Assembly (NCBI GenBank): GCA_963969365.1
Contig: OZ017756.1
Span: 1,054,001-1,118,000 of the forward strand
Origin: Asterochloris sp. CNOR1
Taxonomy: Eukaryota; Chlorophyta; Trebouxiophyceae; Trebouxiales; Trebouxiaceae
Length of the DNA: 64,000 nt
Direction of reading: 5' to 3'
Shown one piece after another: positions 1-64,000 of the stretch. How positions within the stretch are numbered: position 1 is the stretch's first letter; each line of letters begins with the position of its first letter. A program made the translations under genes and the position numbers. The notes beneath the pieces were generated by a model. That model was not told the origin of the DNA. It saw only the letters and a program-made list of their open reading frames with translations, and did not search any database.

Positions 1-138
1 GAGACTCACACCAGCTGCAGGTGTCCCATCCAGCTGCTCCCGCGAGCCTCATGCAGTCAATGCAAAAGCTCCTCCTGCTGCCCCTGAAGCTTCAATCCTA
101 CTGCACTGCCCCCAATACATTGTTCTGGTGCCCTGCAG

Positions 139-3100
139 GCCATGTGGCCATCATGCTTAAGGTGATGATCATCCTGGCTCTGGAGCTGGCAGTGCTGCCC
201 GTGGTCTACGGCTTCTTCTTGGACGTGTGTGCTGTCCCGCTGATGGGGGGCACTGCCGGGGACCGCATGGCGTGGCTGCGCATGGCCCCACTGTCCTGGA
301 GCCTGCTGCACTGGTTGCTCGGCATGGGCTACCTGCTGTGCGCAGCCAGCTTCCTGTCCATGACGCGGCGGCTGCTGCGGCCAGGTTGGTCAGCATTCAA
401 CTGTGCCTGAAGTTGTGTGAGCTCCTGCTCTGGCTGCTGGGCATGGGGGGCTGCTTTGACGCAGCAGTGGTTACCATGTTGGCTGCCTTGCCTCAGCTGC
501 TCAGAAGTCTTCACCAGCAGCCCTCACGGCTGTGTCCCTCTTGTTATAGAGAAATCAGAGCTGTCGTTGTCCTGGCGACAATGTGTGCCCTGCGCTGTGC
601 CTGAAGGGTTTAGCTGCTGCCCTGCAGCGGCCCTGCCCTGGCTACGGGACCCATTTGCCCCTGACGACCCTCTGCGTGAGCTGATGGCTGGGCGCCTCAT
701 GGCCCAGCTGGAGCGTGAGGCAGCTGCCCTGGCAGTCATGGCAAGCCTGGCTGTGGTGGTGGTGCACCTGCCAGTCAAGCTGGCGGCCCCACAGCTGTAC
801 CCACTCCGCTTCCCAGCAGGTGAGGACTGCTGCCTTTGCATTTGTGGCCTGCTTCTGACCCAAGCTTCCATGCCGCGCTATGCACAGGTAGCGTCCTCAG
901 CAGATCCAGCCTTTGCCCGCAGCACAGCCACTTGAACAATGATCATGATACTCAGATGTGCTTCTTGTCTGTGCAGTGGAGGGTATCTCTGAGGTGCCAA
1001 CAGATATGCTGCTGAGCCATGTCTGGCTGCCATTTGCACTTCGCCGCCTGAAGCTGAGGTGGGGCACCCAGAGCACACTCCACAGCGCTTTGGCTGCTCA
1101 TCGCCTTTGCGTTCTGTCATGATGCAAGCTGCCTGGGTGATGTGCATGCCTTGCTATGTGGCTTCCACCACCTTGCCAACATTGCTAGCCTTTTCTACCA
1201 CTTTAGAGGTGCACGCAATGCCTAGCTACTGCATTAGAGACAAACAAAATCATCGTCAGGCCCTGAACAGTCAGCCTCTCCATGCTGTGCCCTGCAGGCA
1301 GCGCTTCACTGCAGTCTGCCGCTGGTGGCTGGAGCATGCCAGCCACCTGGTAGGTCTGGAGCACTACATGATGACAGCTCAGCCCCCACAGGCCCAGCGG
1401 CCGCCCCAGCAGGCTCCTGCTCTTCCTGTGCCCGAGGCTGCTCCCACAGCTGAGGTGGCAGCAGCAGAGCCAGCTGTTGAGGCCATGGCTGCCATGGCAG
1501 GTGGTCAAGCCCCTGCAGCTGAGCCGGCGCCGGCTGCAGACACGTGTGCTGATGCAACTGGTGCTGGGCTGATTGACGCGGCTGTGACCAGTGGGGCGGC
1601 GGTCAGGCAGCAGCCAGGGGCAGGCAGGCCCACTTTGCCTGCAGGCGCTGATGCTGGTGCTGCCAGTGTTGGGCTGGGAGAAGCTGCCGGCCCAAGTGAG
1701 GCTGCACTGGGGCAGGAGCCCATGGTGGCAACAGAGGCCTCACAGGGCGCCAGCAGCGTCCAGCCGACCGACAGCAAGGGCCGAGGCAGTGCAGCAGCTG
1801 CTGCTGAGGCAGCCGCCCAGGAAGACGAGGTGCTGGAGCCTGGTGAAGCGGCACGATCGGCACCATCCGACTCACAGCTTCGCTCTGACGTGTCTGCAGG
1901 GGAGCAGCCTAAGCGTCACCGGTGGGTCCGGTGCACATGATGCCGTGCTGCTGGGTGCTGATGGAATTGGTGTTTGCGCACTTCTGGCAAGTTGGCAGGT
2001 CACTGCATGCTTCTTGTCGCATTGCATCTTCAAATCGCAAGGGTAACAGGCAGGTGACTGCAGGAGGTGATTGTTCTCTGCACCTGCACCCTCACAGGTG
2101 CTGCTACTTAGTTTGACGAGGTCTGTCACATGCCTGCTGCAGAAGGTTTCTTCAGGCTTTCTAGCAGTGCTGTTGGGCTGAGTTGGCATCTCCAGCGGTG
2201 CTGTTGGCTCCGTTTTGTTCTTTGTAAGTTGTATTGAGCTCCTCGCAATAGCCTTGCTGGCTGCCACAGGTGGCTGGCAAAGCTGAGGTCTGGGCGCAGG
2301 TCGTCTAGCCCCTCACCTGAGCAGCCGCGGCCCCGCAGGCTGTGGCGCCGGGGCTCAAGTTCCAAGGCGGCTGCCCCTGCAGAGCAGCTGCTGCCGGGCT
2401 ACCCTGAGGACCATGCCAGCTCAGCAGTGCTGGCTGCCAGGCCCAGCAGCACAGCCGCTACCAAGCGGCTGCCGCAGGGCACAGCTGGAGCGCAGATTGG
2501 CAGTCTTCCTTTGGCCGCAGGGCCCAGCAGCAGCAGTCCAAGCGGCACTTGGTCGGGCTCTGCCCTCGCATCCAGCAGCCGAGAGGGCATGGCGCTCAGT
2601 GACTCTGGGCTGCTCAGTGCTGCCGTGCAGCCCACCAGCACGCAAGCAAGCCTGGACTGCATTGGCCGCGCGGAACATCAGCAAGAGACAGCTCCTGCTG
2701 CTGCCGCCCCGCAAGCTGCTGCTGCACCACAGGCCTCCCATGCTGCTCAGCAGCCGGCCCCACTGCCAGCAGCTACCCAGCAGGCAGCCAACCCTGCGCA
2801 GCAGCAGCAGCATGCCCTGCAGCAGCAGGCGCCCAACCAGGCACAGACAGCGGCTTTGCTGCGGCGTCAGCAGCAGCTGAACCTGACGGAGGCCGAGCTG
2901 CAGGGCCGGCTGATCATGCTGGGCGTGCTGCTGGCCGCCACAGCTCTGCTGGTCAACGCTCTGCTGCTGTTGGTGCCGGCGCTCTTAGGTGCGCCCAGGG
3001 CGCCACTCTTCTGCCCTGCCGTGCCTGCCGTGGCGTCACAAGCATGCATTGTGGCGCAGGCGGCTTTTAGCCACCAGAAATGACTGGTCTTTGTAGCCAT

Positions 3101-4721
3101 GTTATGAAAGACCGGTGGTGTTTGGTCCCAGTGAGGGCTGTGCTGCTTGCTGCTGCCCGTCCAGCCACACCAGCAACTGTTGCAAGGTTCTGAATTTCCA
3201 GGCAAAGTTGCTGTGCTGTGCTGGCTTGTTACTGTCTGGCGCTTGCATTGCTCTCTGCAGCACCCCTCGCCCCACATGACCGCTTTTTCCTGCCTGCAGG
3301 CCGCCTGACCTTGCGCCTGCTGCACGTCTCAGTCCGCAATGACCTGTATGCCAGCATTGTGGGCCTGCACGTCCTCTGGGCTGCAGCAGCTGGCAGCTGC
3401 CGTCTGCGCAGCACTTGGGTGGCAGGAGCGCGGCCCCCTGCATGGGCGTCCGCCCTGCGCCGGTGGCTGCACACCGCGGTGCGGGTGGGGACCATCCTTG
3501 CAGCTGGCGGGGTGGTGCTGCCTCTGTCGGTGGGCCTGTTTGTGGACTTGGTGATGATGCCCATCAGGTAGGCAGCCTCAGGTCACTGGTCTTGGCTCAC
3601 AGAGACAGCAGTAGGGTGCAGGTCCCCAAGCAGAGGCTGGGGCACAGGGCTGACTTCCATGTGTGCTGACTTGCTGCATGCCAGCAGAGAGGGTCAGCTG
3701 CAGTGTATGCTTTTGAGATGCTGCATGCAGGCTGCATGTCCATCCTGTGGTCTGCTGTCATGCGCTGCAGGAGGGCCACTGTAGCTGGTCAGTCACCAGC
3801 ATCAAAATACAACTGTTGCCTGTGGTACAGGGTGGGTCCAGGGGAGTCTCCGGTGATGTACTGGGCACAAGACTGGGTCCTGGGCGTGCTGATTGTCAAG
3901 ACGCTGTACAGGTGCGCCTGAGAGGAACAGCTTGGACACACCCTATTCATGCAGCTCGGTGGCGAGGCAGACCTTTGGCTGTCACTCTGCCTGCATGCAG
4001 CTTGCCATGTCAGGACTACTCCGCCTTCAGTAGAGCTGCACGCAGCTCTGTTGTCAATTCTCGATGCTCTCTGGTCTCTCTGACTAGGAAGCTGTACCCG
4101 CGCCCTCAAAGCTGTGAATGCAAGCCAGCATTCCTGATTCATCTGGCAGAGCCCAGGTGCCTTCCATGCATGGCGTGGTGCTCAGTGAATGCAGCCCAAA
4201 CAAGATGTTCTAAGCTGTTGCCGCTGCCCCCATCTGGCCTGCAAAAGAGCATGCTGCATACATGCCAGGCTGCTCCCCAAACACTCACCAAGCCACGTTG
4301 GGCCTGCAGGGGCATTGTTCCTGAGGCTGCGGGCGCTGGGAGGCAACCCCCAGCAGCTGTCCTGCAGCACTGGCGCCGCCATGCACAGCCTCTGCATGAC
4401 GTTGGCGTCACAGGGCTGACCTGGCGCCAGGGCTTTGACCTGATCTGGCCCCTGCAGCGCCTGACTGGAGTCCTGATATGCACCCCCTTTGTGCTCACGC
4501 GGGGGGTGGTACCACTGGTGGGCCTCAGCCCTGAGGTCACCCAGCAGGCCTTCACACTGGGCTTTGCAGCAGAGGTGCTGCTGCTGGCAGGCTGGTATGG
4601 GGCCAGTGCAGGCATTGGCCTCGTGAAGGCCATGCATGCCAGCATCAGAGACGAGCGCTACCTGGTTGGAAAGCTACCCAAGAATTTGACAGAAGGGCGC
4701 CCCCCCCAGCAGGCACAGTGA
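139..4721 (+). CDS. ER-membrane RING-type E3 ubiquitin ligase, Doa10/MARCH6/SUD1 family (3' part)
   Basis: The gene starts before the window, so the N-terminal RING-CH domain is not visible. Phase-consistent exons are 139-384, 628-819, 977-1058, 1298-1921, 2270-2988, 3300-3567, 3831-3911 and 4310-4721, giving about 874 residues. The first exon encodes the conserved TD-like membrane block (ELAVLPVVYGFFLDVCAVPL, then LLRPG and LPWLRDP). Later exons give hydrophobic spans, RNDLYASIVGLHVLW, QDWVLGVL and the family's terminal IRDERYLVG before the TGA. Family members are multi-span ER E3 ligases acting in ERAD and, in plants, sterol/wax control; that role is inferred by homology. Exons 1298-1921 and 2270-2988 add about 430 Ala/Gln/Pro/Ser-rich residues between membrane segments, longer than I expect for the family. 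Family assignment is firm; exon edges were read by eye. Confidence 0.87.
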
Positions 4722-4734
4722 ATCAGAATGGTCC

Positions 4735-5454
4735 TTTGCAAGTCCCTTTTTGAGAGCTGCAAGAGCTTGGCATTGCTTGCCAGCAGGCATCATGATTGAT
4801 GCATCAATATCTATCAGAAATCTTGTATGGTCGCCCCTAGCTCTGCTGTGCAAACTGCGCTGCTTGCCTAGAGGGCTGTGCCCCTTGACCTGCCTCTGTA
4901 TGTGGAAATCAACCTGAACACGCTTATTGAGCTGTCCCTCCTGGCGCAGATATCTTAGCTGCATGCTGCAGTAGAGCTCCGCGTCGACATCTGGCTGCAC
5001 ATGCACGCTCAGGGTGGCATACCATGTGGGAGTCATTGTTGACAGAGGGAAGCGCAAAGCAGATGCAATGAAGGGAAGGTTGCTGGGAAGGTGCGTGCAA
5101 GAAAGGCCTGTCTGCCCCTGCCCGAACCTCAGGCAGCACCCTGTCTTTCAGGGCCATGCACAACACCTAATCCGAATCGCGCCCCCCTGCTTGTAGTCTG
5201 ACATGGTGGCGTCCAGATCAAATCCTGCAGGCATGCTGGTTTGCAGGTCAGCGCGTCCTGGGGCCACTTACCAGCTCCTCCCGCAGGTCTTGTATGAGTA
5301 CTGGTCTTCAGAGCTGTGACATGCAGGCAACACAGCAGCAATGATTGTCTGGTGCCTTGTAGCTGTGCATGCCAGGCTCCTGGAGTGCCCTCTCAAGGTC
5401 GGCTTGACACACAGCCCTTTGCAGACCTTGAAAGAGCATTCTTCCGCCAGGCAT
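4735..5454 (-). CDS. Tentative unidentified gene between the MARCH6-like and RCC1 genes
   Basis: Several minus-strand stretches here look protein-like but I could not join them into one phase-consistent model. A methionine at 5454, preceded in frame by a stop, opens MPGGRMLFQGLQRAVCQADL and continues with ERALQEPGMHSYKAPDN. Near 5220-5165 there is FDLDATMSDYKQGGAIRIR followed by a GT. Between about 5010 and 4735 a long open stretch reads PDVDAELYCSMQLRYLRQEG and onward. A gene here, convergent with the upstream ligase and divergent from the RCC1 gene, would fit the alternating layout of the window. I recognise no family. It may equally be untranslated or intergenic sequence. Confidence 0.3.
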
Positions 5455-5589
5455 GCAAACCTGTCATTCGTCATTATTTTGTCGATTGGCAGGGCTAAAG
5501 CTGAGGATTATGTGGTCTAAAGCCTCGAGTGCCTTGCTGGACTTGTCAAATCCTGGTTTGGGAGCTCGAGAGGCTCCTCTTTGCCAGGC
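5455..5589. promoter_or_regulatory. Possible bidirectional promoter gap
   Basis: This 135 bp lies between the tentative minus-strand start at 5454 and the RCC1-gene start at 5590. No TATA box is evident. The shared-promoter role is inferred only from spacing, and depends on the weak minus-strand gene being real. Confidence 0.25.
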
Positions 5590-8500
5590 ATGCTGCGTGG
5601 CCTCAGGACTGTCGGAGCTAAGGCACAGACAATCACCAGCAGGGAGGCATCCGTCCTGGCCTGGTTAGCTTCGTTGCACTGCTGTCACTTTGGTCATGCT
5701 TTTGTCTGAACATGGCACTTGAGCTATCTACGACTACTGCTGAGATGCTGACCATCCATGCAGGGGGGGCAATGCTCAGGGGCAATGTGCCCAGAACGCA
5801 GGCCCAATTGTGACCGAGCCCTCTGTTGTGCAAGGGCTGGGGGAAAATGTCGTCATGCTGGCTGCTGGGAAGCTGTCCTCAGCAGCAGTTGTAGATGGGC
5901 AGGTGAATTCGTCTGATTGCAAGGCAGAAGTGAGTACTGACGCCCATGCTGAGAGGCAGCAACTTCCATGCAGTTTTCATGCCTGAGGTCCCACAGTTGT
6001 GCTTGCTACACGTTCTTGCTGGAATGGCCACCTGCAGGGACTCAGGTCAATGAACGCAGTGGACTGCGAGTCATTGAAGGTGGGCAAACGGCAATTTTGC
6101 CATGCTGCAGGCTCTCACATGGGGCTGTGGGAAGGCAGGCAAGCTTGGTCATGCAGCAACACAGAATTTCAGCCAACCCACACGGTGAGGCCAACGCGTT
6201 TGAACTTCACTAGTCTGCCAAGTGTTGAGGCTTGACACCGATGCTGTCTGGCCTGCTCGCCACCCATGCATGGCCCACGAGTCCCTCGAACATCACACCC
6301 GCTGCTGGAGGTGCATACTAGTGCCTCACACCCGTCTGGCTTGGCACTAGCTGAAGCACCTCCTCCATGCAGTGGCGCCATGCATGCAGGGTGGAGCCGC
6401 TGGTGGGGCGCTGTGCAGTCACTGCCATTGCCCTGGGACACAGCCACACCCTCTTCCTGGACAGCAATGGTGCAGTTTACAGCTGCGGGGAAAACCAGGA
6501 GGTGGGTCACCTTGCTGCTCCCTGTCTGCCAAGCTCTACAGGCAGCCATGTGAAGGAGTTGCCTGTAGCACATCAGATGCGGCAGCAGGCTTCCCTCTCC
6601 CCAAGTGCAATTGGGCTGCTGATCAGCATGGCGCCGGCATAGTGTGGCTGGCAGCAGCTCTGGCCCGCGCTGCTGCAGGGACAGTGTGGCTATGGTACTT
6701 CTCTGGACGACATAGCAGTACAACGGCGGCAGGAGTGGGCCCTTGGGGCCCAAGCGCCCATGGGAGGCGCCCTGCGGGGGCGGGTGGCCCAGCAGCAGGC
6801 CAGCAGCGGCGGGGCCTGGCAGGCTGGAGAGAGCAGTGGGGCCAGTCGCGAGGGAGGAGGGCTGGCCTTTGGCCTGGGATCCCAGCTGCTGCCCTTCACA
6901 GATGCCCAGCAGCGGCGCACAGAGGTCCAGCAGGCGCGCTGGTGAGCGCTGTGCTTGAGAAGTAGCTGAGGTGCATGGCACAAGCTCACCGCTGCTGCTC
7001 ACCCCAGATGCCCAGCAGCATTGCAACGTGGTCCAGCAGGCTAACTAGTGGTTCTCCTGGCACTGATGATGCTGCCTTGACACCGTTGTGGGGCACAGGT
7101 CCTTATCGACATGCGTTTTGCAGAATGAAGGTCTCCCTGACCCTGGCCTGTGCCGTGAATGCTGTACACTAGGCTGTGGGCTGCCTACAAGCCCTGATTG
7201 TTCACTTACATCTGCTGTCACCAGGCTCTGCCTGCAGGCTATTGGAGCGGCAGCAGTCCAACCAGCATGCCTCCTCATCTGACGACAGGCGCAGCAAGCA
7301 GCAGCGTGCCTTAGAGAGCGCCATGCTGGCCGCGCATGGGCTGATGCCTGGGCAGAGCCACACCCCTGCCCGGCTGGGCAGGGACCAGCATGAGCTCACG
7401 GCTGAGCGAGGAGACCCCAATAGCCTGTCAGCCTCAGGTGACCACTCCGTAGGCCCCTCCGTGGGCTGAGCCGGCTGGTGCTGGCAGCAAGTCCTCCTGA
7501 CTGCTGAGATCACCCCAATGCTGTGCGACGGCTTCCTTGGGCAGGAGTTCTCCTTGGTCAGTTGTCTCATGCCGGTCGTTCTTAGCAAGCGCCAAGCAGC
7601 TTGAGCTTGAACATTGTGGTCTCCACCTGAGTTGTGTTGTGACCAGGCAGTCTTCAGGCCATTGCTGCCGGCATCGTCCCGATTTGCGTTGCCTGCAGGT
7701 CTTGAGCACGAACGAGTGACTAGCATTGCTGCCTCCCGCTACTTCAGCGCAGCCATTGCAGACGGCCAAGTCTGGACATTTGGCGGGGGCTTCTCAGGGG
7801 AGCTGGGCCAGGTATCTGGCAGTTGGGTCACAGCTGCACGGCCAGTGGAGGGAGAGGTGGCTCAGGTCAGTGGGGGCCTTCTGTGCAGATGGGGTCACGT
7901 TGTTCCAAATTAGGTGCTGGTGTCTCGCACACAGGTTTGGGGCCTGGCGTCAGGTGAAGGGGTTCAGTGCTCGCTGTCTGATCAACAGATTTGGTGCCTA
8001 TTTTCTTGTGGGGTTCAAGGTATGCGGTGCTGCGCGGTTGCCATCACGTCAATGGCACATTTCGCAATATGCCTGGCTACTACAGGTTGCAGGACGCTCT
8101 CCCCTGATCTGTCTTGCAATTCTCACCATGGCGCCCTCATGCACGCAGGGGCAACCAGTGGCATCTTCCACATGTGACTGCCCCGCCCACGCCGTGAGCT
8201 GCAGGTAGTAGCTGCAATAAGAGTCCCTCGTGCAGAGGCCGATCGGATCTGCTGTGCCCGATGCAGGCCATTGCCGACAATGGAGGTGCAGTGGCTGTGG
8301 AGACCGGTGGCGCCTTCTGCATCTGCCTGACGGCCAGTGGACGCGTGGTCCTGTGGGGCAAACTTAGCAGCGGTCGCGCAGCTGCTTCTGGATCATCGTC
8401 CCGCACTCAGCCGCGGGTGGCAGAGGTCATGGACCTGCCCCGCATCAAGCACATTGCTGCTGGGCACCTGCATGCGCTGCTGAGTGATGGGGAGCGCGTC

Positions 8501-9247
8501 TGGGGCCTGGGCAGGTCAGTGCTCTGCAGTGGGGCCAGATGCTGCAGCTTGAACCTGCTGAGCACATTGACACTGCCCCTGCCATGGGTTTGGCTCCTCG
8601 TGCTGCTGTGCTTTTGTGAGCAGAGTCTCCTCCGCCCTTAAGCACTGCCATTTATCTGCGTGCGCTTCCAAGCTTACCTGAGGTGGCGTGCCTCCGGCAT
8701 CTCTGCCAGCGTTGCTGTTACTTGTGGGCACGGCACTGATGGCATGCTGCCATCTACTGAAGGTGGTTGAGCGCTGAGGGCAGCAAGCAAGTGGGCTCTG
8801 CAGACTGGGACAAACCTGAGGAGCTGCTGAGGCTGCCTACCAGTGGCATCAGCAGCCTAGCAGCAGGGACCCACTCCTCTGCAGCCGTATCAGGGGATGG
8901 AAACCTCTGGCTGTGGGGAAGGGTTCTGGCTAAGGTGGGTGACATCTCTCATGCTTGTTTCATGTGGTATGAGCAAACACTGTGCGCTCAAGGCATTTGC
9001 TGTGCTGGCTTCTATCGATACTGCCTGCTTCAATTGGGCCCTGATGTCTTTTCTGTAGGAGCATGCCAAAGCGCTGTGGCACCATCACAGCGGCAGCGAC
9101 AGCGCCAGCCCAGACATGCTGCAGGATGAGAACTCTGCCAGCTGGAGCTGCATGGGGGCCGACCAGCCTGAGCTGGTCCCAGGCTTGACAGGCGTCAAGC
9201 AGGTGGTGTTGGGCGGCATCCATGGAATGGCCTTGGTTGAAGACTGA
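5590..9247 (+). CDS. RCC1-repeat protein, possibly mitochondrial
   Basis: Ten exons give a fully phase-consistent 545-residue protein: 5590-5663, 5764-5902, 6111-6184, 6390-6501, 6679-6941, 7238-7437, 7699-7865, 8267-8514, 8763-8934 and 9059-9247 (TGA). Repeats of the RCC1 beta-propeller are plain: VLAWGGNAQGQC, VVMLAAGKLSSAAVVDGQ, LTWGCGKAGKLG, AIALGHSHTLFLDSNGAVYS, IAASRYFSAAIADGQVWTFG, LWLWGRV and a closing GGIHGMALVED. The start MLRGLRTVGAKAQ is basic and lacks acidic residues, like a mitochondrial presequence, so an RCC1L- or RUG3-type organellar role is possible but inferred. Residues around exons 5-6 form a loop rich in Gln, Ser and Gly. RCC1-like proteins act as exchange factors, photoreceptors or organellar assembly factors, so function cannot be set from the fold alone. 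Confidence 0.88.
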
Positions 9248-9340
9248 CTCTGTGCACTACCCGACAGGCAGGGTAATTGTATCATTACCGGTGCAGCTGC
9301 CAGGCCCATTGTCTGGCTACACACTAATCAAAAAAGCTTT

Positions 9341-9345
9341 TGTAA
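9341..9345 (+). terminator. TGTAA poly(A) signal of the RCC1-repeat gene
   Basis: A TGTAA pentamer sits about 95 bp after the RCC1-gene stop codon. TGTAA is the standard polyadenylation signal in green algae, which supports both the gene end and the lineage. Confidence 0.5.
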
Positions 9346-9388
9346 GGCTCTGCATTGCTGTCTGCTCAGCCCTGTCACGCTGATAATG

Positions 9389-9393
9389 TTACA
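9389..9393 (-). terminator. TGTAA poly(A) signal of the fibrillin gene (minus strand)
   Basis: TTACA on the plus strand reads TGTAA on the minus strand, 44 bp past the fibrillin stop at 9437. The two convergent genes therefore have signals only about 45 bp apart, so their 3' ends nearly meet or overlap. Confidence 0.5.
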
Positions 9394-9436
9394 CTGGAAC
9401 CCCCACAACCATTGAAGAACATGCTGCATTAAGACA

Positions 9437-11577
9437 TTAGCTCCCCCTCTCAAAGATGAAGGTCCCATTCTCTGCGCGGCCGATGAGCATGTCATCGTCG
9501 AGGTATGAAAGGAGAAATTGTCCCACTGCAGTGCCCTGCCTGAGGTTGCTGGCGGTGGGCAGGGGTATCCTGATGTTCAACTGCAGGTGACACAAAATAA
9601 AGTCACCCACAAACTGCGCTGCAGGGCAAGCTGTGCACCTGACAGGAACTTCAGGCAGGCACGTCACATCGTAGCCCGGCATTTAGACACAGGCTCCAGG
9701 GTCTGCAGGGGTATGCACAGCCTCCAGAAAATTACACGGCTACACCCTGGCAGGGACAGCTGCAATTTGCCCCGACTTGCCACCTCCGACGCTCTGCAGT
9801 CCCTGGCAACATGAGGTGTCGCAAGACACAAACCCAGGAGGTCCAGAAGCCTCACCTCTTGCAGGGCCAGCAGAAGTTGATGCGAGATGAAGTTTCGTCC
9901 GACCAGTGCGGGCGCGATCAGGGTCTCGGTGAAGCTGCTGATGTTCACGTTGCTGATGCCGCCCGCCTGGAAGCGCAGAGCGATGCGGCGAGGACTCTCG
10001 ATGCTGTACCGTGCCTCCACCCTGAAGGTGGCTCCAGCATCACCTACAGGCAAGACAGCACAGTGATCAGCATGTCAGCTCATCACAACTGATAACCCCG
10101 CCACTCTGAAGTTGGCTTGATTATCACCTGCAGTCCAGGCCACACAGCATCACATGCCTCATTGCATCTCCCTGCTCCTACCCACAAACAAGAGCCATCA
10201 TCGTCTGCCTGCACCAGCCCAGCCGCCCCGTCTTGTCCTGGGCTTCCAATCATGTACATGGCTGGCATCCTCTGCTTGGCTGCTGGCGCATGTTGGCAGC
10301 TGCAGTCTGCTTTGCCATTCTGCGGCTATCGTGATACCAGGTTTTGTCACCTCCAACCTGAACTCTGGCGCCAACATGAGAGTGTCCAGTATAACCAGCT
10401 GCATGGGCTGCAATACAGGTCAGAACCAGATGCACGTGAGATAGTGTGCTGGGAAGCACTGGGCCCACCTGGCTCCAGCAGCAGGGGGACGCTGAGTTTG
10501 ATGATGTTGCGCACCTCGCCCACCTCTGGGGAGCTGAACTGCTGATAGATGTTCCCGATCTGGACTGGCAACGGGAAGGGAATGCTGGGTGCTCGCACAA
10601 GAGGCACCTGCAGGGCCAGCAATGTTGTGCCACATGGCCTGAGGCTGCTATGACTCTCATGCAGTGCAGGGGCTGCGCCAGCCCAGGCCTCAAGTGCTCA
10701 CTGTAGCTGCAGGGATTTCAGACAGCAGCGACCACCGCCAAGGCCCAGCTCAAGCTGCTCAGCTGCCTCAGCAGCCGCGTCAAATGGCAGTGCACACAGG
10801 TCTAATTGGACTTCTACGCACCACGTCAAGGGCAGTGGTGTAGATCAAGCGCCACAAGCCCTCCAACTTCTGGAAATCAACTTCATCACAGAATGCCTCC
10901 AGCGCCACCTGCAAGGGGTTGACAGGTCTGCGGCTAGGCCAAGCCACCATGGGTAATGGGTTTGCAAGGACAATGAATCCCCCACGACCTCGGCAGCTGC
11001 CAGGAGTATCACCTGGGCCTCCTCAATGGCACCTGCAAAGGCATGACAAGGCATTTGTCGGGGCCTGCCAGATGGACAAGATGGCCTGGACGACTGGCAG
11101 TGTAGGGAGAACAGCCTGCGAGATTTCAGACTGTTGCGCACCTCTCTGGGCTGAGCTGGCTGTGCCTCCTCTGAATGTGCCAGCAACTGCAAACTGGAGT
11201 TCACGCTTGGCGTGAGAGGCATCAGGCCCAGGCTGTCCCTCTGAACCTTCAGCTGATGCTGAGCTGAGCTCAGGCAGCTGCCTGGCGGGGCTGGCCGCTA
11301 TGGGAGTTGTGACTGAGGTGTTAGGGGTGATGGGAGCTGTGAGGATACCTGCACAAAAGCCTCCCAGCTCTGATTTGAGAGGAAAAAAGGAGCATACCAT
11401 GCCGGTGATCAAGGCGTACTTGCGGGTGCAGAGCTCCCATTGCCAGAAGGTGTGGCTGTGGCCTCGACTGGCCTGGGCCGTTTTCTTCCCTGCAGAAAGG
11501 CAGGCCTGAGATAGCCCACATTGGATCTGGCCACGGGAAGGCTTGATGGACACAGCATGGCTAGCTGCGTTTAGCAT
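9437..11577 (-). CDS. PAP/fibrillin family plastid lipid-associated protein
   Basis: Minus-strand exons, 5' to 3': 11577-11142, 11032-10989, 10908-10822, 10607-10469, 10043-9856 and 9580-9437, in agreeing phases, 345 residues if the first exon is unspliced. Fibrillin hallmarks are clear: KRELQFAVAG, then LEGLWRLIYTTALDV, VQIGNIYQQFSSPEVG, FRVEARYSIESPRRIALRFQ, LIAPALVGRNFISHQLL and the terminal SYLDDDMLIGRAENGTFIFE. Family members bind plastid lipids and quinones in plastoglobules and thylakoids. The first about 120 residues are Ser/Ala/Thr-rich with basic residues, as expected for a plastid transit peptide. The methionine at 11577 was chosen because the next one upstream (11700) would overlap the Dicer start on the other strand. 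I cannot assign the fibrillin subgroup. The first exon could contain a short intron. Confidence 0.85.
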
Positions 11578-11634
11578 TCGCTTAGGTTGGGTTCCCTCCG
11601 AGGAGGTGCATTTCTCAGTGCAGGTCCGACCAGC
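11578..11634. promoter_or_regulatory. Very short divergent gap between the fibrillin and Dicer starts
   Basis: Only 57 bp separate the chosen start codons of the minus-strand fibrillin gene and the plus-strand Dicer gene. If both starts are right, the promoters and 5' leaders must overlap or lie inside the neighbouring gene. No TATA-like element was noticed. Confidence 0.35.
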
Positions 11635-14600
11635 ATGGGATCGGCTGGGACTGCTGCCAAGCCTGGCACACAGGCATTGCAGCCTCGGCAGTATCAGCAA
11701 GACTTGTTTGAGGCAGCTCGGAAGCGGAATGTACGCCCTCTTCTGCTGCCTCCTGCTTGATTAGTGCTGCACCATCATGCTGACACTGTGGCTCTTGCTG
11801 CTGCAGGTGATCGCGTACCTTGACACAGGTGAGAGGACTGCAACCACCTAGCGGCAGTTGGTTTGGCGCTGCATGCCAATGAGACAACAGCAAATAGCAC
11901 AGAACCTCAAATTGGCACCAGCATGCCACTTTCAGGCACCATCGGGTATACTACCATGCATAGCATCGCCGAGGCAGATCCCTAGAAAGCGCCTCGAGCT
12001 GGCAGCATGCCCATGTAGCAGTCTGCAGCGCTGGCCTCGTTATGCCTGGCCGGCTCATCAAGCCTGTGCCTCAGCTTGCTGCATCAGCAGGCGGCGCCTC
12101 CACGTACCTTGTCCAGCTTTGTCTGCCAAGCCTGCAGGCTCAGGGAAGACGCTGGTCGCGGTGCTGCTGATCAAGGACAAGTCAGGCTCCCTCAGGCAGG
12201 ATGGCAAGAAGAAAGTGTCGGTGTTCCTGGCGCCCAAAGTGGTGCTGGTGCAGCAGGTGGGTCTGTCATAAGCAGTGTGCTGGTACTGCTCTGTCCCTGT
12301 TTTCTTAAGGTACTTAAGGGTGCCCTGTACAGCTGCAGCAGGTCAGCTGAGATTGTGGGCTGTGAGTCTTCTATAACAGCCCACTTGAAGGACCGACCTG
12401 ATAGCAGTGCAGCTGCCATGCCACCTTTGACAGCATACAGCTGGGTTCTCAGCCTCTGCAATGCTTGCTGCACACCAATGAGATGGCACTAATAAGCTGC
12501 TGCTGCCCCTCCCATATACATGCTGCATCTGCAGTTGCACCCCAATCTCTCACATCACTGGGTCAGCACACGCTTGCATCTGTCTCTCTGCAGCTCCTTG
12601 GGCGGCGAGCTTGCCACGATGACCCGTGTCTCTGCACTGCAGCAACCCCAAACATCAATTGCAATATGATGACAGCCCACAAATCTCCTGCTGCTGCAGC
12701 TGCAGCAACCCCATGAGCTTTGAGTAAGCTGGCCTGGCAGGTATCACAGTTCAGCGCGATATGGTCTGGCCTCCATGAGCAACGCAGCGATGCCTGTTTA
12801 ACCCCTGCCTTCCCCTGCTGCAGCAAGCCAACGTGCTGCGAGCTCACACAGCCCTGCGGGTGTCCCAGTACAGTGGGGACATCGGTGCAGACCTCTGGGA
12901 CATTGTGCGCTGGCAGCGCGAGTTTGAAAGCAACGATGTGTGGGTCATGACCCCCCAGGTTCTGCTCAACATCCTCAGGCACGCCTTCATCACGGTGAGC
13001 CATGCTGTCTCTCACGCTGTCATGTTGCAGTTGAGGCTGGCTGCCCGTACATAATCCTGGCCCGTGTGCCACTTTGCTTACGAAATCTGCTGTTGTAAGG
13101 CAGCATGTTCAGGGGCACAGCAACACTACACATGGGCTTTATCATTTGTTGGCTCTGCAGCATGTGGGCCAATGGGGGCTGGCTCCAGCAAGCAACCCAC
13201 AAGCAACTGATTGGAGCACTGCCTTTTCGTGAGTTGCTGCCCTCCCAGCTTGCAGTACCACACCCTGTAAGGCTACTGCAGATGTCCAACATCGTCAGGC
13301 CCTGCACCATACTCCATTCCCTGCAGCACCCCCAGCACTGAAGCTCTATACTCCTGCAGCTTAGAAGTATGCTGCTGGGCTCCATCAAATGGCTGCCGTG
13401 CAGAAATAGGCTTATGGGTGCATCTGAATTGCTCTGGATCTTTACACTGATCCCTCAAGACCAGTTCTGCAGATTTCGGACATGAACCTCCTCATCTTTG
13501 ACGAGTGCCACCGTGTCACTAAGAAGGACCCCTCTAACCTCATCATGCAGGAGTTTTACCACCCAGCAAACCAGGCCAGGGTAAGCCCTAATTGCTTCAC
13601 CATACTGATTTCATCACTTGAAAGTGGTGCTTCCAGCAGAAGTCAACACGAGGGACTGCCTGGCCTGTTCAGCGCTGGACGGCTGTGCATGAGACGGGTC
13701 ACTATCCAAGCGCACAGTGCTTGCAGCAAGTGTCCGCCTTCCACAAGGCTGAGTGCTTGATGTGTGGCTGCAGTGCATTTTGAATGCCACTCTGGTGCAG
13801 CCTGTAGTTGTGTTGGCAATGCAGCCGGACATGCAACATGCAGCCAGCGACCATTTGCACACGAATGCTGCGTCATTGGCCATGACCTGCTGCTTAAGTG
13901 GCTGCGTAGCCTGCTGCATCTGAAACACCAGACAGTGGTGTTATGTTACATTGGCCAGCCCACAGCACAGTCCTGCCCGGTCCCCAGCTTACCTAGCCCA
14001 AACACTACTGCATCTGCAACTTCAGCGCATATGCCCACCCTGCAGGGTCAGGTGCCCCATGTCTTTGGCATGACTGCCTCCCCCGTCAACATGAATGCCC
14101 AGGACTCTACCACCAAGATGGCCCAGGCAGTGAAGCAGCTGGAGGGCAACCTGGATGCCGAGGTGGGTTGGTCTGCAGCCCAGGTTGGCCTCATGGCAAA
14201 CGGAGCATTGTGAGTACGCAGTTTTGGAACAAACCAATGCAGCGCCAGCTTGATGCATATTGGCCTGCTTGCACAGCCCCAGCACAGACTTGCATCACAG
14301 CAAATGGGTTTCATCATGAGGCAGCAGGGGAAAGGCCTGCACGCCAGAGCCGGATTCTCTTGACAGCATTGTGGCTGTTGACCTGTTTGCCATGCTCATT
14401 GCTTCCTGGTACTGTGTGCTCTGGCTGAAAACACAGGTGGGCTGGCCTGGATGCTGATTGCACGCAGGCTTACACCGTGGCACACAAGTCTTCTTCGAGG
14501 CAGCAATTGGCCAGCGCATGGTGTGAGCCCTCCAGACGCGCTGGCCAGGACTGTTCTCTTCACAGCAGAGCCTGACCCTCAGGCAACAGCCAGAGATGCT

Positions 14601-17600
14601 GGCAGTTGTGTGCTATCAATTGTGTCTGCTGTCTAAGGTGCGACGTGCTGTGCCTGCAGATCATCACAGTCTTCCGCAGGGATGAGGTGGAGGGCGCTGC
14701 CCCCATGCCCAAGCTGGTCAAGTGTGACTACGTCCGCACTGTGCGAGCTGGCCTGCTGGAAGAGTCCATTGGTGAGCACTTTCTGCCCACCTGCAGCACG
14801 TCTAGACAATTTGGGCACGTTGAAAATGGTGGAGGCGGAATGCCATAGCTTGCAGTGCAGGCTCATCTCTGCTCGACTTCAACTGATGTCTGTACCTTGT
14901 GGCTCCATAGCAGCTGCGCAGAGCCCACTGAGATCCTGTAAGTTTCACCATCTTCCTCCCTTGGTGCCCTTGGGACGCGCCGTCTGGACACCTTGCGCAC
15001 CAAGCTCTGGCTTAACAACACACTCATCCATCTTGCACCCGTGACCTGCTTTCTGGACAGGCTGCCTGGAGCGAATGTGCACCCAACATCTCTTCCTGGA
15101 TGTTGCTGCAGAGGTCTTGGGCACCCATGTGACAGCAGCTTGCATCCCTGTTGCCCTGCAGGCTGGCTGGACCTGATGGGCACCCAGCTGTCCATCCTGG
15201 ATGTGCGCCAGCAGTTCTTGCAGAAGGTGCTGATCGCACGCCAGCAGGAGCAGATGCACCAGTGCAGCGAGACCTGGGGGCGCCCGCACACTGAGCATGG
15301 CGGCCACGAGCACAATGGGAGTAGGCAGAACGACAGCTCCCACAAGACAGGGGCTCACAGCAAAGCTGTGGTTGCGGCTGCCAGGAACTTGGGGTTTCCC
15401 ATGCAGCTCACTCTGCAGGTGAGGTTTGCTGCCTTAGTCATGTAAACAGTTCTTCGTGGCTTACCTGTGAGTCTGTGCTGCAGCTGGTGGCACAAAGCAG
15501 CTCTGCACACGGCAGAGGCTGTGATGCAGCTGCCAGGGATTTGAGGCACCTATTAAAGCTCACGCTGCACAGATAAGCTGCAGCTGCAGGCTAAAAATTG
15601 CCGGGCTGCCCTGCAAGCGTGCTCAGCACCGCCGTAGCAACAGATTTCACAGAGCCCCTGGCATTGCTGACAACTGGCTGCAGGCTGATTGTCGTGGTGC
15701 TGCCGAGGCCTCCTAACAGTAGCCACGATTTGTGACTGAGACTCCACCGCAGAGCACTGCTCAGAGGCTGGTCTTGTGACATACAGTGCAGACCTGGACT
15801 TCGTGCCGCTGTGGCCTCCCAATCATGTTTGAGAGATGGTGCACTGCTGCAGGGATTGGTGCTGGACGATGAAAAGGTGCACACTGCCAGCGGGCAGTGC
15901 AAACGCCACCTCCTGGGCCTGAAGGAGATTCTGGAGGTACTGTTGGATGTCTGCAAAACGGAACGGGTGCTGGGGGTCTTCCTGTGCTAGGGCAGTGATT
16001 GCGTGCACTGATCAAGTGCCCACTGCCACAGGGCCTGCCCTGCTTGAGTTTCCTAGTAGACAGCCGAGGAAGCAAAGGCTTCCTCGTCGGCCGACTGGGA
16101 CCCCAAGCACATGGCCCTGTGGGCCAGTGCAAGCAGCATCTGCCAGGCCCTTGCTGCTGCTGAGCAGTGCAAGACGCAAGTGCTCAGCAAAGAGGACAGC
16201 TTCAGTCGAATGTTGGATTCCTTCTTGATGCTGGTTAGAAGTGTCTTGAAGTGCATTGGCGCGAGGCGTCAAGGAGCATGGTCCAGGCACTGCTGGTTAG
16301 TGATCTGGTGTTGACTGGCAGTGAGCACCGGAGCAGACCTGCAGTGGGCAAGGCAAGCAGCTCCTGAGATAGAGACTTGCAAGGGCAATATGAAAGCCAT
16401 GTTTGGGCAGTCCCCGACCAGACAGGCACCATTGCACGCCCATTACTGTGTTTGTGACTTGATGCCTTGGGATGAGGGGTTCCTAGACATGGTAGTTGGG
16501 CATCTTTGTGGGGTTCAAAGCAACATCTGGTAGGCTTACTTGACCTGGGAGTGGCTGGGACGTACTGCTGGGGCTGCCACCCCATGCCAATGGGTGGATA
16601 CCTGACGGTGCAGCATCACTTCTTGTCCTGAGGAGAAACAAAGCAAAGCTCTGCTGTTGAGGTCGTAGCAGCTTGCTGATTGCAGCCAGAACTCATCTCT
16701 GGCAAGGTGCTGCTTTGCATCTATTGATCGTGCCCAGTGGTGTGCCAGCATTTAGTCAGGACGTAAGCGGCCCGCGGCAGCACTGCACGCCTGCGGAATG
16801 AGATTGGGACACCTGCTCTTGGCTGCTTCTGCCTGGGCAGATTGTTGCCTTCTTCATCTTCAATGTGTGGCTGGTGCCAGGGGACATGCTTGAGGTGCTG
16901 CTAAGATGGTGCTGGCATGTGCAGGACTTGGGCCCCTGGTGCGCAGCTGTGGCCCTCATGCACATCTTGCAGCCCCAGCCAGTCAGCATCACATGGGAAC
17001 ACATGAACATGGTGGTCCAGGCGGCCTCAGGTGGGCTCCCAGGCTCTGTCAAGGCGTTAACCACAACAGCTTGCATGCCCTTAGGCCTGTTGGCTCCTGC
17101 ATGCAGCATCTCCCGTGCCCGCACTTGCTGTGTGGCACTGCTTGCGGCTGATGCATGAAGCTAGCGCAGCCTGAATCTTGTCCTGCTCACTATCAGTCTC
17201 TTGAGCAATGAGCTGCAGCCTTACTGACCTGATGGCTTCCTGCCTGCAGAGGCAAAGGCCCGAGGTGGGCTGTCAGAGGCCGAAGCTGCTGTGCTGCAGG
17301 CAGCTAGGGCCAAGAGCCTGGGGGCAGCCAAGGAGGCTGTGGCCATCAACGCTGCCTGGAAGGGCGCAGCACTGCTGCTCATGCAGCTGCTGCCTGTCCC
17401 TGCAGAGGTCCACATGAGGCTTGCTGCGGGTGAGGCAGCCATCTACACGCTGCATGTGCTGTGCAGAGCTGTCCTGCCTTTGTTCAGAGCCGGCGGCAGA
17501 GGATCAAGGGTTCAGTCTTTGCATCACTTGCAATCGCCTTACTGGGTGGTTACTGTCGACTACAGGCCAATCCATTGACTTTGACTTTGATCCATCACTA

Positions 17601-20600
17601 GCAGCATGCTTACCTTCAAAGGCCAGTGGGTTAGCCACCTCCTGCCTTTGACTGATGACGGGCTCCTTTGTGTCGCGACCTCTTGACCCACGGCATTGGC
17701 GCCACACCTCAGGCTTATATTGGTGCCACACCCCAGGCTTACGTTGGTGCCACACCTCAGGCTTACCTAGCCCTACAGAAACAGTGCAGTTTGATCAGCA
17801 CAGCTGCCAGCTTGTTTCAGAGCGTTAACACTCACCCGCTCCCCACAGTGCAGCAAAGGTCAGGCAACAAGGTCTCTGCTGCAACGTTCCAGCACGCTGA
17901 TGCTAGCCCTGCTCTCCATGCCGGACACTGCACACAGGGTGACAGATTGGCAAATGTTGGCCGGCAGAGGGCTCTGCTGCGGACCATGGTGTACTGCCGG
18001 TGGCACATTGTCCCCCCTGCCCCTGCAGAGACAGTGAAGATAGGCAACTCCTCCAGCAGCAACCCCAAGGCTCAGCTGCGGGGCATTGTGCAGCAGGCCC
18101 TGCAGGCGGTGCCTCCTGCCTTTCTGGAGGCCTCAGCGGGACACCCTAAGGGGTCGCCAGAGGCCATCGCAGCACAGGCGGGGGTCGAGGCCTTCACGGT
18201 GTCCGACACTGGCGCTCACTCCAACACGCGGCCGGTGCTGCTGTCCGGCAAAATGCAGCTGTTGGTGCAGGAGCTGCTGAGCCGCAAGGTCAGAGGGGTG
18301 CTGGTGCCAGGGCAGGCTTGTATCTGGAGATGCCCCTGCGACTGTGGAGCTCATGTGCACTGCAAATCGTTTGTTCAAGAGCTGCAGAGTCGCAAGTTCA
18401 GAGGGTGCTGGCGTCACGGCTGTGTGATGTCTGGAGATGCTGCTGTCCAGAACAGGTGCTGGGCTGGCTATGCTGCGGAACATTGATGAAGTGCCTGAAA
18501 ATGCTGCTGCTGGAGACGACAGCTATGTCTGCACTCAAGTGATTGCTGCGCAAGGTCTCGACATGCATTGAGCGACGACGGTCATTACGCTTCAGGGGTG
18601 CCATCTGCTGACAGTGGCCCTGGGCTTTATCTAGGCCAGCCTCACCTCAAACTCTTTGTTGGTTAGCACGGCTTCATCCACCCTGCTGTGACCAACTCAC
18701 TGCCAGCCCTTTCCTGGCATGCTCTGCAAGTGGCGTCAAGCCCTGCACTTGCCTGGCTGTGCCTGCCATCAACAGCCACCTTGATGAGCGCTCCCATGCC
18801 GGCTCAAGCGCGCAAGCACACCACCAGTCATGGCTCACACTGCCACGCTGCAACTGGTTTGCCCCTCTGACGGCCTCAACCTATAACGACTCCCATACCC
18901 CTGCAGGTGGCAGCTACCATGATGAGCAACTGGTCCAGCATCATCTTTGCCACGCGCAAGCTGACAGTGCTGGCGCTGAAGACGCTGCTGCAGAGCATGC
19001 CCAGCCTCAAGTTTCTGAAGGTGGACGGCCTTATGGGCTATGGGGGGCCGGTGGCTGCGGGCTCTGTCACGGGCAAGGTGGGACTCGGAGGCTTGCCTGA
19101 GTGCTGTTGCTTTATGGACTGCCAGTCCTGCAGGGACCCATTTGTCATGGGCAAGGTAAGACACAGTGCTTGGGCCTGACTTCACGCTGATTTCGTTGAA
19201 TCGATCTTGGAGAACGTGTCCTTTGACTGCCTTGTGGAGGAGAGCGCCAACTGTTGCGGGCGAGGTAAGACATCTGGGGGCATGGCATGCCGTCTCATTT
19301 TGTGGGCTGCCGGTGGTGGGCAGTTGATTGTAGGCCAGTCGCTGGCATTGCAAAGCTGCCTTTCATGGACTGCTGCAGACGGCTGCATGTGAACTCAAGG
19401 CTTTCTAGGTTCCCCTGCAGGCTGCATGGTAGATGTTTACATAATCATAGCGACATCCAGGCTCCCACTGCAAGGGCCGTGACTCCAATGCTGCATCCAC
19501 TGCAGGCGCACTGTAGCAACGTTTGATGGAGCACCAAATGTTACGAGTATGGCAGCATTGCCATTGAGATAAGTCTGCCAGCCCAGCTCAGAGCTCGTGG
19601 GCTCCTGTGGCAATCCCACCTGCAGGACATGCATCACTGATTCAGCCAGTGACAAGACGCAGCAAAGTCCAGCCTGCTCCATGGCACAAGCTGCTCAGAC
19701 TGCTGGTGTGAGAGGTTGCAGCAGTGCAGGCCAACATTGAGGTGGCCTGCACTGGTACCTGGCAGACTCGTGTGCTCTCACAAGTGTTATCTAGCTGAGC
19801 CCATTGGGAGGCTGATTTTCCCACTCTGAGTTTGATCCATGGACACAACCCAAGCCAGGGCAGCACCCATTGCATTGATGCACCGTGGGATGCTGCTATT
19901 GCATGAGGTTCTGTCCTGCACAAGGTTCATTGCAGGTGGACAAATGTCGGACTTCCTGAAAGGCCATGTGGAGAAGTTAGCCTGTGTTGGTGCCCTCAGC
20001 GTTGCTCAGCCGTTCCTGGCAACCTGCACTGCAGGAGTGAACTCATTGGCTTGGTGCAGGACACGACTGTTGGGCCTGGCCTGGCCTTCGCTCCGTCAGC
20101 AGCCGTTAAGCTGGCCTTGCGCTTTGCTGCAGAAGCCAACAGAGGAAACTTTGTGCCTGGGCTTTACAGTGAACTTCCAGCCGTTCCTGACCTGCTGCTC
20201 CCCAATGTCTACAGAAGCAGACCGACATGATTGCTAAGCTGCGGGCGGGGGAGCTCAATTGCCTGGTGTCCACAGCTGTGGCAGAGGAGGGGCTGGACAT
20301 CAAGCAGTGCCAGCTGGTGGCGCGTTTTGACCTGCCACATACCTCCCTTGCCTTTGTACAGTCCAGGTAAAGTGCAGTTGCCCTAATGCAATATGTGAGG
20401 TGTATACCAGAGATACATGGTGCAGCATTCCTGATTGCCCTGTGGAAGTCTGTCCTCTCATTCCTGGCCTGGATGCGGTCCAGGCTGAAGGGGGACGCCT
20501 TGCTCAGGATTGTGTGCTGCTTATGCCAGAGCTGCAGGGTCACAGGAGCATCTGCGACTGGCACTGCAGACCCCCCCCCTTTGTTGAGAAATTTCATGAC

Positions 20601-23600
20601 AGAGCATGGTCAACATCTGCACTCAGACTGCACCCTAGCCAGCTTCACCAGCCATGTGCTGCTGTCAAGCATTCAGACAAAAAGTCACAGTCAGCTGTAG
20701 TTTGACAGCTGTGAACCGATGTTCTTGCTGTCACAGCTTGTCCTGGCCCACCTGCAAGTTTTGTATGACAACAGGCAGCTAGTAGGCAGCTGACCTGCAA
20801 CGAGCATCTGTGGCCTACAACTGACCCCTCTTGCCCTGACTGCAGGGGACGTGCACGGGCTGTCAACTCGCACTACCTGGTTTTGGTTGAGAAGGGCAAT
20901 ATGGAGCACAGTGATATGCTCAATCAGGTCGCCAGGTGAGCACCCGTATGGACCGGTGCCCAAGCCTGGTGGTGCTTACTGAGCTGGGTTGTGATCATGC
21001 CAAGCAGAAGACCTCAGGTGATGCTGCTCCTTGGCATGTAGCTTGCACTGGTTCAAGAAGTCGGCAGCCCTGAGCAGCACTCCGAGATTGTGTGCAGCCA
21101 GAGGCCTTTCACCTGCTTGCGTGAAGTGGGCTTCTTGCCTGCTGAGACATGAGGCTGTTTCCAGATCAGTGCATCAGCACCAAGCAGCATCATTCAGGGT
21201 CAGCAGGTCTGCGGCCACAACCGGAACTGAGGCTGGCATGGATGACCGCACAATGCATGGGACCCTGCACACCTGAAGTCTCTTGTCCCCTGTTGCAGCT
21301 ATGAGGCCAAGATCCAGTTCCATGCTAAACAGCAGGCTGACATGAACCGCAGCCAGAATGGTGATGACGCCCTACAAGGCTTTGACAAGCAGCAGGCTGC
21401 GGTGTTGGCACCCGCTCGTGGGGTGCAGGAGTACTGTGTCCAGGCCACTGGGGCCAGTGTGAACTTGGACAGCTCCCGGCAGCTGCTCTTCATGTTCTGC
21501 CAGAAGCTGCCCTTTGACAGGTGAGCAGTGGACCCGAGTACCACGCGCAGTCGTCGGGCCTCCCAGGCCAGAATGGCGCCCAGGTACTGTCAATGCTGCG
21601 CAACATGCCCCAGCACACATCGGGCTCTGGCATGTCATGGGACAACATTCATCTGCAGCCAGAATAGTTGTGACTTGCTGCTCATGTCAAGCAGCAGACA
21701 TATTATAACTAGCCTGACCAGCCTGTCCCTGCTTTGATGGTGCCGTAGCGGCCGCACACCCTAGCCTGCAACTAGAGGGTCCAGACCCAAGTGTTGAGGT
21801 TCATGTTGCTGAGGCATGCATGCCACAACACATTTGCTTTGCTCAGCAGCAGTGCTGCCCTAAAGGTACACGATGCCAAGGCCCCGCTTCAGTACGCGCA
21901 GCATCCCTGGCACTGAGGACCGCTTCACAGGGGAGCCCCTGCTGGTGTCTGTGGCCGTGCTGCCCAACAACTGCCCTGTGCGCCTGGCCGTGGGGCTGCC
22001 CCAGCGCACTCGCTCCCTGGCAGTGGCTTCCGCTGCCCTGGAGGCCTGCGCCCTGCTGCACCAGGTGGGCTGCATGTCTCTGCTGCATGGGGTGCAATGC
22101 CTGCTGACAGGAGGCTTGCTGTGGGCCTGTTGCCATAGGGGCGCTTCCTGCCACGCAGAAAGCACCCACTTGCCTAACATGGACAGCAGGCCGCTGATGA
22201 TTGGCGTTCTAAGGGCCTGCCTGGGAGACTGGGGGCTCTCAAGGTATGGGTCTGATGCATCACACTGCAAGCCATCTGTGCCACCGGGCCTCTTGTAACA
22301 CCTGCTCCTTCTAGGCACGGCAGGCCAAGCTCTGTTCTGGCTCAGGCATGGCAGCATGCTGTTTGCTTGCCTGCTGACTGCAGGCAGGCACCCCGAGAAA
22401 TCATCTGCTGCCTCAAAAAAAGCAGAGCTGTCCACCCTGACCCCCAGGTCTGCCCGTGGTGGAGCTCGAGTATATGTCGGCCCAGATCTTGCCCCTGCAT
22501 GCAGACAGGGTCCTGCAGTGGAGGCACTGCTGGGCCCTGCCCGCTCGCGCCAGGCTCAACATGTCTAACATGTTGTGCCCTGCAGGCTGCCGCCCTGAGT
22601 GACCATCTGCCGCCCGTGGGAAGGTTGAGTCTAGGTCAACCTGACCCTTTGTGCCATGTTTGCAGGTGGGGTCCTGCGGTGGCCAGCCAGTTGCCTGCCC
22701 GGCAGCGGCCTTCCTCACTGCAGGGTTGGTGGCCTCAGAAGTCTAGGTTCTTTGATGCTGCCCGCAGGAGGGCCCCTGAGCCACCAGATGGTGCCCAGGG
22801 TGGAAGCTGAGTCTGAAGTAGCCTGACCCTGGACACCCTGCAGTTGTTGTCCTGAAGTGTCACGAAGACGCATGCCGGGCAGCGAGCCCCCTCATCATGG
22901 CGCTGGTGTGCTCCATCTGCTAAGCTACTCCAATGCTGCCTGCAGGCCGGCGCCCTGAGCGACCACTTGCTCCCCGAGGTGGACGCTGGGGATGAAGATG
23001 AGCTGGAGGATGACTTGGTGGTGGAGCAGGCCAAGCACCTCCTGCCTGTCTCTGCGCGGGCGCCCACGCTGCTGAGGCTGGACGAGAAGCTGGCCAGGCA
23101 CCTCAATGAGTGAGTGCCTGGGTGTGGAGGTGCTGCAGTGCTGTGACGGGCCAGGAGAGGCAGCAGTGCGTGGGCTGTTGGACGACTGGGCTCTGCACTG
23201 CGCCTGGCGGACGGTGCTGGGGTTACCAACAGTGCAGCCGCTCTGTATTGCTGCACGGCCGGCCATGTTTCAGCTTGACATGAGACTGGCAGGACTTGAC
23301 GAAGATTGAGTGGCTGGGCATGTTTAGCGCAAGGCTGCCGTAGTGCATGTGCACGAGCCAGCATCGCTGTGCTTGTCCCTGCTGCTGTCCTGCTCAGCGT
23401 GGCACTCAGATTGTGACTTGCCTCATTGTCTTCCAGCTTGGACTGCAGGCCAGAGGTGCAGTGTTCCTGTCCCTGCGTGAGTTATCTTGGGCGGCATTCC
23501 ATACCAAGCCCTGCTCCTGTGTGGCCCCTCTGCTGTGGGCTGGTGGTGTGCCTCAAGCGGCGCTCACCCCTGCAGTCATGGCAGATGCATCAGCAGGGTG

Positions 23601-26600
23601 CACTCAGCTAGAAGTGGACTTTCAGGCTTGTGTGCCCTAGAGCGCTACAGGCCTGTCATGCACTTGAGGCCGCATGGCTGCACAAGCGCCTGTGTCAGAA
23701 CCACCCCAGATGAAGGCCCAAACACAGCTGCCCTGGTGCCCTGCAGGCCGCTGAAGGCCCTCTGGGAGCCATTGTGCTGCCTGGGGAAGCAGTGTCAGCA
23801 GGGCAGCAGCCTCGCACAGCCTCCTCAACTCTCTACAACTGTGCTGCACCCCTGACCTGCAGGCTGGTCATGACCTCTACCTTGTATGCCATCTGACTTT
23901 TTAAGCCATGGTACAGCACCGGGAAAGCTATCTCAGCAGGACGGCAGCCCTCTGTGATCTGTCCAGCTGTGCATCTCTGCCCTCTGCAGGCCGGTGGTGC
24001 GCCTGCATCTGTACGCCATCGTGCTGACCCTTGCGGTCAAGATCCGCCGCAAGCGTGCTGTCGCGGGGGCAGCCCTGGCCTTTGGGCACGTCTTGACAGA
24101 TGAGGAGCAGGCGGCCCAGCAGGCAGGGGAGGTAGAGGAAATGGAGGTCGACACTGATGATGAGTGCCTGGCTGCTCTTACTAATGTAGCGGATGATGAT
24201 GGCATGATCCCAGGGTGAGCACTTGTGAGTGATCATTGGTGCAGGCAGAGGCCTCAGGGGAGGTGCGATGACCAATGTGAACAATGAGGAGTACACCCCT
24301 GGGTGATTGGGTTCTTGACCACAGAGGGAAAGTTTCACCAATGAAAGCCAGCTGCAGGGCAGAGGATGCGGTGCCTGGCAGCCCTTGTGTCTCGGCATGT
24401 GGCAGGCTAGGTGTCGTGTTGAGGTCAAAGTGGGGGGGCGGCCTGGCGTGCTGGGGAAAGGGAGTCCTGGCTGAGGTCGGCTGCTCATTGTGCTTGAGGA
24501 TCCCCAGGGTCCTGCCTGTGCAGTGACTACTCTGCAGTGCATTGCTGTTTCAATGTGACCGCTCTCCTTGCTGCTATGTGCTGGCCTTGAGCAAAAGGCG
24601 TACAGTGTGCTGCAAAGCTTGGCATGCAGCTGCTAAATACATCTCTCCATGTTGTCATGTGCAGGTTTGGTTGCGAGGCCCGAAATGTGCTGCAGCAGCA
24701 GTATGGCGTGCTGACCCTGCGAGAGCTGCCCCTGGGCATCATGGCCACTCAGCAGGAGCTGCACCTGCCCATCCCGTACAGCAATGACCAGGTGCAGGTG
24801 CAAGTGGAGGCGCGGGGCAGGGTGGAGGTCACTCAGGAGCAGCTGAAGCTCATGCAGGTGAGCTCTCGAACTTCTTACATCCATGAAGTGCTGAGTCAGC
24901 AAGGCAACACACAAGCAACTTGGTGACTGGATTGAATTGGATAGTAAGGTGCTCAGCACACAGACTGATGCTTGCAGCAGATTGGAGGCTGTTCAGACAG
25001 CTTGGACGGAAGACATGCAACTGTAACACTGCGTGCAGCCTGGTGTGTTGGCTCTGTACCTCAAACTTGCTGCTGTGGCATTACTGTGTGCTGCTGCTGC
25101 GTGCCATGAGCTCACTGATGCCAAATAGGTTGTGTTCTTTGATGCCCTGCTGTGGCTGCCTGCTGCAGCGCTACCACAAGGTTTTGCTGCTGAGTTGCTG
25201 TGGCTGCCTGCTGCAGCGCTACCACGAGGTCCTGCTGCTGACCCACCATAAGCACCAGGAGTGGGGTGAGGGCATGGCGGCTGCCCTGGACATGCCCCAC
25301 CAGCAGCACAAGGTCCTGGCGCAGATGGCAAAGGCTGAGAAGGCTCAGGTAGGCTCAGGCAGGCTCAGGCAGGGCTTGTCAGACCTGATTGAGCACAGAA
25401 GATAGGCCACGGTTTAATAAGGTGGGCTGTACAGGGTGAGCACCTCTTGAACATCGCCTTTCCTGTCCCCTTAGGGCCAAGCACAGATCCCGGAGCCAGC
25501 CGTTTCAGGCTGCACTGCTTAGGAAGGCACTCCATTCTTACCAGGGTAGAATGGAGGAGTGAGAGCATGAGCAGGTTCTTCTGGGGGTGTGCAAAAGAGG
25601 AAGCAAGAGGCTGCGCTTGATGTGGGCTGTTGAGGGCACCTTTTATTGTCGTTTTCATGCTCATGACGGACTCCACACTTGGGCTACGAGAGATGCCTGT
25701 TCTAAGCAGTGGCTAGGTAAGCTCAGGTCGGCACACAGCATACTAAGTGAGGCGCAGCCTTCCACAGACACTGCTTGACAGGCATGGAGCATCACAGCAT
25801 GGACCATCCCATGCCAGGGACTGCCGTCTGCACTGAGCATTGTTCGTCAGGTCTTTAGCAGCCCTGAGGGAGCTCAGTTGCATTGAGGATTTCCCTGCAG
25901 CACGAGGCGTGCAGAAGGCCAGGTCTGCTGGCTTGCAATCTAATTACTCTGGCTGCCTTGTATGTTGGCGCTGGCAGAAAGGGTCTTTATGTTGGCTAAA
26001 AAGAGAGGCTGTCCCGAGCCTGTGTGCTTGTAAGGACGCAGCTGGCCCATGGTAGCTGAGAACTCGTGTAGCCTGACAGTGGACTCAGCTGGCTTGAGCC
26101 CCACGAATACTGCGTTTGATAATAATCTGCAATGACTGCCACACATCTTCCTGTCTCCTTGCAGACTACCAGCGGCACTGACGCTGCAGCTGAGCCTACC
26201 AACGACCCTGTCGGCAGTGCCGCCAAGCAGGCTGACAACCCTCAGCAGCCACGCGAGCAGCCCAATGACTCAGGCTCCCAGCCCATGGACACAGCTGCCC
26301 CTGAGCAGGCTAAGCCTGCCACAGCACCACTGGCCCCTAAACCCAGGGTGACCAAGGAACTGCTGGTGAAGCCGCCAGAAAGCATGCTGAGTGAGGATCC
26401 CGGCTTGGCAGAAGACCTAAGGGTTCAGGCCCAGTGGGCCGCCAAGGCCCAGGGCAGCTGGTACATCATGGTGCCCCTCAACAAGGGAGGGCAGGAGCAG
26501 GCGCCCCCTGGCAGTCGTAGCAGCGAGGCCGCAGCTGACGTGCGGGAGGTGTCAGCCCCTGAGCTGCGCTCCAGCTTCTTCGCTTCTCTGGCCCCTGCCT

Positions 26601-29600
26601 TTGTGCCCAGGGTGGAGCTGCTGCCGCCAGACCTGCCCAGGCCAGACGAGGCTGGGGCCCGCAAGCTGGACTGGCAGGCCATCTGCCAGGCCAGCAAGGG
26701 CTTCCAGAAAGTGATAGGGGAGGCAGGGGAGGGCACTGTGCTCACTGAGACGGTGAGGCAGCCCCCTACCTTCAAACCCCGGCCGGGAGGGGTGGACTTT
26801 GACAGCCGTGAGGGCGCTCCTGCTGCTGCTGCTGCTACAAAAGGCACTGCTGAGGCAGCCACAGGGCAGCAGCAGCAGGGAGTCGCCAATGACACCTCTG
26901 ACAACGGCCAGCAGCCTCAAGGGCAGGAGGCTGCAGGCAGCACTAGGCCTGCTGCTGTCGCATCAGGCGGGCAGCAGCGGGGTACAGCTGATGGGCAGGC
27001 AACGCCGCAGCAGCAGCACCATGGACAGGCAGGCATGGCAGATGAGGAGCCCTTTGACCCTGAGCAGCAGCCCATCCCCAGTGTGGCTCTGGTAGTCACC
27101 ACCTACAACTGGGCACCCCATGACCTGATGTCAGTGCGGGATGACCTCACCCCTGCGTCTACTTTCCCTGGCGGGCAGCAGAGCATCAGGGAGGCAGCTG
27201 AGAAGGCCACCCTGTACGCAGGCAGCCTTAAGAAGAAGGAGCCCGAGCAGGCAGCTGCAGGGGAATCTGGGAGCACCATTGCTACCCCCCTGCGGGCTGC
27301 TGAGTGTGTGGCAGCAGCAGCTGCTGCCAAGCTGCCCTGTGCCCAGCAGGAGGCTGGGCAGCAGGGTGCCACAGGTGATGGTGCTCCTGGCACAGTCAGC
27401 AGCCTACCAGAGCACCCAGAAGGTCGCCAGCAGGGCAGCACTGGTGCTGTTGCTACTGGCAGTGGCAGTGGCCTCGGCAGTGCAGCAGCCGGCAGCCCGC
27501 CAGAGAGGGAGGAGGAGGACTTGTTTGCGGTGTGCAAGGGCTTGACTGGCTTGCCCGAGTGGCTTGGGCTGCAGTCGCCACTGCAGCAGAACAGTGGTGC
27601 TGTCACCAAGAGAGGGGGGTTGGTGCAGCCAGGTCAGCCTGCCCAGAGCTCAGGTGAGGAGGCAACAGGGCTTCATGCAGGCTCTGCCCCGCCTGTTGGG
27701 CAGGGCAAGGAGGCCGGCGCTGCAGCAGCTCCTGCTCATCAGGAGCCAAGCAGGGCAGGAGTAGGCACTGTGCCCCAGCCCGTCCCCAAGCAGGCAGCAG
27801 GGAGCAGTGCTGCGCCGAGCAAGGTGTTGACAGAGGCAGCTGCAAGGGCCCTTTCGACGGGCCAGATGTCTTGCGCCGGGCCTGCAGCAGCCAGCGGTGC
27901 TGCTGCTGCCGCAGCCCCCACAGCAACAGAACGCATTGCTGCAGAAGCATCAGCAGCAGCAGCCAAGCGCAGCGCAGCAACGGCAGAAGCCGGTGCACCC
28001 CCAACTTGGGAGGTCGCCTCCCCGAGCGGCAGCTCAGCATTGCTGCCCATCTCCCAGCAGATGCCGGCTGCCGCCAGGGTGGCCGTGGACCCCCACTTGC
28101 CGGTAGAGTTGTCTGCACAGGCCATGATCCAGGTCATGGAGCACTCAGCCAGAGCCCTGGCTGCACTCGTGCAGTCGCAGGACGGTCCAGACCCTGAAAG
28201 TGACTGGGATCCAGAGAATGGCCACGGCCAAGGTTGGGTCGACGACGCCGTGCAGCTGCCGGAGCAACAGGGGCCCAGAGTCCCAGGCAGCCCAGGTGAG
28301 GGCCTGCATTGGGCTGCAGCATCGGGGCGCGAGGGAGGTGCATATGGCCCAGGCAGCAGCAGCAGCCCCAGCCCCCGCACCCCTCCGCTGCCGTCCTGCA
28401 TGTCAGCCTCGGCCCGCAGTGTTCACCCCCAGCCCTGGCTGCTGGGGAGCGGCAGGCGGCCCCTGCTGGCCCTAGAGCCTGCTGGCGTGCCCAGCTGCCC
28501 TGCAGGGCACGGAGGGGGGACTCCTGCCATCTCGCAGGGCTGCCCTGTTGGATTGCAGCAGTCCCCCTCGGTGCCCTGCACCACACCTGGTGCCGATTTA
28601 GCCCAGTCTCAGGCCCCTCGTGACCACCACTCGTCTGGGGCTCAGCCAGCTGAGAATTCGGAATCCCTCGCCTCGCAGTTGGCCCTGATGCCTGTGACCG
28701 CTGACCCAGACAGCCCACACCCCTGCCTGAGCCCTCCTGGGTGGGCCGTAGCAGCTGAGGACGTTCTGCTCAAGACGTCAGATGACCACATGGATAAAGA
28801 AGCCATCAGGCCAGGCTGGGCAGACACGCCCAACACAGCCAGCCCACCACTGGGTAGCCCACCTGAGGATGCAGTGGTGCAGTGTGAGGATCCAATGGTG
28901 GGGGCTGCACGAGCACGCACATGCAGGCAGTGCTAGGCCGCGCCAGCTCCAGCCCCCGCATGCACATGCAGGTAGTCCTGCCTGCCATGCCTGCAGAGCC
29001 GGGCTGCGCTGCAGGCGCAGCGCAGAGCCCTGCTGCTGCCTGCCCTGCCACATCAGCTGCTGGAATGGCGCACCTGGCTGCAGGCACGCCCAGCGTGACT
29101 GAGGTGGGAGTCCTGCGGGGCGCCTCAGAAACCCCTGGCAGTTCAGGCAACAACCAGCTCGCCCCGGCCCCCCCGCCTCAGCCTCAGCCCCTGCCTCACC
29201 CCATCCCTGCTCCTGGTGCTGCTGCTGGTGCTGCTGCTGCTGCCTCAGAGGGGGCTGGGGTGCTTGAGAGCGGCTGCGGCAGGGCTGCTGCTGCTGCCAG
29301 CAGCCCCAGCCCAGGCAAACCTGCAAGCGCAGTTGGGGAAATCCAGGAGGAGCCAGGGCTGCCAACCACAGCTGGGACAGGGCTGGTCACCAGCCCCGCA
29401 GGCATGGCAGCTGCAGGCCCCTGGGCCATGGCGCCGGCCTCCTTCTCGGTGCTGCGTTGCAACACTTGTGACAGCCCGCCTGCCGCTGGTCCTGCAGCGA
29501 GGCCAGGTGCCCCCGCGATGGCAGAGCTTGCTGGGGACCTGGAGGCCACGACTGCTGAGGCGGCGGTGTGTAAGCAGGTGCTGCAGAATGGGGGCAAGCG

Positions 29601-32600
29601 CAGTGCAGAGGGCGGCGGGGAGCCCAAGGAGCGGCGTCGCAAGCGATGCAAGCGGGGAAACTCGCTCTGGTCCTTTGCACGCTACTACAGGTGAGCTTGT
29701 GTGGCTCTCGGTAGGGTGCTGGCTGCAAGGCTCACGGAGTGGATGATGGAACAGCAAAGGCTTGAGCAAGAAAGAGACCTCCTTATGGTCAGCTTACGCT
29801 ACCCCAGGTGAGCGTGGGCGTCCAGGCAATTGTGCGGGGGCAGGAAAGGGAGCAGATATTCCTACAGCTTTGATAGATGGGCAGCCCAGGCAGGGGATGC
29901 TCAGGCTGTGAAGGGGACAATGCGTTCACGGGCAAGGCCTTGCAGTGGTGCTGCATCATTGGGTGGCCATCTTGTGGGTGCTGGCTTATTGTTATCTGTG
30001 AGGGAAGTGGGCAAGACCTTCATTTGGGTGCGCTGTCACCCTGTGCATTGAGAGACATGTGTGGCAGGCAGCGGCGGGACAGGGAGATGTTGTTTGCTGA
30101 GATGCTTGACTCTGATTTCTAGTGGTTGCCTTGGGTGGGGCTCTTGGGCTGTGAGTGTTTGTCCTGCAGCTTGACATGGGCCACGCAGTCTGGCTTCAGC
30201 TGTTCCCTCCCGCATTACCTCCCCGCACAGTGCTGTGCTGGTGTGCAGTCCAGGTGCCAGTCTGTTGGGGTCTTGGCCTTGCGAGCTTGCCAGATGTACC
30301 TCAGCTCTGCTGTACCAGACACACACTGTCCTCACCATTGCTTCAGCCTGCCGTGTGCCAAGATTGACACTTAGGCAGCAGGCTCCAGACCAGCCGCTCC
30401 TTTTCCACCTGCCTCTGCACTTGCTGGGTGTGCCCTGCAGCGTGAGATGGGGCCTGGAGGGGCTGGTCATGAACCAGCCGCTGATTCAGGCTCGCCATGC
30501 GCAGCCTAGCCGGGAGAAGCCCAACCAAGGAGGTGAGGCTGCAGCAGTCTGCGTGTGCAGAGCCACACCAGCACAGCTGTCATTTCTACATGCGCACACC
30601 CTAGACCTTCACAGGACGCCGACAGCACCTGCAGGCCACTTGATGCCCCCAAGTTGCCGTGGCAGGCTCTGCCATGCAGCGTGGATGGATTGCCTGCTGC
30701 GCATGCCAGCCTGGCTGATCAGCCAGTGCTGAAAGGCCGGCCTGGCAGTGGTCCCGCTTGACCAACTTGTGCAGGCACTGACTCTAAGTTGCAGGCAGGT
30801 CAGGGATAGTTGTGTGGCTCAGGTCTCCACAGGCGTCTTGCTGCCCTGTATTGGGGACAGAACCGGCCAGCTCCATTCTGCAGGCCCCCTGAGCCTGACG
30901 CCACAGCTGTGCCTGACGTAGCAAGAAGGGTGCAAGCCTGAGTGCCCTGGCACTGACCCTACTCACTGTCCCCTGCAGGTCCCCTGATCCTGGTGCCGCA
31001 GCTGTGCCTGATGCACCCGCTGACCCAGTCAGGCTACCATGTGTCCAAGGTTCTGCCCCTGACCATGCACAAAATCCAGCAGCGCCTCCTGGGGGCAGAG
31101 CTTCGTGAGCAGCACCTGGCCAAGTGGTGGGCTTGAGCAGTATCCTGCATGACTGGCGTGTTGCAGCCTTCTCCCATGGTGTGGGGTCCTGACTAAGTCA
31201 GCCAGTGCAAGGGGGGGGACAACGCCCATGCTTTGATGTGCACCCCTCTGCTTCTGCACAAGCTCAGGCAGCTGCTTTCCCCTGCGAAGCCCTTGAAGGC
31301 TTCCTTGTGACCGGCTGCCCACCCACAACCTGGGAAACCTCACACACCTGTACACTCCGCAGGATCCTGGACAGCCTCATGAAAACTGCCTCCCCTGGAG
31401 CCTCTCAACCCTTGTGCCTCTGCTGCTCATGTCTATCCCCTGTCCTTGCGTGTGCATAACATGCGCAGTCATTTCTGCAGGAGGCATCCACCCCCTCGCC
31501 TGATGACTCCCTCCTGCTGACAGTGGACCTTGCAGGATCCCAGAGAAGCGTCTCACGCTGAGGATCTCAACCCCTCTGCAGTAGTGCCCACGTCCTTTGC
31601 CTTTGTCCTGCAGGATTCCGGATGGGCGCATCTTGCTGGAGGCCTTCACCCCCCGTGCCTGCCTGGAGCAGTACAGCTATGAGAGGCTGGAGCTGCTGGG
31701 CGACGCCTTCCTCAAGCTGGCCGCCAGCCTGCACCTGTTCCGGCGATTCCCCCGCGCACATGAAGGTGGGCATGGCCCGAGGCCAGATCCCTTGGGAGCA
31801 GCTCTGCTGTATTGACTCAGCTGCAGTCGGGCAGAATGTGGCTCTAGCGGGTCAGCGGCAAGACGTCACTTCTCCAGCGGCATGTTCTGACCACTCTCAT
31901 TGCCCTGCAGGCTGGCTCACTCAAGTCATCATCATGGCCCTCTTTGCCTTCCGTAGCATCTCTCATCTCCCGTTTGTGTCTGTGCCCTGCAGGCCAGCTC
32001 ACCTGCCACATGAGCTGAGTTCTCTCCATCCCTCGTTCCACACCCTGATAGATCGATTCTTGGTGTCTCCCTGCGTTGCCTGCAGGCCAGCTGACCAGCC
32101 GCAAGATCCGCATCATCTCCAATGCCAACCTGATCCGAGTGGCCAGCCAGCACGGCCTGACGGACTTCATGCTCAACGCCTTCAAGCGGGAGGCCTTTGC
32201 ATCCCCGGGGGTGGCCCCTGTGGCGCCTGGCCAGGTAGAGATGCTTACCTTGTGCATCAGGCATGGCTTGGCCCCAATGTGGCCAGTGTAACTGCTTGCC
32301 CAGGTAAGGCCTGTGAGGGGCCTGCATTGCAGGCCGGGCTGCCTGGCGCTTTTTGCGCCAGGCGAGGTAAAAATGTACCCAGTACATCAGGAATGCCCAT
32401 GCTATCTACCAGCCAAGCTGGGGCCTTGCATGTGGGAGGCCTGCTTTCTGGGCAGGGGTCACCTCCCATGGCACCTGTGCAGCTGCAGCTGCAGCGATGT
32501 ACCGTATACACCCTAAGCAGCCCATGATGTACAGTGCAGCCTGGCCTGGTGGTGCATTGTCTGCGTGCATTGCAAAGGGCATGTTGTGTTGCTGACAAGA

Positions 32601-35600
32601 AACAGCCTGTATGTGTCTTGCACCTGTGGCTTCTGGTCAGCTGCAGGCTAGCTTCTTATGCGACGAGCTACATATTGTCCACCGCATCAAGCAAGCAGCC
32701 TCCAGTTGCTGGTACCCTTTTGTAGGGCAGTGCTCTGCAGCCAGCATTGTAGAGACGATTTGCTTGACTGCTGGAGCCAACACCCTCAACGTGTCCCCGG
32801 CTCCCCTGCAGGGAACTGCCCTGAAGCCCAAGGCTGCAGCCGACATTGTGGAGGCAGTCATCGGGGCTGCACTCGTCTGCCCCAATCCCAAGTCCCCCAA
32901 TCAGCTGATGAACACAGAGTCAGCAGCCCAGCTGCTGGACGCGTTGGGGGTGCTGCCTGCCAGCCTGTCAGAGCATGACACTGTGACTGTTGGCAGCTGG
33001 CAGATGGGGGAGCCCACCGCTAAGGAGGATGAGAAGGCGCGGGATGATGCAGCTGAGGAGGCGCAGGCCAGTGGTGCGTCAGCCCTCTGGGCAGCATCCT
33101 GGGGCTGTGTGGGTGCTCAATCGCCAGGGATGTGGTTGCCCTGCTGTGCAGCCATCCTGAGGCTGTGTGGGCGCTCATTCGCCAGTGGCAAGTCAGCCCT
33201 CTTGGGGTGGGTACTGGGTTGCCAGGCCCTGGGTCAGACGCCCATCTTGCGCAACTGAATTGCGCTGCTGTGAGCATTAAAGCAGCAGGGGTCAACAAAC
33301 GTGAGGAGCTTTGTGGAGGGTTGCAATTGGTGATGGAAGGTCGATTCCTTGATGTGGCTCTGCATGCAGCAGCTTGGACATGGAGCAAGGCTGGCGCACC
33401 TTGCAGCACAACGCCTGCATGATGGCAGCATTACCTCATCACCGCAAGAACTCCGCCCGAGCACATGCATGTTCCTCAAGGTGACACACACCGCCTGCGC
33501 TGCAGCCCTGAGGACTCTGGCTGCCGCCTGCAAGGACTCACTGCATGCTTTGACCCCACCTCTGTGCATGGGCTGTGCTACAGGCGGCCAAAGATCACAC
33601 TTGGCTGCATGCACCTGCGCGGTCACCACGCATCGCATGCGCTGCAGACGCCGGAGACTTTGTCATCAGGCACTCACTGCCTTTGCCCCAGACACTGAAG
33701 ACACTGTCATCATGCATTGCCTGTGCTGCAGACACGGGAGACAATGGCTACTGCCTGGGGGTGGAGGCCATCCTCAACTACAAGTTTCGTGATAAGTCGC
33801 TGCTGCTGGAGGCTTTGACCCACACCTCCTGGCCCGATTCGTCTCAGCAGGTGCTGTCATGCACATATACATATGCTGGTGCTGACCCCTGGAGCCATAT
33901 CTGATGAGCTGATGTGTCTCAGCAGGTTCAGGGCAGGCATGCTCTGTCTTCATGCTGCTGCAGCGTGTTTGCTGCATCCCATCTGCATGTATGCTGTCCT
34001 GCATCTTTTGGCCCAAAGCACATTCCAGCAGCCAGTGCATGTAGCACATGTGGCTACAAGGGTCTGCCTTGTGCACAATGCAGTCCACCTGCCAGCTGAC
34101 TGCATCCTGCAGGGAGCAGGGAATGCATGGCAGGCTCCGCTTGCTGCACCTTCAACTCCGCACAAGGAGCGCCAAGTCGCCCCGTCAGGCTGTGCGGGCC
34201 TGCTGTGCTGCCAGCTTGTGGTGCAACATGTTGCCACTCATGCTGTTCCTTGATGGTGCGAGGTGCAGGCACTGTACTTCTGCCGGCATTCCCCAGAGCT
34301 CCAGGGTTTGCATACATGCCTCACACCGCTTGCAGTCTTCTCTGACGGATTCCCCAGCATGCACAGGTCTGCATCACTGTCCCATGCTGACTGCAGGGGT
34401 ACCAGCGGCTGGAGTTCCTGGGAGATGCTGTGCTGGACCTGTTGATGACCACCTACTTCTACCACACACACAAGTGAGCTGCGATCCTCCCGCATGTGGG
34501 TAGCCTGCTGGCAGAGAGCACTGGCCAAAGGTCACGAGCAGCGTCTCTATTCTCCTATCGGCTTCATCTGCTACAGCCTATGCTGGCTCAGCGTGATGGA
34601 GTGGCAAGTCTGCACTTACAGCTACAGCGCACAGCTGCCCAGCCTGCTGCCATGGAACTGCTGGGCTGCGCTCTCCAGTGATACCAAGGGCTGACACTCA
34701 GCTGTGTGCCACCATCAGCTTGCTCTGCCGTGTTGCCGTTCTCCTGGATGCATCTGTGTCCATCATGCTGCCACGGATGCCCATTCTGCACATGGCCATT
34801 GCTGCCTTGGGCTGGGCTTTGTAGATTCACTCATGCTGGCCTGCATCAGGGCGCCTGCTGCCCCGCCCCCAGTCTGACCCCCTGCCCATTCCTGCCCCGC
34901 AGGGGGTCGCCGCCTGGACAGCTGAGCGACCTACGGTCCGCCTCAGTCAACAACACGCGGCTGGCAACTGTGGCCGTGCTGCACAAGCTGCACACCTTTG
35001 TGCGACACCACTCCCCGCTGCTGTTCGCCGATATCAGCACCTTTGTGGCGGAGGTGCAGGCTGCGGTGGCTGCTGAGATGGCAGAGGACAGAGCTGACAC
35101 CCCTGGCCAGCACCCTGGCCAGCCAGGCAGTCCTGTCCCTGCTCCTGCCCCTACCCAGCAGCAGGCTGCTGTCAATAGCAGCCAGCAGAACGGGGGCCCC
35201 ACCCAGGACACGCACATGACCACAGCAGACGCCTTCCACACGACGACGACCTCTGCCATGGCGCTGGCGCTGTCAGACTCCCAGAGCTTGCCTGGGCACC
35301 AGGCCACCACCAGCCTGCCCCTGGACATCTCCATGGCTGCCGCTAGCCAGTGCCGCACTCAAAGTGCTGGTGAGCCTGCTGTTGAGCAAAGCCACTTGCA
35401 GGGTGTGCTTTGGGCCCAGGGAGACAGTCTGCACTCATTTTGGTACGTCAGTGCTGCTGTTAAGGAGACCAGCAGGGCAGGACTCCTGAAACTTGAATTT
35501 GTGAGCTGTTGGGCATTTATGTTGCTCGGCGTGCTCTGCACCACTGACCTCAATCGGCATGACAGGCTGCAGGCCTTGCAATGTGCCAGTGAGAGCCCAG

Positions 35601-38190
35601 CGGAAGTGGCACTGTCATTACACCTCCATGCTTGTGGCCGCTGGCACAAGGCTCAGCACAGTATCAATGTGTTGTTTCAGTGCTAACTGAACATTGACAA
35701 TGCATCTATTTTGACCTCTGTGGCAAGCTATCGACGTCCAGGCGGCCTCTGAGCAGGTACCCCTGCCCCTGCAGTGCCAGAGGATCCTGCAACACGTGAG
35801 GCAGCCAAGGCTGCCGCCCTGAGCTGGGCCAGCAAGCACACCTACAACACAATGGGGGTGGCTGTGCCCAAGGCCCTGGCCGATGTGGTGGAGGCGCTCA
35901 TTGGGGCAGTCTACTTGGACAGCAACTGCAATGACGATCGCACCTGGCAGGTCAGCTCAATTCCTGGTATGGCAGCGCTGAGGCTGCACTGCAGAGAGGA
36001 CCATGCCTGGCAGGTGAAGCATGGAGATGTTCAGCTGGCAACTCTGCCAACGCTTGGGGCACATGGTGGACTTGGCTGCCATGACAAGGTCAGTACTCCC
36101 CTGCACCAGGGACATTGTTTGCTGCTGGATCAACTGTGACATCCTGCTGGGATCTGCTTTGAGATCTGCCAGTGGCATCGGAGAAGGCCTTGCACTTGGT
36201 GGCATTGGTGGAAGGGATCGTCACGCTGGAGTCGATTGTCATTGTCCAGACTCTGCCTGACAGGGGACAGAACCTGCAATGCAGAGGGTGCATGCCTGGC
36301 AGGTGGGGCACGAACGCGTTGAGCTGGCAGCCTGGGTAAAGCTTCACAAAATGGCTGGGATTGACCTGCTTGGACAGCAAACATAACGACAATTCGCAAC
36401 TGGCAGAGGGGGCCCTTGGCAGATTGAGTGACGTGGTCAGGGGATTGGCTGTCTTGTCAGGCCGGTGTGGCAGCAGAGCAGCAAGCTCAGGGTGCATGCG
36501 CAGAAGTCGCTGCCAAGATGTGCAGTGTGGAGTCTGCAAGTTTGTCTCGATGCTTCTTTGCTCTCCTCTGCATGCCTGTGTCTCAGCAAATGCCGCTTTA
36601 CGCAATCACTGTGCTACAAATGCCGCTTTACGCAACCACTGTGCTGTCGCTTTTGCAGCTTTGTCTCATGGTTGGGCCGCTGCTTTCTTGCAGCATTGTC
36701 TGGCAGCACTGCAAGGAAAGCTGCAGCTGCGACACAAAGGCAAGTGACCTGGGCTGGCCATCAGGGCAGCACATCGCAGTGTGCCACGCTGCTGAGTGCT
36801 ACCTGTGACCCTGTGCAGGTGATCCTGCCACTGATGCAGCCCATGCTGGACCCAGAAACCGTGCCGGTGCACCCCGGGCGCGCCCTGCTGGAGCTGTGTC
36901 AGCAGCAGGGAAAGCAGCTCCGCTTCGCGGTCGCCTCGACCTTGCCTGATGCACTTCTGCTGGCAGCTCAGACCCTGGGGCTGCCTGAGGGCGAGGCCCC
37001 CTCTGCGGAGCTGGTGGCTCTGGCTGCTGAGGCTGCCACCAAAGTCAGCGTGGGCAGCCCTGCTGCTGAGGCAGGGACGGGGGCGGCTGCAGGTGCTGCT
37101 GGGTCGGCTGAGAAGGCTGGCGCTACAGCCCCGCTGGCTGCGGGTGGCAACGGTGCGCAGGCAGCCGCAAATGGCACGCAAATGGGCTGTGTACTGCGGA
37201 AGCTGTGCCTGCACGGGCCTAAGAGCTGTTCCTGGGGGCTGGTGTGCTGCTTCTGTTGGGTCAGCCAGTCACAGTCAAGGACTTACTCCTTGCATGAAGC
37301 GCTGGGGATCAGCTGTGCTGCACCTGACTGCATCGTACAGATTCTCATGACCACATCCAGCCACCCTCCACAGAGTGGTGATTCTGGCTTGACTACAAAC
37401 TGTTCGGATCTGTTTCTGCTGTGCCCAGTGCTGACAGCAAGCATGCTGCTGTGCAGGCATGGCTGGCAACAAGGAGGCTGAGAAGGCGCCGCTCCCAAAG
37501 CCAGTCCTGACGCCCCTGCAGCAGCACTTTCATGGGGAGAGGACTGCCTACATGGTGGCGCTGGTGGATGAGAAGCCAGCCAGCAGGTGGGCACTGTAGA
37601 ACCCGCGTCACCGCTGGCCTGGCATGTGCATGATTTTCTTGAGCCATTCACTTGTACCCTGGCGTATGGGGTGGCGGCTGTGGGTACACGAGTGTACACG
37701 ATGTTGGGCACGAAACGGTGACTTGATGGATCCTCCCCTGAATCGACCCTAATATGCTGGGTGTGCTGGATGAGAAGCCAGCAAACAACTGAGGAGACTG
37801 CTGGCTTTGTGGCCTGTGTGCGGTGCGCATCCACTTCTTGGTGGCCTGCTGGCTGGGAAGCAAGCCAGCAATGGGGAGCCTGGTGCAAACTGACTGCTGG
37901 CTGGCAGCTTGAGGCTGTTTGCACCTGGTTTCCAAGGTTGCTGCTTGTGTTCTGCATGTTGGGAGACTGCCTACCTGGTGCCTGAGGCTGCAGGCGCACA
38001 ATGCGCTTAGACCACTGTCTGCGCAGTATCACTTGTCTGGCCTGTGCTTGGTGTGCCATGTCCAGGTCGCTGACATTTTGCTGTGTGCTGCAGGGTGAAG
38101 CATGCCCCTAACAAGGCACTAGCCAAGCTCATGGCGGCGCAGGATGCAATGGAAAGAATGCTGGCGACAACTGCGTTTGTTCACGCTTGA
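11635..38190 (+). CDS. Dicer-like ribonuclease III (helicase, PAZ, two RNase III domains)
   Basis: A 26.5 kb gene with more than 25 exons. Exon 1 (11635-11730) gives MGSAGTAAKPG and QPRQYQQDLFEAARKRN. Exons 11807-11828 and 12138-12256 complete VIAYLDTGSGKTLVAVLLIK. Helicase motifs follow: DECH (13473-13580), GMTASPV (14046-14162), VSTAVAEEGLDI (20215-20366) and QSRGRARA (to 20935). Then come the dimerisation domain, a split PAZ, RNase IIIa (ERLELLGDAFLK, ADIVEA), RNase IIIb (QRLEFLGDAVLD, ADVVEA) and a dsRBD-like end. The acidic RNase III residues are present in both halves, so dicing activity is expected: cutting double-stranded RNA into small RNAs for silencing. The region 14772-18900 between the helicase lobes is only partly resolved. 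Total length is probably over 2,500 residues, against the usual 1,400-1,900, because of disordered inserts. Confidence 0.9.
11807..12256 (+). other. Dicer helicase motif I, split by an intron after a 22-nt micro-exon
   Basis: The 22-nt exon 11807-11828 (VIAYLDT plus one base) is joined to exon 12138-12256. The Walker A motif DTGSGKT is thus assembled across a 309-nt intron. Phases agree (22+119=141). The second exon ends with the Dicer-typical FLAPKVVLVQQ. Confidence 0.8.
12824..14162 (+). other. Dicer helicase N-lobe exons with DECH box
   Basis: Exon 12824-12994 encodes a run ending NDVWVMTPQVLLNILRHAF, exon 13473-13580 carries LLIFDECHRVTKKDP (motif II) and exon 14046-14162 carries VFGMTASPVN (motif III). 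All three lengths are multiples of three. These blocks match plant and animal Dicer helicases closely, and the catalytic D-E-C-H is intact. Confidence 0.87.
17695..17766 (+). repeat. 24-bp tandem repeat, three copies, inside the Dicer gene
   Basis: Three head-to-tail 24-bp units (17695, 17719, 17743) of the form ATTGGTGCCACACCTCAGGC followed by TTAC or TTAT, differing at a few bases. They can be read as GATPQAY-type octapeptides, but the flanking frames do not look like Dicer, so I place them in an intron. Confidence 0.8.
18907..20935 (+). other. Dicer helicase C-lobe exons
   Basis: Exon 18907-19077 encodes WSSIIFATRKLTVLALK and LKVDGLMGYGG, the region after motif IV. Exon 20215-20366 encodes DMIAKLRAGELNCLVSTAVA and EEGLDIKQCQLVARFDLP (motif V). 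Exon 20846-20935 adds GRARAVNSHYLVLVEKG (motif VI). The order and motifs match Dicer, so the ATPase core looks complete. Confidence 0.85.
21299..24857 (+). other. Dicer dimerisation (DUF283) and platform region
   Basis: Exons 21299-21520 (ATGASVNLDSSRQLL, FCQKLPFDR), 21866-22074 (YTMPRPRFSTRSIPG, SVAVLPNNCPVRLAVG), 22946-23109 (ALSDHLLPEVD), 24000-24214 (VRLHLYAIVLTLAVK) and 24665-24857 join in matching phases. The first blocks match the Dicer dimerisation domain that follows the helicase. The acidic stretch in exon 24000-24214 looks like a lineage-specific loop. The last exon is compatible with the platform segment before PAZ. Confidence 0.72.
22586..22985 (+). repeat. Duplicated exon start in the Dicer dimerisation region
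   Basis: The stretch beginning at 22586 (AAALSDHLPP) is a diverged copy, 360 bp upstream, of the exon start at 22946 (AGALSDHLLPE). Each is preceded by TGCAG. The downstream copy carries the better family match and the long open exon. Confidence 0.75.
25148..25243 (+). repeat. 48-bp direct duplication including a 3' splice site (Dicer)
   Basis: Two 48-bp units (25148-25195 and 25196-25243) match almost perfectly, each with TGCTGCAG followed by CGCTACCAC. Either acceptor (exon start 25169 or 25217) keeps the frame, because the period is 16 codons, so two protein forms differing by 16 residues are possible. Confidence 0.85.
26165..30532 (+). other. Dicer PAZ domain split by a long disordered insert
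   Basis: Exon 26165-28897 (911 codons) starts with connector sequence (SWYIMVPLNKG, KLDWQAICQASKGFQKVIGE). It then reaches the first PAZ half at about 27085-27180 (VALVVTTYNWAPHD, DDLTPASTFPG). From there to about 29655 the protein is Ala/Gln/Pro/Gly/Ser-rich for roughly 800 residues, crossing a 74-nt intron (28898-28971). The second PAZ half is made from the end of exon 28972-29690 and exon 30441-30532 (SFARYYSVRWGLEGLVMNQP, then LIQAR). In ordinary Dicers these two halves are nearly adjacent. The placement is my alignment from memory. Confidence 0.72.
30884..31017 (+). repeat. Copy of the PAZ/RNase III linker exon start
   Basis: The sequence from TGCAG at 30879 onward (CCCCCTGAGCCTGACGCCAC and AGCTGTGCCTGA) repeats the true exon start at 30979 (CCCCTGATCCTGGTGCCGC and AGCTGTGCCTGA), 95 bp downstream. 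The upstream copy soon meets a stop (TAG), so it looks like a decayed duplicate. Confidence 0.75.
30979..33073 (+). other. Dicer RNase IIIa domain
   Basis: Exon 30979-31126 encodes LILVPQLCLMHPL, the conserved link from PAZ to RNase III, then QRLLGAELREQHLAKW. Exon 31614-31765 carries YERLELLGDAFLKL. Exon 32086-32234 carries GQLTSRKIRIISNANLIR. Exon 32812-33073 carries ADIVEAVIGAALV, then an acidic tail. The Glu/Asp of LELLGD and the Asp/Glu of AD..EA are present, so the site should bind metal and cut. Confidence 0.86.
33732..35950 (+). other. Dicer RNase IIIb domain
   Basis: Exon 33732-33850 encodes AILNYKFRDKSLLLEALTHT. Exon 34397-34473 encodes YQRLEFLGDAVLDLL. Exon 34903-35369 encodes GQLSDLRSASVNN followed by a Gln/Pro/Thr-rich insert of about 90 residues. 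Exon 35775-35950 encodes ADVVEALIGAVYLDS. Phases agree throughout. The four acidic catalytic positions are intact, so both cleavage centres appear functional. Confidence 0.87.
36588..36647 (+). repeat. 30-bp tandem repeat, two copies, in a Dicer intron
   Basis: Two adjacent units with the core AAATGCCGCTTTACGCAA start at 36588 and 36618 and are nearly identical. They lie between the RNase IIIb exon ending at 35950 and the exon starting at 36819. No function is apparent. Confidence 0.8.
36819..38190 (+). other. Dicer C-terminal dsRBD-like region, apparently interrupted
   Basis: The exon starting at 36819 gives HPGRALLELCQQQGKQLRFA, like the first part of a dsRBD, then an Ala/Gly-rich stretch; I could not fix its 3' end. 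Exon 37457-37586 gives LTPLQQHFHGERTAYMVALV. The last exon 38094-38190 gives NKALAKLMAAQDAMERML and the TGA, resembling the final dsRBD helix. The domain is degenerate and the assignment is tentative. Confidence 0.5.
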
Positions 38191-39603
38191 GAGCAGGCTG
38201 AAGATTTGCATCCCTGCCTGCCATGTAGTCCATCAGTCCAAATTCACCCCACCCCCCCAACCCCCTCCCTCAGCTAGCATGTACATTCTCTGACCCTGTT
38301 CTCCTGCATTTTTCAGAGTGAATGCATGGGAGGTCTGCAGGCTAGCTGCGTTCAAACACAGTCGTCAACATGATCATGATGAGAGGGTCACGCAATCAAC
38401 ATCTGACGATCGGCTGCAGATATCATCCAGAGCGGGGTGGCATTGGCGCAGGGCCTCCTCTGTGCAAGCAGTATAGTGCACACAGCTGGCTGCTTTCTTT
38501 AGCTTCCACTACCTCCAGGCTATTGTTGGCGATGTTTCCAGTTTTGCCACTAGCTTTTCTCTGGTTACTTCTGCAAAGTGGGAAGGATGAAAGCTGTCGG
38601 TCTTTAGAGCAACAACCCTTCTTTCTGGGAGGGAGGCACCTCTCCAACCTGCCACCAGCATGCGCCGCTTGTTGCTCCTGTAGGTGTGCAATGTGCGATC
38701 TGGGGAGGGGCATTTGGGAAGGCTTGGCTGGTGCAGGAGCCAGAAGACAGGTGACTGCTGCACCCTACTGTGAATCCTGCAGTGGCTGCTCATTGCAGCC
38801 AATTGATGCTCTGGTTGGGTCCAGCATGAGTGTCCGCCAGCGTGCCAGGGCACCAGACAGACTTCAGGCTTGACACTTGCTGCATGTTGCAACGCTGCAA
38901 TTTAAGACCACTGCTGCAGTGGGAGGGCGTCAGCACACCATAGGCCGCCAGTTGACATGCACTTGCGTGCTGCACTCATGCCTTCAGACAGTGCTCACAG
39001 GGCAGGTTGCCTGCCTCCTGGCACCCCTCCGCCGTGCTGTCTGGCGTTCCCCCACCTTGTACTCCATGCAGCACAGACTGAAGGTCCCTGCACCTCTGCG
39101 GTGTGTGCACAGAGTGGGCGGCCATCACACTCTGGTGTGCGCTTGCCAGGCAGCAGACTGAGGCATGCCTGGGTGAGCTGCAGGCTGTACAACAATAGCT
39201 ATGCGCTCCCAGCAGTGATGGTCTACAAAATAGAGGTCGTGGTGGTGCGTGGCCGCCTGTCTGCTGTTGCTGCTGGGCTTCCTTCTTTCCTGACACTTGG
39301 GAGCCCAGCCCTGCTGCCGTCGCTCTGCTGCTGACGTCTCAGCTGACGCTGTCGCAATCCTGGCCCTCAGCAGCAAGCACAGTTGTAGACGCTGAAGGGT
39401 ATGCAGCCTCCCCGTATGTCTTGGGTCCCCAGCAACCTAAACCAGCAGCACAACGGCGCTCTGCAGCGCCAGCTGGCGTATCACCCGCCGATTGCAGCCT
39501 CAGCAGCCGCTCCCTGCAGCCCAGCCCAGCCTCGGCAGGTGTTCTCTGCAGCTCCCTTCCTGCTGCTGGAAACCCAGCAGCATGGCCCAGTCTCAGCGCC
39601 CTC
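38191..39603. other. Intergenic region between Dicer and the DUF3431 gene
   Basis: About 1.4 kb without a gene I can support. It includes a C-rich run near 38250-38270 and the 3' region of Dicer. The open frame 38370-38873 (+) has no recognisable family and poor protein character. The frame of the first DUF3431 exon stays open upstream to about 39200 without an ATG, so an extra 5' exon with a signal-anchor may lie here. Confidence 0.5.
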
Positions 39604-41677
39604 ATGCAGCCTCAGCAGCAGCAGCCTTTCCAAGCTGAGGCTGTGCAGGTGGTATGACACAGCCCTCACTGACGATACAGGCCCACTACCATGACCGGCT
39701 TGACTGGGTGGAGACCTATGCAGACAAGCTGCCACAGAACGCATTCTGGACAGTTTACACCAAAAGCGAGAGGGGGCTGAAGGGCCCCAAGCGCGTGGTA
39801 CAGCTGCCCAATGTTGGACGAGAGGTGAGGGTGACTGCCCGGCGTGGCAGCAGCCGCCAAAGAGGCAGCTAGCAGAAGCCTGCCAAGTTTTGGTGCAGCT
39901 GCCCAATGCTGCACGGGAAATGAGCATGTGTGCCCCACACACGCACCCGCCATGAGAGGCATGGCACAGCCCTACGTCCTCTTACACATGCTTTTAGCTG
40001 CTGCGTAGGCACACACACACTTGTGGCACATTGTCAACCGGTATCACAATCTGGCGGACTACACTCTGTTCCTGCCAGGGTCCCCCAGTGCCCAGCTGGA
40101 GTCAGGAAGGAAGAGGGGCCTGGAAGTCACAGACTTCATGCAGTGGAAGCGTGACGGCTTTGCAGGTGCCTCCATGCAGGCTTGGCAACCTGTCTGTCAC
40201 TGTCAGCCCCTGTTCCTTCGCCCCCAAGCCCAGCTTTCACAGTGCGGCTGTGCACCCTGCCATACCTGATGCACGCCTGCCTGTGCCACAAACCAGAATG
40301 CCTGCCTGGTCTTCATCATTCATGCTGCCAGATCCTCTTGCCACTGCAGACTTGCTGGACAACCTCTCGGGCAGGGACTTCTACTGCCCCACTCACAGCG
40401 CGCCTGTGGTGACTGATGTGGTGAGCCACAGGAGGCTGCAGATGCGCTGCACTCCAGGCACTGCCAGCATGGGGCCAAGAGGTGCTTGCTGTTGATGGGG
40501 ACAGGCTGTACTTGATGAACAACACCAGCTGCATGCAGCAGGCCCCTGAGGCATACAATATGGCTGCAGCCACGGGGCAGCCAGACTCTCTGGCATGACA
40601 CACCGCCTGCCATGCAGTTGGGCTTCCACCAGGCGATGTGGCGGGGCAGCAATGATGACAATGACTTCAGGAAGGCTGTTGATGAGGTAAGGCAGCTGCT
40701 GGCAGCTGTGCTCTGAGGAGCTGAGTCTGCTGTTTGGTATGCCAAACATCTTGGCGGCTGTGCCCAAGGACTTGGTTCATTCAAGCTGCTGCCAGCTGCT
40801 GAAGTGTGCCTGCCTTGAGCCTGATTGCTGAGGGTTGTTTAATGTACAGAATGCGATCATGTGCTGTCTATGGTGCTGCTGTGAGCACAATCACTCCAGT
40901 GTGGCTGCCTAGCAGCCTCTGTGGCTGATGTGCTTGGTGCGCAGCTGCTCTCGCGCTGGCAGCTGGACAGCGTTGCTGCAAGTGTGAACCCTGGAGCTGG
41001 CATGCGGACAGCTTGAATCCAGGACTGGGGTCTGCTGACAGCTGGGCATGCTGTTGCAAGCTTGAGCCCAGGACCCTCACTGATTGCGGGTGTCTGGGTA
41101 GCCCTAATGGAAGCCTGAAGGCGGGCACACAACGTTGCTGTCTTCATTCATGTTGCTTGGCTGGCAGGTGCGGACGTCATCAATGGGGTCCTTTGGCAAC
41201 TGGTCAGCCACACACTTGCGCAAGCCCCTGTCCCCCAACTTCTGCGCGGGGGGGATGTTCTGGACGAGCAGGGACCGCATCCTGTTCAACTCCAAGCGCT
41301 TCTATGAGGGCCTTCTGCAGCAGCTCACCGACCACCCTCAGCCAGAGGTGAGATGGCTGCCTACAAGACAACACCAAATGAGACTGCCCAAAGACTAGAC
41401 GGCACAGCTCCTCATGTTAGAGTCAAGGAAGCCTCACTGCACAGTGCACGCTTTGCGCCTGCAGGAGTGCTTCTATATAGAGCGGGCCTGGAGCACAATA
41501 CTGGAGCACTATGAGCCCATAGGTGAGCATGCTGCTGCCTGCACTGCAGATGTTGCAGAGAGCGCAGGAGCAACATTCCTGCTCACACATCTCGTGGACC
41601 ACTTTGCAGAGCCCTTGGCGTATCGGCGCCACGCACTTGAATATCCAGAAAGGAGACTCCGCGTGCGCACAGACTGA
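39604..41677 (+). CDS. DUF3431 domain protein (glycosyltransferase-like, unknown function)
   Basis: Eight phase-consistent exons give 263 residues: 39604-39648, 39681-39824, 40009-40165, 40350-40420, 40618-40686, 41168-41347, 41465-41522 and 41610-41677 (TGA). DUF3431 landmarks are visible: HYHDRLDWVETYADKLP, VQLPNVGRE, LWHIVNRYHNLADYTLFLPG, PNFCAGGMFWTSRDRI, FYEGLLQQL and ECFYIERAWSTILE. The family is widespread in fungi, algae and oomycetes and has no established reaction. The start at 39604 is the minimal choice: the Pro/Gln/Ser-rich frame before it is open but lacks a methionine, so a longer N-terminus from an unseen exon is likely. The intron 41523-41609 is a multiple of three and may be retained without breaking the frame. 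Confidence 0.78.
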
Positions 41678-41845
41678 AATTTTTAGAGGTCTTAGGCTTG
41701 CCTCAGCCCCTTTAGTGACCACATGCACAGTCAAGAGATGTCAGCCTGCAGGACTCATCTGATCAGCCATGAACAGCATTGCCCATTGCAAACTGCCCTT
41801 GCGAATTCTGCATTCTCAATGTGACTCGGGAGTCCAGCACAAACA

Positions 41846-43074
41846 ATGGCTTTGCATGCTGCACCCTCTGAGTCGGACGCTCACATGCAGGCAGACAGCG
41901 CTTTGCTGCAATTCGGTGACGACCTCTTGTGTGCCATCGCTAGCTTTCTGCAAACACCTCGAGACATGGCACAGTGCCAGCTGACCAGCAGAAGGATGTG
42001 CCTAGCTGGGAGCACATGCCATTTCAAGGAGCTGCACCTTAACTCAGGTAAGTACAGTACCGCCACCCTGGGCATGCACCCTGTGCAACTGATGAAACCA
42101 CTAAGGCAGCGCAGAACTGCACTCTGTCTGCAGGCGACACTCATGCACGTTTCCTCAGGAGGCTGCATGAGGAAAAAAGAGACCTGCAGCTCAAGACATT
42201 CAGGCTGTGCCACGGCCAGGACTTAAAGCAGTCGCCCTGCTGGACAGTCCTGCAGCTGCATGGCTGTCAGGCGCTCACAACGCTGGAGCTGGTTGGGCTG
42301 CACCTGCCGGACCTGCAAGGCCTGCGCATGCTCCTTCAGAATGTCCCAACTTCAGTGGAGAAGCTAACAATAGAAGGCGTGGAGCTTGACAGCCCTGTCA
42401 AGTCCCAGGCACTGGTGCACCTTGGTGAGATATTGCCCTTTGCCTAGCACAGCAGACTGCTCACACAGTGCAGCCATATAAGCATGTCTGCTCCTGGCTG
42501 GCCTCTGCTGCCACATATAGCAAGCTGCTGTTTTGGCTCTGGGCTGTCCACATTGTCTGTGTGGTTCTGGGTGCAGTCTCTTAATGCATCTGTGCATCAT
42601 GCAGGGGACCTTAGCCACTGCCAGCGCCTGAGGGGCCTGTGGTGGCACAGCAGAGTTGCACTCTGCTGCTTAGGTCCCTGCAGCAGGCCTCTGCTGACTG
42701 GGCTGCAGACGCTGTCTGCTCTCCAGCTTCATGGCAACCTGGAGAAGCTGAGCGGCCTACTGCATCTGCGGTGTCGGACGCTGGACTTTGTGCAGCAGTT
42801 TGGACTGCCATCACAGCTGCTCACGCTGCAGATTGCAAGCCTGAGCATACAGCAGCTGCAGAGCGTTTTTGAGCTGCAGCACCTTCATGGCCTGAGGGTG
42901 CACGAGCTGTGTGTGAAGGCTGGCAGCCGGCCGCTGCGAGCCCCAGACCAGCTGCAAAAACTGCAAATTGATATCGTACATTCTGAGAATCCTGGTGCCT
43001 GCATGTTGACTTTGTCACCAGGCACAGTTGCAAACCTGCCTGACTCTTGTCCTATGCTAGCTCGTGCTGCTTGA
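41846..43074 (+). CDS. F-box protein with leucine-rich repeats
   Basis: Three exons (41846-42047, 42134-42424, 42605-43074) give exactly 321 codons, 320 residues. Residues about 19-55 form an F-box (FGDDLLCAIASFLQTPRDMA, then QCQLTSRRM). The remainder is leucine-rich with irregular repeats, for example LTTLELVGLHLPDLQGLRML, LEKLSGLLHLRCRTLDFV and LQIASLSIQQLQSVFELQHL. Such proteins are substrate receptors of SCF ubiquitin ligases, binding SKP1 through the F-box and targets through the repeats; the target here is unknown. The repeats are too irregular to class as standard FBXL or plant COI1/TIR1 type. The gene starts 168 bp after the DUF3431 stop and converges on the next gene with a 172-bp gap. 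Confidence 0.8.
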
Positions 43075-43246
43075 AAGTGTCGCTTGACAGCGCATCATGA
43101 AATTCTACTGAACCCCTTCGAACTCCTCTGCAATTTCGGTTTTTGCTGGCATGGATTGCTGTGACGGCCTGTACTGAACGTAGCGCAATGGAGGAGACCT
43201 TTTGAAGGGTCACTGTCGTGCCTGCTGTGTTAAAGCTTCTCTACTG

Positions 43247-46200
43247 TTAGTGCACTGCCAACAGCATGTCGGCGGTGTCCTGTAGGAGGTCATCCCAGAT
43301 GCTTTCAGCTACATCAAAGATGACCTCTGCCTCATCCTCCTTGATATGAGCCCAGGTCTTGTCATCCTGCAAGTATCCAGCACACCTGTCTTGGTCCTTT
43401 ACTTCAAGAGGCAGCAACTCACGCTGAGCTGGACAGGCAGGCTCATGGCAGATGCCATGCTGAAGGCCCCTCATCAGAGGCTGAGCCCTACCTCAAGGGC
43501 GTCTGCCTTGAGCATAGCATCGACCTCATCAGCGCTGGCTGGCAGCGCCTCAGTCAGCTGCGCCCACTTGAGCACGCTCTTATCCACTGCGGCTGCGATC
43601 TCGGCAGCAGAGGTGGGCGGCCTCCGCAGCGGCAGCAGCTTGCGCAGGTGGGGCGCCGGCGGCGGCTGCTGTGCCTACAGCAGCAGAATTCATTATCATG
43701 AGCAAGTCTGTGCTACCAGACCCTGCAGAGCAGGACCCTGGACGCTCTCTACAGACTGAGGCAGCAAGCGCGTAAGCTCCTGGGGTGCTCCCTGCAGAGT
43801 AAGCCCTCCAGGCAGCAGCCGGCCACATGCAGAACGCAGGCGGCAATCATGTTGCTTGCGGGCTCTCACAGGCAATCTCAGCCACTGCAGAATGCCTGAC
43901 AACGATCAGCTGAGCAATCATGCCACACTGAGAGAAAGCAGGGAGATGGATGCATGCCGCCAACTGGGCCAGGCTGCCAAACTAGCTCACCTCGTGGAGG
44001 CAGCGGGCAAGCTCCTGGTTGACTGCGTCAAAGAGCAATTTGTTGTAGATGTGTTGGCCATCTGGTACAGGGGGCCGCGACTTCTCCAGGTCCAGAAAGA
44101 GTTCCAGGCCTGCAGAGGGGCACACTGGCCTGGATGTGTACCACAACCTGCCAACCTGATTTTGGCTCTGGCTTGCATCACTTTGAATCTGGGGCTCGGG
44201 ACAGCCTCAGGCAGCCATTCGCCCTGCACCATCTTCTCACGCAACGCTGTTGGCTTCATGCCTCTCTCTGCGCTCCCGGCAGAGCGGTCACCCCTTGACC
44301 TGCTCGGGGTGCAGGCTTTTCAGGCATCAGCGCCCTCAAGCTCACCCAGGACTGCAGGCCCCTGCTGCAGCTCCACATTTCGCTGCGTGAACAGGCCAAG
44401 CACAGCGCCCACATAGTCCTTCACTGAGGCTGCATCAGAGCGCACCACTGCTCCCTCAGGCTCAGAGGGTTGCTTGGCCACTGCAGGGCAACACAACAGG
44501 GCTAGCGGCGTTGCCTGGAGGACCAGCAGAGAGCCAACATGGGGTAGTGGCCTTGGAGTTTGGCTGTGGACCAAGCAGCTTGCACTTCAAGGCTGCCTGT
44601 GCATGGCAGAACTAAGCTGCAATGGCTTCCTGCGGTGCAATCAACTCTTGAACTGCAGGTGACTCCTTCATTTATGTATGTGGTAAGGCCTGTCAGGGTG
44701 AGCCGTGCAGCTGAACAGGCCTCCTGCCCACCTGCCTTGCCAGCAGGGGAGCTGGCTGGAGTCCTGGCAGCAGCAGCCTGCGCCGTGGGGGGGCACCTGA
44801 AGGTCAGCTGCTCGTCAAAGGCGCTGCTGCTGGGCTCTGCAGCCTCCTCACCCAGGCCATACACTCTGCACAGCACGGGAACAGAATCAGCAGGTGACTG
44901 CTGACGAGTGAGACGCCTGAGGGGTCCACTTAACAGCATGCCTTGCACGCCAGAGAAGCAGCCATGGTGTGGTTACAACCATGGCTCAAACTTCAGGTCC
45001 TCTTCACACACAGCAGCAGTATGGATTGAGCTTACAAGTTACCAGGCTGTCGCACAGACGCTGTGCAAGTCGTAGCAATGGGCTTGCAGGCGTGCCACAG
45101 TGGCTGCATGAGTGGTGGCATAGGGAACGGAACAAGTACAACATGGCCAACAGAACAGCCCCTTGCCGGCCCAAGCGCCCCCGCTGCCCCTTATGAGCCC
45201 AAGTACCCCCCCTGCACTGACTCCCTGCTGCGGCCACAGCGCAGGTGCCCAGGGCAGTGCGGGAACGCCTTGCCTGTCTAGGTCCTCTCCGCTGGCCCCG
45301 CCGTTGAGCCAGGGGTAGGACTCGCTGCTCAGGAGGTCCAGCTCGGGCGAGGGGGAGGGGCTGCGCGGCCGCCCCTCGGCCCTGTGCACCGCCAGCATGT
45401 CTGCAGCAGTGCGTGCAGGTGGGGCATAACAGGGAGTGACACATGGCTGCGCTTTGTGCTGGTTCTAGGAAGAGCCCTCAGCAAGCGAGCTGTCTGCTGC
45501 ATGAGATGTGCAGTGACGTGTGCCTGCTGCACAAGGCTGCACTGCATCAGCCACCAGCCGGCTGCTTGCCAGCGGCACGTGCATGCTGCTGCAGGATGTC
45601 AGGTCATGCATTTCCATGCAGCAGGGGGTGTTTGGGAGGCGCCTCCACCAGGCCCAACATCCGACGTCCAGCAGGTCAGATGCCACAGTGCCTCAGCAGA
45701 ATCTGCATGGCCACTCAGCAAAGTCCCAGCTGGCTTGGTGCGCATGCCCTCCCCTTCCCCATGTTTGATGGCCAAGCGTCCAGAGCCAAAGCTCCATGGG
45801 CCCCCAGCTTGCCTGACATGGCAGCTGCCAACTGGTCCTCAAAAATTGCATCAGAGATCTTGTTGGTCAGGCGCTCCAGCTTGCTGGCAGGCCCTGCAGC
45901 AGGCTGCTGCACATCCGCAGCAGTTGGCTTGGATTGAGGGGTTGCTGCTGCTGCCTGCTCGGCAGCACCTGCCTGCAATGTGGTGGTCAGTGCTGTCAAA
46001 ACCTCTCTGCTGGCAGCGCTGCTGGGAGCAGCACCACTGACAGCAGGCACACCATGGAGTGCTGCTGGTTGTGGTGGGGCATGCCTCTCTGCAGTCACAG
46101 CGCCAGCTGCCCCCTGGAGACTCGCTGCAGCTGAAGGGGGCTCAGCTGAAGGCTGCCCCCTCCCTGCAACAGGCTCTGCTGCCCTCTCAGGAAGTGCAGC

Positions 46201-49200
46201 TGGCAGAGAGGACTGAGCTTCGGCTGCCGGCTGGCTCCTGTGGTCTGCAGGCTGGAGCGCTGGCACAAGCTCAGCAGGAACTTGGCTGGCTGCCTGCTGC
46301 CTGGATGTCCCAACAAGCGACTGGGGCTGCGCAGGGGGCCTCAAGCTGCTGCTGGCCGCCGCGCTGCGCTCTGACTGCTCATCAGAGGCACTGCTGTACT
46401 CATCGCTGCTCAGCAAGTCTCCAGCAGATGCTGCCTCTGCCCAACTCCCAGGAGTGCTCTGCGCAACAAGCGTCCCCTGCAGGTCTGCAGCAGCTGGCTG
46501 TGCTGCTGCGCGACTGCGGTCACCTTCAGGTTGTTGCTTCTGCCCAGTGCCAGCAGCCACCTGCAAAGCAGGTTGCCAGCCTCAGCAGGTGCTTGCCAGT
46601 GACGGCGCGGTGGGGACAGCCATGTTGTGGTCAATGGCTTCGTAGGAACAGCTGCTGCACGACAGGCGGTGACACGAATAACAGCCACCCTGCTCTGCAG
46701 CAAGGTGGCCATCTGCTGGCAGAGGCCGCCACATCAACAGAGTAGATGATGCATACCATGCAGGGCTGGCTGCCTTCATATGCAGGCTGTACCTCGTGAG
46801 ATGCCAGGTCATGGGCTCCTCCATAAGCAGCTGGCATGACGATCTGCCCCTCTGACGTGCTGCAGTGGGCAGCGTCCAAGTCCGACTCCTCAAAAATGGT
46901 GCTCTCTGTGCTGCGAGCAGTCTCTGGCAGGGGATGTGACAGTACAGGGCGCTGCAGCAGCAAAACAGGGCCACTTCACACTGCAGCATCACCACAAAAT
47001 GACATGACGACAGGCCAAAGCATGAGGTCAGCTCAATTGGTGCAGCTGCATGAAAAATGCTGTGTGGACTGCGATGCAGGGGCAGTGCATCTGACAGGTT
47101 GCAGCTGGCATGTCAGAGCAGCCTGATGTGCCCCTTCTCACTTGCGCAGCGCTGATGCTGCGGCCCATCGCAAGAGGGTTGTCATACATGTGTGCGGCAA
47201 GGCCACCACTGCGCTCGTCTTCCCAGTGCCCAGCCTCCAGCTCGGCCCGAGCCAGCTCCGCATGTGCCATGGCAGCGGCAGCTGCTGCAGCTGCAGACAT
47301 ACCTGACGGGGCATACGGCGCGGAGGCAGTGGCCCTAGGGGCGACAGCTGCTGCAGCAGCAGCGGCTTCATCTGCACGGGCATGAGCCCTGTGTTGAGAG
47401 CTTGTGCTCTTCCTGAAAGGACAGCAGTATGGCGTGTGCAGCAGCCAAGGCACAGCGGTACCATCATTGTGGGCAAGGTGCCTGCTTGGTTTGTGGGCGG
47501 CAGCATGAAGGCTTCAGGAGCAGCCAGGTTGGGAGTGTAGTGCAAGAAGTGCCACACTGCTGTAGGTTTGTTGTATGGAAACTTTGCCAGCTTGAAGTGT
47601 TGGCGGACTGCATCCAATGCTGAAAGCTCCACTGGACATGCGCAGGCTACTTGCAGGCCTTAAGAGTCGTGTCCAGAACCCCAGGCATATGTTCTGTGTA
47701 GGTGTTCACCTGCTTCACCCGCTGCCAGAGCAGCAGCGGACTCTGCGACAACGGGTGCCAGGTTCAGTCGAGGCACGCGCAGTGGCGTTTGGCCGCCCCT
47801 CTCCCCACCGCCAGCAGAGAGGCCATCAAGCACTGCAGCCTCCACCTGATGCGCAACAGCCTTTGAAGAACCTGCAGGCACAGAGGGGTTGCGGGCTTGG
47901 GCTGTGCCTTGGCTATACCCCTGCTCTGCGACACTTCAACAACCCATCTCTCAACAGGAAAGCCACTGAACCTGTGCAGGGCTACCAGAAAATATCACAG
48001 GGAGCCCTCACCTGCCACAGGTGCTGGCAGCTGGTCTTGTGCACAGCAGCAGGTGTAGAGGCTAGATGCTCGGCACTGGGGGCCTCACTGGCACTTAGAG
48101 GCCCACTTGCTGCAAGGCGCTGGCTTCAAATGGGGTGGCAGCTGTGCTGACCTTGCAAGCCTGTTCCACAGAAAGGTCCCTCACCCGCCCCAGGCTCTGC
48201 CTGCCTCAGGTAGAGGGGCAGCTGGTCCCCTTCAGCTCCCTCAGTCACATCCAGCTCCAGCTCTGTCTCAGGGGCACCGCTGCTGGTCACGCTGCTGGCG
48301 CTGCTGCTGCTGTGGCCGTTCTCGCCTGCAGCTGCAGCTATGTCCGTTGCGCGACCCAGGCCGGACCTGCTTGGACTCGGGGCAGCACCTGCAGAAACAT
48401 GAAAAGCCTGCTGCATGTGCTCATGCTGGCGTTGTATGCGGAATCTGCTGCACTGGACGCCAGGCACATGGACAGGACCTGCATCTTGCAGCAGAAGGCA
48501 GCTTCCTGGCAGCCCCGGAGTGTGTCAACTTGCTCTGCCAGAGCTTACAGATTTGCAATGTGCATGGTTCCAGCTTAGGGGAAGGGGTGGGGGGTCGGAA
48601 GCAAGAAACCCCTACCTGCCTGCCGTAGCAGCTTTTGTGGAGCTCTCAAGGAAAGGAAATGTCACCAAGTGCAGAATAACACATGAACAAAGACCCAGAC
48701 AATCACCTGCGCCTGCACCTCGGCCAAGTGGTGAACGTGTTTGTCCGGGGCTGTGTGCCTGCAGCTGAAGCTCCAGCTCCTGCAGCTGTAACAGGGACTG
48801 CTGTGACAGCTCCTGGCGTGCACGGCTGGGGCTGCCCCGCAGCTGCCTGGCCTGCTGCAGGCGCTCTGCTTGGGACAGGAGCTGCTTGGGGGACTGCAGC
48901 TCTGCACCTGCAGCCGTAGACATAGCAGTCACTTGGTCTGTTGCAGCCCCTGCAACACATGTCATATCCTCAGCTGCATCTGCAGTCCTGCACTCGTCCC
49001 CTGAGGCATTGCAATCAGCAAATCAGCTGCAGCCCTTGCAGCATGAGACCAGCCTGCTGCAGGACTCAAGTGCAGCCATTGCAGCGCCATGGCCCTGGAC
49101 GCTGATGTGTTTGCGCACCAGCATCATATGCTGCATGTGGCAGCCTCGACGCCTGTTGTACACTGCCACCCTGCTGCAGCGTGCTCTGCACTGTGTCGCT

Positions 49201-52200
49201 TGCATCACGCTCCATGTCCCAAGTCTGCATACACAGTCAAACATGACACGACATGCAGAACTTCTGGCCAAGACAGAGTCCTTGCATTAACAAGGCGTTA
49301 GACTGTGTCACTCAGACAGAAAGCAGCTGTGGCATTTGCCTTACAGCCTCAAGGCTTGCAGCAGAACCACTAGGGCAAGCCTTGCAGCACAGCAGCTCAC
49401 CTGCAGATCCCCAACGTCCAGCTGGAATGTGTGGGGCTGGGCTGGGCTGGTGCTGGAGCTGGCACCCTCAGACGGCTGCACCTCACTGCAGATGTCTTCC
49501 TGCATGGCCGGCAAGGGACAGTATCAGCGCAGTGTGCTGCAACTGGCATGATTTGAAATGTGCCTGAGTGCCGTCAGCCTTTGAAGAATGTATGCTAACT
49601 CAGGCGGGGCCACGAGAGGAAACAGAAGGGCTGTGGGGGAAGTCCCATGCGTGCCACAGCCATTTCAGTCACATCATGCTGGAAGTTAGAACAGAGACTC
49701 CAGACACTTGCCAGACTATGACCCAGGAGGGAGCGCTGACAAGAACGCATGGAGCAACAGTGTGCCATGCGCTGTGCGCATCTGCACCCTCCCTGACAGC
49801 AGGGAGGTGCAGTGTCCTGGCTGTGCACTCACTGCAACACTCTTAGCCATGCTGCGCATGTCGTCTTCCATCAAGCTCTCTCCAGGCTCTGGACCCTGCA
49901 CCCTTCGCTCAGCTGAGGCCTGTGAGGTGCCTGCTGCCAAGCGCACCCTGCTTGCCGCAGGAGCTTGTCCTGCAGGACCTGCCAGGCCAGCCAGCACTGC
50001 AGGGCTGGGACCTGCCTGCTCTGGGTGCTTCAGCGCCTACAGCACACCGGAAGCTCCCTGCCAGGAACAGAGAGCAAGCAGCAAGGCATGGGCATGCAGT
50101 GTGCCCAGCAATGCAATGTACTGCTTCATCAATGGTGCCCATGCAGGCCCCAGACAAGCCCTCATGTGCTGGCATGCCCCTGGCCTGGTGCTGTCCCTGT
50201 GCATGAACTGCCGCTGCTTTGCGCACAGCCCAGCCAGCAGCGCACTCGAGTGCTGACTTCTCATGAATGCTATTGGGTCAATGCCCCATGCAGTCTGCCA
50301 GCATTGGCGCCCCCAACCCACTTGGATCTCAGCATCTGCAGCAGCAATGTCGCGTTGCATGCGCTCAATCATGGCAGCCTTGGCTGCCAAGGCAGCCTCC
50401 CTCCGCTTCCTGCTGAGCACGCGCTGGCGCTGGGACAGGCGCTGGGCTGCCTGGGCCCTGGCTGCCTCCAGCTGGGCCGAGCGCGCAGACAGCTGGCTGC
50501 CTGTCGACCCATCCATGGAGAGGTTGAGGGCCACTGAGCGCCCTGCAGACATGTGGCATGCTAGCTCCTGGAGTGTGGTGGCCCTGGCCAGCACAATGCG
50601 ATGCCATGATCGCGTGTGTCAAGGTGCATGCCACCCATCCCTCATGCCAAGGTCAGCTTGCAGCCACCTGCTGGATCTTGTGCTCCCGTCTGTGTCTGCT
50701 GGCTTGTGTGAAGCGTCGCAGCAGCACCTCACCTGTGCGGCTGGGAGTCTTGCGACCCAGGCTCTCAAAGTCATCACTGTACTGCGCCTCGCTGACTGAG
50801 CGTGCATCAGACGAGGTCTCGATGCCGGCCTGAAGGACCTCATCCACCACACTGGCTGCCGCTTGTGAGGCAACAGCTGCAGGGCAAGCATGAACAGGCT
50901 TGTGGAGTGGGCCTGGAGCCTGTCTGAGCAGTAGCCAGCTGGTGCATGTGCTCAGCACCATGTGCTGAATGACACCAGATGCACAAAGCAGCGAAGGCAA
51001 GACCATAAAAGCAGGGCTGTCTCGGGATCATTGAGCCGACACAGCCCCCCCCAGTTTCTCCCTGTGCTGAGTGCAACACTTTCAGCAGTTGAACGTCCCG
51101 GGCGGCTGGCACTTGGCACCTGCCCGCCTGGAGCCAAGCTGCAATGCTACTGGGCTACAGATGGGCATGAAGCAAGTGATCTAGGCAAGGCATGGCCAGG
51201 TTGCTCACTGTGCTCCTCCTCTACCATCTCAGAGCCTTCCACAGGCAGCCTGATGGAGGCCGCATCTGCAGTTTTGTCCTCAGCGCCGCTGTGAGCTGCA
51301 GCAATGGGGTCCCTGCCTGCAGCCTGCTGGGATGTGCTGTGAGCTGCAGCAGGGCGATCCCTGCCTGCAGCCTGCTGAGATGTGATGTGAGCCACTGCTG
51401 CAGCGAGGGCAGCTGCTGCACCTGCACAAACACAGGTCCCTGAGCATGTGACAGACCACAGAGGGCTATGCATCTACTCAGCCTCTCCAGTCCCAGACAT
51501 AGGGGGAATGCGTATTGAAGCAAGGTGAGGCAAACCTGATTGTGGTCACATTAGACTCAAGATGCTCCTTCTGTCCCACCTGCTGGCTGTGCGGAGAGCA
51601 AAAACTCCTCGCTCCTGCTGCGCTCGGCAGCCATGCAAAGCTGTGTTGAAAAGCTGTTCGCCAGCGCAGTTAGCTGAGCCACCGACCCTTCCAGCGGCAC
51701 CACGCTGTGGGCATGGATGCTGCCTGCCAGTTCATCAGCCAAATTGCGCATGCGGGTCTCCTGCAGTGCACAAACGCCGCATGACAGGTTGTTGGCATGC
51801 TTGCAGACCATCTGCATGGTGCTTGCGCCATCAACCTGACGTCCAAAGCATCCACAGCCTGCACAACTCGGTCCCCCCATAGCTCAGACCCTTACGTGAT
51901 GCTGCAGGGAGCTAGCTGATCCACACAGGCAGGAAAGCCAAAGAGAGGGGTGAGACGGAATCCCAGCGGTAGCACACCTGCGCCTTATTGAGCTCATCCA
52001 CAGAGCGCTGCTTCTGCGCAGCTGCCAGCTGCAGATCCAGGGCATAAGCCAGGCGGGAGCTGTGGGCATGCACACTGGCCACCGCGTGGGCCTGCTGCAG
52101 CTGGTGCAGCTGGGCCTCTGCATGCTCAATGTCATCGAAGCGCTTCAGCTCCTCCTGCATGACAAGGGCGCGGGCCATGACTTGTGCGTAAGCTGACATG

Positions 52201-55200
52201 TGTTTGGGATGTGCTGCCATGCAGGGCATGGCAAGCACAGATGATGATCCGCAGGTTCCCACAACAGCCACCACTAAGCCATCCTGCTGCAGCCAGGTGG
52301 GGGCCGGCAAGAGGTGCCACCCAGGAGTGCAGAGGTTGCATGCGCTGTGCTGCATCGAATGCAGATCTGACGATTACAGCGCAAGCCTATAATGCTCAGC
52401 AGCAACACAGCGGCTGATTGTGGGGCTGCAGTTCACCTGCAGCGCAGCGGCAAGCCCCTCTGGCGAGAGGCGTTGCCTGCCCTGCTGATCTGCAGCATTG
52501 CCCAGCTGGCGCTCAGCCTCTGCTGCCCTGCGCCGCTGCCAATGGTCTGAGGGCACTGGCAGCTCATCCTGATCTTGATCCCTCTGCAAGGGGCAAACTG
52601 TTCTCGAGATGGTGGTGACCATGCACAAAGCTTTCAGGGCTGCTCTGAGCTTGGCTGAGCTTTGTGCATGCAACACCAGCTCAGCAAGTGCACCACAAAA
52701 CCAGCAGCACAGTGATTGCAACCATCTGGTGTCCAGGATGGCAGGACTGCCGCAACAACTTCCTCTGTCAGCCAGAGCTCCATCTGACGCTTGGCGCCAG
52801 CAGACAACTCTCACCTGTGCTGGCTCATGAGGCAGCCTGTCTTCTGCCAAAGCCACTGCCCTGCTGGCAGCACTCTCGAGGTGCTGTGCAAGGATGTCTG
52901 CTGCTGTGGTGACAGCAAGCCCAGGTGAGGGCGCTGACACCTCAGCACCAGCCTCCACCTCTGCTGCTGGGGCCGGCATAGCAGCAGGTCCGGGCCACAT
53001 GGGTGCAGAGGGCACTGCTTCATCTACTGCTGCTTCTTGCCTTGCCTCAGGCAGGACAGCTTGGTAGGCAGGGCCACCCTTGGCACACGTGGGAGCAGAG
53101 CTGTTGACAGGGGCCTGTCGCTGTGCATGCTCTGACGCTGCCTCATGAGCCGCATGGGATGTGTCTGGCCCTGCAGCAGCAGGCTCCTGATGATGCTCTG
53201 ATGCTGCCTCATGAGCTCCTTTGGAAGTCTTTGGCCCCGCAGCAGCAGGCTCCTGATGATGCTGTGACGCTGCCGCATGAGCCCCTTTGAATGTCTCTGG
53301 CCCCGCAGCAGCAGGCTCCTGATCATGACCCTGCTCAGCCTGCTGAGCAGGTTGATGAGGCTGCCTGTGGTGATGATCATGGTGGTGCCGCAGTAGAGTG
53401 GCCACCAGGCTGTGGGTGTCTGCCGACTCTGTGTGCTGGTGCTCGCCTCCAGCTGCAGCAGAATGTGACTGCCCTGTGTCCCACTGTGCCACTATACCCT
53501 CCGTGTCAGCATCACTGCTGCCAGTCTGCGGCTGCGGCTGCTGCAGCACTGCCCTCAGCCTGTGAGGATCCCTGCCACCAGCATTCAGGTGTCTGCCCAG
53601 CAGCAGGTGGCCCAGCCTGGTACTGTCAGCTGCATCATCCTCAGCAGCCGGTGCTGCGCTGCTTTCTACCCTGAGGCTGAGCGACAGGTCTGCCTCATCG
53701 CCCTGCAGCAGGCAGGCGGCGTTGATTCTGCCATCTCATCTGTCTTGAGGCTCTGGCCAACAGGGCAGGCAAACGAGAACACAGTGGTGCTGGACAGAAC
53801 CTTGCAAATGAGCCAAGCATATCCACCCTGCTACTTCAGTCATTCAAGGATGTCCAGCATTTGCAGCGGCATGCTGACCTCCAGGAAGCCGCCTGAGAGT
53901 CGCCGGACCTTGGTGCGGCCGGCTCGTGGCGCCTCAGGGGACCCTGAAGCCCCATCGGCCAGCAGCTGCAGCAGCGAGCGCTTGGCCAGAGGCCCCTGCA
54001 GGTCCTGTGAGGCTTGCTGGCCCCCTTTACCATCAGGCTGGTGGCCGCTGCTTTGCATAGCAGATGCCGCGAGGGCTTGCAGCAGGGGGCCGCGCTCTGC
54101 GGCATGCTGCTCAGCAGCAACGGCTGCGCGCTGCTCAGCTGCCTTTGCCAACGCACTCAGGGTAACCCCTGGTGGCTGGCTGCTCTGGTCAGGCCTCTCC
54201 TGGCTGGCAGCAGAGGCATCTGGTGCCTCGCTGGGCTCAGCAGCAGGCGCGGCCGGCTGCCTCTCCTGCAGACTAAGCTGTGAGGCATTTGAGGCCACTG
54301 GTGCCTGAGGAGTCCCCATAGACCACTGCTGCATGGGCTCTTCAGGGGAGGTGCAGCGCTCCTGAGCCTTCTGGGTTGACAGGTCTACGCGTAACCTGCC
54401 TGCAGCCGAGGCAGGCCTTGCAGCAGGAGGCACTGCCTCCTTCAGGCCCTCAGCAACTTCAGGTTGCTGCCCTTGGACGTGAGCAGCGCCCTCAGGGCTC
54501 TGCCTCCCGGCAGCAGGTGAAGTTGGGAGCTGCGCCCGGGCCAGGGTGCCTGCCTGTTGCAAAGTGCCGGCCTTCAGCCGCCCCTGCTCAGCAGCAGTGT
54601 CTGTGGCGCTGCCCTGCCGCCCAAGATGCTCAGACTGTTCACGTGCCGCCCTGGCAGCAGCTGACTCCTGTGTGTGACCCTGCCAGACAGCGTCCATGTC
54701 TAACTGCAGCTGCGGCAACTTGCCAGCTGCAAGGGCAGCCTGCTCCTGCCTGTTAGCACCAAGCGGCGTGTGCTGGACAGCTGTAGCAGCCCCACCAGCC
54801 CTGGAGACTCCCTGCAGCAGCCTGCCTGGCGTCGAGGCAGGGGCAGCCTGCACGCCCCTCTCAGCACCCACGCGCGCATGCTGGCTGACCTGGACCACCC
54901 TGCCTGCAGCAGCCCTGTCTGCCCTGGACCCTCGCTGCGGCGCCACTGCCTCCAGCGGCACAGGGCTGGCGCTCCTGCTGACGGTCTGATGCTGATGCTG
55001 CGCAGCAGTGGCCGCAGCAGCGACCAGCACCTGTGCCAGGGGCCATGGCTGCCATGTGTCCTGCACAGGTTGCCCCAGGGCGATCTCCACACTGCCCACA
55101 GGGCTGACCTGCAGGCATGCCATGGGCTGAGGTGACAAGCGCTGGACGGCAAAGCCTGCATGCCTACCACACCCTGCACATGCTGCCATGCACAGGACCA

Positions 55201-58200
55201 AGAAGCACTCGAGGAGCCTTCAGCCTTTGCAACAATGGCTGGCCCTGCATGGGATGGCCTGAGCCAGGCAGAAGTCAGGCAAGCAATTTTTGCATGCCAT
55301 GACTTGCATTGGCAGCACCACGTAAGACAAGCTCGGTGTGAATGCATGTAGCTTGCGGCCGAAGCCAATGCGCATGCTGGACTCCTGTCTGCCTGTATGT
55401 GGCCTACCGCTCGATCCACCTTGAGAGGAGAGTGGCGTCCGCGCTCAATGGCTGAGGCAAGCCACCCTGGCAGGGGCAGCTGTCGCACAGGGCTGCTGCT
55501 GCGCCCCTGCAGGCAGGTGCCACATGGTGGGTCGCATCCTCCGCAATGTCAGGCGCTGAGGAGCTTAATGGGCAGGCAAGCACACACTGAGGCTGCCTCT
55601 CTGGTCTGCAGGGCCTGCTAAGCACCCTGCTGTGCAGCGTGCACGGGCAGGCTGGTGGCCACTCATCAAACAGATTGGTCGCGAGCGCTTGCCCAGAGTT
55701 TGAGCGCCTGTGCGTTCCACGTGCCACCACAGGCATCATGTGCCCCTGGCCCTCCCCCTAGCTTGTAGCGCTGAGGCATGCTGCAGGTGGTACACAGCAG
55801 CACGAGCCCTAAAAGATCACATGCTCCACAACATGCCTGGAAGCACGCAGGACATCCTGCAGCTGAGCCGAAGTCACACACATGGCACTTCCCACAGCTG
55901 CTTACCCTGGAGGCAGGGGAGAGCATGAGAGGGTGGGCTTCCTGAGCCATGAGGGCGCGCCTCTGCTCAATGGTCTGCAGCGGTCCTGCAGCCTCAAATG
56001 ACGCCTGGATGATGGCCTGCAGGCGCCGACGCACCTGCTGCTGCTGCTGGAGCCTCCCTTCCTGCAGGTAAGAAGGGGTCTGTCCATGCTTGCTGGCTTG
56101 TGCACCCGCCTCTGCTGGCCGCCCAGGGTGAGCAGCTTGCATCAAATCGACTGGATGTCTGTGTGCGGAGATGACACAAAACGACGTGAGACAGATCACA
56201 GTCAAGCCCACATAATGTGCTGCCCAACAGAGGCTCAAGACAGCTGCACATCTCAATACATGGAAGCATAGTTGCCCAAAGCAAGCACAAGCCCACCTGG
56301 TCAGGCAGACCCTGATCAGTCTCTGCAGCCACTGGCTCGTCTGCCGCTTCAAGCTCCTTGATTGCCCTGCGTGCATGAGAGGAAGACACGCTCCACTGCA
56401 CTGGATCCCAACATCTCAGTGAATGTTCAAGCCACACCTTGCTTTCTGGGCCTTTGCAGGCCGCCGTCTTTTACTGACAGCCTTAGCCCTGCCCGCCTTT
56501 GCACTCTTGAGTGTACCCCCTGCAGCATGGAGGTCACTGAGTCAGCCTGGCGCACATAGTCAGACGGTCAGGGATCCAGGAGGCCAGCCAGGGTACGAGG
56601 CAGCATACCCTGTGTCAACCCCTGTTGCTCAGCGTCTGCTTGGCAAAGATCTGGTGAGGCAGCTGTGCCCACCTTGAGCTGTTTTCTTGCCCAGGCAGCC
56701 CCTTTGACGCTGCAAGGCCTCCAGAATCTGGGTCCTTGCCTGTTCCAAGCCCCCAGGCTGCTTTGGAGTTGGCACAAGGCAGCCAGCCAGCTGCTTTGCC
56801 TCTGGCCGGTGAGCAATCAGCTGCGACAGGTCCCCAGCACTAAGGCTGCGCCTCACTGCAGGATGCCCAGTGCCCTGCAGGGTCATGCATCAGCTGATCA
56901 TTGAATTGACATTGTCAGCAAAGTGGTTTGGGCGGCTCTGATACAGCTCGCAGAGGCCCTAAAAATGCAGCATGCCAATGCCATCGAGGGTGCCAACACG
57001 CTGGTGTGCTCTGACCTGGCTCCCATTGCGCCTGGCAACGGCCCGCTGCAGCTTGGCCCCCACAGCCACTGCCTGCTGCCGCACTGTCATGGCGTGATTG
57101 GCGCTCACACGCTCCATGAAGGAGGCCCTCTCTGCTTGGCTGCCCCTGCCGTCGGCCCTCAAGCGCTTGGCAGGAGGACACACTGACCCTGACCCGCCTT
57201 CAGGGGCCGCAGCTGCTGCAGCAGCTCTTGGCTGCTGCTTGGTGCGCTTGCCTGCCCCTTTGGCTGACCCTGGTTTGTGCAGTTGGCCAGCAGCGTCCCG
57301 CGGCATGCCCACACGCCTGCTCACACGCCCACTTTCAGGGGATGGCTGCTGGGGGCCAGCTGCCATTCTGCTGACAGGGCCTGCAGAGGGTGGCCTGCCT
57401 CGTTGCCTTGCCGCCCTGCCAGCTGCAGCCAGTGTGCTGTTTCCGCGACCAATGCCTGCGTCACCAGTGGCAGGGCCACGCCTGACACCAGCCTTGTTCA
57501 AGCCCTGCCCTGCCCCCAGCAAGGAGGCCCCTGCCAGCGTCTGCTGCACTGAGGCAGGCTGCTGCAACCGCCCTGCAAGGGAGGTGGGCACAGCCAGCGG
57601 CTGCCTGGCACGCCCCTGGCCTGCTGCAGCGTGCACTGCAGGGACCCAGGGCGCCACAACACCACCAGGGACCTGAGCACCGCTGCTCCCTGGTATCAGC
57701 ATTTGCTGGCTGGCAGCCGGCCCAGAGGGTCTCAACTGATAGGCAACAGACTCTGGCCCCACCAGCAGCGCCAGAGGGTGTCTGACGCCTGCATGTCGGG
57801 CGCCCTGGGAGCCCCATGGTGAGTCAGCCTCCTCCGGACTCTGCGCCGCCAGCGCAGCCGCAGGCCTGACTGGCCCCACAGCCTGCTTAACCAGGCTGGC
57901 AGCCTGTGGAGTCTGAGTGGCAGGGCCCAGCACGGAGGCGGGGCTGAAGGTGCTGTCCTCACCAGACAGCACAGCAATGGTGTAGCTGAAGGGGCTGCTG
58001 GCCGCACCAGCGCCAGTAAAGCTGGAGTCCGCAGCCTGCAGGTGGACAAAGATGATCTCAGCCATGTCCTTGGGCAAGAAGCTTCAAAACAATTCGCGCC
58101 TCCCTCCCAGCAGCAAGCTGTCCACCTTCCAAGATGCAGGTCCTTTCTGGCAGGGGTCCTCTGGGCTCATGGCTGCACACCTGCTGTGCTGCATCCTCCG

Positions 58201-61200
58201 CTGGACCAACCCAGCCAGGTCGGCGCAAGTCTTGGGCAGCTGGGGGTGCCCGCTCCTTGTTTTCCCGTGCCTGCAGTGCCAAGAAGCATCGGTTGTGACA
58301 CTTTTTCTGCCTGCCATCTGCAGGTGTGGGCGTGGCCTCCACACCTGACAGGGCATGGGCCTTTGCTGGTGTCAATCAACAACTGTCAGATGATAACTTG
58401 CAGGTGCAGCACTGCTGAGGCAGCGGCAGGTCTGCATCACGTCCAGATGATGTACAGAAACGCAAATAGGGTCCTGCACTGGCTTGAAGTTTGCACCTGC
58501 TGGCGGTCCTCAGCAGCCTTCAGCTGCCGCGCTGACAGGCGGCGCTCCACCGGGGCTCGCTGCGCCTGCCTCTCCTGGCGCAGCTTCTCTGAAGTCTCGC
58601 TCCGCCGCCTCTCCATGAACGTGAGAACCTGCATCCCAATCAGCAGCTTTGCCCACCAGCAGGTACCTGCACAGTCAGCTGGCTCACTCAGAGCAGATGC
58701 GGCCGCTGGCTGCCCCGGCCAACACCTGGCTCTTGGTCGCAGCATGCTTTCTCCACAGCGTTGCAGCTTAATGACCAGCGTCGAGCACATGCAAGTCACC
58801 TGGTCATGGACCTCTGGGTTGTCCTTGTGCTCAGCTGTGGCCAGTGCAGGTGCAGCGGAGGCAGTGGTGGATGCCCCTGAGAGGTTGCGGTGCAGCTTGG
58901 CGCCTGCATCACCCTGAGGCCCAGGCACGGAGAGGTCTGCAGGGCCTGACCCCAGTGCCAGCTTGTGGCCGGGCCCCTCTTCCGTCTTTGACTGCCTGCG
59001 GCTGCCAGTGGGGCTGCCTGGCTTGCTCAGGGGCTCCTGCCAGGAGCCAGACCTCATGCCTGCCAGCCAGGGCTTGTCGTACTCCCCAGCCCTGGAGGCC
59101 CTCCTGCTGCCTGACCCAGGATGGGCCAGGTCTGCCCCAGGCTCTGGCACAGGCTTGGCCATGCCAGCCTGCCAGGGTCTCTCGTACTCCCCAACCCTGG
59201 AGCTGCGTGTGCTGCTATCAGCAGGTGCAGTACCGTCTGGCTCACCGCCTGGCTCTGAGTGGCCCAGCTTGGCCATGCCAGCCTGCCAGGGCCGTTCATA
59301 CTGGCCCACATGGGACTGGCGCCTGCTGCTGGCAGCGCTGCGGTTCTCGCTGGCCCGAGGGGAGTGGTGGTGCTGCTGCTGCGCCAGCTGCACATCTGGG
59401 GCGGTGGGCTGGTGTGGCTGGGACTGCAGCTGGTGCAAGCTGCCGCCCGAGCTCTGCCTTGTCACAGCAGCACCAGAGTCTGCATGCTGCCGGCCTGCAT
59501 GGGTCATGCGGGCCTGCCACGGCTGCTGGTTGTCCTCTGTACGGCTGATGCCGCACAGGCTGCTGCCTGCAGCTGGCCTGGCCAAGTCTGGCACAGCTGG
59601 AGCACCCTCCTCAGCCCAGGTGTTGCCGCTCTGCCAGGGCCTGTCATGGCGATCAGTGTGGGCAATATGCTCAGGAGCTGGCTGAGCTGCTGCACCATTT
59701 GGCAGTGCACCACTGGCTAGCTGAGGCTGGCTGGCGCCCGGCACAGCGTTGCCATGGCTCTCCCAATGCAGCGGGCCTGGCAGCTGACCAGCAGCAGTCT
59801 GACTGGGAAGGCTACCTGTCCCAGCTGCATCTCCCAATCCTGCAACAGTTCATGCAATCTACACACCCTGCAATGCACCAAGCAGTGCAGACAGGCTGAC
59901 ACAGAAGCAGCAGCGGCAGTGCAAGGCATCTATTGTAGGATGGGCCCTTGAGCCAGATCAGCAGCTGACCTTGCATCTGCGCAGGCTCCGTCCCGAGCTG
60001 CACAGAGGGGTCCTGCATGGAGCCTGACAGCTCAGGCCTCCCTGGGAGCCCCAAGCCTGAGGCATGGGCCCTAGCGATACATGACCCTCGCCGAGAGCTT
60101 TGTGTGGGGACAAACACGAGACAGGAAGCATCCTGGGCCACCAGGTGCAGGTCAGGCAAGTCACTGACAGCGGGGATGCTGGACGGCAGGGGGCCTTGTA
60201 GCAGTACCTCTGCTGCATGCTGCTCTGCTGTTGGGGCGGACTGCAGGGCCTGCTGTTGGACACTCCACAGCAGCTGCTGGCCAGCCAGGCCATGCTGTTG
60301 TACAGCTGCTGGGGCATGGCGGTGCTGCCCCTGACCACCCAGCAGTGGCTGCTGGCCAGCCAGGCCACACTGCTGTGCAGCTGGATCCAGACCGCTCTCA
60401 GGGCCGCCCAGCAGCGGCTGCTGGCGAGCCGAGCCGCACTGCTCTGCCTGCTGCAGCCCTGGCTGCCCCTGGCTGCTCAGCCTGGCAGCCCTGCCATGTT
60501 GCTGAGCCGCATCTGGTGCAGCTGGTCCCTGCAGCTGCTCGCCACCTGTGTCCCAATCTGCAGGTGCTGCCGCACCTCCGCTGTGATGACCCTGCAGGCA
60601 GATCAGACATGCTTCACGCCTGCAACCTGACACTAGCTTACTCTGCACGATGCTTGCCAGACTGGCTGATCTCTGACATCAACTGCGCTTGGCCACTGCG
60701 TATGCAGCGTGTCCAGCCAGCTCAGCAGACTTGGGGCGCTGTGGTGCTTCCCAACATGATCGTGAAGCACTATGCGACTGCCTGGCTGCCAGTCCCCTTG
60801 CCAGTGCTTCCCTGACAAGGAGTTCCCTGTACGTGCCTGGCTCCCTGGACAGCTGCTGCTCCAAGCCACCACACCTTGTAGACATTGTCGACATGACCAG
60901 TCAATACACCTTGCCAAGCATGTACCTGCTTGGCTGCCCGCTCCCGGGCCAGCTGCTGCTTGCGCTTTATGTCAGACAGCGCAAGCTGGCACCGCCTTTC
61001 CCGCTCAGCGCGCTCAGCGGCCCGCTTTGTCTCTTCTGCCTCCAGTCTGAGGGCTGTCCGCGACTTGGGGGGCAGCACCACCTCTGCAGGGGGCAGCACC
61101 GTGTTCAGTTTATAGGCCGTCTCGACTCTGCATCCCTGCTGGTGCAGATTGCCCTGAACTCCTTCAACTCAACCTCCCAATCCACAGACAGCAGCAGATG

Positions 61201-61734
61201 CCCCATCTATGCCTCCTTGGCTCTCAATGACGGAATGACAATGCTACAGCAGTCCGGACCTTCTCTGATCCTTGCCCTGCGCACAGCTGCCTTGTTGCTG
61301 ATTGGCTGTGCTGACGATGAGTGGGGTGGCGCCGGCACATCCGACACAGGGCGGGAGATGGACATGCCAGAGGACCCCACCACCAGACTGCTGAAGTGAA
61401 AATGGTTGCCAGCAACATGAGCTGGCGCAGGAGGGCCCTTGCGGTCCCTGCAAGCCTGCAGGACGGGTCATGATCTGGGTGCAGTCCTCACAGCTCCATC
61501 AAGACCTTGGGCCGGGGACATTGACATCAGCAGCTCCACGCTGACAGGCATCACTTGGCTCACCTTCTCCTGCACCGACATGCTAGATGCTAAGAGTCTC
61601 TGCACAGCACCTGTGTCACCATCCCTCAGCAGGCCAAGCGTTTGCTGCATGGCCTGTGAATCCAGCTGGGCACCCTGTTGCTGGGCCAGCAATCCAATCA
61701 GACCCTGCCCGGGTGTTGCCGACCTGGGCTCCAT
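43247..61734 (-). CDS. Giant coiled-coil, repeat-rich protein with a CEP350-like C-terminus
   Basis: An 18.5 kb minus-strand locus with many exons. The first exon 61734-61564 (57 codons) opens MEPRSATPGQGLIGLLAQQQ. Helical charged exons include TKRAAERAERERRCQLALSD (about 61050), FMERRRSETSEKLRQERQAQ (about 58600) and RREAALAAKAAMIERMQRDI (about 50400). Between them lie long Ala/Gln/Ser/Pro-rich exons and short tandem repeats. The last exons 44109-43991 (YNKLLFDAVNQELARCLHE), the one ending at 43492 (DEVDAMLKADALE) and 43366-43247 (TWAHIKEDEAEVIFDVAESI, then LQDTADML) match, from memory, the end of the centrosomal protein CEP350. A YSDDFES motif near 50780 is also of ciliary/centrosomal type. 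No CAP-Gly domain was seen. It could be more than one gene; exon joins between 44100 and 61500 were not all resolved, including the join after exon 1. Confidence 0.55.
51291..51434 (-). repeat. 48-bp tandem repeat, about three copies, coding
   Basis: Units start at 51291, 51339 and 51387 and encode on the minus strand a 16-residue repeat around SQQAAGRDPIAAAHST. Because the period is a multiple of three, copy-number change would keep the frame. Confidence 0.75.
53107..53325 (-). repeat. 66-bp tandem repeat, three full copies plus a part, coding
   Basis: Unit starts at 53173, 53239 and 53305 are exactly 66 bp apart, with another copy before them. The minus-strand product is a 22-residue repeat with the core HHQEPAAAGP, T, KGAHEAASEH. 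It sits in the long exon 53549-52440 of the coiled-coil gene, next to a His-rich stretch. Confidence 0.82.
59050..59650 (-). repeat. Five dispersed copies of a PWQAGM-type motif
   Basis: Near 59056, 59160, 59274, 59508 and 59622 the minus strand encodes YDKPWLAGM, YERPWQAGM, YERPWQAGM, QQPWQARM and DRPWQSGN. The copies are set in a Ser/Arg/Gly-rich context (SSRVGEYERPWQ). Spacing is 104-114 bp with one double gap. Confidence 0.78.
60268..60440 (-). repeat. Imperfect 69-75-bp repeat, three copies, coding
   Basis: The plus-strand core GCTGCTGGCCAGCC recurs at 60273, 60348 and (with one change) 60417. On the minus strand it gives the repeat QQHGLAGQQPLLGGQ in a Gln/Ala-rich exon of the coiled-coil gene. 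Confidence 0.7.
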
Positions 61735-61808
61735 GTTGTGGAGAGAAAAAGTGGATCGTTGACCGGTCCTGCTTGAACGCCCTGCACATCATCTGATGAG
61801 ACAGCAGC
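61735..61808. promoter_or_regulatory. 74-bp divergent promoter gap
   Basis: This gap separates the start of the CEP350-like gene (minus, 61734) from the start of the small plus-strand gene (61809). The two must share promoter sequence or use each other's 5' region. No core motif was recognised. Confidence 0.35.
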
Positions 61809-62759
61809 ATGCGTATCAGCTTTCCAAGACTGCAATCTGACAGGCTCAGGTTGCTCACAAATTCCCAGAGATTGAGGTTCAATGCCAGCTACGCCTCAGC
61901 AGACGATTCGAAAGGGTATCTGAACTACTTGAGAGTTTCAGGGTGAGCTGCTTAATGTGTGACATTCATCCGAATCCAATATCCAAATCCTCTGGTCAAG
62001 CCAGCATGCCCTGAGTCGTGTGGCAATGCCATATCGGCCAGTGAGGCAGAGTGCTGCGCTGCATTGGACATGAGGGCCATGCTGCAGCCTCAGAGAGGGA
62101 GGATGCCTGCAAAGATATGCGCACAGTGAGCCTTGCACCTCCATCTGCTCAGGGCAGACATTGCATCACTATTCCCCAGGCCAAGCCCATGTCTTGTCTT
62201 TTGCCCCCGTCCCAGCACTGTGAAGCCCAACAGTGGTCCAATAGGCAGCGATTACACTCTAGAGGACGGGCTCTAGTACGGTGCCCATCATTGGCCTGCA
62301 AGGGACAGGGGTCTGCTTGCCTGGGACGTCCCTGAGCAGGGTACCCTGAGCAATGTCAGTCTTCGACCCCACCACCCTGTTCTGCAGGAAGTCATGGAGG
62401 GCACTGCAGTGAATGCTCCAGCATGAAGTACCAATCAGAGATGTTAGCGATGTGGCAAGGTATGCCTGCAATTCATTATAAGGCGGTGTCTGCAGAGATC
62501 TGCAACCCATTCTTGCCTGTGCTGGCTGCAGGGCATATATCCTTGTAGCCCTGTGTGCCCAGGCAAAGGGCAGCGCGTTCACCTGCAGCGACGCTGCATT
62601 GTTGTGCAGCAGTACAAGGAAGCCCTTGCTAAGCGCGTCCCTCGCATCAAGCTGCCAGACGTGAAGGAGCAGCCAGCTGACGAAAATGCTGACAGCATCA
62701 AGGGGGGCACCAGACACTGTTCCTGTATCTCTCCTGTAAGCAGCACTTGTCATCCCTAA
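61809..62759 (+). CDS. Small protein of unknown function, possible organelle presequence
   Basis: Three exons with agreeing phases (61809-61942, 62050-62125, 62589-62759) give 126 residues. The first exon reads MRISFPRLQSDRLRLLTNSQ and continues RLRFNASYAS: many arginines, no acidic residue before the Asp at position 11, like a mitochondrial or plastid targeting peptide. The last exon has strong protein character (VVQQYKEALAKRVPRIKLPD, then VKEQPADENAD). The middle exon is the weakest part. I recognise no family. A TGTAA signal 207 bp after the stop, and the fit with the alternating layout, support it. Antisense frames in the same stretch are also open, so strand is not beyond doubt. Confidence 0.45.
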
Positions 62760-62966
62760 TTGAGTTGCTGAGTTCAGTATTGCCTTGCATTTCATGATGG
62801 TTTCCTTGTGTTTGACATGATGCTGCCATCCGCTGACATGGTGTGCAAGGACCACACAGGGGTTGATTTGGCCATTCAAACATTGACTAGGTTGCAAACA
62901 ACGTGGCTGGCTACTAAACTGGAGGGTATCTCACTCAAACAACTCATGGGAGGGTGGGCATAGTCA

Positions 62967-62971
62967 TGTAA
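62967..62971 (+). terminator. TGTAA poly(A) signal candidate
   Basis: A TGTAA pentamer on the plus strand between the stop of the small gene (62759) and the convergent stop of the last gene (63037). It would serve the small plus-strand gene. Confidence 0.35.
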
Positions 62972-63036
62972 TCTTCATGTGAGACAGCCAGCAGTTCAGT
63001 AGTGCGGCAGCTGGCAAGCCCAAGCTGCAGGGAGGG

Positions 63037-64000
63037 TCATGTTTGCTTGCAAGTGCCGCTAGCCTGCTGAGCTTGCTGCTGATCACTGTACTCATCTGGC
63101 TGAGCAGCCCCTTGAGGCTGCTGCTGAGCCCTCATTGCCTCCTGATGCGCAGTCAGCTGTGACTGCACATTGCCAGGGTGTGCCATGTCTGCCCCTGCAG
63201 ACTGGGCGCCTGCCCCGTCGCCACCAGTGAGTGGCTCCCTCTCCTCAGGGGTGGCTGGCCCGGAGCTGCCCGTTTGACTGCCTGGCAACGAGGGCTGCAT
63301 GGAGGGGCCTGACTGCGCTAGCCTGCAGCCCAGTTCAGTTGTAACATTGTTGAATGTTTTGGTGGCCCTTTGATTGGCATGGCCTGCCAACATGGTTTGC
63401 TGCATGTCATGTTGATGAGCAGCCACAGCAGAAACATATTCTGTTCTGACTGGTGTGCCCAGGTATCCTGGTGTGCTTCCCGGGGCACTCACCGGCTGGG
63501 TGCATGGAGCAGCCCTGACTTCCCGCCAGCCACGTCTTGCAGCGGCTCTGACACCATGGCAGCCAGGCTCATGCTGCCGGGCGCAATAAGGGGCCCACCA
63601 GAGAGCGCATCCCTGTGGATCTTGGGGGACCCCAGTAGCTCTGGCTGCGGCCCCGCGGCAGGCTCTGTCAGGTAAAGCCTGAGGGGCTGGAGCTCCTGCA
63701 AGATGGAGGTGCAGCTGCATCCTGCTTGACTGGCATGCTGACGCGGTCAGAGCATACAGGCAGAGCCAAGAGACCCAGGGACCAGACAATCACCCCACAG
63801 AGCACTCTCAGCTTTTCAGTTCGCTGAACATGGCCCGCAACGTACCATAAATGCATACAGTGGATCATTGAGTCATTTGAAAGATCAGGCAATGCAGCTT
63901 GCACACCAGGCCCTCACCTCTGCTGGGCCTCGCTGGGGCTGCTCCGCCTGCGGGGGGCTCCTGCTGGACCAGTCATCAACAGAGGCCTGGCTCAGCTCGT
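63037..64000 (-). CDS. 3' end of an unidentified gene (runs off the window)
   Basis: Three minus-strand exons agree in phase: from beyond the window edge down to 63918 (SQASVDDWSSRSPPQAEQPQ), 63695-63493 (LRLYLTEPAAGPQPELLGSP, then KIHRDALSGGPLIAPGSM) and 63322-63037 (PATPEEREPLTGG and a Gln-rich tail ending ASGTCKQT before TGA). The visible 190 residues are mostly low complexity, with no recognisable domain. The gene converges on the small plus-strand gene with a gap of about 280 bp. The 5' part and any functional domain lie outside the window. Confidence 0.6.

Follow-up and report, generated by a model that had tools for sequence, protein, structure and literature searches.

Exon-edge copies in the introns of an Asterochloris Dicer gene and other sampled genes suggest intron growth by short tandem duplication

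Why should the exons of a Dicer gene be preceded, again and again, by diverged copies of their own starts? A sequence-only reading of 64,000 nucleotides from Asterochloris sp. CNOR1 (the window) had noticed such copies, acceptor included, before at least seven Dicer exons. As explanations it offered tandem duplication of exon edges, decoy acceptors, or local duplication that enlarges introns. Our analysis suggests that small tandem duplications straddling splice sites very likely left copies of exon edges in the introns and thereby lengthened them.

Exon-start copies in the Dicer gene

As judged from its sequence, the gene carrying the copies is a Dicer, with predicted helicase and dimerisation regions and two RNase III stretches. 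A Pfam scan of its spliced pieces matched DEAD, Helicase_C, Dicer_dimer and Ribonuclease_3, while three long exons scanned singly matched nothing in Pfam. Plant Dicer homolog 1 (7eld) aligns to the gene with E = 2.4e-54. This alignment spans the exon joins at 31614, 32086, 34397 and 34903; it sets in together with exon 30979 and, in exon 33732, a few residues past the exon start. The exon starts at 22946, 23990 and 25217 are those predicted by the gene model. Exon and intron borders are throughout those predicted by our own HMM gene models. The Dicer model has an uncertain 3' end and continues into a neighbour. Rfam gave no gathering-level match within the 64-kb window.

The gene and its acceptor-side features are as follows, with gapless identities where available.

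11635..38190, + strand: Dicer gene (own HMM gene model, Pfam domains, 7eld homology)
15058..15119, + strand: copy of exon 15162 start, offset 101, score 38
22579..22619, + strand: copy of acceptor and exon 22946 start (copy 22586), offset 360, score 42, 26/36 (best control 19)
22755..22818, + strand: second copy of exon 22946 start, offset 178, score 51, 25/36
22946..23109, + strand: exon with its start as the third and final unit of an array, spacing about 180 bp
23863..23898, + strand: copy of exon 23990 start, offset 127, 20/36 (p 0.0016), below the self-alignment threshold
25148..25241, + strand: tandem duplication across the exon 25217 acceptor, unit 48 bp, two copies, TRF 93% matches (copy 25169: 24/36, p 0.0005)
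30878..30916, + strand: copy of acceptor and exon 30979 start (copy 30884), offset 95, score 53, 29/36 (p 0.0005)
31536..31571, + strand: diverged copy of exon 31614 start, offset 78, 21/36 gapless (p 0.0005), gapped p = 0.57, missed by self-alignment
31986..32013, + strand: copy of acceptor and exon 32086 start (copy 31993), offset 93, score 36, 26/36 (p 0.0005)
33622..33658, + strand: copy across the exon 33732 acceptor (copy 33648), offset 84, score 39, 17/36 (p 0.0033)

For the gapless test, the 36-bp identity to the exon start, at the best position no more than 2 bp from each named copy, was ranked among 1,830 intronic NGCAG sites; the resulting p values refer to sites preselected by the earlier reading and are uncorrected for that choice. 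Eight of the ten named copies were individually good (p < 0.005) and two were marginal, and all seven exons retained at least one good copy, which bears out the original observation. For copies 25169, 30884, 31993 and 31536, no other site among the 1,830 was as good. Copy 33692 reached 18/36 (p 0.0011) and forms with copy 33648 an array before exon 33732, with lags of 84, 44 and 40. The marginal copies are 31911 (16/36, p 0.020) and 31363 (15/36, p 0.031). One exon had been placed at 24000; in our model it begins at 23990.

A stricter acceptor-anchored gapped test retained copies 22586, 25169, 30884 and 31993 (p < 0.001) and 23863 (p = 0.03), and gave p values of 0.08 or worse for the other five named copies. 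Self-alignment at a score of at least 32 found five of the ten (22586, 25169, 30884, 31993 and 33648) and yielded the additional copy at 22755-22818. Of the cases in the gene, the exon 25217 duplication is the youngest, with 46 bp matching at 93% and an offset of 48.

Our gene model itself predicts the copy at 22586-22615 as a small exon, and copy 23863 begins within the predicted exon 23747-23883.

Copies at both exon edges in all sampled places

The survey was extended to other genes, as the earlier reading had proposed, in 264 kb from five places, and the excess was present in all five. Of 319 introns, 19 contained a match to the start of the exon that follows them and 35 a match to the end of the exon that precedes them (3.2 expected in each case); exon middles, used as a control, matched adjacent introns in only 3/319 and 4/319. 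Among the alignments drawn for these 54 edges, those in which the query had aligned to itself at offset 0 were ignored. Counted by edge, adjacent-intron copies occurred at 35 of 443 donor edges and 29 of 445 acceptor edges (64/888 overall). The copies are thus not confined to Dicer or to acceptors; donor edges carry them at least as often as acceptor edges do. Within Dicer, the donor-side features are:

18369..18440, + strand: copy of the exon 18029-18288 end and intron start, offset 108, score 62; the alignment covers donor positions -55 to +50
32344..32395, + strand: copy of the exon 32086-32234 end, offset 132, score 34
36366..36406, + strand: copy of the exon 35775-35950 end, offset 455, score 33, p = 0.0031
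37839..37870, + strand: copy of the exon 37457-37586 end, offset 286, score 37

Self-alignment revealed 156 direct repeats, diverged and no more than 600 bp apart, compared with 4, 1, 1, 3 and 1 in five distant-offset bands. Their density was 107 per 100 offsets at 61-120 bp and at most 2 beyond 620 bp, with 77 of the 156 offsets between 60 and 140 bp. Exon-to-intron matches make up 75 of these repeats; 73 of the 75 sit in the adjacent intron and 50 cross the exon boundary. With frozen parameters, a held-out 30 kb of contig C7 gave 7 matches, against 1, 0, 0 and 0 in four distant bands. Among 4,343 tiles of 60 bp, downstream matches (score at least 32) were direct for 101 and inverted for 11, with 0 in the reversed control.

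Such numbers bear directly on whether the matches arise by chance from CAG-rich composition and a shared acceptor consensus. CTGCAG is indeed common and part of the shared acceptors, and the two marginal copies, together with the five that are non-significant in the gapped test, lean the same way. Dinucleotide-shuffled introns, however, gave on average 1.7 exon-intron matches over ten shuffles against the 75 observed, a comparison that the earlier reading had itself put forward. Neighbouring exons (up to 8 sampled, score 32) likewise gave 0.3 matches for starts against 14 with the own exon, and 0.5 against 30 for ends; acceptor-anchored own matches of at least 21/36 numbered 13, with 0.15 expected. 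Shuffles, distant offsets and the gapless ranking together refute chance in bulk, and as a general explanation it is scarcely credible, although single weak copies may still be fortuitous.

Splice signals, probable tandem layout and age of the copies

The preferred explanation, short tandem duplication across splice sites, may be set out as follows. The genome would have undergone many small head-to-tail duplications. Units internal to exons would have survived almost only at lengths divisible by three, and units internal to introns would have been free to survive. A unit straddling a splice site would give two edges in succession, [edge][edge]; were splicing to stay at the exon-side site (the last acceptor or the first donor), the protein would be unchanged, and the other edge copy, with its splice signal, would therefore join the intron, lengthen it and decay. 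Repeated events would build short arrays ending in the living exon, such as those before Dicer exons 22946, 32086 and 33732. Exon-exon repeats are in frame, with 21 of 23 offsets divisible by three, whereas exon-intron repeats are not (28 of 75 offsets).

If the copies instead served as decoy or alternative splice sites, or as mutually exclusive exons kept by selection, their signals and reading frames should be preserved. Where the boundary lies well inside the match, AG is kept in 11 of 14 copies (9.1 expected), and without this filter in 23 of 27 (18.1 expected). Read in the exon frame, the copies contain 6 stops in 776 codons against 13.6 ± 3.6 expected under neutrality, the nonsynonymous-to-synonymous ratio is 2.12 against 2.80 expected, and, as noted above, one copy is predicted as an exon and another begins within a predicted exon. 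The low number of stops and the lowered ratio suggest that a few copies may be coding, or that exon-side synonymous change contributes. Against selection, GT is kept in 7 of 11 copies (7.3 expected), most exon-intron offsets are out of frame, nonsynonymous changes number 308 against 309.3 without constraint, and exon G/C is paired with copy A/T at 218 differences against 113 in the reverse direction, a bias not normalised for exon composition. Functional retention is accordingly quite improbable and the copies appear to be neutral; of the options first raised, duplication with intron growth is well supported and decoy acceptors find little support.

Copying aimed specifically at exon edges, either by reverse transcription of mRNA pieces or by short, local, non-tandem copying of exon ends, would suit the many HSPs that end a few bases beyond the splice site and fall well short of the offset in length. 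The copies nevertheless carry genomic splice signals (GT in 15 of 22, AG in 23 of the 27 unfiltered copies), and intron sequence was copied too: in 15 HSPs that extend 15 bp or more to each side of the boundary, the intron part is 78% identical and the exon part 79%. An mRNA origin is therefore not supported. Nor is edge targeting needed to explain the excess: the opportunity for straddling and purely intronic units is nearly equal (0.42 against 0.41), the matches seen number 75 against 50, and exon-containing copies remain visible longer in simulation. We consider edge-specific copying improbable; the edge copies on which the earlier reading focused are real, while the edges need not be a special target.

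Tandem layout can be observed directly in the youngest copies. Five HSPs of at least 40 bp reach 93% identity (two intron-intron, one exon-exon and two exon-intron). In four of them, length and offset agree to within 2 bp (55/56, 44/45, 46/48 and 60/60), and the fifth (C2 18847) has a unit of about 125 bp, read by eye. Beyond the HSP, similarity in the intron flanks exceeds chance (p = 0.003, n = 67), and for the exon-side flanks p is 0.08. Most copies are partial, the median HSP covering 0.33 of the offset in the 75 exon-intron matches. Simulated duplications reach such lengths only at very high divergence (0.34 at D 0.35), and no single simulated age fits both the lengths and the identities of the copies, so that for old copies we infer the tandem layout.

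Few copies are young: of the 41 exon-intron HSPs that are 40 bp or longer, 4 show at least 85% identity, whereas a steady-rate simulation gave about 49% (P = 1e-7). So small a share is incompatible with a steady process and suggests an old episode. It is possible, though doubtful, that the genes of this lineage once went through a burst of short tandem duplication that has since largely ceased. In length, the detected edge copies match simulated duplications of such age that no more than about 12-28% stay detectable; a large share of exon edges may thus have been duplicated at least once. A strict search for young duplications in 294 kb found only 5 cases, and in 4 of them the match extends past two units, which leaves the duplication junctions unreadable. 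The molecular route may have been fill-in repair at breaks or nicks.

Tandem duplication of exonic AGGT segments, with the intron itself as the duplicated unit, is a described route of intron creation, and one published case spans an intron-exon boundary (PMC4974935). Its signature (exon tail resembling intron end and intron start resembling exon head, at a spacing of one intron length) showed no clear excess, with 1/417 (1.6 expected) and 4/417 (1.7 expected) at 13/24, and 0 and 1 at 15/24. We regard it as very unlikely here.

Intron growth and known systems

Copy-bearing introns (91 of 473) have a median length of 432 bp and the others one of 247 bp, a difference that partly reflects detection opportunity. 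To our knowledge, intron lengthening without transposons is poorly documented. Exon edges evolve slowly and act as tags, so that an edge copy in its own intron still reveals a duplication when purely intronic ones are no longer recognisable, which offers a simple test of intron growth applicable to any genome. Relatives could serve to date the scarcity of young copies. If the burst reading holds, much of the intron length may consist of duplicated exon edges now buried, and intron size would have a datable, event-like history. The copies are also a warning for gene finders, as they bear real-looking acceptors and donors and are sometimes predicted as exons, as in our own model.

Small tandem duplications formed at DNA breaks or nicks are reportedly the subject of a 2014 study of rice by Vaughn and Bennetzen and of paired-nick work in plants. 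Within-gene duplication can reshape exon-intron structure, as it appears to do here without a clear intron-creation signature.

Small tandem duplications are described as the commonest short human insertions, formed by fill-in at breaks (PMC8355091). They share with our copies direct duplication, lengths of tens to about a hundred bases and locus-specific units; that account concerns new mutations, whereas ours are old, diverged fossils from which the route is unreadable. In introner elements, copies of one element occur in the introns of many genes (PMC9860276). Here, too, the introns of many genes are affected, but each copy matches its own exon: only 7 of the 75 have any other match in 264 kb (20-42 bp long), while 49 of the 75 re-find their own neighbour at the same threshold, and an introner-like dispersed family is rejected for this sample. 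A further parallel is the potato RdRp gene, where a tandem duplication across an intron-exon boundary is reported (Ma, Lan and Niu 2016, PMC4974935). As in our copies, the duplicated unit covers the acceptor and the exon start; in the case described a new intron was gained, whereas here the extra copy would have been absorbed into an existing intron, at many edges and of both kinds.

Copies of exon starts within the Dicer gene

The window, from a 21-contig genome of 56,383,464 bases, was annotated with a purpose-written hidden-Markov gene finder trained on it and on four 50-kb samples (contigs C1–C4), giving consensus donor (CAG/GTGAG) and acceptor (CTGCAG/G) sites. The gene finder placed all seven exons (starts 22946, 23990, 25217, 30979, 31614, 32086 and 33732) upstream of which a sequence-only reading had reported diverged copies of acceptor plus exon start, correcting one start from 24000 to 23990. 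The spliced protein pieces are Dicer (Pfam). A plant Dicer homolog 1 aligns across the exon joins at 31614, 32086, 34397 and 34903, the alignment starting both where exon 30979 begins and a few residues into exon 33732; the starts of exons 22946, 23990 and 25217 are gene-model predictions. The plant-like Dicer, together with sequence composition and gene structure, points to a green alga. In the Dicer model, two exons (26165–29690) also encode ~1,130 aa of low-complexity sequence, a very long stretch lying between the Dicer dimerisation and RNase III domains; its main exon, 906 aa, matches no Pfam family. Two intronic short tandem repeats were observed, at 17694–17766 (24 bp ×3, 87%) and 36587–36645 (30 bp ×2, 96%).

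Most of the ten named copies were upheld by a gapless 36-bp comparison with 1,830 intronic NGCAG sites, eight at p < 0.005, with 31363 and 31911 marginal. A stricter gapped test at the named sites gave strong support to four and weak support to 23863, leaving the remainder unsupported, and self-alignment at a score of at least 32 recovered five of the ten. Self-alignment at this score also found a copy absent from that list (22755–22818), which puts exon 22946 at the end of an array of copies ~180 bp apart. Exon 32086 likewise ends an array (lags of 82 and 93 bp), as does exon 33732 (40, 44 and 84 bp). The gene model calls exons at the copy-bearing stretches 22586–22615 and 23747–23883, so that the copies before exons 22946 and 23990 may be partly transcribed and spliced; these stretches could be alternative or gained exons.

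Extent and make-up of exon-edge copies

Exon-edge copies are general within the 264-kb sample, comprising the window and the four 50-kb blocks. Each edge was compared with its own adjacent intron, and the edges belonging to the other 318 introns served as controls: 19 of 319 exon starts and 35 of 319 exon ends matched at p ≤ 0.01 (3.2 expected for each), and exon middles matched in 3 and 4 of 319. Edges of other exons (up to eight sampled, within 12 kb, same strand) did not match the intron, with 0.3 starts and 0.5 ends against 14 and 30 for the exon's own edges at score 32.

Self-alignment, which is independent of the gene models, yielded 156 local repeats at offsets of 20–600 bp; the counts for five bands at distant offsets were 4, 1, 1, 3 and 1. 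The rate reached 107 per 100 offsets at 61–120 bp and was at most 2 per 100 beyond 620 bp at the same score; 77 of the 156 repeats lie at 60–140 bp. The sequence-only reading had allowed that shuffled introns might match equally often by chance, and they do not: dinucleotide shuffling (mean of 10) left 1.7 exon–intron and 3.4 intron–intron matches, against 75 and 50 in the real sequence. A held-out 30 kb of contig C7 gave seven matches, four of them exon–intron, where the four bands at distant offsets gave 1, 0, 0 and 0. The training blocks contributed 21, 9, 18, 17 and 10 exon–intron matches, with Dicer enriched (14 in 38 introns, 61 in 436 elsewhere).

By class, the 156 repeats comprise 75 exon–intron, 50 intron–intron, 23 exon–exon, 7 mixed and 1 intergenic, where random placement of the same pairs gives about 52, 64, 21, 13 and 6. 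Nearly all exon–intron copies lie in the adjacent intron (73/75) and 50 of the 75 cross the exon boundary; the 75 divide into 40 donor-side and 35 acceptor-side copies. Counted as distinct edges, 35 of 443 donors and 29 of 445 acceptors have a copy in the adjacent intron. Reading frame is kept by 21 of 23 exon–exon repeats against 28 of 75 exon–intron ones, and the out-of-frame offsets of the latter show that the copies in introns are not as a rule former coding repeats. In the 15 boundary-crossing matches with at least 15 bp on each side, identity is similar in the exon (79%) and intron (78%) parts, which indicates that in these the copied DNA was genomic and included the splice site.

Direct copies outnumber inverted ones by about 9:1 (101 and 11 of 4,343 tiles). 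Local inverted copies, too, exceed the reversed-sequence control in the 264-kb sample (11 vs 0 of 4,343 tiles, score ≥ 32). Tandem or near-tandem repeats, with offsets all divisible by three, were also seen in predicted minus-strand exons of the window:

51288–51383, minus strand, exonic repeat, offset 48 bp, predicted exon
53127–53348, minus strand, exonic repeat, offsets 66/132 bp, predicted exon
59055–59202, minus strand, exonic repeat, offset 105 bp, predicted exon
60273–60383, minus strand, exonic repeat, offset 75 bp, predicted exon

Probable tandem duplication and its age

The copies are most simply explained by small tandem duplications on whose outcome selection then acted. Where a duplicated unit straddled a splice site and the exon-side site was used, the message would stay intact and the other copy would be absorbed into the intron. 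The youngest long cases (identity ≥ 93%; two intron–intron, one exon–exon, two exon–intron) are tandem: in four of the five, length and offset differ by no more than 2 bp, and the fifth, judged by eye, has a unit of ~125 bp. In simulations of older cases the unit is visible only in part, its intron parts fading first because both copies diverge there. Opportunity is equal for straddling and purely intronic units (0.42 and 0.41), so the 75 exon–intron and 50 intron–intron matches need no preference for exon edges. Creation of the introns themselves by duplication would be a rival source of such repeats, for which there was no clear excess. For nearly all copies an origin from a dispersed element is excluded, only 7 of 75 having another match anywhere in the sample. 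Small tandem duplications, which fill-in at breaks can generate, are reported to be the most frequent short insertions in human DNA (PMC8355091); the copies here are so old that their molecular route is not readable.

The 41 exon–intron matches of at least 40 bp, sorted by identity into 5% bins between 70% and 100%, number 6, 16, 15, 2, 2 and 0. Identity of at least 85% is found in 5 of 22 intron–intron matches and 15 of 77 matches of all classes at this length; at any length it is found in 27 of 75 exon–intron matches, where short ones pass the score only if near-identical. A steady supply predicts about half at ≥ 85% in simulation, against 4 of 41 observed (probability 1e-7), though the simulation is simple and its matches are longer than the real ones (≥ 40 bp in 1,526 of 1,674, against 41 of 75), and the simulated divergence that fits the lengths (D 0.35) yields too few high identities. 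Since copy loss cannot yield fewer young than old copies, duplication has probably slowed, an irregular clock being the alternative. A past burst of duplication is plausible but unproven.

Signs of function and known cases

There is little sign that the copies are retained for a purpose. Where the boundary lies at least 12 bp inside the match, AG is kept in 11 of 14 acceptor copies (9.1 expected) and GT in 7 of 11 donor copies (7.3 expected); without this filter AG is kept in 23 of 27 (18.1 expected), a figure biased by matches ending at the acceptor. Nonsynonymous differences between exon and copy are as expected (308; 309.3 expected). Synonymous differences exceed expectation (145 vs 110.3) and stops fall below it (6 vs 13.6 ± 3.6); these two counts point in the opposite direction, leaving room for a minority of copies as coding or alternative exons.

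Among the literature titles and abstract openings surveyed, from a collection with few subscription journals, none described copies of exon edges within introns on a genome-wide scale. Duplication across an intron–exon boundary has already been published for a potato gene (PMC4974935), and in spanning such a boundary that duplication resembles those proposed here for the Asterochloris copies.
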